Positions 1-64,000 of a DNA stretch of 64,000 nt are shown here, piece after piece; within the stretch, counting starts at the first letter, position 1, and each line of letters opens with the position of its first letter. The stretch lies in the NCBI GenBank assembly GCA_036244855.1, contig BQKZ01000745.1, positions 1 to 64,000 of the forward strand. The letters run 5' to 3'. This DNA is from Temnopleurus reevesii (Eukaryota > Echinodermata > Echinoidea > Temnopleuroida > Temnopleuridae). The notes below the pieces were generated by a model. The model searched no databases. It saw only the letters and a program-made list of their open reading frames with translations, and had not been told where the DNA came from. A program made the position numbers and the translations under genes.

Positions 1-201
1 TAGGAAATACTTTTCACGCGGTCTTTCCTTTCTTTCGGTCGCTGTCACTCCGTTTTATGTCTATTTTTTCTGTTACGATTTTATGAATTTAAATTTGTTA
101 ATGTGTATATATTTGGTCTTGTAGATTGTAAATAAAGTTCCTCGGAAGAGGTTTAAAGAAAAAAAAAATTAAGCATAAGCATATCATCTTGTCAAGTGCA
201 C
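1..201 (-). other. Intron downstream of the last exon in the window
   Basis: AT-rich, with a poly(A) run on the plus strand at 160-168. No FCHO terminal exon, poly(A) site or partial exon copy is seen in these 201 bases. Confidence 0.6.
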
Positions 202-408
202 TGACCACGTAGCTGCAGGCTTCGACTGCATTACCGTTACCCCTCCGTCAACAGGTACTAGCAATGAAACATTGATGAGTGATTTAGGCTTGTCCATTAC
301 CGGAGCATTGTATGCATAATCGATCCTTAGATCCGTGGTTGTAGCATCACACTTCCAATAGCTGCATAGGTGCAGAGGAGGGTTCTTAGACTCTGAATCA
401 GCTTTCAT
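202..408 (-). CDS. FCHO2: FCHO mu-homology-domain exon YWK...PVDGGVT (207 nt; donor tentative)
   Basis: Acceptor TTCTTGTACAG at 409-410. Product begins [20 protein letters not shown], then [20 protein letters not shown], and ends [21 protein letters not shown]. This matches ATYWK-S-STTDLRVDYKYN and [12 protein letters not shown] of the family. The frame reaches a stop at 184-186 if unspliced, so a donor is needed: TCA|GTGCAC (exon end 202, keeps phase 0) or TG|GTCAGT (exon end 206). Neither is strong. The last exon(s), with the YRLSLIKKRF-type end, must lie below position 1. Three partial copies of the 5' half lie upstream (443-558, 600-706, 770-873). Confidence 0.88.
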
Positions 409-2070
409 CTGTACAAGAAGTTTGAAAATAGAATGTTGGAGATAGATCAAGGGTATATTGTATGCATGATTGATTCTCAGATCTGTAGTTGTTGCATCGC
501 TCTTCCAATAGCTGCATAGGTGCAGGGGAGGGTACTTAGGCACCGAGTCTGCTTTCATCTATTAAAGAAAGTTGAAAAGAAGATGTCAGCGACAGATTAC
601 GATGTTGTAAGCGTAATCGATCCTTAGATCTGTAGTTGTTGCATCGCTCTTCCAATAGCTGCATAGGTGCAGGGGAGGGTTCTTAGACTCCGAGTCTGCT
701 TTCATCTGTAAGAAAAACATTTTGATTGGAAATAAAACATCACCTACAAATGTGTTGATTAACAGTGCATTCTATGGATAGTCGATCCTTAGATGTGTTG
801 TTGTGGTTGTATCACCTCCAATGGCTGCATAGATGCACAGTGGATTTTTGGACTCCAGGTATGCTTTCATCTATAAAAGATGTTTGAATATGGTAGAAAA
901 ATTCCTTAGTGCTTTCATAAACCATATTGTTGGCAGGGGATAATAAGATTAGTGTTCTTGATATTGATTTTTTTCTGTTTAAGATAATAATAATAATAAT
1001 AATAATAATAATAGATGCGATTCATAATGCGCCGAATCCATCCTGCTGGATGCTCAAGGTGCAGGAGAGAATATTAGAGGAAAGTTGGAAAGAAAGGTTG
1101 AAGGTAGAAAGGTAGAATAAATGCTGCTTAAGTTGGAGTTATGAGTAAGAGGTATTGGAAAGGTAAGTCTTATGATACTGTTTAAATTTATCGGCAGAAG
1201 TGCAATTTCTGATGATTGGTGGGAGCGTGTTCCAGAGGGTTAGATCCCTGTTTGGTGAGAGCTAAGGCTCTCACAAACAAAATTTTCAAGGTTGGCACAC
1301 CTGACCCAAAAACTTAACTAAGCAAACTAAGCAAAAATTATCAGCAGTACCTGTGGTGCACCCATTTGTTGTTGCTTTGTTTTCAAATATCCCCCAGAGA
1401 TCGAGTAGTAGCCCCATTACAAAACAACAAGTAAGCCCACTCTCCTCCTCCCCGCCCCCTCTCCCCCCCCCCCAAAAAAAATAAAAATATTAACTCCCAT
1501 ACTGGAATGATGTCGCCAAAAAGAGAGCCAATTCTGTGCTGGTTGTTTCTTCAAGCTATATAGAAAAAAACTAAAATAATGCCTCTGGCACCACCTTTCC
1601 CGAAGGAATTATAGTCCCACACCATCTTTGAGATCGGTATAGAACCAAAATTACTGAGGCACACAAGCAAGGATAGAAGTTCTTATGTTTTTGCAGTAGA
1701 AATTGGATTTCTGAATACATCCAATAAAAGATTATCGGGTGACTTGTATATTAAGTGGAAGGGGTTACAGAAATAAGCATGATCATCATAGGATAAAAAT
1801 AAAATTGATTTGATAAGTAAAAGAATTTCTTGCAATGTGCTTACTTGGTATTTCAGGATATCTACATTGAAGTACGACGCCGCAGGATTCTTCTCCACCT
1901 GTCGTCGTAATAATGTAACAAGGTTTGACATGTTGAAGATGTACGCTGTGTTCTCGCTTGTCGTCTGGGGTGCATCACTATGGAAACAAGAGAGTAAACA
2001 AAGTAAAATTAAAATGAGAATGAGTCATTATAAACAAATTGTGAGAAATTTGAACAGAAATTACATGGAA

Positions 2071-2117
<47 letters not shown>

Positions 2118-2127
2118 AATGATGATG

Positions 2128-2163
<36 letters not shown>

Positions 2164-5100
2164 TTAATAATAAAAATATATATAGCATTAAAACATGCCC
2201 TCTCTAGTCACCCATTAAGAGGCGCATGATAATTTATCCAATATTATTACCAGGCCTTAGCATAGATGCCAAGTAGGCGCTTTTGCATTTAAAGGAATAA
2301 ATTCCTGCCGGTACCCATTACCCGGCTATAGCATGGCTACCATTTGGCGCTCACTGCAGTCAAGGAATTTCTTCCTACCGGTACATATTCACCTCACCTG
2401 GGTTGAGTGCAGCACAATGCGGATAAATTTCTTGCTGAAGGAAATGAACGTCATGGGAAGGATTTGAACCTACAACCCTCAGGTTGACAGGCGAGGGTCA
2501 GTACCTATACACCACAACGCCACAACTAAATGGGTTGTTGGGACTAGGCAAATGGGACTCAATTAATAAACTTTTCCCAGGCCATTAGAGAATTTCCAGT
2601 GATTTCTAAAAGAATTTGGGGGAAATGACATGACAACACGACAAGTAATACTTTGGGGGGGGGGGGGTTTCCAAGTTACTTAGAAGAGAGCTGGATTACA
2701 AGGAAAACAAAACCCTTTTCAGAAATCTCTTGATGAAAAATTGAGTAATAGTGGGATCGATAGTGATGACTAAAATAGAAGGGAATTTGTTGTTTGCTAG
2801 GTGAAACAATATGGTTTGCGTATCTAACAAAACATGGGCCATATTGCATAAAAAGTTGCGTTTAAATGCAACTAAGAAAATCAAACATCTAAATACACGC
2901 TCCTGATTGGTTGAAAATTTTTGGTTGGTTTTTTTTTCTGACACTCATTTAAACGCATTCTTGGAGTTAGTTTAGGACCATGAAATAACGTTTTTTTATT
3001 AGAGCGTGTTGCAAACTGGCAATTGATTGCAACTTTCTAGCAACATTCCCGTAGTGCTTGTCAGAATGTCTGATTGGTGAGTGTTTTGGATCTAAATGCA
3101 AATATAACCAGATAAGGGGTAAGAACTTAAAGTATTGAGAAGTATTTTTGGCAGAATGTCTCTGTTTTTTAAAGTCTGAATGGAAAGTAGAGTAAGTAAA
3201 AACTTACACAGAAATGAGTTGTTTGTTCGGCAGAACGTCTAAACGATGTGTGATCTTTACTCTGAAGGTAACCTTCACAAGATAGTTCTTTATAATCGTA
3301 AGTTATCTATTACTATTGTCTAAAGCTGGGAAAGAATATTGCAACTTACACAGAAATGAGTTCTTTGTTTGGCAGAACGTCTAGTCAATGTGTGTTCTTT
3401 ACTCTAAAGGCTAGCATGGCATGATAGGGTTATCATAATTGTAGGTTGTCTACTTATAATAACGACTTTAGCGGGAAAGAGTTTCACGACTTACACAGAA
3501 ATGAGTTGTTTGTTTGGCAGAACGTCTAAGCGATGTGTGTTCTTTACTCTAAAGGCTAGCATGGCATGATAGGGTTATCATAATTGTAGGTTGATAACGA
3601 CTTTAGTGGGAAAGAGTTTCACGACTTACACAGAAATGAATTGTTTGTTTGGCAGAACGTCTAGTCGACGTGTGTTCTTTACTCTAAAGGCAAACATGGC
3701 ATTATGGGGTTATCATATTCTTCAGTTGTCTATAATTAAAAAGGTCTTTAGCGATTTTGCAGGCAATTACAGCGGGAAATAGTTTCAAAACTTACACAGA
3801 AATGAGTAGTTTGTTTGGCAGAACGTCTAAACCAGGGCTGGTCTTAACGATGTGTGTTCTTTATTCTGAAGGCAAGCTTGGCATGATGGAGTTATTATAA
3901 TCATGAGTTGTCTATTCGTAAGAACGTCTCTAGCTAATCTCGGTCTCTTTTGCCAATCTTGGTTTTATTACATTACACATTAAGAGTTTCATTACTTACA
4001 CAGAAATGAGTTGTTTGTTTGGCAGCACGTCTAGTCGATGTGTGTCTTTTACTCTGAAGGCAAGTTTGGCAAGATGGGATTATAATAATATTAAGTTGTA
4101 TATTTTTAATGTCTCTAGCTGGAAAGAGTTTGACAACTTACACAGAAATTAGTTGTTCCGCTGAAAATCTAAACGTTGTGTGCTCTTACTCTGACAGTAA
4201 CCTTGGAAAATGGGATTATTATAATTGTGAGTTGTCTATTTTTAATAAGATCACTTGTTGAAAGTTTCACAACTTACACAGAAATGAGTTGTTTTGTTTG
4301 ACAGAACGTCTAGTCGATGTGTGTCTTTTACTCTGAAGGCAAGCTTGGCCAGAAGAGGTTATTATAATATGGTAATGACATCTCTACCAGGAGAGAATTT
4401 CATTACTTACACAGAAATGAGTTGTTTGTTTGGCAGAACGTCTAGTCGATGTGTGTTCTTTACTCTAAAGGCAAGCATGGCAGGTTGGGGGTTGGAGGTC
4501 AAAGCTTGAATGATGCCTGCGGGAAAGGAAAGCATCAAGTCTCCTGTGATCTTCACCATACATCTGTGGGAAAAAAGACATAATAAGATAAGACACCCTT
4601 TACATGATTATTTGAATACAAATCATACTGTGTTCTATGAAATATCCATAGAAAGCATGTTGGGGGTTAGAGGTCAACACTTGAATGACGCCAGCTGGAA
4701 AGGAAAGCATCAAGTCTCCTGTGATCTTAACCATACATCTGCAGAGAAAGAGAAGAAATAATAATAAGAGAAGAAATAATAATAAGATAAGAAACATTTT
4801 ATTAGGATTATTCGAAAACAAACTATCCAGGTATTTTAAGAAATGGAAGGGGGCTAGAGGTCAACGCTTGAATGATGCCCGCGGGAAAGGAAAGCATCAA
4901 GTCTCCTACACCTGCAGAGAAAGAGGAAGGGAAAATGATAAGATAGGACACATTTTATTATGATTATTGGAACACAAATCATTCTGCGTTTTATGAATTA
5001 ATTATAGAGGGGTGGAAGGAGGGTTAAAGGTCAACGCGTGAATGATGCTGTGATTTGGTGTAAAGCATCCAGTCTAGCATGGTCTTCACCATACACCTGC

Positions 5101-7127
5101 AGAGAAAGAGAAAAAAGCACAAGACAAGAGACATATTATCATCGTTAATGCAACAAAAATCATCATGCATCTTATGAAATATTCAAAGAGTGCAGGTTGG
5201 GGTCAGAGGTCAATGCTTGAATGATGCCAGCGGGAAAGGAAAGCATCGAGTCTCCTGTGATCTTTACCATACATCTGCAGAGAAAGAGAAGTAATAAGAT
5301 AAGACACCCTTTACATGATTATTTGAATACAAATCATACTGTGTTCTATGAAATATCCATATAAAGCATGTTGGGGGTTAGAGGTCAACGCTTGAATGAC
5401 GCCAGCGGGAAAGGAAAGCATCAAGTCTCCTGTGATCTTCACCATACATCTGCAAAGAGAGAGAAAGAGAAACGGATTAGATAAGAAATCCTTTATCATG
5501 GTTATTGGAACAAAATCATCCTGGTGTTTTATGAAATGGAAGGGGGTAGAGGTCAACGCTTGAATGATGCCCGCGGGAAAGGAAAGCATCAAGTCTCCTG
5601 TGATCTTCACCATACATCTGCAAAGAGAGAGAAAGAGAAACGGATTAGATAAGAAATCCTTTATCATGGTTATTGGAACAAAATCATCCTGGTGTTTTAT
5701 GAAATGGAAGGGGGTAGAGGTCAACGCTTGAATGATGCCCGCGGGAAAGGAAAGCATCAAGTCTCCAGTGATTTTAACCATACATCTGCAAAGAGAAATA
5801 AAAAGAGAAAGGAATTAGATAAGACACCCTCTACATGATTATTTGAATACAAATAATACTGTGTTCTCTGAAACATCCATAGAGGGCACGGTGGGGGCTA
5901 GAGGTCAACGCTTGAACGATAAGATAGGATACATTTTATTAAGATTATTGGAATACAAATCATACTGTGTTCTCTGAAATATCCATAGAGGGCACGTTGG
6001 AGGCTAGAGGTCAACGCTTGAATGATACGATAAGAAACATTTTATTATGATTATTGGAATACAAATCATACTGTGTTCTCTGAAATATCCATGGAGGGCA
6101 AGTTGGGGTTAGAGATCAACGCTTGAATGCTGCCCACCGGGAAAGGAAGCATCAGGTCTCGCATGATCTTCACCATACACCTAATATCATAAAACCTTTC
6201 TTCATTAGGCACCCCTCCCCCCTAACTAAAGCTGTCTATCCTTGTTTTCACAATACACCAATGGAAAAGAAAAGAGGAAGGGCATTTCACACACACACAC
6301 ACACACACAAAACTTATAAGGGGACACTCCAAGTCCCATGGCCCTGAAGTTTTTACTCTGGAGCATTGTACTCAAATCCTTACTTACTTTGACTGGTCAT
6401 TTCCTTTGCAGTAGACATTGACGGACTCTGTGAAGGCTGCAGCCATGGGTATTTCGTTCATTGCTAGGGGGAGGGGGCTAGTTTTCCAAAGGCCCTAAAA
6501 GTTTTTTACTCTGTCTACCATGAAACATTGTTATAAAATATTCACTTACTTTGACTGGTCGTTTCCTTTGAAGTAGGCATTAACGGACTCTGTGAAGGCT
6601 GCAGCGATGGGTATAGTATCGTTCATTCCTAGGGTGAGGGGGCTGGGTCCTCTAGAGCCCCCGACGACACCGTGAGAGTTGAAGGGAGAGAGGCCAGAGA
6701 GGGATGAGTTGCTGTCTTGTCGGGGGAGGGCGGGGTTGTCATCACCTGGGGTGGGGGACTGAAAGACAAACTTATTAATAACTTAGATTATCATTTATCT
6801 AATATTTGTGTGTATTGTCGTCTCCACATCATCCTCATCATCATCAACAACATCATTATTGTTTTCATCATCAACTTTATTGTTACATTGTCACTATTCT
6901 CTCAAGAATAATTCACTCCACAACAGCCCCCAACATCATTGCTTCATGGGTACAGTAATTACGTCAGCATGGTGTCTTTCTTGGGTGTCATCAGTTCATT
7001 TGGTTGGGCATCCCGGGTCCTGTTGTCATAGCAGTTGCTACACAGTTCACAGATCGTTTACGCTGCCACAGGTAGCATTATTTTCATTTTTACTACTATC
7101 ATTATCACCATCACTATCATCTTCATC

Positions 7128-7173
<46 letters not shown>

Positions 7174-7223
7174 CCACCACCATCACCAACAACAGCACCA
7201 TCACCAACACCACTACCACCACC

Positions 7224-7258
<35 letters not shown>

Positions 7259-10200
7259 TATCACACTAATCATCATCATCATCACCATTATCAACACCAC
7301 TATCATCATCATAATCATAATCATTACCGCCATCATCATTAGCATCATCATCATCACCATCATAATCACCACCATCATCATCACCACCATCATCATCATA
7401 ATCACAACCACCACCACCAGCACAAACTTCATTTTCATCATCATCATTACCTTCATCATCATCATAAATAGTAACACCATCACCACAACCTTCATCATCA
7501 TCATCATCATCACCTTCATCATCATCATCATCATCTGCATCACCACCACCACCACCACCACCAACAACATCACCGTCAACCATCAATACCACCACCAACA
7601 CCACTATCGCCCACCACCATCATAATCGTAATCACCATCCATCTCCTCTTCAAACCTACCTGCATTCCGCTGCGTGGTCTCGATGGAGGTCTTGCTGGTA
7701 TGTGTGGTTCATAAGAAGATGACGATGCATTAGCTACTGTCGCAAAGGTGCTACCCAGACTGTGCCTCTGCTTTGCCGGCAGCGCTGGGGGTAAGGAGTC
7801 GCTCAGGGTGGTGGGACTCTGAAGCAAATCTACTGGGATTACATGAAGAGGAGATAGAGAGTGAGGGGAGAGAGGGGATGACAGAAAGGGTGTGGGGGAG
7901 AAGAGGGAGGTGAGGGAAGGAGGTGAAAGGGGACAAGGGAGATGGGAAAATGGGGGACGGGGAAGGAGGAGACAGGGAGATAGGAGAGATTGGTTACATT
8001 TTGGAGGAGGCAGAAGAACGAGGGAAGTACATGTAGGGGAAATAGGATGAGAAAGGAAAAATATGGGAAGATAGCCGAAGAGATGGAAAAGTTGGGAAGA
8101 TTGAGTGAAGAGAGATGGGAGAGAGGATAGATCAACAGGGGCGAGGGACAGAAAGAGATGGGACAGAAAGGAAGGGCAATGTGATGAGCGAGAGGGGTAC
8201 AGAGAGTGAAAGACAAAGGAGGAGAGAAAGGGAGCAATGAGACAGGAAAAATAGGTAGGAAGAGGAAAGAAAAGAAAAAAAACCGGAAGAGGTTGGAAAT
8301 AGGATGAAAGAGGGAGGAATGGCAAAGAGACAATAGAGATAGGTAGAGATGGGCAGAGAGAGGGAAGATATGGGAGAGGATGGAGAGATAGACAGATGAG
8401 AGGAAGGGGCACAAGAGGGAAATTGGTCAATGTTGAAGAGACAGATAGGGATGGTTAAAAAAACAGAAGGAAGGGGAGGGAAAACAAAAAGAAAAAATTC
8501 ATAATATCACGAGTTCTTGAAAGCATCTTTCTGTAAAACACAATATCACAATAAATACAACCACTAAGATATCAAATTCTCATGATACGCAAAGAACGTT
8601 TACCAAATTGAGCAAAATGAAAATATTGGTTTAATCTAAATCATGATGCTGAAATGTAAAAGAGGAAAAAAATGAATATGTACAATTAATACGAAAAATA
8701 GCAGAAATGAAAAACATTGGATTACAAAGCACATTTCACAAATCACAAATTAGAAAGAATATAATTTGTATATTAAATGGTCAGTGAAATAAACTTACAG
8801 ACAAATCAAATGTACATTCATGATTATGAAGAGAAGTAAACAATGATACATGTATATCCATAATGATGCATAAATTGAACAACCACTTGGAACTGCATAC
8901 AGTATGACTTGGTGGGTTGTGTTACATAAAGTCATTCATACAAGTACATGAACGCACGACTCCACGAACAGCTCAATCAATGATAAACCCTGATATCAAA
9001 TAGCGCGGCCTGAGAAAGGGTCACCAGTCGTTTGCACAGTCTTACATAGATTTATGCATGGCATTATAAAATACAATCTAGGTTGTGTTTCAGAAAGGTA
9101 CGCAAAACTCTACGAACAACTGGTGACAATTTCCCCTCAATGATAAACCCTGATATCGCATAGCACGTCTGAAAAAAGGTCACCAGTCGTTTGTACAGTC
9201 TTACATAGATCTATACATAGTATTCAATCAACCCGCAACACTCGCCAATTCGCACCCATTTAACGGGCACGTATTCACGAAACAGACGACCATGAATAGC
9301 TAATTAGGCAATGCACCCTTGTGTTCGATCCCTTATTATTCCGTCGCATATATATAAAACCTTTGTAACATGTACATTTTCTAGCAGTTGAAAGTCCAAT
9401 CTTTCTCTGGATTTGATTTTGTTTATGATAAAGTGATATAAATTCATCCTTTATGGCATAACATTATTCACTTCAGAACAGAAACGAACTAAAATATTCA
9501 GGGACGATAAATCCCCTAATTTCTCACTTGACTCTCACCATTATCAGAGAACAATTCACCAATGCATTCTTCTGATGGAAGTGCGCATTCGCCGATTATA
9601 GATTCATTTCATAGGTGTATGTCAAATAACAGGAAAATATTGCGTTTGACGAGGTGGTGACTGTACTACATGTTAGCTGTAGAGGGCCGAGATAAAATGG
9701 AGCAATCATGCTCATTATCCATTGTTATCAAAAAGCACTGCCGGTAGACTGTATTATGAAACACAATCCAGGTTGTCTTTCTGCAAGGTGTGCATGATTC
9801 TACGAACAACTGGTGACAATTTCCCCTCACTCAATGATAACGCCTCCTATTGCAACAGTCGTGTGTACAGTTTTGCATAGATCTATGCATCGCATTATAA
9901 TACACAATCCAGGTTGTGTTACTGCAAGGTGTGCACAATTCTACGAACAACTAGAGACCCTTTCCCTCAATCAAGATTGACCCCTGATGCTGAATCACAC
10001 CTGAGAAAGGGTCACCAGTCGTTTGTAGAGTTGTGCATACCTCTACAAACAGCTTTATGAAACACCACCCTAGTTTGCCAAAGAGCAGGGAAAAGATCTT
10101 AAAAAAGAGCTCTTCTATATAAACGATTATGAGAAGTTGAATGAAATGTAATAGATACACATGTATACATGTAAAATATCTAATTTTCTTAAATTGAATG

Positions 10201-13004
10201 AAACAAATTAATTCAATCTAATGGATTATATTCTGTAAATTCTTATAAGGTAATTTTCTATCACATTTACCATACATGTATATAGGCGTCGGTACTGGTA
10301 TGTTAAAGCTTGTTCCATTTTCTTTTTAAAAAAAATCACTTTTTATTTCTTTTTTCTTACTTTGATTTACTTGATCACCTCTGTTTTGTTCATTTGTTTT
10401 TGTTAATTTGTTTGTTACCTGTGTACTATTCCTCCTCTTTTTATTCACTTAATTTACTGGTTAATAATCTTTTCATAATCAGAATACTGTGCGCTTAGAA
10501 ACATCTGGATTAAGCGCCTAATAAATATTATGTATTAATATTATTAGTAGTATTTATTCTATCTGAATTCTTTTCTTTTCTTTTTGATGAGATAATCACT
10601 TTCTATTAGTGGCCACCAAAATCTATAATTCAAACATTGATAAATGAATAATTCCACGATCAAAAGATGGTTAGCGAAGAATTTTGGCATTCCAAAGATC
10701 AATAAAGATGGTTTCATTTACATTATGTTGATCATAACAGAAGGAAATTTGTTTTAAAATTATTATCTCATGGTGCAGGGCTTCATATTTCTGGAAATAT
10801 CCAAAATTTAAATGACTTGCAGGTCATCATTGTGTTGTTTTTTCAATTTAAGTATTTAACAATTTTCAATGCTAATAGTATTCGATTTAACACTCAATTT
10901 AATTTCTGAAAAAAGAAGAATTAATCTTATTGAAAGAAAAAACTGCGTAACCTACAGGGATACTGTTTGTACATTTGTATATATTACATTTGTTTTGTTT
11001 GCAAAAAGGGCCTCATGGAAGACCACGAAATTGGTGAAATGAGCCACCCTGTATAAATATTAGAAATATATAAATAGATCAAATGACAGACAGCTTTTTC
11101 ATATGTCGAGTGATTTCAACAATTTGCATGTTTCTTGTATTACTAAATATCCCAAAAGCCTGTAAAGCGAGCCCATGAAACACGTTAAACAAAAGGATAT
11201 GTGGTGTTGCTATAAAGTTGCAATCAATTGGAAAGTGCAGTTGGTCAGAAAACGCCAATCAAAACCATCATCAAAAGCGCTCTAAATGTGCAAATGATAA
11301 TAATACATGTTCCAATTTGCAACTGATTTGCTGTTGATTTGCGATCAATGGAACTTTGCATCGATAACCGCTCACATACGTTGTCACACATTGTGATTTT
11401 ATTATGGAATAAAATATCTAATTGAGCTGTCTGACCTACATTCAGAATGATGAAGAAAAAAAAAATTAAAAAAGGGAGGAAATTATACAGGTACTATCAA
11501 GATATCTATGAATATTGAATTAACTGTGCTGCAGATGTTTTATTCCTACATAGCATTAAAAAATGTAAGTAGGTCATATTTTTAATTTTAGCTTTAAGGA
11601 GCACTAAAAAAAGATTTTGAAGCCTAATATTTTAACAACTGAGTTTACGTGCACCATTACATAGGTAAAACGTTCGATATGAAATTTGATATTTTTTAAA
11701 CGAATCCAATGTTATACAATGCCATTTAAGTTAATGAAAAAATGCTACGGTCTATCGTTCATGTGCTACCCTGTATGAATCATATCCCTATAATCACTTG
11801 GACAATAACTCTGAGTGAATGCCTTGCCGGTCACTAAATGAGGATATAACATACACTGTTAGCAGAAGGGAAAACGGGATAAGGACATTTGAAGTAAACA
11901 ACTCCATTCAAGCATTCACAATAGCTTCATGATCACATCCTAGGTGTGACTCTTGTTCAACATTTCTCTGAAGAATAAGAAGGATTGAGATTTCTTTTAT
12001 GTCCATCTAGCTACATGTATGATGCTTGAATGAAGTTGTTTACTTTGGCCTATGCCTTTGTCCCATATGGTCATAGTGATATTAATTAGTGACTGCATTA
12101 TTATGAATAGTGCCTATATTTACATTTCAAGTGTAGAGTACGCCAATTCATTTATCATGGTTACGTAATAAATCAGAATGATTTATAAGTCATTGGGCTA
12201 AGACAATGAGGAATAGCATGCGCACAAAAGCTATTCTGAATAGCTACAAATAATTATAAATTTTGACTATGGTTTGGAACATTGTTATCTCATTTCAAAT
12301 TTTGATCTGTGATTATTTCAGTATTCCTTTTCTTGCTGTAAAAGCTCGTTTTTTGCATAAACGCATCTCAGCAAATTCACTGAATTTAAGAACTACTTGG
12401 GTTGATGTTTTCATGATTTGAAAAATCATTGTACACAAGTCTAAATGGGCACTCTCATGAGTGAACATTTTAGCAAATCCATAGTAGCTAAACTAGAGAA
12501 AATTACAGTATCTGTGATGGTATAAAAAGTAAAGAGCAAACCTTGAACAAAAAACTATAAAATCTAAAAATTATCATTCATAAATATACTAAAGTACACT
12601 GTATATAAACTGTATTGTGTTTTTTGAGGAGTAATAGAGTTGCCCAAATCGTGCATAATTAATAGGACCCAAAAAGTGTTAATGATATATAATAAAATAC
12701 AGACATACTTCACAGTGAAAAAAATTAGAATATAAAGTTTAGAAGTCCTTTATAGAGTTGCAAAACAAATCAAAGGAAGAGAACATATAATAAGATTAAC
12801 ATAGGGAAATAACACCCATGGTAATTATTTCACAACATAAAATCTGAAAAATATAATGAATAAAAATGGAATATTTTCATTATTTTATTTGAATAGCAAA
12901 TAAATGAATTTGACATTTCATGTCCTTATCTTTTAAACATCTAAAAAGAAAAATAAAGGAAAAAGAAGGTCAATGAAAAAATTATGATTAATAGTGTTGT
13001 ATAC

Positions 13005-13046
<42 letters not shown>

Positions 13047-16000
13047 AAAAAAAAAAATGAAAAAAAAAATGGACATCAATGAAAAAAAAATATATGGTTT
13101 AGTACTGTATACAGTAAATCTATTTTCCTACACACCATGAACAGTTCGAGCAAATATCTATATTTGGCTAATTCTGAGTTATCCCTTTTGGGATATTTTC
13201 GAGCTTCACTAAACGTGTTGCATTGCGTTAGAACAGCCTGAAAGTTCAGAGCGAATTGAAAAAATCTATCTTGTTAAGGCACTTGCAAACAGGGATGATT
13301 TAAAGGTCCACTATTATGAAAATACAAGTTGATGTATTATACCATTATCAATACCCTTTTCAGTGAAAGAGGGCCCAAATGTGTTTCATATATTTTATAA
13401 TATCTTTTTTTTTTTCATTTTTATGTTGGCTTAGTAGGGAACGCCCCTAAAAATTTCTTTCAAATGTCAATCCTGTTGTGACATCACAAGAGTCAAGTTT
13501 GTTCACCTTTCTAGATCATGTTTCAGAGCTGGTTCTGTAAATAACAAAAGGAAATATGTGGATCAATGCAGGGATTTCAATTCAGGTAATTGCTCATTCC
13601 AATTCCATTTCATTGATCCACATATTTCCTTTTGTTATTTACAGAACCAGCTCTGAAACAAAATGTAGCAAGGTGAACAAACTTGACTCTTGTGATGTCA
13701 CAACAGGATTGACATTTGAAAGAAATCTGTAGGGGCGTTCCCTACTAAGCCAACATAAAATTGAAAAAAAATATTATTAATTATTATCTATATGGGAGTT
13801 TTAAGCCGTACAATATTAAGCCATATTGTACAGCTTCAATTTCNAAAGAAATTTTAGGGGCGTTCCCTACTAAGCCAACATAAAATTGAAAAAAAATATT
13901 ATTAAATATATATGAAACACATTTGGATTCTCTTTCACTGAAAAGGGTATTGATAATTTGGTACAATACATCAATACAGATCAACTTGTATTTTCATAAT
14001 AGTACCCCTTTAAGGCAATTAGCACACGGTGTATCGACCTGCAAAAAGGGTCTCCGAGAGGAAAGATTATTTATATTTTCGTATGCCAAAGAGAAAATAG
14101 TTCCACCATGTGCTACCTGTTCATCTAATAAAAAGTTGTTTCAATCCCCATAGACTTGCGTGTAAACTGGAAGGAAGTTCGAGCCGGCGGGACTTCGGAC
14201 TTAGCCTTTTTGAGCTAATATTATGTTAGCTTAATCGAGATATTTGCTCGGACTGATGAATCTAGATACAATTTCTTCTTCAAACTATGCATGTAGGGCT
14301 TAACTATGTACTATTAACTATGCCTATTAACCAAAACAGTTTTCATTGTCTACAATATGAAAAGTTGGCAATATTAGGTCGGAAATACTATGATTGCATA
14401 CTCCAAAAGAATTTCACTTTGTATTTTTCCTAACTTTGACAATATAGATTAAATTTATGGATGAAAAGCTAAGTGCAATCCAAAATACTATAAATGCCCA
14501 CTCCCACTACTCCCTCAAACCCTTGAGTGAAAAAAAAATGAAGTAAAGTGTCACTGATTCTATGAACAAGCCTAAATATTGTTTGGATATTAATACACTT
14601 TTAAGAAAATCGCTTGCAATTTACAATCATTTTTCTTGCTATATATATTCAATCATGATTTGGGCAGGTTCATAAAATCAGTGACAAAATAATCTAGATA
14701 ACTGACTGATTTAAACAGTGACTATTTTGAAGAAGTGAATCTTATCAAAGAGTATTGAGAGTGACATTTTGGTGGATTTTTATTGAAAAGTTAATTTTCA
14801 CTTATTTTGGGGGAGACGCTGTGGTCAAGATCTATGAGCGATCACAGAAGTTCCTTTAAAATTAGTGAAAGATTTTATTTCAATATTTGGGAATTTACTT
14901 TTTGAAATTTCTCACTCATAATTTTTTAGAAAGTATATTTGCAGTTGAATTTGACCAGTATAAAATCCAAATTAAAAATCAAAGAAGAAAAAAAAAATAT
15001 TGTACACTAAACAGTGAGGCATACAGATAAACTCTGTTCGGCATGCAAAGCAACCATGATTACTGTGAATATATGAAATCACACGACAGGAAGTAAAAAT
15101 GCCTCTTACTTGACGTATGTGACCTCGGTCGAGGGATAAATTCACGAGAATACCTGAAAATGCCTTATGAGAGAACAAGAATAGAGGCATATACTAAAAC
15201 ATGAAGACAATTTCAATGCAAATAAAGAGATAGCTAGGTTTTTCTAATGACAGAAAGGGTTCATAAAATTGTACACAAATTTGCAAAATACGCATGAAAA
15301 TACAGAAATAAGAGCAATACCCTTTTTTCCTCTGGGGGAAGTGTAGAAGAGCAGTCATAAAATAGTGTATTGAAAATAACAGAAGAGTGATCAATCAGGG
15401 AAAATGTTATTTCATATGCTTTAGAGGTATGCTGTGGTGCTGAATATGAAAATTCCTCTGATCACTCTAAAGGGGAAAGATACTGTTTCAACGGGAGCAT
15501 CCCACGAGTCCGACAGCCCACGAGTCAGACAGCCCACGAGTCCGACAGCTCACGAGTCCGACAGAAATGAATATAAACTTACTACATCGAAAATTTTCAA
15601 AATGAGGTTCGAGCTAGACATTTTTACTTTCACGCTCGCAAGATCGACACTGACAAATTATTTGCTTTGAGCCCGACAGCACGCAAACAGACCTACAAGA
15701 CCGACTAAGTAACGTAAATATAGTGCTGTTGAACTAATAGACCAATTTTACCTAGAGTCGGTCTCATTTGCAAAATTTTTGTTCGGTCGTAATCATGTGC
15801 GTTTTCATAATTTTGTCGGATTCATGAGTTGTCTGACTCTAATCCGTTTATATGTAATGTCTATTTCGTGTACCAATTATTCAAAATGTCGGCCTCGTGA
15901 GCTGTCGGACTCGTGGGCTGTCGGACTCGTAGGCTGTCGGACTCATCGGTAGTACCCGTTTCAACATGCTTTAGTATACTGGATAAAAGCTTTCCTTTTT

Positions 16001-19000
16001 CTTTTTCAGAATATTGATGGGCTACATCTGATAATTTTCTGCTTAAAGTGACATTCTTTTGCCAGAATTAATATGTTTTTCTTTCTCCTTTTTTTACGAG
16101 ATCAATCTGATTTGGTGGAAAAAAACATCCTTGGAAGCACTAAAGAGACATCAGATTAGAACTGAAGGATATTGATATAACTACAGTCAAACCTGTCTAT
16201 AGTGGCCAGTGTCTATAGTGACCCTCTGTCTATAATGGCCACTTAGATTTATTCCCTCCAGGTGGAAATGCATGTTATAGAGCCTGTCTATAGCGGCCAC
16301 TTTTTCTGTTTCCATTGGGGTGGCCTCTGTAGACAGGTTTGACTGTACTATGAACATGATGCTGAAAGAAATTTTACAAATTAAGCAACACTTATTCGAT
16401 CCGATCATGGCTCTAGTGGATAATGCCGAGCCGCCAACGTCACATATTTAAAAAAAAAAAAGACCCTATTATTTCCTCATAATAACCTTTCCAACACAAG
16501 ATCTCCAGGATCTACTTGTAAGATATCCTACGAAATACAATAAATTCCTCAGTGTTGGCAGCTCTGATAAAGCTACATGCTACTCAACAATCACAGACTA
16601 ATAAAATATGACTGAAAAAAAAGAAGATTTTTGGACATGATAACAACATGTGATTTAAATTGAGATGCATTTAATTTAAATCATACAAAAAAAGCAAGCT
16701 ACTATGCACTGGTAATCTGGGAACACAAAAACCATATTTTAACTAGAAATATTTTGCTCTCATGCTAAAATAGCTACTGCTGGTAGATGCTGAAAAGCGG
16801 CTAAGTATTATCTATATCTAAATAGATAAATGATTATAAGGTACACATAATCCTTTCTAATTGTAAATCTAAAATATCACTTCATTTAGAATATTTCTAA
16901 TCAATAATTTCATAAACAAGGTCTTGCGCAACCCAGCATTTTCCTTTCTATTTTTCATAACTACAAGTAGCTGAGCAACTCATGATTGACGGTTGGTCAA
17001 TGTTTTATTGCCTTGACAAAACTTACAAATCAATAACTGTCAAAATATGCACCTAAATTGAATATATATTGTAACATCATCCTGGCATTATGTTAATTCA
17101 ATGCTAATACATACAACACTTAAAATCAAGAATATAAAATGCATACATGTGCAAATAGCTTCCTTGATCAAAAGAATGACAGGACAAGAGAAAATGCAAT
17201 TCACCATAATGCCACACCCAACCACAACATACATTGCAAGTTACACTAATATATTAACAAAACACCACATTAGACAAGATACAACAGTATAAATGCAATG
17301 ATACAGCTGAGTGTGGATGTGTACACACAATACGCACAATACATGTATGTACATATTGCATGTGATTATGATTTTTAACCATATTCTCAAAGGCGGCTGT
17401 AGTGTTATCAATTGAATGATTTTGGCGTTAGTTTGATGATAATTGAAATAATTCTTGCCTAATCCCAACATGAATAAGCACTGATTGACGGTGCCTTTCC
17501 TAGATGCTGTAAGAAAAAATGTACAGGCATACTCCTACTATGATTTGTGTAAATTTATTTCACAGCATCTCGGAAATGCACTGTCAATCAGTGCCCATTC
17601 ATGTTGGGATAAGGCAAGAATTATTTCAAAGGTGGCTGTTAGTTCATGCATGTCATTGAATGTTATTTGACAGATGAGTAGGTCTCAAGCAAGTCAAAAG
17701 AGAAGAGAATGATAAATAACACCTGATATTTTTTAATACTTCACATAGTACACAGCAAAGCAAAGCAAATGAATGTTAAAACAAAGCAATTATTAATGTT
17801 AAAAGGCAATAAATTATGGAGTTTTACAATACATGATTACACATGTACATATACAAAATGACATGCAAAGCATTCCACCTTTGCTTCCAGACAGATTTAT
17901 TCGGCCTCCTTGTTAGAGATAAGAAACAACTTCAAAAAGTCAGAAAACTTGGTCAATGTACACTTCAACAGCATTTTCCTCTCACAAAAAAATGTGGACA
18001 AAGTTTTAATGTTTCAGATTCTTAACAAAATTGCATGAAGTCGAAGAAGACAAGTAATTCTGCCTGGTGTCAAGGTTATTATTCGGTTAGCAGCAATGTA
18101 AGCATAATGAGTTATAATGTATAATCAGTGCAGCAATACCGTAAGTCTTCCAAAATTAAATAGCATTTTACTGTGCATATAATTAAAATAGAGAAATGTC
18201 CTTGCGAACCTGTCTTTAATCCCACAACTTTCATTATACTCTAGGTATCTCTTTCAGAATTGTCCTCGTTGGCAGTTTATTTTTGTATTCTACAAAACTC
18301 CTTGGCCCGTATTCCGATAGCAAAGTTTAACTTATCCCAGGTTTAAGTCATTGTTATTTAGACAATTGGTTTATCTTTTAAATAGCCCGGGTGTAAGTAA
18401 CAATGGTTTAGTCCCCGGTTAAGATAAGCCTCGCTATCGGAATACGGGCCCTTGAAAATAATTTCACTCATTATTTAGAAAAGGATCAATTAATCTCCTC
18501 CAAGAAAAAATTACTATGCAGCATTCTAATAATTACCACTTGTAGTTGATTACAATAGAAGATGAGTGTGGCCACACCTTTTCAAGTGGGATAAAAATAG
18601 ATTAGAAGATTTGCTCTTTCTTTGAATGGATTCTGCGCAAGAAAACAGCATAATACCTTTCATTTTCAAAAAGAATGAAAAAACCTGCAATTAGAGTAAA
18701 ACAATCACACTAAAGTGGCTAGTAATAATTCTCTAAAACTCATCATTATAAAAGTACAGTAATAAATATCATGATTTTTACTACAATGCATGAAATAAAT
18801 TCTAAATGAGGAAACAATTTATCCTGTTTTTTTATATTTTTTATTGTATCGGATATCATCAGCTAAACTTTGAAGGGTTAAACACCCAATAACAGGCATT
18901 AATGAGATTTTCGATATTGCTGCACCAGTCATACTTTGACATGATTGGATGTTTTCTTACATGCCGAGTGAGGGCGTGCTGAGGCTTCGCCCGCCGACGA

Positions 19001-22000
19001 GGCGACCGGCGTCTGAGGGCTGGGACTCGTGAAAGAGTCACCGCCGAAACTGCTGCTAAGGAGGTCAGGACTCAAGGCGCCTGATTAGTTGGGGGTTAAA
19101 GGTTAGAGGTCAAAGATCAAACGTGCAATTTGTTAGTTTCGTATTAACACTGCAATCTTGAATTTGAAGGAAAAATAAATACATGTGCAGGATTGCCAAC
19201 GATTATGGAATATTAAATTAGGTGTATTATCATTTAAATAATTTTTTTTTTCAAATTTCTGAACAAACATACAAAAGGGCCCCGTAACATAAAGGTTTGC
19301 GATTAATTGCTAATCTGTTAGCGATTGATATCAATCGCAAGTCTATGGCAAATTATGTACTAAAGTTTGCAATTGATCCCAAAATCAAATAGTGATTAAT
19401 CGCAAACCTGTACAGTCTTTGTCGTATAGCTTTCTTTCACAAGAAAAAAACACATCTTTTATATCTTTTTGCCTTTTGCACCATAATTTTTTATTTAATA
19501 AAAGCATATTCCTTTAATGGTTGACATCTCTGAATAAATGGGTTAGAGGATGAGATGCAAAATTGCATTAAACAATCACTGCAAAAGCATTCAATGTATT
19601 CAAGTTAGTTAAATATGGCCATCAAAACTAACAATAGATCACCATCTTAAATATTTACATCTTTTCATCAATTTCATAAAACAGTTTTAATACTTAAAAT
19701 TAAAATTATAGCATGCAAAATATATAGTAATGAAAGCTAATCAGTTAATTAACAGATGAGATTTCAACTAAATTCAATTCATGTGAAATATTCAATGCAG
19801 TATATATTCAAAAGAATAAACTATAGATGGGAAACAAACATAAATCAACAATACAGCATCTATACATCCATAATTAGGATTGATCCTCACACTAACATCT
19901 CATACAATTTCTATCCATATGGCTTCATATCTCTTGCCCCCTAGTCTACAAACACAGACCCATTCAGCGTGTTTACACTAGTCAAAAAAACATACATGTC
20001 CATGTCTTAGGGGGTGTTGTTCGAAAGTTGCAATTGATCGCAAGTTGCAGTTGATCAGAACGCACCAATCAAAATCATTGTTTCATGTATGCCACATTAA
20101 AAGCGCACACTACATGCGAATGAAAATGTGCATGTAAAGTGATTTGCAACTGATTTCCAATCAATTGTAACTTCGGAGCAACACCCCCTTTAATAGTGTC
20201 TTCGTGGTGAACTGTTTATAGCAAAAGCCTGTCTACAAGATGCATCAGTTTTCTCGAAGTAAAATTATATATTTAACCTGTCAATACAGGTCATCTGTTA
20301 AAAAAAAATGTTTAAGTATGTATTGTACAGTATTGCATTTCCTTTTTTTGTTTGCTCAATAATTAATTCATGTTCTAATTACTCTATCATTTGATTACAA
20401 TTGTAAATTGCTAGCCTGTACACTATTGATTTACATGTATGTTTGTTGTTGAAGAAAAAATATAATTTTGTTTGAATTGAATATATCATAATGCATTAGC
20501 AACAAGTGCAGTGCTATGTTTGTGCATTGAGACTCTGTGCAACATCTGACACAGTGGAGCCTGTCAGAGCCATAAGGATGCACCAAAGGGTATGCGTTTG
20601 TAGACTACTTAGAATCAGTCCTTTGAACAGCATTATTAGTACTTGTAATATTAGATTGACAAACAAGAATGCAAATATGACTTGAGCCGGTAATGGACTG
20701 GATTGCCGAATTCACCTCGACATGCATGGAATGACATCAAGTAAAATGCTAATTTATCATTAGTCCTCCACCTCCCTCAATTCCATCCTCACCCTAAAGA
20801 CACATTCAAATATTTGTACAATGTAACAACACTCAATTTTATTTGTAATAATACAGTCTAGGCGGAGTGAGTGATGATGGTAGCCTAAAGTCATCAAATA
20901 GTGTCTTGATTTTCTGAATCATCCCAGTCATTTATCTCTCCTTTTTTATTCCTTTCTCATGAAAAAGTTGCCTTGAGACTGAACCAATTTTGTTATGGTT
21001 GATTTGTAGCTGCACAACTGCCAACCAATCAAGAATATGACCCCTTTTACACTACCATCCTGGGGCCAGGCTGCCAGGCTGGGGCCTGGCCGCGGCATGG
21101 CCCGGGCCAACACAGTGGGTGGTCCCGAGCCTCACCCGAGCCAGTTCACCCATTTACACTACAACTCTTGGCCGCTGCCGAGCCTGGCCCAGCTATAGAC
21201 CACACACCACTAATTATGTCAGGTGATCATTGTTGGTCAGGTGACGCCGTACCAAAGATATTCATGTAATTAAAAGAAATAATAATATAAATTAAATGGC
21301 ATATATTCCAGCTATCTTTTTCATATGAGCATTAAAAGCAACTATTGGTGGTTTGGATGAGTCCCATGAGATGGCAGGAATCGGTGCAAATGGGATTTTA
21401 GGGAAATTTTTACAGTCTTGTGCAAAACTCGATATATCCCAACATGGTCCCAGCCAATTTATAGGTAGTTTCATTTTCAGACCCTTTTCTGAGAGAACGA
21501 GCTGAAAGACCAACCTTCATATTTCATGAAGATGAAGGAAATAAGATGATCTACTAACACTCAAGTCTGAATGTTACTGTTCCTAGCACTTATTTTTGAT
21601 AAATTTGTACTTTTTACTTTTTTACACATGAGTCAATGGGAATATAATTAGTGGTGTGCGCCCTATAGTAGCTATCCCGCCACCCCATGTAAACAACAAA
21701 TATTCGTTCCGATCCTGGCGAATCAAATGATGTACGGTAATTTAAAAACTCGAAATCAACGAAAAAGTGGAAAGTAGCGCGCGAGTGAAAAGTTAACAGA
21801 AAATGATGTCATCGGCTAAAAACGTGACGTTTCACGCACTTCATTAGCATAACAGGCCGCGGCCTGGCCCCAGTTGCTTTTACACTACCTCGGGCCGCGG
21901 CTGAGCCCGGGCTCAGACTACCTCTTGAGGTGGTCCGAAAACGGGCCGCGGCCTGGCCCCGGGCCTGGCCTCTTTTGCTTTTACACTATCGAAACTCGCG

Positions 22001-23657
22001 GCCTGGCCGCGGCTGAGCCGAGTTAGGGGGTAGTGTAAAAGAGGTCTATGTATAGCAGCATGTACATGTATTTTCATAACAATTCAAGGCTTTCATCACA
22101 ATTCAATAGCTGTGAGTATGGTTCTTGTCACAATTTTTCTAGCCTTTGCTTACATGATGTGTTATTAACACCTAGATTTTTATCTCATAATGCATACTCC
22201 TGAATGGTTAGCATGACGGACATGCTTAGTGAAAATGTAACAAAATTCTCTACTTCCTTGGGAAGCATCCCAGCAGGGCATTCAAGGTGCTCAGGTGCAT
22301 TGTGCAACAAACTTACATTGGAATGTATACCTTGATAACAATATAATTCAAACTTTTCCAATTATAAAATCTAACACACTGTAATTCACACAATTCATAC
22401 AGTATCCCTCACATTCTCATTGACACCACTAATCATACATCATAAGACAAATGAATTACATATCTTCACAAAGATGCTTAATATTCATAATTGTAAATCA
22501 TCAAAAAATTCAAACACCTGCACTCACAAATGTATTCAATCAATGCAGGAAAGAATAGAATAACTCGTTACTCTAATTAGCCCCCACCAAAAAAATCACA
22601 TATGTTCACAAAGATGCTTGATATTCAAAAGCATAAACCACTTAAAAATCAGAACAAATCCATTTACAAATACATGTCTCTGATCGATGCATACAAGCAA
22701 ATAACACAAACAAATCTCAAAAAAATGAATCACATATGTTCACAAAGATGCTCAATAATTATGTAAAATCACATATAAATCTGAACAACTCCACTTACAC
22801 AAACCCAATCAATTCCTATGAGATAAAAACACAACTCGTAGATCTATTTCTCACCGTTATATCATTTCCTTCTCAACGCATCGCACTGATTTTAGTGTCT
22901 CCCAGACCTCTTATGATTTTCCTCACACTCGAGACGGCTCCACGCAACGTACATGTGATCAGCACTCATCTAGCCTCGGTTAAAGGCTCACTAAGAATTT
23001 TTTCACTAATAGTTATCTGGGGTGTGAGGGCATGTGTGAGAAAAAAATCTTATATTTGGGGAAAAAAAGTCTGGAAAAATCTGAAATTCTCACAAACAAA
23101 TACTCTTTTCGTTGAATTTGGATTGAAATAAAACACATGATAAAGAAGCTTACAATGGTGCCCCAAAATCTGAATTTAGGTTAAAATCCTAACTTTTACA
23201 TCCTTGATTCTCATGAATGCTTATTTCAACTTGTAATAAACTCATCTTTTCTACATTAATACCCAATATTATTTCCTTTGTATGTATTTTGTTTAGTGTA
23301 GGTATACTTTTATATGTTTGATTGTTCATAATTTGAACAAAAATCTGATTTTTACAAATTTATTGACTCGCATGTAAATACAAGAACTAAATACAATGAC
23401 ATATATTCTGACAATATCCTGAATAAAAAAAACAACAAATAGCCTTCATACAGAACTAACATATTGCTTCTAAGTTAACCATTAGCCACTTCACTCAACC
23501 GTTGCCCTGGCGATAATCCTGCTAACACGAGTGCAATTTCCTCATTTTGTTTCAGCTCACTCATTCTACCACCTTCTGTCTGTCTTATTCTCCCCCTTCT
23601 ATTTCACTCTACCTCTCTCTTCTTCCTATCACTTTTATTCTCTCCCTCCCTCCTCCA

Positions 23658-23696
<39 letters not shown>

Positions 23697-26600
23697 GTCT
23701 TCCACTCTCTTTCTCTCTACATTTCTCCGCTCATCTCTACTCTCTAAATTCTCCTCTTCACTTGTTCCATAGCCCCTCCCCCAGCTCTGAATATAATCTA
23801 AATTGATTTCAGTAACTTCATATCTAAATGAGATAGACTGATGTTAGTACATGTTAGTCCCCCCCCCCCCCCAAAAAAAAAAAAAAAAAAAATCTTTTCC
23901 CCTCTTTCCTCTCTCCATTTTCCTCATCTTTTGTTTCCTAGAACACCCCCTCCATTTAGCTATGTTTAGAATCTAAAACATATCTCAGTAACTTCACATC
24001 TAACTTAGACTAAGTCAGATGTTTGTTTAAATTGTTACTGTTTCATTCTTTATGGTGGATCTCTGAATCTTAATAATGTGGATTAAATAATGCTTATCAA
24101 CCCCCTCCCATCATCCCTCCCATCACACACAGACACTGCACTACCTTTTCATTCCACCCTCTCCCCATTTAGAGAATAACTTTGCATTAATTGTAAAACG
24201 TGGCCCCTAACTTCCCCTTCATCTCAATTCCTCCTCCTTTTTATCTTCTTCCTAGGGCTGTCTCCCTTCTCCATTGACCATCCATATGCTTTCTCTCATC
24301 TTCACTCATTCTTTTCACTCCACCCTATCTCCATTAAGAACAAAACTTTGCTTTAAGTATAAAACTTTGCCCCTCTCTTCCCCCTTCTTCTCAATTCCTC
24401 CTCCTTACTATCTTCTACCAAGACCTGTCTCCTTTCTCTTTTTACATCAACATCCTTTATCTCACCTTCCTTCTCTCTCTCTTCGCATCCCATCACTCTA
24501 TAAAATGCAAAACCTCACCCCTAATTATATCGCAACATCCAGCCTTCATCTTCATATTGCTTTGAATGTAAAACTTTCCTCCTCTCTTCCTCCTCCTTTT
24601 TATCTTCCTTCTTCCTACGAATACCTTCGCCATTGACCATCCACATCTTTTCTCTCACCTTCCTTCTTTCTTTGCACACCTTCAACTCTATAAAATGCAA
24701 AACCTCGCCCCTAATTATACCGCAACATCCGGTAATCTCATTATACATCTTCATCATCTTCTCCCTCTTCATTAAGCATCATGTCACATCCGCTCTACAT
24801 GTAGTCTCCATTCAAAGACCCAATCCAAAGTGATTTATTTAGTACTGTTTACTCATAGGAGTTATTACAGAATTGCTGAGACCTTTACAAAGAATCTTCT
24901 AGATCAGAAATCAGAACAAGAGTAGCCAAACAGCTAAAACAATTGTTCTCTTGAAAAAGAAAGCAGATCCAAAACCTCTAAATTCATTAATTTATTTGGC
25001 AAGTATACTAAACTACAATAATGATATATTTCATCAATGATCTGTGATAGATGGCTATTCTGTACATGTGTCTGAATGAAAAGTCTACAATGCTATTCCT
25101 GTAGAAAGCCACTTTTTAGTGTACATAAATTTTACCAAATTCACTGGATTTGAGACCTTTTCACACATTCATTAGTGAGTCTTTATTTTCATGTTTTGAA
25201 AGAATATTTCACACAAGACAATGGGCATTCTAATGAGTGAAAATTTTAATGAATTCATGGTCACAAAATTCCCGAAAATAGAACCCAAGTGAAGAATTTC
25301 AGCTATTAGAGCAATAGCTCCTGGATTAGTAGGGTGCAGACAGTAGCTATTGTGGTGATAGTCTCGCAAGACTGACAGTTTCTCCTAATAAAAGTCAGTA
25401 ACAAATAAATTGCTTGTATTGGGTCTATGGGTATCTAGACTAATTCCCTTAATACATACTGGCATGTAAGATACTGACTGACACAGAACATACATGTATC
25501 ATACAAGTACATCATGTTTGTATGTATTCTGTTTGCATACTCCAGAAAGAGAATCACAAGAGAATTCTAAAGTCAGATGAGTTGATGTTTCCTGAATTCA
25601 GACCATTTTGCTTTTTTGACATTTTGAAAAGTATCAGGTGTGGAAATGTTTGATAAAATCACAAACAAACTCGCACCACAAAAAGAGAGGCAATTAGGTA
25701 AACTCATATTATTGTCTCGTTACAAAACAAATTGCATGCATGTTGTCTATAATACGCTCATGACCTTGTTAATACTTCCACAATTTAAGCGTACAGATAT
25801 TTTCATGATTTCGGACCAGTTCGACACATTGGCGTGCTGTTATTTTCACGTTTTGGACAGTGTTTGTACACACATGAATGTGCATCATATAGAGTGGAAA
25901 TTTTCGCCCAAACCGCGAAATTAGCAAAAATAAAACCAACGCAAAAATTTCAGCTTATGCAATTTACTGATTCAGGAGCACTGCAACAAGCAACAATCTA
26001 AAAGTGGTCCCAGGTGATTAACATCATCCACATACACACAAAAATTAAAGTGTGCATATATTCAATAAAATCTCTACAGAACTTCACAATTGGCATCAAA
26101 GTGTGTCACGTAACACCAAATTCGTCCAACAATATTAGTGGATCCTTTCGCTAAATGTTATTGTTTATAATTCATTCATTCCTTGATGTTAATGTATGGT
26201 GGAAAATTTTCGCACTCTAATTTTCGCAGTGATAAATTGTCAACCGCGAATTCAAGACCTGCGAAAATAATTGCTAAAAATTTGTATAAAAAGTTAACAT
26301 GCGCAGTACTTCACACAGTGTGTTTTGGAGTTGCAAAATAGTGCTATCAATGTTTCAATCACTTGTATATTTGCATTTCTAATCATAATCTCCTGATTAT
26401 ACAGTCATTCATTACAATTCATTCTTTTGTAGCAGTAATCACTATCTGTTTCTTAAAAAATCTATATTAGTCAGGTCGGGAGATATTTTCATCGATTATA
26501 TCCGCGAATTCAATACCCTACATATTCATGGACTAACCAACCGAAAAAAAATTAACATCACAAAATTATCCCGCTATACAGTATTGCGCAAACACACCCA

Positions 26601-29600
26601 TGCAAAAAGTGATGTGAGTAGGGAACTAAAGAACAAGTATGGCATCACAATCAATCAAAAAGTTAGTACTCAAGCAGGCACCCAAATTTTCCAGGCTTTT
26701 GAAGCCAAATTTCCAAACTTGTTTTGCAATGATCATCTTGACAAAGCATACAATGAATAAGTTACATTGTTAGTAGCAGTGTTAACAATTCAACTAGCAA
26801 TGGGTATTAGAAACAAAGAAATAATTTCATCATCTTTCATCATTTATTTCAGACGATCACAGCATTTACCATATCATCTAGATAAATATTCTTGCTAATC
26901 ACAATACATACATACCACATTGAACCTCCCATTGCATGTCACTTTCAACCACACAAAAAATGAATTTAAAAAATGAATAATTGTTGCAGGTAATTGATTG
27001 CCTAGCATGGTAGTATGGCTGATCTTGTTATATGGGTAAGTTTTGAAATCTTCAGATATCAGCACATGTTTGAATAAAATACATTTCTTCCGCACATCTC
27101 ATTGTACACAAGACTGCATCACTTTTGACTACCACTTCTTACAGATTCAACTGTTTCGTGTGTTGTATTTTTCTCATGTAACATGGTACCACATCATACA
27201 TAATTTTGAGAGCTTCAAGGAGTGTTGCTAGAAAGTTATGATCTTGAAATTGTAGGTTGCAGTTGTTCTGCACGCACCAATCCAAACAATAGTTTCATGC
27301 ATATTGTTGTCAAACATGCAGAGGGCGCACTTATGAGGATGTTTGTTTAAATGTTCTTCTTCTTCTTCTTCTTCTTCCTGTAGTGTGCAGGACCTCATAG
27401 GAGTATTGTCGCACAACATTGGTTGGTTGTATTTCTTGCTAACATGATTTGAACTTAGCTAGAACCCGCTTGATAAAGTATATACAATATTTACAAATCT
27501 TCTCGTGTATCTTAGCGAGTGAGTGTGACTTCTCCAATTCGTGACTTGAAGACGTCTAAGACGTTCAACTGATTAGCAGTTGATTTGTGATCAATTGAAT
27601 TACTAGCAACACCCTATTTGATGACTTTAATTTTGCACCACATTATTTCCCTTTTACATCATACCACATTTCACTGCTTAAAAAAGCAAACAAATGTTGC
27701 CAGCAATTGGCAACCATTAGTTGTAGATACTTACTGTCTGGCGTGGTGGCGTTGCTAGTGTGGTTGCGTGGCGGACTTGAGAAGTCTAGATCGAGATCCA
27801 GTAGGTTGCCGGCTGAATTAGATTGATTACTGTAATCATGAAAAGTACATTGCGAATAATTAGGAGGTGTTGCATAACAATGTAGTAATCTTATACATGA
27901 TTGATACAACTTTTACAACTTAGAAGAATTTTTTCTGCGATGAAAGTGTCAAGAAAATGACATCGCAAATGATTAAGAGGTGCTGGATCACAATGTAGTA
28001 ATCTTATTTTAAACGATTGATAAAAATTTTAGAATTTGGAAGAATTTTTTTTCTATGATGAACATACACTATACAATACACACAATATTACAGAGATACC
28101 AACCATTCTGGTATATGCATTATAGATTTTATGATAATAATAATAGTGGCTACTTGTATAGCACACAGGTCCACCTTTCGGTGCACGTGGCACTTTAATT
28201 GAACAAATTGAACAAATTGAACAAATTAAAATGTGAACCACCCAATAGCTGAGCCACATATTTTCCCAGGGAAGAAAGCATTTGGGTAGTGTTGTGATGC
28301 TTTATCTAATTAGAGTGTGTTTGGTTCAGCTGTTTGATGGTTAACATTTTAATTTCCATCCTCATGCATATTATGTTACCTGTAACATAGAAGAGATACG
28401 ATTGACTTATGATTAAGTGTGTTGCCATATATTTACGATTAATATTTATAGTAAGTTTCATTGCATCTTTTTTGTTACAGGCCCCTAAGATGGTTGGCAT
28501 CTCTGTATGTAGATTCAATGTTTTGTCAAAATTAAGTACATTAATAAATTTATCACAATAATAATCAGAATCGAGGTCTGCAACAACAAAAAATAAACAA
28601 GACGATCAAGAAGGATATCAGAAGATGATACTTTGCTTTCATTATAGAAAAGTTACATCATATCACATCATAATATTACAAAAATATGTAAACTTATGAA
28701 GTACAAAATAATCACTATAAATCATTAATCACTATATTACCAGGCAAAATATTTTAATGTTTCAAAGAACTGAAGCAAATATCTCTTATGTTTCTAATCT
28801 CATATACTGAAACAAAATCTGTGCAGAAACAAGAAAAAAACATCTACATGTAACATGCATTCGTTCATTCTGGTGAAATCTATCACACTGTACATGCTGT
28901 AAGTGCAGATATATACATCTATATGATGTCCTGAATCAAAGTGTAACTTAAATCTATATCAAATGAACAAAAATGAAATTACCATTCTCTGGTCGATTCT
29001 ATAATCCTTTATAATGTGAGCAAGCAAACAATTTCAATGACCAGTTCTCAAACAAGCATTTATGTCATGGTTTCCTTATTTTAATAACTCTTTTGTAACT
29101 TCAAATGTATAAACCCAGGAAGAAATTTTGCTGGTATCGCTTTTAACATGATTGCTATACAAAAGATGCTTTGTTTAGCAACTTTTCCACATAGAACTAT
29201 ACAGTAAAGTGTTAAAAAATATTTCCTCAATGTCTAAAAGTGCTTATCAAATGTGTAAAGTAAAACTATTCCCTGAATTGAACACATTTTTTGTTTTGGT
29301 TCAATAACTTTTGATTTAGTGCTCTAAGAATTATGCCAGATACATGAGCAGTAAGAGGAAAGATTTTCAATGAAACATGATTGTGTTACCATTCATTGCT
29401 AGGTGCATAATTTTTATCAGAAAAAAAAATACCGTAAACACTCAAGCTGTCAATCTAACTCTATGTACATGTACATCTCCTTGTAAATGAATATGTGCAC
29501 ATTAATCAAACTTGACAAGTGCAAACAATATATCAAATATTGCGGCAGAACAAGTTTACTCATAAAGAACCAAGACAAGCCCATGCCAGATATGATGAAT

Positions 29601-32600
29601 TAATTAGAAAAGCTACTCAAAATAATTTAATTCACTGACTTAACATATTAAAACAGACTAAATGAATAAAGGCATTGATGTGATCTTTGCTAAAAATCAA
29701 AAAATTAATACAGGCAAGTGAAACCTACGTTAAAAAATAGATACACAAATTCAAAGGACCAAAAAAAATTGCTTGTTTATGATAATCACACCTGCAAATC
29801 AAAAATAGTACTAAACTGTACAAGAATGCAATAAAAATGTAGTGCATTTTCATGAATCTTGTGAAAACACTAGATAAATGACGTGACAAAACAGACAAGT
29901 TCGTAAAGAAATAAGCGAACCTGAATCGCAACCAGGAGTTACGATAGACTCGAGAGTAATGAGTAGGAGATATGCCCAAGCTAACGATCGCAACGCGGGC
30001 AGAAAATAGAACAGATAAAAAGAAAGATTTTCATGGAAAATTGTGTTATGAGGAGGAGAAAAGAAATACAGGCAAAAGAAAAAGTGCTAAGTAAAGAGGT
30101 TCAGCATTTGAAAACTGGAATAATTGAGCATCAATATTCTGGAGAAATTACAGGTACTATACTTTTATAAATATTTATCGTGACATTGATGGTTATAATT
30201 TCAAAGGACATCAGAGAAATATTCCAATTAGCTGTATTTACGCAAAGCTACAGGAACTCACAAATGGCTTTAATAAACACAACAAATAAGAAAGTCATAG
30301 TATTTTTCTTCAAAGTAACATAACTTTTTGAGCAAGGGATTTCGAGCAGGAAATTTTGCAGAACTGTTTGGCAACTATCCGGTTTGTTTGTATGTAAAAT
30401 ATCAATGTGATTCATTAGTGATGTGAAGAGACATCAAAGTGAAAATATCATTCATAAAAAGACAAAAGTCTTGTCTTATAGTGAAAATGAAGCAGAAAAT
30501 TCCTTAGAATGTTCTGCTGCTTTGAAGAGGGGGACTAAATTTTTTGCTGAGTTTACATTTGGTAGATGATGATGTACGCATTCTTTTTGTTCATCATTCA
30601 CTCAACGAACTGAAACAGATCATGCAAGACATACAGAAAAAATTGATAATAAAAATGACGGTGAAGGGGGGGGGGGTCTACAACTACTAACATTCACAAC
30701 AGGCTGGAAGAGGGGGGGCTAGGGACTGTCAATCATTCCTAAACCACACCTTCTTGGTAACCATGGGTTACTATTCAACCGGTTGTACTTTTTACAATAC
30801 AGGTTGTAGTTTGGAGATCTATGACAAGAGAAAAGATAGACTGAATGAGTTGAAAAATAGAGAACAATTAGAAAGATTTCAGTTGAATAAAGACATGAAC
30901 ACAGGAAATTGAGTTGAAAAGACAACATGGCAACACAGGAAATAAGTGGAAGAAACATTACAAAGATAAACTTGGCAGAATCAAAAGAAAAAAACACGAA
31001 AAACTAGGGCAGATTGACTAGAAAATACATACAAACACTAATAAACAGCTTTTCAGAACTCCTACTTTTTGCTACTGTAAGTTTATTGTAACTGTTTTAA
31101 GAATTCTACTGACGGTATATTTACAAAAAGACTAAAGAAAACTGGGTAATTCCTTTTGAGGTAATGAGTCAAATATTATACATATATATAAAATCTGACA
31201 TAATGTCCTATCAATTTTTGTCTTGCTTTTCTATGGCCTTGGCTGGTCTTGTTCAGATCTAAAAACTGACTTAACAACCATAATTCATATAAGACAAAAA
31301 CTTCACTAGAAATTGTTCATGCTTTGAACTCTTTCATATTACTGTGTAGTAGAGTATACTGTATCATATCAAACATGTCAATCTGAGCCAAATGATACCT
31401 TTTGCATTAAACTCTTTGCCATGAAAAAAAAAACAATCAGAATTGACATGTAACTGCTAAGGGTGAAAAAACGCTGGAAAAGAACAATTCTGCCGTACGG
31501 AAAAACTCTGACAAAAAGTTTGACTTTTATTTTTTGGCAAAAAGTTTTAAGCAATAGAACCCTGTATAAATAATGTACAGGTGGCAACTGTAAACAGGTA
31601 ACCAATATATACAGTTTTTGCACCTAAATTTGTACTAAGAGGGGAAACAGTATAGGTGACCACTATAGACAGGTGTTCACTATTGGCAGGTGGTCACTAT
31701 AGACAGGTGATCACTATAGACAGGGGGTCACTAAAGACAGGTAGTCACTATAGACAGGTGGTCACTATAGACATAATGTCACTATAGACAGGTAGTCACT
31801 ATAGACAGGTGGTCACTACAGACAGGATGTTACTACAGACAGGTGTCAACTATTGGCAGGTGAATGCTAGGACTGTATCATCATTATCATTTCGACAAGA
31901 ATGAAATGATGTCTTTGGGACATCATCCAGAAGGAAACAGTATAGATGACCACAACAGACATGTGGTCACTATAGACATGTCGTCACTATAGACATGTCG
32001 TCACTATAGACATGTGGTCACTATAGACAGGTGGTCTCTATAGACATGTGGTCACTATAGACATGTGGTCACTATAGACAGGTGGTCACTATAGACAGGT
32101 GGTCACTTGTGACAGGTGTCAACTATTGGCAGGTGAATGCTAGGACTGTATCATCATTATCATTTCTACACAAATAAAATGATGTCTTTGAGACATCATC
32201 CCGAGGACAAAGTAGTAGCATCTAGTGAGACCTACCTGCTTCTGTTTAATTGAATCTGTCTTCTAGTTTGTAGATCACCATCTGTGGAAAAAAGAGGTAT
32301 TAGATGAGTATTGGCTTAGAGAGCCAATATTGCGCTTAAAGCATGATATTTAAAAAGAAAATGATATTAAAGGTTTGATGTAATAAACCATCAAAAATAT
32401 TTTCAGATTATTTACTAAATGGGAAAAATAAAATATTATAATTCTGTGTAACTTTGTGTTGTACCCTTCCACAAAGTCTAAAGTCTTTAACATTAGTTTC
32501 ATTTTCAATTGCAATATTAGGACTATACTAAGGATGCATTTTGACATTCATTATTTCTGATTAACTTTTCTTTAGTTAATTTGCTCTGAGCACCTTGATC

Positions 32601-35600
32601 ATCGAATCAGGATGAAAGGTGGTCTCCTGTATAATAGATCCATGCTGTATTACTTACATGTACACAAATGATTTTCAATCTTATTGATATAGATGAATAA
32701 ATGTACATAAAGCAGAAAGATGTAGTTCTATTGCAAAGAATATTTCTTGAAAGAAAGTTATGCAGCACCAACATTACGCTCTATTACAAAGAACGTTTCT
32801 TCAAAGAAAATGTTAAATGAATAAATGGTCGGCAGTGAAAATCTTGAAAGTGCTTTAAAGTATATTCATGAGGTTGAAAAGAAGTCAATTTCACAAGGGA
32901 AATATGATGACAAATTACTGTGCTTTAAGAGTTTTTAACATCTACATGTATGCCTAAATAAATGTTGAAATTTACCGAAGGTTGATTTATTTTCACCTCC
33001 ATTGAGTATGTCGCATATTCTCTCTTTATGTGTATATTTTTTTAATGTTAATACAAGCAAACAACTTAAAAGAAAATTGTCTACTTACTTGATTTTTCTC
33101 TCCTCTTCTGAAAAAGAATTGACAGACAAAACAAGAAAAAGAAATCTGTTAGACAGGAGGACTCACTGTAAAATCAGATTCATCTAACACTTGTAAATGC
33201 CTATTTTTGTCCATGTAAAAAGTGTTTTTTTTTGTTTTTTTTAACAATTAACCAATGTTAAGGGTACATGTAGTCCATACATAATCATATTATCTTATAT
33301 CATATTTGATATATTATATTATATTATATATCTTATAATATCTTATCATATTTGAATTTGAATTGCTGTATTTTTTGCTTGAATGGATTGGCCATTTATG
33401 TGCTGATCGATTTTCAGTGCATACGATTGTTGTCTTGATATTTGTATTGTAATCTAAATTTCTGTTCTTTATCCCGAACTAAACTCATGAGATTATTCTG
33501 TGGATATTTCTCTAACCAAACGTCAACTTTTTGCATGAAACTAGTTGTTACAATTCTTAACCATAATTGCATTAATATTAGGGTTTAACAGGAAGTAATT
33601 CCTGCTTTAGAGCAAATCTCACCTGTTGAGGTGATAACGTAAGACCCCCCAGCGACTTCTTGATTTCATCCACCGTTGCAGTCGTTTTGGGGAGGTTGCC
33701 ATCTCGCGGCTTGATCTCGACACGTATTTTTCTCGTTCGGTCCTCTCCATCAGAATCCGAGTCGGACTTCTCGGAGTCGGAGTAGAAATGGTGCTGGTTG
33801 TTACCCAGTAAAGACGATGAACAGTCAAGGAAAACACTTCAAATCATTTTCAAATCATATTAATCGGCCTCTACCAAATCATAAATTATTACGCCGGATA
33901 AAAGCAGGTAATCAGAGATCTCCCCAACTTCAGGAGTTGCAGAGACTTTTTGTAGACTAAAAAGTTGTTCTAAAAATCTAACATGTTTACATTTTTTGGT
34001 ACTCCTCAGAGACTCGAAGGGGTCAGGTGATGATGCAAGATACAGATATTGTCACACATTATAATTTTGTGATTAAAAAAAAATGTAAAATCAAGCCATC
34101 TGACCTAACTTATTACATACAGGCTCTGTGAAGATATCTATGAAGATTAGAGTACCATGGACGCTTTATTCTCGCAAATTCCAGCTATGTACATGTAGGT
34201 CACATGTTTTATTTCAACCTTTTAGAGCGCTAAACATTGCTTGGAAGCTTTATATTTTCACAGCTTAGTTAACGTACTCCAACCATTTTGGTAGCATATA
34301 GGAGCTGGCAGTTGAAAATTTTTCAAACAAAAAAGTTACACAATGTCTTTCAGTCTGGAAAAATATACTAGTCATTGAATAAACACAAAAAATGATAAAT
34401 CCCCTGATTGGAATTTAAGCTTATCATTTTTAATGAAGGAATATCCAATCATAAAATTTGGCAAACAATACTTGTCAACTCTAATATGATTTGCTTTTAT
34501 GTAACATTATGCGCTTTGAATCTTACGAAAAGGCACTTTATAAATGCAAATTATTATTATTATTTATCGAACGATTTATGCATGAGTTGCCAAATATTGG
34601 ATGGGAAAAGAATGTAACTTTTCAAAATTCACAAAGGAACTCTTTAAATAGGGGGGATTTGGAAGGAAAATAAATGTTTTTTTTTAAACAGCAATATGTG
34701 AGTAATGAATAGCAATAGCCTAGGCTTATCCTTTAAGACAAAGAAATGATCACAAGTCTTTACTCAAGTCATATGCATCTTACAAACAACCACATGAAAT
34801 ATCCTCAGGACATGAATAAGGTTTAAGGCCCCAGTCACATTAAAGCACGGAAGCAACACAATTCGACAGAATCCTTTGTTCAGTTAACAGTAAGCTACCT
34901 GTGAACAAAGAGTCGTGTTGAATTGTGCTGCACACTTCCAAGGCCCTATATGACTGGGGCTTTTCATGGATATCCTTTTACATCCCACCTTGGGCATAGG
35001 AAGGAAAGGATAAATTAAACTTAGCAATGATGCTGCAGGAATGAAGAAGAATTACAAATTGTGTTATGTAACATGTTATCAACAAACAATATTGAATTCA
35101 AGGATTAGATTTAACAAGTAAATAATGCAGAGGGAATGTGGAGGGATTATGAATTATGCTGTGTAACATTGCTGTCGAGAAAATCATTGGAAGCATGCCC
35201 GGTGCAGTTTTAATTCTTATAGTTTTAAGTGAGCATTAGGTTGAATTGAAGTAAGGAATATAGGATCAGGTATAATGTATTTACCACATTATACAAAAGT
35301 TTTATATTTTATCTTGTATTCATATTGTTAGTTTAAATTTTTTTTACATGATTGACTTCAATAAAAAGAATCTTGAATCTTGAAATATTTGTCACTTTTG
35401 GAGTCCTGTTACACCTGATAACTGCTTAAATAATTACTTATTCCAGAGTAAATGATACAGAGGAAGTCAGAATACTGCTGACTGACTAATGAACTTGCTG
35501 TAATGCATTCTTGAATCCATCTTATTGAATAAATTAAAATTTAAGAAAGGATATCTCGGTTATCTTCTGGTTTTATGCTGAATCCCTCTTCATCAACCTG

Positions 35601-38600
35601 TGGTGTGCTCTGGAAAGAGAGAAAATATAAATAACGATTAGTTTTTTTTAAGAATTTTTTTTTAAGTGCATGCCAACAGAAATTATTACAGATTTTGTTT
35701 TTTGCTCTGATCATAAGATGTTTTTTCAAGAAAATGTTAAAACATTCATTTTAATAACAAATCTTACTGCTGATTATTTAGTTTTTGTTTGGCTTATACA
35801 TACATGTACTTGTAGTACATGTACTGAAGAAATAGAGTATGAGATTTGGAGAAAAATATAAGAAAATGGAAACTACATAATGCTTAACTTCACAAACAAA
35901 ATTAGCATTCATATCCTATATTGCTACAAATTAAATGTCAGGGAGAAATCATTATGTAATATTTTTCCGCTAGAAGGTTGACTTTAATCAATCCTTCCTT
36001 AACAAATAGGATTACACAATGATTTACACTAATTGATATTCAGAGAACACTGTAATATTAAAACACATAATAATGTGGCAAAAAATACATAATTATACAA
36101 TACAACCACAATTTGCAACAACAATAAACCATCAATAATACAATTCACAATGCAAATGCATGAAATCATAATCACAATTTATCACTGGTCATACAAGTGC
36201 AAAATATTTAAGTGAGATACAGAATTACTCAAAATGTCACAAATTTCACAAAATACAACATCTCAATGTACATGTAAATATTTCCAATTGATCAATGCGA
36301 TTCCTAGAAAACCAAATGAGGATTAGAAAATGCACAGGCTTCAAATGCAATACACTGTAGGGGCCTGCAACATACAGTGGACCACACCATCTTTGTCAAA
36401 CAAAGCTTTGAGAGTGTAAAACAAAGCTTTGAGAGTGCCAAGCTATTGTTTGAGCACAATATCTTGCCATCCCTCAGCTTTGAGTAGTAAAAGGTGACAT
36501 TCATGAAGCTCCAATAAAAAAAAATTCTGAAAAAAGCCATCATACAATTATAGTCAGGTAGATACCATCACTAAGATTAAATATTGGGAGTATGATCCAT
36601 ATTGAAATAGAAACAATAGTGTGCACATGATGACTTGGTGTGGTATATTACGGATTATTATTTACATGTATTTACAGTCAAACTATTTTCTCGCAAGATA
36701 TATCAAAATAAAAAAGGCCTAAAAAGTTTATTGCTACAATATACTGGAGTCAGAAGGGTATTATCCATCAAATATTTTTACAGTTTCCTGCAGACACAAC
36801 ATGATACTATACAAGTGCACCATCCACACACAGAAACAAAAGAAAATTAAAGAAAATTAAAGAAAATCAAGGGGAAAAAAAGAAGGAAACACGATGCATC
36901 TCTGCTTCATTGTTTTGGCAGCGGATGGGCAATGAACATTCACCCTTTTATGGAGCATTCTTGGTACAATTGGATAAAAAAAGATCCTCTTAGCAATGGT
37001 CCATCTCAGGAAAAAACAAGTACATGTACTCTTCTGTGGCACGATGACCTTTCTTCATTTGCATAGCAAGGTCAAATCTCTTGGATAATAGACCCTTTCC
37101 TGATCCTATCATAAATCTTTACAAGTACAAAAGCTAAGACTTTCATACTAACAAAGTAATAGCCACGTGAGAAAATCCACAAAGAAAAATTGCAGATGTT
37201 CAGCATAATCATTACATTGCAAACTCTATATCGTGTAGGCACCGGTACCAAGCCCTGCAGGTGTAAGTGGCCCCCAAACCTCATGCAGTTTGTCTGAAGG
37301 GGTTTTGCTCCAAAGTTGCAATTGATCGTAAGTTGCAGTTGATCGGAACGCTCCAATCAAAATCATTGTTTTATGCGCGTCTAGTTAAATGCGCATACAG
37401 TACGCGAATGAAAATGCATGTTACAATTTGCAAAGTTGCAGTTGATTTTGAACAACACCCCCTAAGGCACGCATATATACATATATACATACATATAAGT
37501 ACACAATGCTTCATTGAGGCTAAAATCACTTCTTGATCATCAATAGCTATGCGAGATTATGGCGTACATCAATTAAAAGCTCAGAATATTGACTGCATAA
37601 TAGCATAAATATGATCTTGAAATGCGTGATGCTGTGTCTTGAAAGTTAGCACAATTGCTTGAGGGGCCACACAGTGGTAATGGTACGATAAACAAAAATA
37701 TTTACAATAGACAAAATTTTCATTTTTCTAGAATAATCCTTTTGACAAGTTTGATACAAAATCAGAGGTCACATATCAAATCTCACGCGTATGACTCAAA
37801 TCAACGAACCAATCAACCATGCTCTTCCTTTTTTAACGACATCTTTTATAGCCAAATTTTTTTTTTTTTTAAATGTTTTCTTCAACTAGACAACCTTTAC
37901 TTACGACATGGGCAGTCAAATCTCATGCAAATGACTTAAATCAATGAACCAAAAATTCATGCTCTTCATCTTTAACAACTTTATGGCCAAAGTGAAGGGC
38001 TTTGGGACGTTTCCTTCAACTACAAAAACTTAAATCAATAACATAGACGGTCAAATCTCATGCACATGACTTAAATCGACGAATGAAACGTTCATGCTGG
38101 TGCTTTTCAACAACATCTTAAAATAGTCTAGGGTGGTTTGGGACATTTCTTTCAACTAAAAAATCTTTACTCTTGACATAGACAGTCAAATCTCATACAT
38201 GTGACTTTATAATCAACGAACCAAACAATCATGCTTTTCCTTTTTAAATGACATCTTCTTTAGCCGAGGGTGGTTGGGACATTTCCTTCGCGAGAAAAAC
38301 TTAAATCTTAATACAGACAGTCAAATCTCATGCAAATGACATAAATCAACCAACCAAGCGATCATGCTATTCCTTTTTAACAACATCTTATACAGGCAAG
38401 GTTGGTGGTTTTGGAACGTTCCCTTCAACTAGAAAATCTTCACTCGTGACACAGAGAGTAAAATCTTATGCACATGACTAAAATCGAAACAAAACGTTCA
38501 TGCTTATTCCTTTTTAACAACATGGCCAAAGTTGGTGGTACAGACATTTCCTTCAACTAGCAAACCTTAACTTGTAAAACAGACAGTCAAATTTCATGAA

Positions 38601-41600
38601 TGCGATTTAACCCTAATCCCATTGGGATATTTCAGTCATCTCAGTTCATAGGGGGGGGGGGGCTTATTTGGCCCCCCCTCCCCCTCTGATCTTCGCCGTC
38701 GACCGTGCGACCGCGCCGAAATTTGGCATGCACATAGCCCGCGATGTTAACTCTTAGATTGCGTAGTCAACCTTTTCAAAAATCTACTCATTATGCTAAT
38801 TAGGCTTTAATTATGCATAATTATGCATGAATTCTAACAAACAGCAATAAATCACTTGCTGAAGATCCAAATGTGCTGATTTTTTGTCTATATACTCATA
38901 GTAATGTTTCAGACATATTGTCATGGAAAGAAGATGCAATCGAAATCTATTTCTTATGCTTTTTATTGTTTTTGTGAATTTCTTATGTATTTCTTAGTTT
39001 TTTCGACTTTATCATTTTTATTGTTTTTTCGATGGGAATTGTTGGTGACATTATTAGAGGCATAAAAAATGAATTTTAAATTCAGTTCATGCATTAATAT
39101 GCAAAATAGACAAGTATTTATGAATATTGACTAAAAACACAATTTGCATTGACTTTGTACATAAAATCACGTTTTTGACTCGTATTTGGCTCAACAAATA
39201 TTTTTCAAATGCGAGTAGCGTCGGTACCACATACCCAATCATCAAGTATTTGGTGTCAAAAGTTGCGCGAGACTTGAAAGATAAAAGTCAGAAAAGATTA
39301 TGGCGCGAGCTTCTCGCGTGTCAGATTTATCGCGAAAATTGTCGAGGGGGGGGCTTTAAAAGCCCCCCCCCCCATGGGATTAGGGTTAAATCTCAGAACG
39401 AAACTTCATGCCCTTTCGTTTGAACAACGTTATGGCTAAAGTTGGTGGTAGGGATTGATATTTCCTTCAACTAGAACATTTTTACTCAGGACACATGCAG
39501 TCAAATCTCAAGCACATGACTTAAATCGATGAACCAAGCAATCATGTTATTCCTGTTTAACGATATCTTGTAAAGCCAGCGTTGATGGTTTTGGGCACTG
39601 CCTTCAACTAGAAAATCTTTACTAATGACATAGATAGTCCAATGCACATGACTTAAATCAATGAGCTCTTCCTTTTTGTTGTTGTATGTACATGTAGCTA
39701 ACGTTGATGGGAGGGAGATTTCTTTTAATTTAAAGATCTTTGATCATGACACAAACAGTCACCTGGTTTGGTCTTTCCATGATTGCTTGCAGATGAATAT
39801 TACTAATTCTCGCAACCAACCATACACTCAACTTAAGAATCGCAGATGAAGCTATGCAGTTTTAACTAGAATGACGTCATATAAGTTGATTTACCTTCTT
39901 CCAGTTACGTATATTTACATGTGTTTTCATTTTCACAAAGGTGTTTGTTTTGCACTTTATGTTAAATATTTCCTGATATTAACTTTCATTACACCAAGTT
40001 TTGTTTTTTTATACAGTACCAAGTACCTTTGATAGTGCTAAAAGAAGAAAAATGGGCAATTATCCAAAAGGATGGCCATGGCACGTGTATTAGCTTACAA
40101 AACCGGAAGTCCCCTAGTCAACTGTAATAGATCAATATCGACGATATCGTGAGATATCGTTTAATATCCGGTATTGTCGATTACGAGAATTGGACAAGAT
40201 TTCATATGATTTGTGAACTAGAAATGTACACCAAGTAGTATAAACTAATCCAGAAAAGATATGCAAACTGATGTTATACATGCATTTTCATATGAATTTG
40301 ATACTTTCAACACGAGTGATTGGGTGAGAGCATGGCGTTCACTTGGTTACATTTGAATTTTTTCTCTTGGATATTCGGGAACAATACACATCTCCGTTAT
40401 ATCAGGAGCATCAGGTGGTATTGCTCTATATCAGGAGCATCAGGTGGTATTGCTCTATATCACTTGAGTACATGCAACGTAGCGAATTAGCAAGGAAATC
40501 CTAGTTTTAAGGGTAGAAGTTTGACAACATTTTTTTTGCAAAGGTCTACAGTTATACAATTAAAATTTATACATGTAGCCAAGCATGCCAGGCTCTACAC
40601 TTGAGGACACTTTGGGGGCAGACACTGATGGCGATTGCCTAAGGTAGCCTTACATGCAAAGACTGGAGAGAGGAGAAGTGCGTCCGTTCATTGGGATGCT
40701 TGGTAGGAAGAACCTTGCGCAAGCAAGCCTGTCGTTGGGATCAATGCATGGAGGTGATGAATGGATGGAGTGAATCATTTAAATGTGTATTAGTATGCAT
40801 TGGGAAACTATGAAAGAAATCATAAGGGGAAATTAAAGAGAAGGAAAGAAAAGATTAGGGTGGAAAGAGAAGAGAGAATGGGGAAAAGAAGAGAGTATAG
40901 AAAGGGAAATGGGAATCGAGGGAGAGGAAAATTGTAAGGTGACAACAAGTAAGGAAGAATGGGGTGGGGAAAGACTAAACACAAAAAGAAAATAGATACT
41001 GTAGAATATTGAGAGAAATTAAAGGAAGGATGGAGGACGAGGAAAAATAAGGGGAAAAAAGAAAAAAGATGGTGATGGGCAGCGGAGGGAATGCAGATTG
41101 TGAAAAGGAAATACATTTTTGTAAGAGAGAAGAGAGAGAAAGGGAGATTATGGGAATTAAAACATGTAAGCGAGAACAAGTGACATTGAAAAAATATGAG
41201 GGGGGGAATGAAAATATAGTTGATTATGGAGTCCATAAGCAGGAATAGTAAGGAATAATAGGAAATATCGAGAAAACCATACAAAGTGAAAAGAAAAGAA
41301 AAAAAAATAAGGCCAACATTCATGGAAACAGGAGAAGAGGAATTACTTCAAGAATGAGGGGAGAAGAGAATAATGGGAGGAAAAGAGCTACATGTAATTA
41401 AAGAGAAAAGAGAAAAAGAAGAAGGAAAGAAAACATGCATGTTACACATTAAAGAAAGGGGAACAAATCATACATGGAAACTGAAAAAATGAACAAAGAT
41501 AAATATAAAGAATCTGAGAAAGGAATGTGACAACTGATGACAATGGAAAACAGTGAATGATTAATCAAAATCTTCTAGGAATTTGAAGCATGTAACTACT

Positions 41601-44600
41601 TCTGATTGTTCTGCATAATCATAAAGCACAACGATCTAGATGTACGATGCAGGCAATATTTCTATTACATACTTTCATCTGACGTCAAATAAGTTATACT
41701 AGGGTAGATTCTGTGATTATACTTTAAAAATGAACAATATTCTACAATGCATGATGCATCTGGATAAAAAAAAGGCCTGGTTACTCGTGTATACTGTAAA
41801 AATATACACTATCAAAATAGAGGCTTTAAAAAAATAATGTGAATTAATTTCTGATTTATACGTTGATGCACTATTACATTATATTCAATATTTAAATCAA
41901 ACTAAAACACTTTCAGATTGATGAAAACAATCAATTAATCAATTCTAAACAGAGTGCGATTTGGCCCAGGTCACATTTCACTGAACATTCTCATTTCAAT
42001 TATTCAAATAAAGATCATGATATTCTTATTCTATAATAAAAGTCTATCAACCTTTGCAATTTCATGACATATTCATGCATATTGAAATAGATTAAGATTT
42101 ACTTGTCTGATTCAAACCATTCTTATTACAAATCATCATCAAAAGACAATCATAACAGGACTAAATACAAGTCTAGACGGATGCAACATGCAGGATCAGT
42201 GCACAAGGGTGGCATACAACACTCAGGATGGATGCAACATGCCTCTGTAGCTATAGCACAGGCAATAACCACTGGGGGATAAATGTAGACATGAGGGGGG
42301 GGGGGGGTCATGAGCATCCTGGTAATTATTTTTCTCGTTGATATATTTGAATCTGTGGCTGAAAGGACGAAATCGCAGAAATATGCGAAAGGTGCCAGGA
42401 GACAAGTACACCAATAATTGTTTGAAAGGAAAATTGCACAAATGAAAATGCATGTTTCAATTTGCAGTTGATTGGTATCAATTTCAACTTTCTTGCAACC
42501 CCTATGTTTTTTATCAGCCTAGAAGGAGAAAAGTGAGTGGGTTGGAATGAAACATTTTTCAAGGTAGTGTTCATACACCAAAAGGTAGGATCCGGGAGGT
42601 GTTTCACCAAGATAAGAAAGACTTTACGAACGACTGGTATCCCTTCTTGCGCGCAATGGTTCACACTATTATGCACATTCAGCGCAAGAACTGATACCAG
42701 TCGAACTTAAAGTCGTTCTTAAAGTCTTTCTTATCTCGGTGAAACACATCCCAGGTGGGGTAAAAGAAAAATGAGGTCCCTTGAATGAAAAAGGGGGTGG
42801 GGCGTCAAACAAAATAATTTGTACGAACAGAGGGGCACATTTACACAAACAAGGCACTGAGGAATAAGAATATGCAGAGACATAGATAGGAGATAGAAGC
42901 ATACACACAAACTTTGGTGGGGTGGTGTGGATGGTATACATGTAAAGTCCAGTGAAAAGATTAAGAGAGGGGAAGATTGTCCCCGAGGGGAGGGGGGAGG
43001 GGGTAATGACTCAAATATGCAGAGACATGGGTAGGGAAAAGAAGCATACAAACATTGTCAGGGTAGGGCAACTGGCATACACATGAAGATCATTTCAGTG
43101 AACAGAATAAGAAATCTCAAAGCTATTGTTAGTAGCATACAAAGGAGGAGAATATGGAGAGGGAATACAAGCAAACAAAGATTATTGTGCAGTGGTAAAT
43201 GGCATTCTCATGAAATTCAGACTGCAGTCAACTTTTAAGAGATAGGGGAAGATGGGACGTTGTGTTTCATGAAGCTGATTGCAGAGGCACACACGACTCT
43301 ATGAATGACTGGTGACCCTGTCATCCCCTGAATGATAACCCTTTGCTAGTTGTAGTGCAGAGAAAAGGTCACCAGTCGTGCCTATCTCTACAAACAGCCT
43401 TATGAAAAACAGCCCAGGATAGATCAGAAGAATACAATTATTGTACAAGGTGCGGTGTTTGGCACATACATGTACAGTACAGTTCAGTTAAAAGAATGAG
43501 AAAGAGGGAAAGCGATTCAAAGGTGCAGACACAAGGGAATGGGATAGAAACAGAAAAACATTGTAAGGATGGTGTGAATAACATACAAATTCAGGAGGGA
43601 GAAAGAGGGAAAAACAATTCAAAAGTGCAGACAAGAATACAAAGTACTCTCGGGAGATCCAAGTCTGATCATTCCATCATGCGTCAAACTGAGACACGAG
43701 ACGAAAGAGGAATGTAACCGACGCACTCACCACCGATAGATCCCGAAACGATCCCATAGAATACACGCTAGGGCTAGAAGAGGGTGCTTCAGATGGTTTC
43801 CCCGGTGACGTAGTAGTGGGCGTAGATGTGGGCGGGGCAAGGGTGGTAGGGGTCGTTGTGGCGGTGGTGGGGGGAGGGGGCGCGGCTCTGGTGATGTTAG
43901 GGGTTGTGGTGGTAGTGGAGGTGGTGGTGGGTGCCGTGGTAACAGTTGCGGGCTTAGGCTTAGAGTTGTTTGTAACTTTCTACAAACATAATTTTTTTTT
44001 CGGGAGGGGGTGGGGGGGGGGGTATTTCATTTATTTGCGGGGGGAAATCATTTTATTTTTTTTTTAGATATGAGGGAGGTGGTTATAGGGGTGGATGGAG
44101 TCATACAAACACCAGAGAGGACGGATAGTGAAACCAAGAACCATAGCCAAGGTGAATGGATGAGGAAGAAAAATTGAAAGGAATAAAGAGAGAGAAATGG
44201 TGATAAACATGTATGAGAAGCATATGAAGATATAAATAGCATGTGAATTGATACAATTAAGAAAGCTCAAGTGATATTTGCAAGTAAGAATATAGATACA
44301 GGTGATGATGAATTATGATTACTTCTGAAGTAGTACAAAATCTACATTTTTGCCTGTAGTCTGCACTCATAAAACTACAAACTGTTCTCTAGTGTAGTTC
44401 ATATCAGGGAGCATGTCAGAATATATTTCTAGTACACATCGAAGCGCGCAATATTTACACTGTGCGAAATCACTTCCGTACTAGAAAAAAATACCCATGA
44501 AGCTCTCTGATATGAACAACCATACAGGCAAATATTGATCCTTGGGGCATCAAGCTATGCACTTTTTAGTGACCATATTGAATATTTTGGTCACCCTCAA

Positions 44601-47600
44601 AATTGTGATGTTTCATTGAGGTCAACACTATGGACATACTACAACACCATTCTAACACCAGACTAGGTGTAATGCAATATTCTTGGTTAATATCATAAGT
44701 GCAATATGATATTTCTTGTTAACACCATTGGTGTAGTGCAACGTTTCTCTTACACCACAGCTTCAATGTCATATTTGTATTACTGCCACATGTGGAACAC
44801 AATTTTCAATTTACACCAGCAGAGTAATACAACACAATACCTCCAAGCTAATACTATGTAGCACTACAAAGACCAATTGGAGACAAATATTCAAATATCA
44901 ATGACAAAAACGTTTTCAGACACTCCGTCATCCCTCAAGTCTTATTCAGGATAAAAAAAAGTTTAGGAATCCTAAAACGAATTGTGTTTTTTTTCTGAAA
45001 ATGAAAATCAGTTTGGTCCTGGTGCAAACCTCGCAACCAAAATAATGGAAAAAGAGGAATGATTTTTCTGGGGGAAAAAAAGAAACCATGTCTCCCATAG
45101 GACTGTGTGGTAGAATTATCAAGAAAAATAAGAAAACTCTTTTGAAATAATTTTGAAACTCTCTCAAAATAGTTGAAAATTCATTATTCTGCCCTCAGAA
45201 CTCCAAATGGTTTGGAGGTCTGCTGGTGGAGTCTGTTTGTCAAGATGCCTGTCAAACTGTGACAAAGCTTGAGGAATCACAAGACAAAATCGTGTTTTTT
45301 GTTCAAACAAAAATCAGTTTGGTGCTGGTGGAGTCAGATTGTTGTCTGTCAAACCTTGGCATGGCTTGAGGAATCAAAATACAAAATGAGAAGATTAGAA
45401 CTAATGTTTCTTATTTACAAGAAATATCCCTACTACCTACATGTACATGTACCTATTGTTACGTGTCTCCTGGTTTTTCGATAGAATGAGCGCAGCACAT
45501 TCAATGGCACACAACAATAGGTACATATAGGTAGGAGAGATATTCTGTAGTGAATTAAGAAAATTAATTCTTCCTATTTACAAGAAATATCTATACTACC
45601 TACCTGAGTTTGTGTGCCATTGAATGTGCTGAGCTCATTTTCTCAAAAAACAAGGAGGTACAAAACAATAGGTAGGTAGTAAAGATATTCTGTAGTAAAT
45701 GTCTTTTTGATAAAATGAAAATCAGTTTGGTGCAGGTGGAGTCAGTTTGTCAAATTGTCCGTCAAACTTTGACGTACATGTATTAAGAAGACATTTGCTC
45801 CTCATTTTGTGGCAACGACAGTTAGATGAATCATCTCGCACAATAAATTGAAAACAACCATTTCTTGGAGAACCCAAGTCTGACTAATGCCCTAGTCACA
45901 TAGAAGCCTGGAAGCAGCACATTCCAACACAAATCTTTGTTTAGAGGCAGTTGAATGTGAACGTAACAAAGAGTTGCGTTCAATCGTGTTGCTTCCGGGA
46001 CTCCATGTGACTGGGGCTTCAGCAGTTACATTCAGGGGGCCCAGAATCCGGTGAAAATGAATAACAAAAAACAAGTGAAAACAACCAATAATAAGGTCCC
46101 AGTCACATACAAATTATACTTATAATTATTGAAATAGATGGTATATAAATTGTATTCTGTGTTGACAGTTATTTTGCTCGAACTTGAAATAGGCAATGTT
46201 TTCAGTTGTTGTTTTTTTCGGGTATTAGTAGGCCCCTCGTTTCTGAACCTCAAACACGATCTGACTACACTGAGATCTTGGCGGGAGCTCTTGTTAACAA
46301 TGACTTTCAATAGATTGATTGCTATCTTTAGAAATACTGTTCATACCATTCTAAACATACCTGACAACTTCAATGTAATTTTTCAACAAGGTTTAACAAA
46401 TGACATAAATACATGTAAGTGTAAATCAGAAACAAATTTTTAGATATCAATAACATAAATAGCTTTGCTTGCAAGAATAGAACTTTGCATTTAACCACTC
46501 CTCCGTGAATGATCACATAAAATGCCTTTGAGAATATATTTTAAGGGGAACCAACCCCTGAAATTATTGTGCTCTCATTGAATGAAGAAAAATCGCCTAT
46601 TTTGCTGATAGCACGGATCCCCATCAGCGGCAGTGATCGTCATATGTCAGTGACTTTGGAAATTCATATCTTTTAAACGGATTGTCTGATTTTATACTCC
46701 AATTTTCACACTTTGTTCCTCTGATGTTTCTCTATTCAATGGGAATCTGGCAATTCCAGTGGTTGGTTTCCCTTTAAACTTCGACTGAGGATGAATCTTC
46801 AGGCCTCCTCCAAGGGATTAAAATAATCCACATTTATAAGGTCAAAAGAGATATAACATTGCTACACCCAATTTTCCAAAGTCACTGCCAAACGATACGT
46901 TCATGATTTCAAAAAGGTGACGGTAGTCAAATGGTATTGTTGCATGAATACAAAGAAACACTGACATAGTTTCAATGCAAATGGAATCCTATTGAGATGT
47001 GTGTTAATTCTATAGAAGAGCATGTTTCAATGAAATTGTAACTAGTTTTGTGCAACATCACCCAGCACCTACCGTCACTTCATGAAAGCATATCCGATAT
47101 GCATATTATCAAAGCACAGGTGAGTATTGATATTTTGCAATAAGCTTTGAGTATATGTATACATTATCATTTGTACAATAATAATTCATCAATACATAAA
47201 GGGGAGAAATTGCAAACTTCAAAATCTGTACGAAATCGGCCCAACTACCATCAGAGCTACCAACATTTAACAGCAACAATCAGGGAGATTGTGGAAGAAA
47301 TCCAGTAGATGTCTATAAAATGCACACAACCTAATGGCATCAATGTTTCCATAATCCAGGAGATTGCTCAAAAACATGCATTTATTGTGGCCCATTTCCA
47401 GGAGTCTCCTGCGGAATCCAGGAGACTTGGCAGCCCTGTACCATGCATTTTTCGTCTTTCTCATTCTCCTATTTTGCATTTCCATTGTTCCCATTCCTTT
47501 TTTCCCTCTTGGTTTACACACTAGCCCATGCAATCATCTTTTGTTAACAATCATGATGCTTTAAGTTGTTTATTAGTTTCATTGAGGTTTTTAAATGTTG

Positions 47601-50600
47601 GTTTTTTTTGAGGGGGGGGGGGGGGGGGGGGGGCAAATCCTAAACTGGCTTCGCATCGAACGAAACCCCTTCGGCAGTTTTTTAAGGAGGGGGGGGGGGG
47701 GGGGGTTAGCGCCACGAGAGTTAGAGCCTGGTAGATATCGACGCCCTGTATCACAGAGTTTAGCAGACTCTTATACAGATACCATATTATTACTATCTAA
47801 GCTTGGTAAACAGTCCATACATAAATATCACTCTTTATAACTTTTGTATCCCACTTTTGACTAATAACTTTTTCTGGGTCACAAGGAAAAAGAAACAGTT
47901 TATTGTCATCTGTTGACCGATTTGTGACCACAAAAATCTAAAACGAGGTTGCCAAACTCTAAAATAACAGGCACTGGTCAGAACAAATGTCAAGCGACAC
48001 CTGTGATTAGGGAAAAGAAGTGTTACGTAAAAGCGGACAGGTGAATAAAATAAAAAGTAATAAAATAAGAGGAAATAAAATTAACACCATTTCAACGCCT
48101 GACAGAATTGCAAGAAAATCCCTTGGACTGATTCCCAGACCAATCTCTATGTGCCCAACCATACCACAACCTTGGAACCAATCCCATCGACTCCCACAAG
48201 CACTTTGATAATTAATTAATAATGTAAAGAACTTTACGAAACCGAGCCAGAACTCGTTGGCACGCAAACATAGATAAGCTCAATTTTTTCGCTAATATGT
48301 CAAATCTTTCAGCAGAAATGTTAATTTTTCTTCATAATTTTTTTGACAATGTGAGAAAATTCAGTAAATTAGAGGAAAACACCATTTTTTTGCGATCTTT
48401 TCAGATTATTTTTAAATCACATTTGAGAAATGTAGGTTTATGGATTGTCTATTTTTTTAAATAATAAGGCAATAGTGCTTGTACAGCCAGTTTAAGATGG
48501 CATCATGCTTCCATAAAATCTGATATGGAAGGATAATTTGCAAGTTCTGAATTCAGAAAATTCTAACCCGTTTAATTAGATAATTTTTGTTCTTTTTTAT
48601 TTGAAGTTGCAGGCTATCTTTACAAAGAACTTAGATTTATCCATCATTTATGACATGTATCATCTTTTGGGGAGCAATTTACTGTTACCTCCCACAAATT
48701 TGTTGGAGAGGCAGATATGAATGTAAGCTCCACAAAATCTGCTATAAAGCTTCAAAAGTAGATATGATAAGATTCATATCATATTTCAAAATCGTTATTT
48801 GTTTGGTTTCATGAAAATTGAAATTTGTAGAATGAACTGGCTTGAAAATGTCATAAGATTGGTAAGCAGTTATCAAGCTACATCCTTAGAGTGAAATGAC
48901 CATTTATGTTATATCTTAGTTTGAAGAATTTCAATGAACAAAAGCCATATACACTGCTGATACATTGTGAAGAAAATAAGGCATTGTTGCAAAAAAGCGT
49001 CATAATGTCAAGTTTGCAGGCAAACCGGCTGAAGCAAAGCATCACATAGATGTTATAATTTAGTAGCATACCTTTAAATATTTTTACTTCAGGGTAACAT
49101 GACATAGTTCTTCACATTTTGAGCAGTTTGAAAACTGCAATTTATCCCAGTTGTTATATTGGTCACACACGACAGTCACTTCTTTAAATAATTTCAATAT
49201 TGGCAGTCATTCTGATATTTCACAATTTATTTGGTTAACATTATAACTAAAATTGGTCTTAAAACTAATTTCATTGAGAAAATATCAAATGTGGATGTGG
49301 CAACAATTTTAGTTTTCTTTATCAATTCAATTGGATCATTCTAAAGCATTCTACTTCTACTATAGATGAGTGAAGTGCTTAGGATATCATGTGTTAAGAT
49401 TAAATGCCTGCAAACTTGCAACTATCATGGTGCTTTCTAACAACATCCTTTTGCAAGTTGAAATTGATAGAGAGTGGCAGTGAAGATATACATCTAAACA
49501 TTGAATATGTCTAAGGATGAGTACACCAAATGCTCCCACGAATGGATATCTATTGAGCGTGTCCAGTGACATCATATTTATACCATAATGGAGGACAGAC
49601 AAATGAGTCCATGTGCATTAGCTGATGGCCAAAGGCCATGTTTATCAAATCCCAATTTTGGCAGAACCAGGTTTTCCAAATGGCTTTCAATATCTTCGAG
49701 TGGGTTGTTTTTCAGAGATGATAGACATAAGAAAGTTTTGATCACAGGATTCAGAGAAACTTTTTGAAGGCCGCAAATCACACATTTGTGCTTTCCACAG
49801 CCAGTTTCCTCCAGACACTTGTTTCAAATAGCAAGATAAACATAAACCTCATGAAACGTGATTTAAAAAAAATTAAATGTCTGTAACGAACCGAGCTTTT
49901 TAGTTAAAAAAAAAAAAAATTCTAGACAAAAAATCATGATGTGGGTTTTGACTAGTCGATGAGATCATGAACGCAACTTAGTTTTGAAAGCGTTTTACAA
50001 ATAGCTGTAGGAAAGGTTAGAGATACATTGTAGCTATGGAAAACCCTGTCAAATTGGAAAAGTTGATATACATGGCCATATCCACGATTTTCAATGTATA
50101 ATATACAGGTTTCTCTTTGTACTGCCCTCCAAAATGGCTGACTGTGAAATCACTATAAACAAGCCTCACCACTGTCACACAATCTTTAAAGGATCCCAAG
50201 GAGGCGTTCCCGATGCTGCCAGAGCGATCGGAGGAGGTGCTACTCTGTTGCTATGGAGACGATGGGCGATAAGAAAGGGAATGGTGGCGGAGGTTAGAAA
50301 ATATTTCTAAGAGGTGAAAGTCTGCTGATAAGAATCACATCAACCTGCCAATACTTTTACCTGTATAAATCCCAAATCAACAGGGTTCAACACAACTCTT
50401 TATCCAGTTGGGTCCTCATCAAACTGATTATCTGCCCCTGAACAAAATGGGACACTTATCTTAGATCACAGAGGACCCAACTAGATCAAGAATTGTGTGG
50501 AATTGGGCCGCCTATGAGACAGAGGCTTTCGTTGATGTTTTCAGTAGTGACAAAATTGAAAGGACTTTGACAAGTATCTTCTTGGATGAAAATCTAAGTT

Positions 50601-53600
50601 CAAAAACTCCTCCTTGGCTGTTATAATAAACTACTGGATTCATAGAATCTAAATCTTATAAATTTTCAAAATTCCTTTTATTCTTTTAATGATTACACAG
50701 ATGTAGAGATTTAGGCCTCAAGGGGAGCAAGGCAGTATTGAAAATGTTGACAATCTAACTTTATAAATAACCATCATATAATTGATACACTTTTATGTTA
50801 GAAAAATGAAAGGTCGCTGTGAGGAAATGTAAGGTTAAAGAAGTTTGTATTTGTAGCAGTCAATGAATCTCCATAAAAATGGCTTATGAAGAATGTGTTG
50901 GTTTATCTTGCAATTACATGATTATTATAATTGTGGATGATAAATGCAAACTTGATTTTCAAATATATATGTGACTTATATATATGAGGTATGTCATGAT
51001 TTGAATATGATGTCAGAATGTTATCAATATCAAGGTATTTTTGTCAAGAGAAAAAATGATCCGATATTGGGATGGAAAGTTAATGTTTTGCTGAAGAAAA
51101 AAAAATATTAAACAGGAATTTTGATTGTCTCAACCAAGCAAATATTTTCTGGTTTCAAACTGATCAATGAAAAGCAGCTAAATTAGTTTTAAAAGAGATA
51201 TAACACTTACCATATCAGGTGAATTGCTGTATATATGAGAAAAAGAAGAAAAACAAAGAAGAAAAATAAGTTCATAATCATAATCTGTATTCGAAGATGA
51301 TATAATACATCAGTGGTTGTTATAAGAAACCTAGAGACCTGAGTTTTCTTCTATTTGAGCATCTTGTGCCAATTACATAACATTACACAACAAACCTTCA
51401 TTAGGAATACCACAATTTCAAGAAGAAAAATTCCCTTATTTTCCCCTGATTTTTCTATATTAAGCACTCAGTGAGAAAAAAGACTTAACTCCAATTTTAA
51501 TGTTTGGAACAAAAATGCCTTAATTACAAAATGTTGTTCCAAATTGCTCCATATATGAAAAAAAAATGGAAAAGGATGATTTGGACAAGAAACATTAGAG
51601 GACATCATGTTAATTAGAAAGGTCACATGAAAATTGTTATAGAAAAGCCTCATTTTTGCCCAAATTGGAGGCATAGTTTGGTTTGATGAACAAAAAATAT
51701 TATAGTCTGATGAACAACTTTTAACTTTTGGGTCAATCAAAGTTCCTAAATTTTCCCCTTATTTGAATACTTTCTATCAAATTCCCTGATTTTTCGATTT
51801 TTCTGGAGTAAAGAGTATCACAATATTCCCTGACTTGCCAGATTTCCTGAGAACAAGGGTGGCGTTTCGTAAAGATAAAAATACTTTTAAGAACGATTTT
51901 AAGAATGACTGATATCAGTTATCGAGAATCTTACAAGTATTACTCTCATCACGATGATCCAGTCTTATTCTTAACATATAAGACTGGTTTGAGGATAGAC
52001 CACCCTGGATGGTGTTTCACCAAGGTAAGAAAGACTTTTAATAAGAACGACTTTACAAACAACTGGTATCAGTTCTATCGCCGAATGATTGATAGTTTTA
52101 CGATCATTCCTTACAAGAACTTCTTCAAGTCATTCTTTAAGTTTTCCATAACTTGGTGAAACACTGCGCTGGTCTACCAGCTCCTATTTATTCTTAATTA
52201 TTTCTTTGACTTACCCTGGCGATTCTCCATCTTTATCTTTCTTTTTCTTTGCTTTCTTGACTTTCTTCTTCTTCTTGGTCGCCTCAGGGTCAGGCATAGG
52301 GATGTTGGAGACATCGCACTCTTCAAACTCTAATGAGACTGAACAAGAAAAACAAAACAATTAAAGGTCATCGCTCATTAAAACAAAAAACATAGTAGCT
52401 GCCACTAAAATTAAAGCAGTTTTGTAAAATTATCGCTATGGTTTCATTTTCAAATTTCGCGATGATGAATTTGCTACCATTTTCACTTATTTAAAAAAAA
52501 AAAAAATCACTTATTAGAATGCCCATAGACTTGGGTACTATCATCTTTCAAAACATGAAAATAATCTTGATAATGAGTGAAAGGTCTGACATTCAGTAAA
52601 ATTTCTAAAAATTTATGAACGTTAAAATATTGTCTTTTACAATACTAATGTGCACCATCAGGAACAATGAGTCTTATCATCTTCTAAATTTAAATTACAT
52701 CACAATCTTTAATAACATAAAGGCTTTATATGTATGATGTCATAAAACAGTTTAGCTGTCGACTAGTGAGTGTAAGAAAACCATGCATATGCAATTGGCT
52801 AACACAATACACTTGTAAAATTGAATTGAATTGAATTGAATTGAATTGAATTCAAACTCTGTAAAATGGTATCTTAATTCAAAGATCTCAATTGTGTTTT
52901 ACAAAGCCGTGGCAGTGCATTGATCTATATACGACTATACGGATGACTGGGCGGTGTTTCACCAATTCGTTCTTAAGGTTACGCACGACTTTACGTTTGA
53001 CTGGTATCAGTTCTTGCGCTGAGTGCGTGTGATAATGTGATAATTGCGCACAAGAAGGGGTACCAGTCGAACGTAAAGTCGTGCGTAAAGTCTTTCTTAT
53101 CTTGGTGAAACACCGCCCTGGTCAAACTTTCTCGCATTTCAACGATAACCCTAAAGGGTCAACAGTCGTCCGTAGAGTCACGTGGAGATCTACAGGTACA
53201 CACAGCTTTATGAAACACAACCAGAGCATTCTTTGCTCGTACCCTTGGGGGTGTTGTTCAAAAGCAACTGCAAATTGTAATTTTTCATTCGCACACGGCA
53301 TGCACATTTAACAAGACACACATGAAACAATTATTTTGATTGGCACGTTTAAATCAACTGCAACTTGCGATCAATTGCAACCTTTGAACAACACCCCCTA
53401 AGATTCAGGAAACATACATATGAGTTGAGTTTTGTGTTCAATCTTCACATTGTTACCTTCAGCAACATAACTTAGAGTCACAGTAAAAGTATGAATGGCG
53501 AGACCTTCATTTTGTCCTCATTATTTGCCCTACTTGTATTTCTTTTTATTTGTATATTGTGGTTTCTTTTACTGAATAAGTGATTGAACAAAAAAAAAGA

Positions 53601-56600
53601 AAGAATAAAAGAAAGAAAGAAAGATAGAATGAAAGAATAGAAGAAATACAGAACAACAGAAAGAAAAATATTCTATATACCTGGACGTTCTTTACCAGAA
53701 CATAGATATGAGTTTGATTTCCGTCAGATCTTCACATTGCTGTCTTTAGCAGTACATGATTGTATACATAGCTCCACAAATTAGAGCCACTATGAAAATA
53801 TTTTGTCCACTATATTTTCCCTATTCCTAGTGAATATAAATGATTTGTCTTTTCTCTTCATTTGCATAGCATTGTTGAGGATAATTTTTGTTATGTGTCA
53901 TTAATATCCATTTAACTCACGTAATTTAATATTGAATAAATTAATGAACCAAAGAGTAAAAGAAGAAAAGACAGAAAGAAAGAAATAAGTAAGAAAGGAA
54001 GAAAAAATATAAAAAGAATGAAAACAAAAGAAGAAAGAAACAAAGGAATAAAAGAAGGAAGGACAGACAGAAGGACAAACAGATGAACGAACAAACGCAC
54101 GAATAAATGAATGAAGGAAAGAAAGAGAGAACTAAAGAATGAACGGAAGAGATTAAGAATAAAAGAACGAAAGAATATCAAAATATACCTGGACGTTCTT
54201 TACCAGTCCCCTTGGATTCTGAGAACATAGATATGAGTTTGATTTCCGTCAGATCTTCACATTGTTCTGTGAACTCACGCTGAACCTGCACAGAAAAAAA
54301 ATGATAAGAAAAAGATTATAGTTACGGGACCATGAGGCATAGAATAGAATAGAACATTTATTTCCTTTTTCGAAATACAGAATAAACATATGTATTATCT
54401 TAAAGCCATTGTTTAACATTGTTTTCATTTAAAAAACTCTCAACTGCCAGATGATATAGTTTATCTGAAAGATTGATGGTGCATATAAACTAAACTGGGA
54501 AAATAGGCTTTAAAATCAACGTTTAGTGCTTTAACAAACAAAAATGTAAAACGTCGCCTCCATAGGCTTTGTACTGGAATTAATGCATCGGTCTTACGCT
54601 TTAATTCACTGTTCATAGATATCTTGATAGTGCATGTACAATTTTCTTTATTTTTGCATCCGCTGTTGATTTTTAATCTATCTGAATATATTTAGATAGG
54701 ACAGACAGCTTGGTTTGAGAATTTTTTAAATTGTGCAATCGCAATGTTAAACAGTGTCTTTAAAGGAGCCAAAGACCCTAAAAACGTAGCTTGTATTGGG
54801 GTTGCCTTGGCGTGTAGTAATATGATAATCGATATCATGTCAGATACAGTCAAATTTGTCTCAGCGGTTACCTGTTTAGAGTGACCATCTGTCTATTGTG
54901 GCCATCTTAATTGGTTCCCTCCAGATAAAAACATGTAGGGCCTACGATAGAAGCCGTCTATGGAGCTCACCTGTCTACAGTGGCCACTTTTTCTGTTTTG
55001 CTTGGGTGGCCACTATAGACAGGTTTGCCTGTATGTGCTCACACATAACTTTGCCTACATCAAATATCTTGGGATCACAACAGTCTGTTTGGTTTCTTAA
55101 TAGAGGATATTTGACTAACAAAAGCTGAATAATATATTAACCCTAATCCCGTTGGGGGGAGAGCTTTTAAAGCCCCCTCCTCGCGAGAAGTCTGAAATGC
55201 AAAAAGCTCACGTGATAATTTTTTACGACTTTTTTGTTTCAAGTCTTGCGCAAATTTTGAGACCAATTTCGTGATGACCGGGTATGCGGTACCGGCGCTA
55301 CGCGCATTTGAAAAAAAATTTATCACGCCAAATATGACCTAAAAACGTGATTTCATGTACAAAGTCAATGCAAATTGTGTTTTAACACACTATTCATAAA
55401 TCCTTACAAGTCTATTTTTCATATTAATTGATGAAATGAATTTAAAATCCAATTTTTTGCCTCAAATAATGTCACCAACAATTTCCAGCGAAAAATCATT
55501 TAGAAATAAGTCGAAAAAACAAAGAAATACATAAGAAATTTAAAAGAAATAAAATACATAAGAAATTAATTTTGATTGCAATTTTTTCAATGATAATATG
55601 TCTGAAACATTAAGTATCTGGAGCTTCAGCAAGTGATTTATTGCTTTTTATTAGAATTCATGCATAATTATATATAATTACTGCCTAATTACCATAATGA
55701 GTAGAATTTTTGAAAAATTTGACTACGCAATCTAAGAGTTTACATCACAGGCTATATGCATGCCAAATGGCAAAGATCAGAGGGGGGCAAATAACCCCCC
55801 CCCCCCCTATTCATAAATAGTTCTAAAAAAAAATTGATTTATTGAGGAAAATTCAGAGTTAACTGACATTTCACTTGTCTATGCATGCATAGACTCATAC
55901 TTGGCAGACTGAGGGTTAAACCCATATTTATTTAGTATTCTTTATTTTACCCCCTTCCCTATTTGAAGGTAACCTAACTTTAGAACAAAGGGGTTTCTAG
56001 CCATAAATGCTGGCACAAATGTTCCGCTGCTAATTGGGAAGCTCCTGTGTGAACATTTAAATTAACTGCTCAAAAGAGTAAGGAAACAACAAATGCAAAG
56101 TGCCATACTTCAGAAGTCACAAGGATCCTATTTTAAAGCAAGTTCTATTTCAGGTTCACATAAATGCTGCCTTTATGTATAATTTCTTTTTTTTTTTGTT
56201 GGTTACCCTAATGCATTAGAATGGTGAAAACAGAATGATCAAAGCATTGTGGAAACTGTGCTAATGAAATTATCAGAATATGCCCGGATATGCTGACAGG
56301 TTTGATCAATATGTACTTAAGAAAAAATACTTTTTCAAAAAAAATAAAGTACAATTTACCAGCATCATCATACAGAGAAATTATTTTTATTATTTATTAT
56401 CATTACCATCATCATCATCATCATCATCATCATCCTCATCATCATCATCGTCATCATCATCATCATTATTATTATTATTATCATATTATTATTATCATTA
56501 TTATTATCATCATTATTATCATTATCATCAGTATTATTATCATTATCATTTTTATTGTTATCATTATAATTGTTGAGAATAATGCTTCACGGTACAACGA

Positions 56601-59600
56601 GTTATCTTTCTTGGAAATGTGAGTGGTCCTGAAAAGGACCTACCCACTCTCGACGTTTCGATGAGCATGTTCTCATCGTTTTCAAGAGAATGAGTATGAA
56701 AAGAGAATGAAAACGATGACAACATGCTCATCGAAACGTCGAGAGTGGGTAGGTCCTTTTCAGGACCACTCACATTTCCAAGAAAGATAACTCGTTGTAC
56801 CGTGAAGCATTATTCTCATCATTCTTCCACGAGTGAAACCTTCAAACAATATTATAATTGTTATTATCATTATTGCTATTAATAATTATTATAATTCTTA
56901 TTATTACTATTATTGTTATTATCATTATTTTCATTATTATTATTAAAAAGATAATAAAATCACCTCATCCTCTGACGGCTGTACACGTCTACTATAGCAA
57001 TTGCCCATTGTTGGAAAGAAACAATCAATTTATAGTCTAGGTCAAACCCAATCAGAACAAACGACTCGATTTCCTTTAAGCGCTCCTTGCAGTAATCCGA
57101 TTAAATTCCATCCACAGGCCAGATGAGAAAATAACCACAAGACGAATCATGGGATTATTTGATCCGTTAATGCGTCCTCGTTTCATTTAGATGCGCGCAC
57201 ATTGAATGAGAGCGCTTACGAAAAGAACAAAGTTCTGAGACATTGATTTTGAAACGGATCACTTTTACTGTTTCCAGTCCTTGCACACCAGAATACGAGC
57301 ACTTGTAAGATACATGTACAAACAAATCTCTAAGACATTGATTTTGATTTTCAATCAAATTGCTGTTGTTTTGTCCCCGTTTCATTTAGCACTTTGCACA
57401 GCTAATTGGAAGAAATTTTGAAGGCTTTTATTTCAAAGCAGTTCACTGTTCATGTGTCACATCCCTGCTGCACAAATGACTACCCAGCAATTGCACAGCA
57501 AAGTGATGACGATAAGGAAACAAATCAATAGGCACTAGACACAGATTTTTAAACCAATTCTTGTTTATGATTCCATGTATTAAGATAATAAAGATAGTTT
57601 TGTTACTTCCTCATATTTTCATATTTGAAGCAAATGAAATGCCCTCTCTACATATCCTTGGAATATCAATTGTATAATTAATGTATCCATAGAAAAAGAA
57701 AATAATAAACATCTCAAAACTTTCCAAACGAAGTACAGCATGAAACTAAATCCAAATAAAATAGTTCTATTGGTGCGAGAATGTTACAATTCCAAACAGT
57801 ATATTTCCAAATTGAATACCGAGTCAAAGCATGATAGTGTACAAGACCGTCCGATGAATCAATAATCCAGCCTCACAATTTTTGCATTTTTGCAATTTTG
57901 CGTCTTCATGATATAAATGTAATCAACCGCATGAAAAGATCACAACGTTTAATTCCTCAGATCAGTTTCATTCCTGTTGAGAATGTCATTTCAAATATCA
58001 TGACAAATTAAGGACCACTTTACACGAAACTGAAGATCACAAGTCAGCAATCATCCTATTGATTTCAGCAGGAAGCAGCTTAAACTTTTAGGAATTGTAG
58101 TGAATCTTGCAACAGACTCCTTATGAATATATAAACAGATCTCCCTCGAAGGATAAAATTCAAAAATTCGAAAACAGTCTGACAAACTTTCCGCGATGAC
58201 ACATAAGCCGCTAGTCCTGAGGCGGATTATGATTGTCTTTCTTCTCTCTCGCGAGCGTCTCGCCAGGAAAAATGGGACGAATCGGCAAAGGCCAAACTGC
58301 GCTTGGCTGGGAAGACTGTCAATGCTTTGAACGTGTGAGGCGTGGGCGGGGGGGTCTCAGCGCCGAGGACTTTAGGAAAGGAAGTTATATTTGGGAGGGA
58401 GGCATGAGTTAAGGAGATCACGCCTTTGTAAGATAGCTATATCCTGTTTGAAGACAGTCTTATAACATTCATGTTCAATTAGGCCTTGGCCGTTCATCAA
58501 CAAACATTTGATGTACAGTGCCGTCATTACTGACGGAACTGTGCGCTTCAAAAATAAATCACCATTATTATTATTATTATTATTGGAAAGTTTATCATAG
58601 TGTACATCATCATACATTAGAGGCAACAAATTTCCATCATTCATTAAACAAGTTTTTCAAAGCTAGGTCTTAATAATATAGTAATAATAATAATATATAT
58701 AATTTATATGGCGCCAAATCCACTTTTCACGAAAATGCTCAAGGCGCAACTGGAAAATGTGTAGAGTAAGATAGAAGTTCAAGAAAATAACACAGGGACA
58801 AAATTATTTATATGCAATGTTGGTCTTCAAACTGTTTACTAAACATTACAATTAGAAAATTTTTCAAACTAATGTAAAGGTCACATTAGGTCAAGATTGA
58901 TTTCCAGACACTGACAAAATAAATCCCATTTAGGCTAGAATTCACAAAAGTGGTGTTGGTCCATGATTTAAACTTAGTCTATAACCTGGCATGAGACAAT
59001 TTAAGCATTAATGTGCGTAATTTAGGGCATACACATAAAAGTGGTCCATGTACATGCAAATGAGATTATTAATCAAGCATATTTACGTTTAAATTATTAC
59101 CACCCCATGGTTTAATAATGGTAACAAAATAAACCATCTTCATAAATTTTGGCCATTATTAAATGTCCTTTAGAGAAAATTAGCATGATATTATTAATGA
59201 TTCATAAATATTATTTATCTGATTCTTGGTTGCTGTTGTTGTTGTTGTTGTTGAGATTGTCTGGGCGTTTTTCAATCCGACAGGATTATCTACGCCGATT
59301 CAATTCTTTTATCGATTTGCAGTACTGGTGATATATCAGGTCTCAGACGGTACATGTAGTTCTTCATATAGATTTTGTTCGACATAATTTTTAAAAAGAT
59401 AGAAAGATAATGAATGGAGAGAGGGGGAAGGAAAGTGAGTGATAATGCACTTAAATTAATTCCCCTTTCCAAATTCATTTTTTAAAAGTGGACACATTCA
59501 AATGGCAAATAAGATATTTATATTGTTCTTGCAAATAAAATGGCTGAAAATGCTCCAAGAAGCAATAGAGAATTGTTTTTCCTGAACTTACACAGATTTC

Positions 59601-62600
59601 AATCTTGGCTCAATTCCTGGATATCAATGAAAAGTTATAATTGACATCAAAGTTATTAATAATAATTGATCGTTTGTTGTTAGATTGGCGGTTATAGTAG
59701 CCATTCAATATCAAAAGGTCATTGCCCTTTCAACAAGTCATTATTTTTTAATTTAAGAGTTAGTTAGTTTTCTTCTCACTGCTCACCTCTCACTTACCTT
59801 TCAAATCTCCTCAACACTTTCCTTTCTTCACCTATCTCTTTTTTTTTTCTTCTTAAATTGTTTACTTCAAATAATAATATGTAATAATTTATTTTCTTTA
59901 ACTTTTTTTTCAAAGAGATGATTTTGTTCCACTTTGTTTTGTTGTAAAGGCGGTCCCAACACAAGCTGTGCTTTCTGGGTACTCGCCTCCTTTATTTTGC
60001 TTTACTTGTGTTGTTATTTGCATTGATTATGTATATGAAAAAGGAAATAAATAAATTCAATTCAATTCAATTCAAAATAGAAATATCAAGACCTTAACAG
60101 TATTTAACAACAGAAAAGAAATTAGAATGGAAATATCGTTCGTTAACAATGTAAATTTTAACTTCCCATCTGAATAGGCGGGTTTACTTATATATTTAAA
60201 TTCATGTGCGTTTAACGTAGTTACGCGGTATTCCATAGACCGGTTGATAACAATTAAAGACTACACTACTAGGAATCCAGTTTGCATACATTACTTGTTG
60301 CGATGTCGGGCCAGCCTCGGGCAAGCTTTCGGATTGTCAAAAACAACCTTTGTGTTAGAGGTATGCATAGAATTTGCATCTATTAATAAACCCGCCTATT
60401 CCTTTCCTCCCAACCTCCCTCCCAACCATTTTCAGTACTTCCTGCTTTCACAATTCTCTTTCTCACTCTTCCTCTACCTTCCCTCCCTCGTTCATACCGT
60501 CCTTTTCCCTCAGTCCTGTTACTTCCTCACTCTCCCTTCCACTTTCTCTCTCTCTCTCTCTCTCTCTCTTTCGTTCCCGATCCCACCCTCTCCTACTTCC
60601 TCGTGCCATTTCCTGATTCCCTCCTCGCCCCCTCGCTCCCTCCCTCCTTCCCCCCTTCCCTTCCTCCCTTCCCCTCCTTACTTCCTCCTCATAATCTCAC
60701 CTCCCTCTAATCTCTTCATCCCTCCCTACTTCACTAATATTCCTCCCTCCCCCCCTTCCCCCCCCCCCCAACATGCACCCCTCCCTTTTTCTTATCAACC
60801 AAATAAATACTACATAACAAGCTAAACCGCAAACAAACTTTTAAACCTCAATAAAAATACACTCCCATATCTAGGAACCCCTCTGACGGAACGAAACCTA
60901 GGCAGACATACCAACTGGCGCCACATGTTTGGAAAGCTTCAAGGAACACATTGATTGCTACCACGTGAATGAACTATAGGAAAAGGTCCATTAAAGAGCA
61001 TTCGCTACGGAGTCCTGACAGCTTTATTACTCATGGGAGAGAGAAAATAGGAAAGGTAGACTTTTGACGTCATATGATTCAGTCAATTGACGTGGGTTGT
61101 GCCATGAAACGCTAGACCAAAAACAGCTGGCATACACGTGCGTAATAAATATAGCTCAACATATGACAAGTTCAAGACCAATTTGACTAATATATTTTGC
61201 TTAACAATAGGAAAACAAAAGTTCCTAGTGTAATAACCACCAAAATATTCAAATCTTGTAAATATAATAGAAGGGAGTGTGAAGAATTCTGAAACATATT
61301 CTTCACTAATATATATATATATATATATAATTGTTGCTAAAGTCATTCTTAATAGAGTATTAATTATATCACCGACATTGGTAAGATGTAAAAATTTGGT
61401 GGTCAGTACGTGTAAAATTGTACCTTTCTTTTTGTGGCATTTCGGGTTGTTACAGGTTACAAGTAATTCCCAAACAGAGAATGGGTATTAAAAGTCTAAA
61501 CGATCCTAGAAATAGGGATATTCGTAACTGCATAGAAACCCTACAAATATTTTGCAATATCTACCTTAGTTTTCATTAATAAATTCTTATTGAAAGTTTG
61601 AAATCAAAAACATATATCCTTGGAAATCTAATGAATGCTTGTCATTGATTTATCCCTAATTGTACAAGGCTGCTCAGCAAGGGAAAGTTCACATAATAAT
61701 AATAAATTGTACTTATAAAGTGCATATCATGTGTAACTTCTAGACTGCATACCCAGTTGTCGCAAATCTGGTCTGGACAGTTTTGTGAGATTTCAAAGAA
61801 AAAAGTTACAATCCTGCAGGCCATCATACTCCNNNNNNNNNNNNNNNNNNNNNNNNNNNNNNNNNNNNNNNNNNNNNNNNNNNNCCCCCCCCCCCCCCCC
61901 CCTCTGTAGATATAGGGTTCAATTTTGTCAAAGGTTTTTCCTCCTCCTTCATCTTCTGCTTGTCATTGCTGCATATTAACCATGTTCAGGCAAGAACGTT
62001 ATGGGAGGGGCACACTGATTGCTCACAAAATATATAAATATCCCACTCCTGACACCTACCTTAATCCTCTACTCTCAAAGCTTAACAGCTTGGGGAAACC
62101 TTGGAGTAATCTGCATAAATCTTAAGGTCATTGCTGGGGCTTGTAGATCAATAATAATACCGGATGATACATAGTCATATCACATGGCATTTGAGGAGCA
62201 TATTTCTTAAGGATAGGAGCTGGGTCTTATTACTTCCGACATTTCTTTTTTCTTTAAAAAAAAAGTCATATTTTTTCAACTAAGTGGGCGTTTAAAAATG
62301 AATCATGTTGTTCCGTCATTTTAATTTGATCCATCTGTTCATATACCAAGTTAAAGAAATGATTGTCTGAAACGATATCACAGATTCTACCAAAATTATG
62401 AACTCAAGGATTCCTATCGGAGGGATTACCAAAAGGTTTCAAATGGATAGCTCCTAAAAGGATTACATGTATTTGATTTTGGGTAGAGCTTTTGCAGTTT
62501 TGTTATTACTTGTTGTTATTCTTCTTTCACTGAAAGCACCTTTAGCCCCCCCCCCCCCTAAAAAAAAAAAATACATTGGCTGCCCAAATCAGTCGGGAAA

Positions 62601-63554
62601 AGTATTTTCCATTCATTTTTTTTAATTATCCAACAGATTTCACTCAATAGGGGGGGGTATGCTTGGGTGGATTCCCTTGTACTTGCAAGTCTTGGTATTC
62701 CTGAATGAAGAAGAACTTCTCATCCATGTTGGCTTTGTCCAGATATTCAATAAAGGGTGGTGTTCTCTCTACTAAATCTCAAAAACAGGTAGTGATACCA
62801 CCACCCATGTTCCACACTTCAGAGGGCCTTGGTGGTATTGTCGCAGCCCGTCTCATCACCCGAACTAGAAGGTACGATCACATAACGCCAGTTCTCCGGT
62901 CCCTTCATTGGCTCCCCGTCCCACAACGAATCCAATTCAAAATATTGCTGCTCACTTACAAAGCTCAAAATGGTCTAGCCCCTGCATACATCAAAGAACT
63001 CATCTCACCCAAAACCCAGATCTCCTCCATCAGACTTCGTTCCTCTTCATCTTTGCACCTTCAATTATCCCTTGGTCCCCGGACTTCTACCCGTTATGGC
63101 GATCGTGCCTTCTCAGTCTGTGCCCCTCAACTCTGGAATCAATTACCAACTTTTATTTGTGATTCTCCTACCCTTGAAACATTTAAATCCAGATTAAAAA
63201 CCTTTCTCTTTAACAGTCAATAAATTATTTGTACTTGTTATTTGTACTTGTTATCAATTTAATCTATACGTTTTTGTTATGTTTTTACTGTAAAGCGCTT
63301 TGAACCTTTTCTGGAATTAAGCGCTATATAAATTTTGTATATTATTATTATTATTATTGTTATCACCAGGACCCTCTGAACTGTGGAATGATAAATGATA
63401 TCAGCTAAATGCAATAATTTGAAACTACAGAAAACATGGCAAAGACAAAACCTACCTTTTGAACACTATTATGGCAATCCTTGATGGCAATGTTGTACTG
63501 CTTGATAAAGTCCTTGAGTTGCTGTAAATGAGCTTCTTCTAGAGCTTCGAATTT
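202..63554 (-). CDS. FCHO2: FCHO1/2-type muniscin gene, internal and 3' portion (17 exons; F-BAR end, linker, most of the mu-homology domain)
   Basis: Entry spans the gene; coding pieces are listed separately. FCHO proteins bind curved plasma membrane through an N-terminal F-BAR dimer, activate AP-2 through the linker and recruit EPS15 and cargo through a C-terminal mu-homology domain during clathrin-mediated endocytosis. The sequence shows 17 minus-strand exons whose phases agree at every junction, totalling 2052 nt with no stop. Hallmarks matching FCHO2 in order: a KGTGKERP segment, [24 protein letters not shown] followed by [67 protein letters not shown]. The first exons lie beyond 64000 and the terminal exon(s) below 1. 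Invertebrates usually have one FCHO gene, so the FCHO2 symbol means co-orthologue of FCHO1/FCHO2. Family assignment is secure; some splice ends are not. Confidence 0.93.
443..558 (-). pseudogene. Partial copy 1 of the 202-408 exon (5' half plus acceptor)
   Basis: Acceptor TTTCTTTAATAG is followed by [20 protein letters not shown] and [14 protein letters not shown], then the homology stops and the sequence runs into the acceptor region of the next copy with no GT donor. Reading frame is intact but it cannot form a complete exon. If the spliceosome chose this acceptor, the frame would run through into the genuine exon (open from 558 to 184), adding about 50 residues. Possible decoy or alternative acceptor. 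Confidence 0.8.
600..706 (-). pseudogene. Partial copy 2 of the 202-408 exon (5' half plus acceptor)
   Basis: The best acceptor of the group (TTTTTCTTACAG) precedes [20 protein letters not shown] and [14 protein letters not shown]. Residues are nearly identical to the functional exon, then IVICR and a stop. A weak GTAATC donor-like site follows AACATC, at the position where the functional exon has GGTAATGG. Otherwise truncated after the 5' half. Confidence 0.8.
770..873 (-). pseudogene. Degenerate copy 3 of the 202-408 exon (5' half)
   Basis: The most diverged and most distal copy. The acceptor (CATCTTTTATAG) survives but small deletions shift the frame after [10 protein letters not shown], and the TATGCATAC of the functional exon reads TATCCATAG with a stop. 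Divergence rising with distance from the functional exon fits successive tandem duplication outward from it. Confidence 0.75.
1845..1977 (-). CDS. FCHO2: FCHO mu-homology-domain exon [15 protein letters not shown] (133 nt)
   Basis: Acceptor ACTTGTTTCCATAG, donor CAA|GTAAGC; one base plus 44 codons, phase 0 end. Product begins [20 protein letters not shown], continues [14 protein letters not shown], and ends [10 protein letters not shown]. NPAASYxNVDxLKYQ is close to invariant in FCHO mu-homology domains. No partial copies were found around this exon, unlike its neighbours on both sides. A (GATGATGAT)n/(AAT)n microsatellite lies 100 nt upstream. Confidence 0.94.
1978..4410 (-). other. Intron carrying the 3'-half-exon array
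   Basis: 2072-2163: (ATG)n to (AAT)n microsatellite. 2230-2540: moderately GC-rich repeat with a duplicated motif (CCGGTACCCATTACCCGGCT / CCGGTACATATTCACC). 2655-2666: poly(G). 2830-3060: remnant of an inverted-repeat element with TTGCATTTAAA-like ends. 3208-4349: the half-exon array. No additional complete exon. Confidence 0.65.
3208..4349 (-). repeat. Array of eight 3'-half-exon copies with conserved donor
   Basis: Eight tandem units (period 133-204 nt) each contain the last ~70 nt of exon 4411-4563, its donor and intron start. Half-exon positions: 3208-3274, 3350-3420, 3495-3567, 3630-3700, 3796-3883, 4000-4070, 4142-4204, 4278-4349. All eight keep GTGTAAGT. Coding is intact in 3208, 3495, 3630 and 4000 (e.g. 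[20 protein letters not shown] with few changes). It is broken in 3350 (TGA), 3796 (16-nt insertion), 4142 (diverged) and 4278 (1-nt insertion). Each starts at CCTT(T/C)AG|A, which resembles an acceptor. From that point to the donor the intact copies are 54 nt and would insert in frame after the functional exon. Confidence 0.93.
4411..4563 (-). CDS. FCHO2: FCHO mu-homology-domain exon VKITGD...FRVKN (153 nt), centre of the half-exon arrays
   Basis: Acceptor TTTTTTCCCACAG, donor TCTGT|GTAAGT; one base, 50 codons, two bases. Product: [50 protein letters not shown]. This matches the two beta strands of the family (VKITGD-M-MSFPSGI and FRVKN). It is the only copy in which both halves are joined. 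Upstream (4652-6180) are about ten copies of the 5' half with their acceptors; downstream (3208-4349) are eight copies of the 3' half with their donor. The junction between the halves falls at codons 28-31 (AMLA). The TTTAG of Phe-Arg forms an internal acceptor-like sequence. Confidence 0.95.
4652..6180 (-). repeat. Array of about ten 5'-half-exon copies with acceptors
   Basis: Tandem units (period 168-185 nt) of intron end, acceptor and 5' half of exon 4411-4563. Copies start (high end) at 4738, 4911, 5096, 5274, 5449, 5617, 5785 and 6180, with two short remnants at 5893-5921 and 6000-6025. Open copies encoding [16 protein letters not shown](I/V)IQ or close variants: 4738, 5274, 5449, 5617, 5785, 6180. 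Copies 4911 and 5096 carry deletions or frameshifts. Acceptors are mostly CTTTCTCTGCAG or CTCTCTTTGCAG, as good as the functional one. No unit has a GTRAGT donor after the half-exon. Units 5617 and 5785 are separated by exactly 168 nt and nearly identical, giving an open frame through three copies (5781-5311). Confidence 0.92.
6404..6471 (-). pseudogene. Partial 3' copy of exon 6550-6758 with donor
   Basis: Minus strand reads [20 protein letters not shown] then GNDQSK and GTAAGT. It is homologous to the end of the exon just upstream ([18 protein letters not shown]), with the same donor. The repeat unit also includes the first ~60 nt of intron (shared ACTCTG / CCAAAGGCCC region). It starts at a CCCTAG, so it too has an acceptor-like AG. 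Follows the same rule: 3' part copied downstream. Confidence 0.82.
6550..6758 (-). CDS. FCHO2: FCHO exon: linker end and start of the mu-homology domain (209 nt)
   Basis: Acceptor GTTTGTCTTTCAG, donor TCAAA|GTAAGT; phase 0 start, two bases left over. It encodes 69 codons beginning [20 protein letters not shown] and ending [28 protein letters not shown] and the [12 protein letters not shown] stretch are diagnostic of the muniscin mu-homology domain start (beta strand 1). A partial copy of its 3' third with the same donor lies 146 nt downstream (see 6404-6471). Confidence 0.94.
6759..7659 (-). other. Intron dominated by a (CAT/ATC)n microsatellite
   Basis: 7073-7620 is an imperfect (ATC)n/(ACC)n trinucleotide tract of about 550 bp. 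Long open frames on both strands here (poly-Ile/Thr, poly-Met/Val, poly-Ser, poly-Asp) are only products of the repeat. 6820-6880 contains a second short (CATCAT) stretch. Nothing else recognised. Confidence 0.85.
7660..7832 (-). CDS. FCHO2: FCHO linker exon with proline-rich end (173 nt)
   Basis: Acceptor CTTCATGTAATCCCAG, donor CAG|GTAGGT; two bases complete a Leu codon, then 57 codons to phase 0. Product starts [20 protein letters not shown] and ends [17 protein letters not shown]. The acceptor at 7832 was preferred over an AG 14 nt inside because only it fits the phase of the upstream exon. The proline-rich end corresponds to the proline-rich patch that follows the Ser-rich stretch in FCHO2 and may bind SH3 domains. 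The intron side of the acceptor is a long purine tract on the plus strand, so the transcript has a very long polypyrimidine tract here (7850-8480). Confidence 0.85.
7850..8480 (+). repeat. Long purine (GA)-rich tract
   Basis: About 630 bp almost all A/G on the plus strand (GGGAGAGAGG, AGAGATGGG motifs). On the transcribed strand this is a giant polypyrimidine tract just before the acceptor of exon 7660-7832. The 284-aa and 191-aa minus-strand frames over it (Pro/Leu/Ser-rich) are composition artefacts. Such tracts can form triplex (H-) DNA. Confidence 0.85.
8910..10085. repeat. Cluster of inverted-repeat elements with CACCAGTCGTTTGTA / CTACGAACAACTGGTGAC ends
   Basis: At least four related units (8917-9070, 9076-9235, 9750-9900, 9905-10075). 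Each pairs CTACGAACAACTGGTGACAA with GGTCACCAGTCGTTTG around a CCCTCAATGATAAACCCTGA core. Related single copies are at 43253-43412 and 53120-53222. Typical of a non-autonomous hairpin MITE family that has also expanded in tandem. Confidence 0.75.
11207..11360. mobile_element. MITE, GTGTTGCT...TTGCAAT family (copy 1)
   Basis: Ends GTGGTGTTGCTATAAAGTTG and ACTTTGCATCGATAACCGC are imperfect inverted repeats enclosing CAATCAAAACCATCATCAAA and AATTTGCAACTGATTTGC. The family recurs at 20010-20189, 37299-37463, 53246-53399, 27221-27613 (interrupted) and at the window edge 63941-64000. Confidence 0.7.
13300..14013. mobile_element. ~710-bp fold-back (long inverted repeat) element
   Basis: Left arm 13300-13567 and right arm 13611-14013 are reverse complements over most of their length. 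For example, GGTTCTGTAAATAACAAAAG at 13530 pairs with CTTTTGTTATTTACAGAACC, and CACTATTATGAAAATACAAG pairs with CTTGTATTTTCATAATAGTA. The outer ends read TTTAAAGG and CCCTTTAA. The right arm has an internal duplication of ~115 bp (GGGGCGTTCCCTACTAAGCC twice) and an ambiguous base at 13844, perhaps an assembly problem at the hairpin. Confidence 0.88.
15493..15957. mobile_element. 465-bp fold-back element with minisatellite termini and 8-bp TSD
   Basis: Flanked by direct repeats GTTTCAAC (15485-15492 and 15958-15965). Left end GGGAGCATCC then four 16-bp units CCCACGAGTCCGACAG (15501-15564); right end has about 3.5 inverted units CTGTCGGACTCGTGGG (15895-15946) and ends GGTAGTACCC. The middle has no coding frame. 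An 8-bp duplication is typical of hAT-type insertion. Confidence 0.85.
16182..16347. mobile_element. MITE, TACAGTCAAACCTGTCTATA family (copy 1)
   Basis: Perfect-looking terminal inverted repeats TACAGTCAAACCTGTCTATA... and ...AGACAGGTTTGACTGTA, with subterminal TAGTGGCC / GGCCACT units. TA at both ends suggests Tc1/mariner-type target choice. Copy 2 is at 54845-55033, and the monomer has become a minisatellite at 31650-32125. Confidence 0.85.
17388..17660. repeat. ~270-bp imperfect palindrome
   Basis: Left arm contains AATTCTTGCCTAATCCCAAC-ATGAATAAGCACTGATTGAC; right arm contains GTCAATCAGTGCCCATTCAT-GTTGGGATAAGGCAAGAATT. Outer ends TCAAAGGCGGCTGTAG and TTTCAAAGGTGGCTGTTAG are in direct orientation, and the loop is about 17515-17565. 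Probably a fold-back element. Confidence 0.8.
18304..18450. mobile_element. 147-bp MITE with GGCCCGTATTCCGATAGC termini
   Basis: Ends GGCCCGTATTCCGATAGC and GCTATCGGAATACGGGCC are perfect inverse complements. Inside, GTTTAACTTATCCCAGGTTT and related AACTGG/CCCGGTTAAG motifs extend the hairpin. Confidence 0.9.
18961..19080 (-). CDS. FCHO2: FCHO Ser/Pro-rich linker exon (120 nt)
   Basis: Acceptor GGGGTTAAAGG-side intron ending AACTAATCAG, donor CGGCAT|GTAAGA; two bases, 39 codons, one base. Product: [20 protein letters not shown] then [19 protein letters not shown]. Markedly GC-rich (CpG-rich) against an AT-rich intron, which makes the exon stand out. Several SP/TP sites suggest proline-directed phosphorylation, and PDLL resembles the short DLL motifs of endocytic linkers (inference). 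The phase matches both neighbouring exons exactly. Confidence 0.85.
19279..19412. mobile_element. MITE with AGGTTTGCGATTAAT termini
   Basis: AGGTTTGCGATTAATTGCTA at the left pairs with TAGTGATTAATCGCAAACCT at the right, around a second nested inverted repeat GCGATTGATATCAATCGC. No coding capacity. Confidence 0.8.
20010..20189. mobile_element. MITE, GGGGGTGTTGTTC family (copy 2)
   Basis: Ends GGGGGTGTTGTTCGAAAGTT and AACTTCGGAGCAACACCCCC are inverse complements, with TTGCAATTGATCGCAAGTTG subterminal repeats. Confidence 0.85.
21039..22046. mobile_element. 1-kb non-autonomous TIR element with CpG-rich subterminal repeats
   Basis: Ends GACCCCTTTTACACTACC and TAGTGTAAAAGAGGTC are inverted repeats flanked by TAT. 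The GGCCTGGCCCCGGGCCTGGC and CTTTTGCTTTTACACTA motifs are repeated near both ends, making two very GC-rich blocks (21060-21190, 21850-22030) in an AT-rich intron. The centre (21290-21600) is AT-rich and holds no transposase-like frame. Confidence 0.8.
23560..24780 (+). repeat. Pyrimidine-rich tandem repeat region
   Basis: C/T-rich on the plus strand with (CT)n at 23660-23695. It has three to four diverged units of ~180-190 bp containing CTCAATTCCTCCTCC...TATCTTC and ATAAAATGCAAAACCTC...CGCAACATCC (24480-24540 and 24690-24740 most alike). Open frames here are compositional. Confidence 0.7.
27221..27613. mobile_element. Interrupted MITE of the GTGTTGCT family
   Basis: AGTGTTGCTAGAAAGTT (27221) and AATTACTAGCAACACCC (27613) are the inverted ends, with TTGCAGTTG subterminal motifs on both sides. 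The element is longer than other copies because of inserted sequence including (CTT)n at 27356-27376. Confidence 0.6.
27735..27829 (-). CDS. FCHO2: FCHO linker exon with clathrin-box-like LLDLD (95 nt)
   Basis: Acceptor TTTTCATGATTACAG, donor GACA|GTAAGT; one base plus 31 codons plus one base. Product: [20 protein letters not shown] then [11 protein letters not shown]. The acceptor at 27829 was chosen over a downstream AG (27812) because only 27829 keeps the frame with the previous exon. [10 protein letters not shown] contains LLDLD, which fits the clathrin-box consensus L-hydrophobic-x-hydrophobic-acidic, suggesting direct binding to the clathrin heavy-chain terminal domain (inference). Flanking sequence is Ser/Pro/Thr-rich and disordered. 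Confidence 0.85.
27830..32235 (-). other. Intron with a minisatellite near its 5' end
   Basis: 27858-28050: two copies of a ~112-bp intronic unit (AATGTAGTAATCTTA core). 28110-28260: SINE-like repeat with (AAT) and (TTGAACAAA)n. 28260-30650: no feature seen. 30664-30676: poly(G). 31650-32206: minisatellite described separately. Candidate exons at 29925-29984 and 30755-30830 were rejected on phase. Confidence 0.6.
31650..32206 (+). repeat. GGTCACTATAGACAGGT minisatellite in a two-fold higher-order repeat
   Basis: About 25 copies of an 18-19-bp unit (GGTCACTATAGACAGGT and variants) in two blocks (31650-31865, 31940-32125). Each block is followed by the same ~85-bp unique stretch starting GTCAACTATTGGCAGGTGAA and including ATGATGTCTTTGGGACATCAT. 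So a ~280-bp segment was itself duplicated. The unit matches the end of the TACAGTCAAACCTGTCTATA MITE. Confidence 0.85.
32236..32281 (-). CDS. FCHO2: FCHO short linker exon (46 nt)
   Basis: Acceptor CTTTTTTCCACAG, donor AGCAG|GTAGGT; two bases complete an Asn codon, then [14 protein letters not shown], then two bases. QIQLNRSS aligns with the PVQMNRNSS segment of vertebrate FCHO2 that follows the LTLSP motif. Only this frame is open. It lies 120 bp beside the large minisatellite at 31650-32125. Confidence 0.85.
32282..33622 (-). other. Two short introns around the 19-nt microexon
   Basis: 32282-33088 and 33108-33622. AT-rich; a duplicated CAAAGAA-TTTCTT-AAAGAAA motif at 32725-32815 and an ATATTATAT tract at 33295-33345. 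Nothing else supported. Confidence 0.6.
33089..33107 (-). CDS. FCHO2: FCHO 19-nt microexon (linker)
   Basis: Very strong signals frame 19 nt: acceptor CAATTCTTTTTCAG and donor CAA|GTAAGT. Translation KRREKS plus one base, which completes an Asn codon with the next exon. The preceding exon ends in phase 0 and the following one needs one base, so a 3n+1 exon is required here; without it the next exon hits a stop. The fused peptide reads [20 protein letters not shown]. Tissue-regulated inclusion is common for microexons, but skipping this one alone would shift the frame. Confidence 0.78.
33623..33807 (-). CDS. FCHO2: FCHO exon: acidic linker and VEIKP segment (185 nt)
   Basis: The exon begins after an AC dinucleotide 17 nt beyond the branch adenosine of a perfect U12 branch site (TTCCTTGAC, 33824-33832) and ends CAG|GTGAGA. 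It encodes 61 codons: [20 protein letters not shown], a charged stretch, [20 protein letters not shown], and [14 protein letters not shown]. The acidic serine run followed by VEIKP and a [10 protein letters not shown] helix is typical of FCHO proteins, in the part of the linker reported to activate AP-2. The acidic serines look like casein-kinase-2-type sites (inference). Confidence 0.92.
33808..35554 (-). other. U12-type AT-AC intron of FCHO (1747 nt)
   Basis: 5' end ATATCCTTT (35546-35554) matches the U12 consensus exactly. The branch site TTCCTTGAC (33824-33832) matches TTCCTTRAY, with the branch adenosine about 17 nt before the exon, and the intron ends in AC. No GT-AG alternative restores the frame. 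Content: a 137-bp inverted-repeat element of the CCCCAGTCACAT family (34826-34962), a SINE-like tail with (ATT)n (34505-34565), otherwise unremarkable AT-rich sequence. Confidence 0.88.
34826..34962. mobile_element. MITE, GGCCCCAGTCACAT family (copy 1)
   Basis: Ends AAGGCCCCAGTCACATTAAA and CCTATATGACTGGGGCTTTT are inverted. Internal CGGAAGCAACACAATTCGAC pairs imperfectly with GTGTTGAATTGTGCTGCACA. Lies in the AT-AC intron. Copy 2: 45888-46018. Confidence 0.8.
35555..35609 (-). CDS. FCHO2: FCHO exon: [11 protein letters not shown] motif, followed by an AT-AC intron (55 nt)
   Basis: Acceptor TTCTCTCTTTCCAG; 18 codons [18 protein letters not shown] plus one base. VDEEG-(Y/F)-SIKPE is strongly conserved in FCHO linkers. 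No GT donor exists where the homology ends. Instead the exon is followed directly by ATATCCTTT, the consensus 5' splice site of U12-type AT-AC introns. Joined to the next exon, the split codon reads GTG (Val) and the frame continues into [11 protein letters not shown], as in the family. Confidence 0.9.
37299..37463. mobile_element. MITE, GGGGGTGTTGTTC family (copy 3)
   Basis: AAGGGGTTTTGCTCCAAAGT at the left, GATTTTGAACAACACCCCCT at the right, with the same CAATCAAAATCATTGTTTTATG core as 20010-20189. Confidence 0.8.
37765..39800. repeat. Tandem array of a ~136-bp unit, split by a TIR element
   Basis: About ten diverged copies of a unit containing CAGTCAAATCTCATGCAAAT-GACTTAAATCAACGAACC, CATGCT-TTCCTTTTTAACAAC and CCTTCAACTAGAAAATCTTT. 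Copy starts near 37772, 37908, 38044, 38183, 38316, 38454, 38581, then (after the insertion at 38606-39390) 39391, 39488, 39630 and 39750. Regular spacing of about 136 bp indicates tandem amplification. Confidence 0.82.
38606..39390. mobile_element. 785-bp TIR element (TTTAACCCTAATCCCAT ends), copy 1
   Basis: Ends TTTAACCCTAATCCCATTGG and CATGGGATTAGGGTTAAA are inverted repeats. It has inserted within one unit of the 136-bp array, whose sequence resumes directly after it. Poly(G/C) runs next to both ends. A relative in inverted orientation is at 55137-55920. The 98-aa frame at 39127-39423 has no recognised function. Confidence 0.82.
40800..41420 (+). repeat. Purine-rich tract
   Basis: About 600 bp of mainly A/G on the plus strand (GAAAGAGAAGAGAG, GGGGAAAAGAAG). 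The 167-aa Phe/Leu/Ser-rich minus frame over it is compositional. Confidence 0.75.
42595..42754. mobile_element. MITE, GTGTTTCACCAAGATAAGAAAG family (copy 1)
   Basis: GGAGGTGTTTCACCAAGATA and TATCTCGGTGAAACACATCC are inverted ends; AAGAAAGACTTTACGAACGA and TTAAAGTCTTTCTTATC extend the stem. Other copies: 52003-52172, 52946-53119. Confidence 0.85.
43253..43412. mobile_element. Hairpin element of the CACCAGTCGT family
   Basis: GTGTTTCATGAAGCTGATTG and AGCCTTATGAAAAACAGCCC are the outer ends, with CTATGAATGACTGGTGACC opposite GGTCACCAGTCGTGCCT inside. Same family as the 8910-10085 cluster. Confidence 0.75.
43731..43979 (-). CDS. FCHO2: FCHO cassette-like Thr/Pro-rich linker exon (249 nt, phase 0-0)
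   Basis: Acceptor TTATGTTTGTAG, donor GTG|GTGAGT, 83 codons. It begins [15 protein letters not shown], runs through Thr/Pro repeats, and ends [15 protein letters not shown]. Phase 0 at both ends makes it a skippable cassette. The body resembles a disordered spacer. A second frame is also open through the exon, but the chosen frame is supported by upstream phase and by the C-terminal match to the other cassette (S-M/L-GSF-K/R-D). The Thr codons sit in an ACC/ACA-rich tract that may vary in length between individuals. Not seen in the vertebrate FCHO2 I recall. Confidence 0.68.
45390..45710. repeat. Nested inverted and direct repeat
   Basis: TATTTACAAGAAATATCC-CTACTACCTAC occurs at 45412 and 45575, and its complements GTAGGAGAGATATTCTGTAG and GTAGTAAAGATATTCTGTAG occur at 45530 and 45677. 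In between, CACATTCAATGGCACAC and GTGTGCCATTGAATGTGC face each other. Two tandem hairpins that can also pair with each other. Confidence 0.75.
45888..46018. mobile_element. MITE, GGCCCCAGTCACAT family (copy 2)
   Basis: TGCCCTAGTCACATAGAAGC and CTCCATGTGACTGGGGCTTC are inverted ends. A third end-only fragment (AAGGTCCCAGTCACATA) starts near 46093. Confidence 0.78.
50170..50250 (-). CDS. FCHO2: FCHO cassette-like linker exon 1 (81 nt, phase 0-0)
   Basis: Acceptor CCCATCGTCTCCATAG, donor GTG|GTGAGG, 27 codons: [20 protein letters not shown] then FKDCVTV. Length is a multiple of three and both ends are phase 0, so inclusion or skipping keeps the frame. It lies between regions that are adjacent in vertebrate FCHO2 (ESPGNSPDM and STPQVDEEG), so it looks like an extra, probably alternatively spliced exon. 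Serine-rich, low predicted structure. The last residues resemble those of the next cassette exon ([10 protein letters not shown]). GC content is higher than the surrounding intron. Confidence 0.68.
51211..51226 (-). CDS. FCHO2: FCHO 16-nt microexon (linker)
   Basis: Acceptor CTTTTTCTCATATATACAG and donor ATG|GTAAGT flank 16 nt. The first base completes a Gly codon (GG+C) and five codons NSPDM follow, ending in phase 0. Its phases are exactly what is needed to link the preceding exon (two bases left over) to the phase-0 exons downstream, and no other candidate does so. The resulting ESPGNSPDM resembles the ESVECPDA region of vertebrate FCHO2. Found by phase requirement plus splice sites; not verified by transcript. 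Confidence 0.72.
52003..52172. mobile_element. MITE, GTGTTTCACCAAG family (copy 2), next to a related hairpin at 51855-52000
   Basis: CCCTGGATGGTGTTTCACCA and CTTGGTGAAACACTGCGCTG are the ends. The neighbouring 51855-52000 stretch (GGTGGCGTTTCGTAAAGATA, AAGAATGACTGATATCAGTT) is a diverged copy. They end 42 bp before exon 52215-52329. Confidence 0.78.
52215..52329 (-). CDS. FCHO2: FCHO exon: FEECD motif and polybasic linker (115 nt)
   Basis: Acceptor CAGTCTCATTAG, donor CCAGG|GTAAGT; two bases complete the preceding codon (G+AG = Glu) and two are left over. The product starts [20 protein letters not shown] and continues as a lysine-rich run (about 15 Lys in 25 residues) ending [13 protein letters not shown] is an FCHO hallmark directly after the F-BAR domain. 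The basic stretch corresponds to the basic linker that supports phosphoinositide binding in the family. An alternative acceptor two bases further in (exon end 52327) is less likely because it breaks the phase. Confidence 0.92.
52946..53119. mobile_element. MITE, GTGTTTCACCAAG family (copy 3)
   Basis: GGGCGGTGTTTCACCAATTC and TCTTGGTGAAACACCGCCCT are nearly perfect ends; ACGCACGACTTTACGTTTGA pairs with TCGAACGTAAAGTCGTGCGT. Almost the whole 174 bp is palindromic. Confidence 0.88.
53246..53399. mobile_element. MITE, GGGGGTGTTGTTC family (copy 4)
   Basis: TTGGGGGTGTTGTTCAAAAG and CCTTTGAACAACACCCCCTA are inverted ends; inside are ACTGCAAATTGTAATTTTTC and AACTTGCGATCAATTGCAAC. It abuts the degenerate exon copy 53403-53455. 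Confidence 0.85.
53403..53455 (-). pseudogene. Older degenerate 3' copy of exon 54189-54285
   Basis: Plus-strand sequence from CATACATATGAGTTGAGTTT to ATCTTCACATTGTTACCTTC aligns with 53700-53760 and so with the exon's middle. The exon end and donor are lost, replaced by the end of a MITE (53246-53399). Downstream similarity to 53760-53830 shows the duplicated unit also contained intron. Weakest member of this pair. Confidence 0.55.
53681..53741 (-). pseudogene. Partial 3' copy of exon 54189-54285 with donor
   Basis: Minus strand repeats the exon's GTGAAGATCTGACGGAAATC stretch and its end GGTAAAGAACGTCCAG|GTATAT. A 17-nt deletion removes the part coding for SESKG, so the frame is broken. The donor is unchanged. 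It lies about 450 nt downstream of the functional exon, separated by a purine-rich GAAA tract (53580-54170). Confidence 0.82.
54189..54285 (-). CDS. FCHO2: FCHO exon: end of the F-BAR domain, KGTGKERP segment (97 nt)
   Basis: Acceptor TTTTCTGTGCAG, donor CCAG|GTATAT; starts phase 0 and ends with one extra base. It encodes 32 codons beginning [12 protein letters not shown] and ending [11 protein letters not shown]. The SKGTGKERP stretch is nearly invariant in FCHO proteins and marks the boundary between F-BAR and linker. The following junction gives ERP-E-FEECD, three residues shorter than the vertebrate form I recall. Two damaged copies of the exon's 3' part lie downstream in the intron (53681-53741 and 53403-53455). 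Confidence 0.92.
54845..55033. mobile_element. MITE, TACAGTCAAACCTGTCTATA family (copy 2)
   Basis: TACAGTCAAATTTGTCTCAG at the left and ACTATAGACAGGTTTGCCTGTA at the right, with GTGACCATCTGTCTATTGTG and CTGTCTACAGTGGCCAC subterminal repeats. More diverged than 16182-16347. Confidence 0.8.
55137..55920. mobile_element. TIR element (TTAACCCTAATCCC ends), copy 2, inverted
   Basis: Homologous to 38606-39390 in reverse orientation. Shared parts include TGATTTATTGCTTTTTATTAGAATTCATGCATAA and the AACAATTTCCAGCGAAAAA region. Left end TTAACCCTAATCCCGTTGGG; right end TGAGGGTTAAA is degraded. Confidence 0.75.
56575..56818. repeat. 244-bp near-perfect palindrome with outward-facing histone-type 3' processing signals
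   Basis: Arms 56575-56694 and 56700-56818 are almost exact reverse complements. Each arm contains GGTCCTTTTCAGGACC (56752-56767 on plus; 56625-56640 on minus), a 6-bp stem with a TTTC loop. Eleven bases further is CAAGAAAGA (56779-56787 plus; 56605-56613 minus). This is the arrangement of sea urchin replication-dependent histone 3' ends (stem-loop plus U7-binding element). No histone coding sequence is adjacent. Flanked by (ATT)n on both sides. Confidence 0.85.
58668..58800 (+). mobile_element. SINE-like element
   Basis: AATAATAATAATATATATAA followed by TTTATATGGCGCCAAATCCA and CGAAAATGCTCAAGGCGC. Same layout as 987-1130. The GGCGC...GCGCC ends may be short TIRs. No polymerase III box was identified with confidence. 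Confidence 0.5.
59940..60075 (+). mobile_element. 3' end of a non-LTR retroelement
   Basis: A GGCGGTCCCAACACAAGCTG stretch followed by AAAAAGGAAATAAATAAATTCAATTCAATTC, a pentanucleotide tail typical of non-LTR element 3' ends. Related (GAATT)n/(TTCAA)n tails occur at 52815-52850. Confidence 0.5.
60390..60780 (+). repeat. Pyrimidine-rich tract with (CT)n
   Basis: Nearly pure C/T for about 390 bp (CTCTCTCT at 60545-60570; CCCCCCTTCCCCCCCCCCC near 60755). The 193-aa Pro/Ser/Leu frame across it is compositional. Confidence 0.8.
61833..61884. other. Assembly gap (52 N) next to poly(C)
   Basis: Fifty-two ambiguous bases followed by a run of C. Gap size may be nominal. Confidence 0.99.
62800..63360 (+). 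mobile_element. 5'-truncated LINE: end of reverse transcriptase ORF and 3' UTR
   Basis: The plus-strand frame to 63223 contains [40 protein letters not shown], then [28 protein letters not shown] and a [10 protein letters not shown] end. This is the typical region after the reverse transcriptase catalytic domain in CR1/Jockey-like non-LTR retrotransposons. It is followed by a short 3' UTR (GTAAAGCGCTTTGAACC, AAGCGCTATATAAATTTTG) and an (ATT)n tail at 63344-63359. The catalytic part is missing, so it is dead on arrival. Antisense to the host gene. Confidence 0.88.
63456..63554 (-). CDS. FCHO2: FCHO exon: C-terminal helix of the F-BAR domain (99 nt)
   Basis: Acceptor CTCCCAG, donor AAG|GTAGGT, phase 0 at both ends, 33 codons starting [16 protein letters not shown] and ending CHNSVQK. 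It corresponds to the late F-BAR helix of FCHO2 (family pattern ETHL...IKEI...AIKE). The strongly amphipathic, coiled-coil-like composition fits the elongated F-BAR dimer. It joins the next exon in frame (VQK|VQREF). The first 15 nt of the exon, with about 150 bp of upstream intron, are repeated once just upstream (63731-63900). Earlier F-BAR exons are outside the window. Confidence 0.88.
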
Positions 63555-63730
63555 CTGGGAGATATAGGAAAAAAACAAAGAATAAGATTTTGGAGATGAT
63601 TCATTCATATAAATAAAAGATTATTTGCAGGAAAATAATCAATGGATTCTATTCATTGAATGATTTCCCATATGGTGTTAGTAGCTGGTGTTAGTGTTTA
63701 TTTAACCTAAATAACAATAAAACACAGAAT

Positions 63731-63900
63731 GTAGAGCTTCAAATTTCTCAGACATATAGAAAATGACAAAGAATAAGAGATTGGAGATAATTCATTCAAA
63801 ATACAAATTAAAGATCATTTGCAGGCAAATAATCAATGGATTCAATTCATTAGGTAATTTCCCGTATAGCTGGTGTTAGTGTTTATGTAACACTAGATAA
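63731..63900 (-). repeat. Upstream copy of intron end plus first bases of exon 63456-63554
   Basis: The stretch 63541-63720 (exon start, acceptor and about 150 bp of intron) is repeated at 63731-63900. Only the first ~15 exon bases are included (AAATTTGAAGCTCTAC versus AAATTCGAAGCTCTAG), and the acceptor CAG has become GAG. Same polarity as the other arrays: 5' part copied upstream. Confidence 0.75.
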
Positions 63901-63940
63901 CAATTAAACACAATCATGGAAAGAACAAAATAAGTCTATG

Positions 63941-64000
63941 GAGGTGTTGCTCAAAATCAACTGCAAATCAACTGGAAATTTGCAAGTTGTATCGCACATT
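63941..64000. mobile_element. MITE, GTGTTGCTC family, cut by the window edge
   Basis: GAGGTGTTGCTCAAAATCAA and CTGCAAATCAACTGGAAATTTGC are the end of a copy of the same family as 20010-20189; the rest lies beyond the window. Confidence 0.6.

Follow-up and report, generated by a model that had tools for sequence, protein, structure and literature searches.

Tandem arrays of its own halves flank both edges of an exon in a putative muniscin gene of the sea urchin Temnopleurus reevesii

In the sea urchin Temnopleurus reevesii, one exon of a putative endocytosis gene is flanked on both sides by tandem arrays of its own halves, with the acceptor edge repeated upstream and the donor edge repeated downstream. 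These arrays probably represent a two-sided form of the boundary repeats called “mirages” in amphioxus, that is, largely neutral arrays that were enlarged by unequal exchange and are removed as intron.

Host gene and the two arrays

The window (the whole stretch of DNA that was analyzed, 64,000 nt) contains minus-strand exons, running from ~63.5 kb down to ~0.2 kb, that by sequence encode an endocytosis protein, an FCHo-type muniscin. The joined window exons include a muHD (Pfam E=7.1e-40), which matched the SGIP1 and FCHO1 structures in a structure comparison, and the top matches of the joined translation are FCHo2-type proteins, the first of them from Saccoglossus (46%). The muniscin exons in the window fall into F-BAR-region exons (63457-63555 and 54188-54286), linker exons, and muHD exons, with positions derived partly from an FCHO2 probe and partly from sequence comparisons. 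No RNA families or tRNAs were detected in the window at default thresholds. The features of the focal locus are as follows.

4411..4563, minus strand: focal exon, part of the muHD; 153 nt, acceptor CACAG/ATG, donor CTGT/GTAAGT; the sole joined copy
4655..6182, minus strand: upstream array of ten units, each an intron end plus the 5' half of the focal exon; eight with an AG acceptor, two without
3202..4349, minus strand: downstream array of eight units, each the 3' half of the focal exon plus the donor GTAAGT and an intron start
~3119..3161, minus strand: decayed ninth 3'-half unit, in which the donor GT is gone
4479..4490, minus strand: common internal split point, at exon offset 74-85

The peptide of the focal exon was aligned with the SGIP1 muHD structures across the split point, with a one-residue gap elsewhere; because the alignment runs through the split to a solved domain, the joined form appears to be the functional one. 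Compared against the draft assembly (558 Mb, 10433 contigs) in a search that skipped very common words and scored the best candidates, the focal-exon DNA matched at 15 places, none of them outside this locus and only one at full length, so that the claim of a sequence-only reading that this is the sole joined copy held among the candidates scored. Among the candidates scored, the intron part of the 5' unit likewise matched only this locus, which counts against a dispersed satellite or transposon for both segments, a check on which the sequence-only reading had made its interpretation depend.

Both arrays, with their units arranged head to tail, were reported by Tandem Repeats Finder and by a separate repeat search; together with a motif scan, these searches returned the focal exon and the split halves on either side at the coordinates that had been read from the sequence. 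There is no N in the array region, the only ones in the window being at 13844 and 61833-61884. The copies differ from one another and are therefore not one unit misassembled many times, although the number of units could be wrong where two of them (5374-5541 and 5542-5709) are 98% alike.

Ten units make up the upstream array, in agreement with an earlier count of about ten, and eight of these contain an AG. Seven decoy acceptors, with the first exon base at 4738, 4911, 5096, 5274, 5449, 5617, and 5785, consist of CAG preceded by 15 to 16 pyrimidines in 16 positions, compared with 14/16 at the genuine acceptor; the eighth, at 6180, is poor (TTAG, 6/16 pyrimidines). The two acceptor-less units (~5885-5920 and ~5991-6026) retain exon bases 50-85, and their matched part lacks an acceptor. 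Between 4563 and 5785, neighboring acceptors are 168-185 nt apart. Mean pairwise identity is 93% for the best-preserved 5' halves (five of eight). Across the seven acceptor columns, seven changes were counted, none of them at the AG. A higher-order duplication of 711 nt connects 4488-4754 with 5199-5465 (93% identity over the aligned, gapped match); this duplication and the 98% pair are signs of unequal exchange.

In the downstream array, a scan that allowed up to two mismatches found nine perfect copies of the donor block ATTTCTGTGTAAGT, namely, the genuine donor at 4411 and eight decoys at 4278, 4142, 4000, 3796, 3630, 3495, 3350, and 3208; the window contains two other matches, each with two mismatches. 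The eight decoy donors proposed from the sequence are thus all present with the block intact, and the decayed ninth unit, whose match score was reached by 3 of 2,000 shuffles, is an addition. Donors are 133-204 nt apart; the periods on the two sides are the same figures that had been read earlier. Seven of the eight 3' halves, compared in pairs, are on average 86% identical. The 3' decoys hold stops and deletions as well as insertions of one base and of 16 nt. The good appearance of the decoy sites, on which the sequence-only reading had also remarked, is borne out by the seven pyrimidine-rich CAG acceptors and the eight GTAAGT donors. From exon position -8 to intron position +6, a run of 14 nt shows zero changes across the focal exon and the eight decoys, whereas the flanking columns average 1.26. 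Column shuffles produced a run of this length without change in 0.03% of trials and a donor nine-mer without change in 0.055%, in a comparison that took columns as independent, ignored relatedness and local exchange, and excluded the decayed ninth unit. The donor block, identical in the exon and the eight decoys, is absent from that ninth unit.

Split point, divergence, and coding content

The two arrays break the exon at nearly the same place. In each of the eight acceptor-bearing 5' units the exonic part stops at offset 75-85, and in both acceptor-less ones it stops at 85; among the eight 3' units it starts at 74-83 in six and, through decay, at 90 and 98 in the remaining two. The inner breakpoints of the arrays are therefore separated by ~10 bases or less, and, roughly estimated, independent breaks in a 153-nt exon would fall within 10 bases of each other by chance in ~1/8 of cases. 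Such near coincidence means that a single break could have seeded both arrays, and a common origin of both from one break is possible on the sequence. The earlier view that the arrays arose separately is thus one of two possibilities: the periods do differ, but one break could have served for both. No GT was found at the split-point end of the eight 5' halves examined, and no AG was found at the split-point start of the eight 3' halves, except in a decayed unit that starts inside the exon, the check covering the split itself rather than cryptic sites further off. An ancestral pair of exons joined by intron loss is ruled out, since the split point has no donor after the 5' halves and no acceptor before the 3' halves.

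Divergence varies along the arrays and within the units. The outer units (6180, 3208, and the remnant at 3119-3161) are strongly diverged, and the inner units 5096 and 4142 are diverged more. Within units, exonic parts are more similar than intronic parts, at 86 versus 74% identity in seven 3' units (exonic higher in 16 of 21 pairs) and, in five 5' units, at 93 versus 85% (8 of 10 pairs). This likeness could come from exchange with the constrained exon, but the 3' halves have little codon-position bias, with 13, 8, and 13 distinct changes at codon positions 1, 2, and 3.

With all eight decoys included, the synonymous fraction of changes was 0.35 versus 0.26 expected for the 5' halves (p=0.13) and 0.34 versus 0.28 for the 3' halves (p=0.25). 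Removal of the two most decayed decoys from the 5' set gave a synonymous excess with p=0.03, and addition of the genuine exon gave p=0.002. Protein-coding decoys were rejected as an explanation, given that the excess is nonsignificant with all decoys and confined to these subsets. When seven acceptors with an exact exon start were paired with nine donors (rows 4907 and 6179, a few bases off, being omitted), an in-frame stop appeared in 62 of the 63 combinations, and the genuine pair alone was open. The genuine donor reads GTG TAA in frame, so exons extended beyond it would stop at once, which applies to eight pairs. The nearest decoy-paired exons measure 286 and 328 nt. From these data we infer that the arrays have no protein-coding role.

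Origin of the arrays and alternative explanations

The arrays probably arose by tandem duplications with the inner breakpoint in the exon and the outer one in the intron, which would leave the exon whole and deposit a partial copy in the intron. The acceptor edge would thereby be copied upstream and the donor edge downstream; the finding of 5' parts upstream and 3' parts downstream, at this exon as at the other window exons with copies, is what tandem duplication must produce. Later unequal exchange would enlarge each copy into an array, and the decoys would be transcribed inside the two flanking introns, between the exon at 6549-6769 and the next one at ~1978, and spliced out. Exon definition and decay of mis-spliced RNA, both presumed here, would together yield the normal output. 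Exon definition would disfavor the far decoys and not the nearest, so that traces of the 286- and 328-nt exons would be expected and would be destroyed as nonsense RNA.

Several observations sit uneasily with the neutral mirage. These two decoy-paired exons are short enough for exon definition to act on them. The excess synonymous change in the 5'-half subsets and the greater likeness of exonic over intronic parts of the same units both run against it, as does the divergence of inner units 5096 and 4142 beyond the outermost ones, by which the pattern of published mirages, whose outer units are exempt from homogenization, is not clean here; an excess of copies at short exon cores, described below, also exceeds what random duplication predicts. 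The invariant donor block should not be expected from neutral decay, although the decayed ninth unit has lost its donor. Selection on the decoy donors is accordingly a rival, albeit an improbable one: the row of strong 5' splice sites would recruit U1 snRNP and help define the exon, or would guard against premature cleavage of the intron, with the remainder of each unit free to drift. The 14 invariant columns sit exactly on the donor in nine copies and stop at intron +6, and, with so little codon-position bias in the 3' halves, conversion from the constrained exon would not be expected to have preserved the donor and nothing else. The same reading is weakened by the ninth decoy without a donor, by the acceptor columns of the other array, which (AG excepted) show no such constraint, and by the blindness of column shuffles to relatedness and local exchange. 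A variant seems similarly doubtful, namely, that selection maintains the downstream array as a store of strong 5' splice sites, once neutral and now an input to splicing, whose identity is preserved because they aid definition of the exon or keep the intron together, with both arrays perhaps derived from one exon break repaired from both ends.

We consider it very unlikely that the arrays serve alternative splicing, with decoy halves as alternative exon starts and ends that give protein or regulatory isoforms. Such a role would agree with the AG in eight 5' decoys, the GTAAGT in eight 3' decoys, and a 167-codon open frame (5311-5814) that spans three upstream units, but 62 of the 63 acceptor-donor pairs examined contain a stop, the halves lack a complementary splice signal at the split in the 8 + 8 units printed (one decayed exception), and coding constraint is weak. 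That unequal haplotypes or collapsed repeats were joined into false arrays is just as hard to credit: the assembly is a draft of 10433 contigs, one unit pair is 98% identical, and one amphioxus mirage looked aberrantly assembled in its draft version (PMC3087553), yet most units differ by several percent to >20%, the array region is free of gaps, the focal exon has no second contig among its genome matches, and partial copies recur on unrelated contigs.

The preferred reading, the two-sided mirage, can be set against known systems. Dscam-type mutually exclusive arrays consist of tandem whole exons, each with an acceptor and a donor. The present units resemble these in being exon-derived tandem repeats within a gene and differ in being halves with at most one splice site each, as the sequence-only reading had already held in denying a whole-exon array. 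Intron gain or change through tandem duplication over a splice boundary has reportedly been described by Rogers 1989 and by Gao and Lynch 2009. There, as here, the duplication spans a splice boundary and could be raw material for a new intron; in those cases the outcome was reportedly a new intron or a changed transcript, whereas the focal exon remains whole, with no sign of a gained intron. In humans, tandem repeats that cover an exon-intron boundary can create introns (PMC2812944), and repair-mediated duplications include partial exons and splice sites (PMC2671141).

The closest counterparts come from amphioxus, where “mirages,” i.e., boundary minisatellites in the globin genes and Adh3, occur at either exon edge; in BflGb6 the units are 150-160 bp long, with six repeats in one haplotype and three in another, and in BflGb9 they are 157 bp (PMC3087553). 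Reverse transcription-PCR and Adh3 data suggest in that account that regular splicing is undisturbed; copy number is unstable (PMC3087553). The arrays described here resemble the amphioxus ones in that the unit, of similar length, combines an intron end, a splice signal, and part of an exon, many repeats carry AG or GT, and an authentic boundary remains intact beside a head-to-tail array; here, 2/10 5' units and 1/9 3' units lack a signal. The amphioxus mirages are distinguished by splicing and copy-number data; conversely, the present arrays lie at both edges of one exon, comprise ten and nine units with a nearly common split point, and belong to a sea urchin. In lancelet PGBD5, imperfect repeats of 60 and 108 bp lie across splice sites, are backed by resequencing, and are thought to leave splicing unaffected; boundary repeats of Adh and troponin C are mentioned as well (PMC3902484). 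The PGBD5 repeats belong to the neighboring exons 3 and 4, numbering 2 or 7 and 3 or 6 depending on the assembly, rather than to two edges of one exon. Among the matches listed from the open-licence literature, there were neither sea urchin mirages nor an exon with both edges arrayed. The claim that nothing similar had been described therefore fails for boundary duplications as such, which have been published in amphioxus, and, among those matches, stands for the both-edge case. As far as the open-licence literature reaches, the kind of repeat is known, and the novelty lies in arrays at both edges of one exon, split nearly alike, outside amphioxus.

How the spliceosome chooses among equal-looking sites is a standing question, for which this locus is a natural test. 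With seven good decoy acceptors and eight donors identical to the genuine one, RNA reads could measure the effects of order, distance, and pairing without cloning.

Partial exon copies in the gene and genome

Besides the focal exon, three exons in the window have clear edge copies (202-408, 6549-6769, and 54188-54286) and a fourth, 63457-63555, is marginal; 4 of the 10 known window exons lie above the survey cutoff. These features are listed below.

202..408, minus strand: next-but-one downstream muHD exon, donor-side end provisional; parent of three upstream partial copies
420..900, minus strand: three upstream copies of the 5' edge of exon 202-408; period ~150 nt, AG kept in 3/3
6549..6769, minus strand: preceding muHD exon, upstream end approximate
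6364..6479, minus strand: single downstream copy of the 3' half and donor of exon 6549-6769, 86% identical
53675..53739, minus strand: downstream copy of the 3' half and donor of the F-BAR-region exon 54188-54286, lacking 17 internal nt
63732..63912, minus strand: upstream copy of the intron end and first 16 nt of the F-BAR-region exon 63457-63555; largely intron sequence, under the survey cutoff

Exons of kinase genes from the same genome were also surveyed. In a first survey with a 3-kb limit, 12 out of 57 exon queries (including whole-exon copies and several members of a single array) had copies, versus 22/196 control segments from kinase loci and 14/184 window tiles. With 14 further cores the kinase sample came to 71 queries, all from one PF00069 search with 137 matches listed; removal of 6 queries (copies or tandem intronless ORFs) left 65 distinct cores. 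An intronless DYRK2-like kinase of this genome shares 93% identity with a protein cluster named after the sea urchin Diadema setosum, 78% with the sea star Patiria miniata, and 76-77% with crinoids, as would fit a sea urchin. A partial copy within 1 kb on the same strand was found for 9/40 short cores and 1/25 long cores (10/65 in total). The corresponding figure for non-exon tiles, which exclude matches to the exon cores and the exon-edge arrays of the window, was 45/425, made up of 31/234 in kinase loci of at least 5.5 kb and 14/191 in the window. Local tandem duplication is thus common in the T. reevesii genome. The rate at short kinase cores is about double that of tiles (9/40 versus 45/425, one-sided p=0.03), and slower decay of the constrained parent copy may account for part of this excess. 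A strong preference of duplication for exons was rejected; the excess is about twofold, with p=0.03 and a plausible detection bias.

Should partial copies be as frequent generally as at the short kinase cores (9 of 40), this genome would offer many chances to observe the birth of introns and alternative splice sites, a process proposed from amphioxus in the mirage papers.

None of the 40 short kinase cores had copies at both edges. In all 10 kinase cores with a copy, the side on which it lies, as read from the coordinates, fits tandem duplication; splice sites in the copies were inspected by alignment for four of these ten exons. For example, an exon of an ERK-like kinase has three upstream acceptor-edge copies, and another exon on the same contig has a downstream donor-edge copy.

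Partial copies of exon edges

The 3' half of the F-BAR-region exon at 54188-54286 recurs in the window at 53675-53739, where the exonic bases are identical to those of the parent apart from a 17-nt deletion, whereas the adjoining intron differs from the parent's. This combination of exonic identity and intronic difference means that the copy may be young or may have been kept alike by conversion.

Outside the window, at L039:3029-3964 on a kinase-bearing contig of the same genome (G000:C537), an ERK-like kinase exon is accompanied by three copies of its acceptor plus 5' part, all upstream, with a period of 238 nt and identities of 94 to 99%. Another exon on this contig (L039:9384-9581) has a donor-edge copy downstream.

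An open frame across the upstream units

On the minus strand, a 167-codon open frame (5311-5814) spans three of the upstream units of exon 4411-4563, each consisting of the intron end and the 5' half of the exon. The frame, helped to stay open by a unit period of 168 nt, a length divisible by three, is probably incidental.

Other repeats in the window

7098-7622: long imperfect ATC/CAC trinucleotide tract in the intron between exons 7640-7830 and 6549-6769
37776-38608 and 39386-39664: tandem array, period ~135-140 nt, copies ~70-76% alike

The tandem array, which is linked to none of the exons found, is an instance of background tandem duplication.
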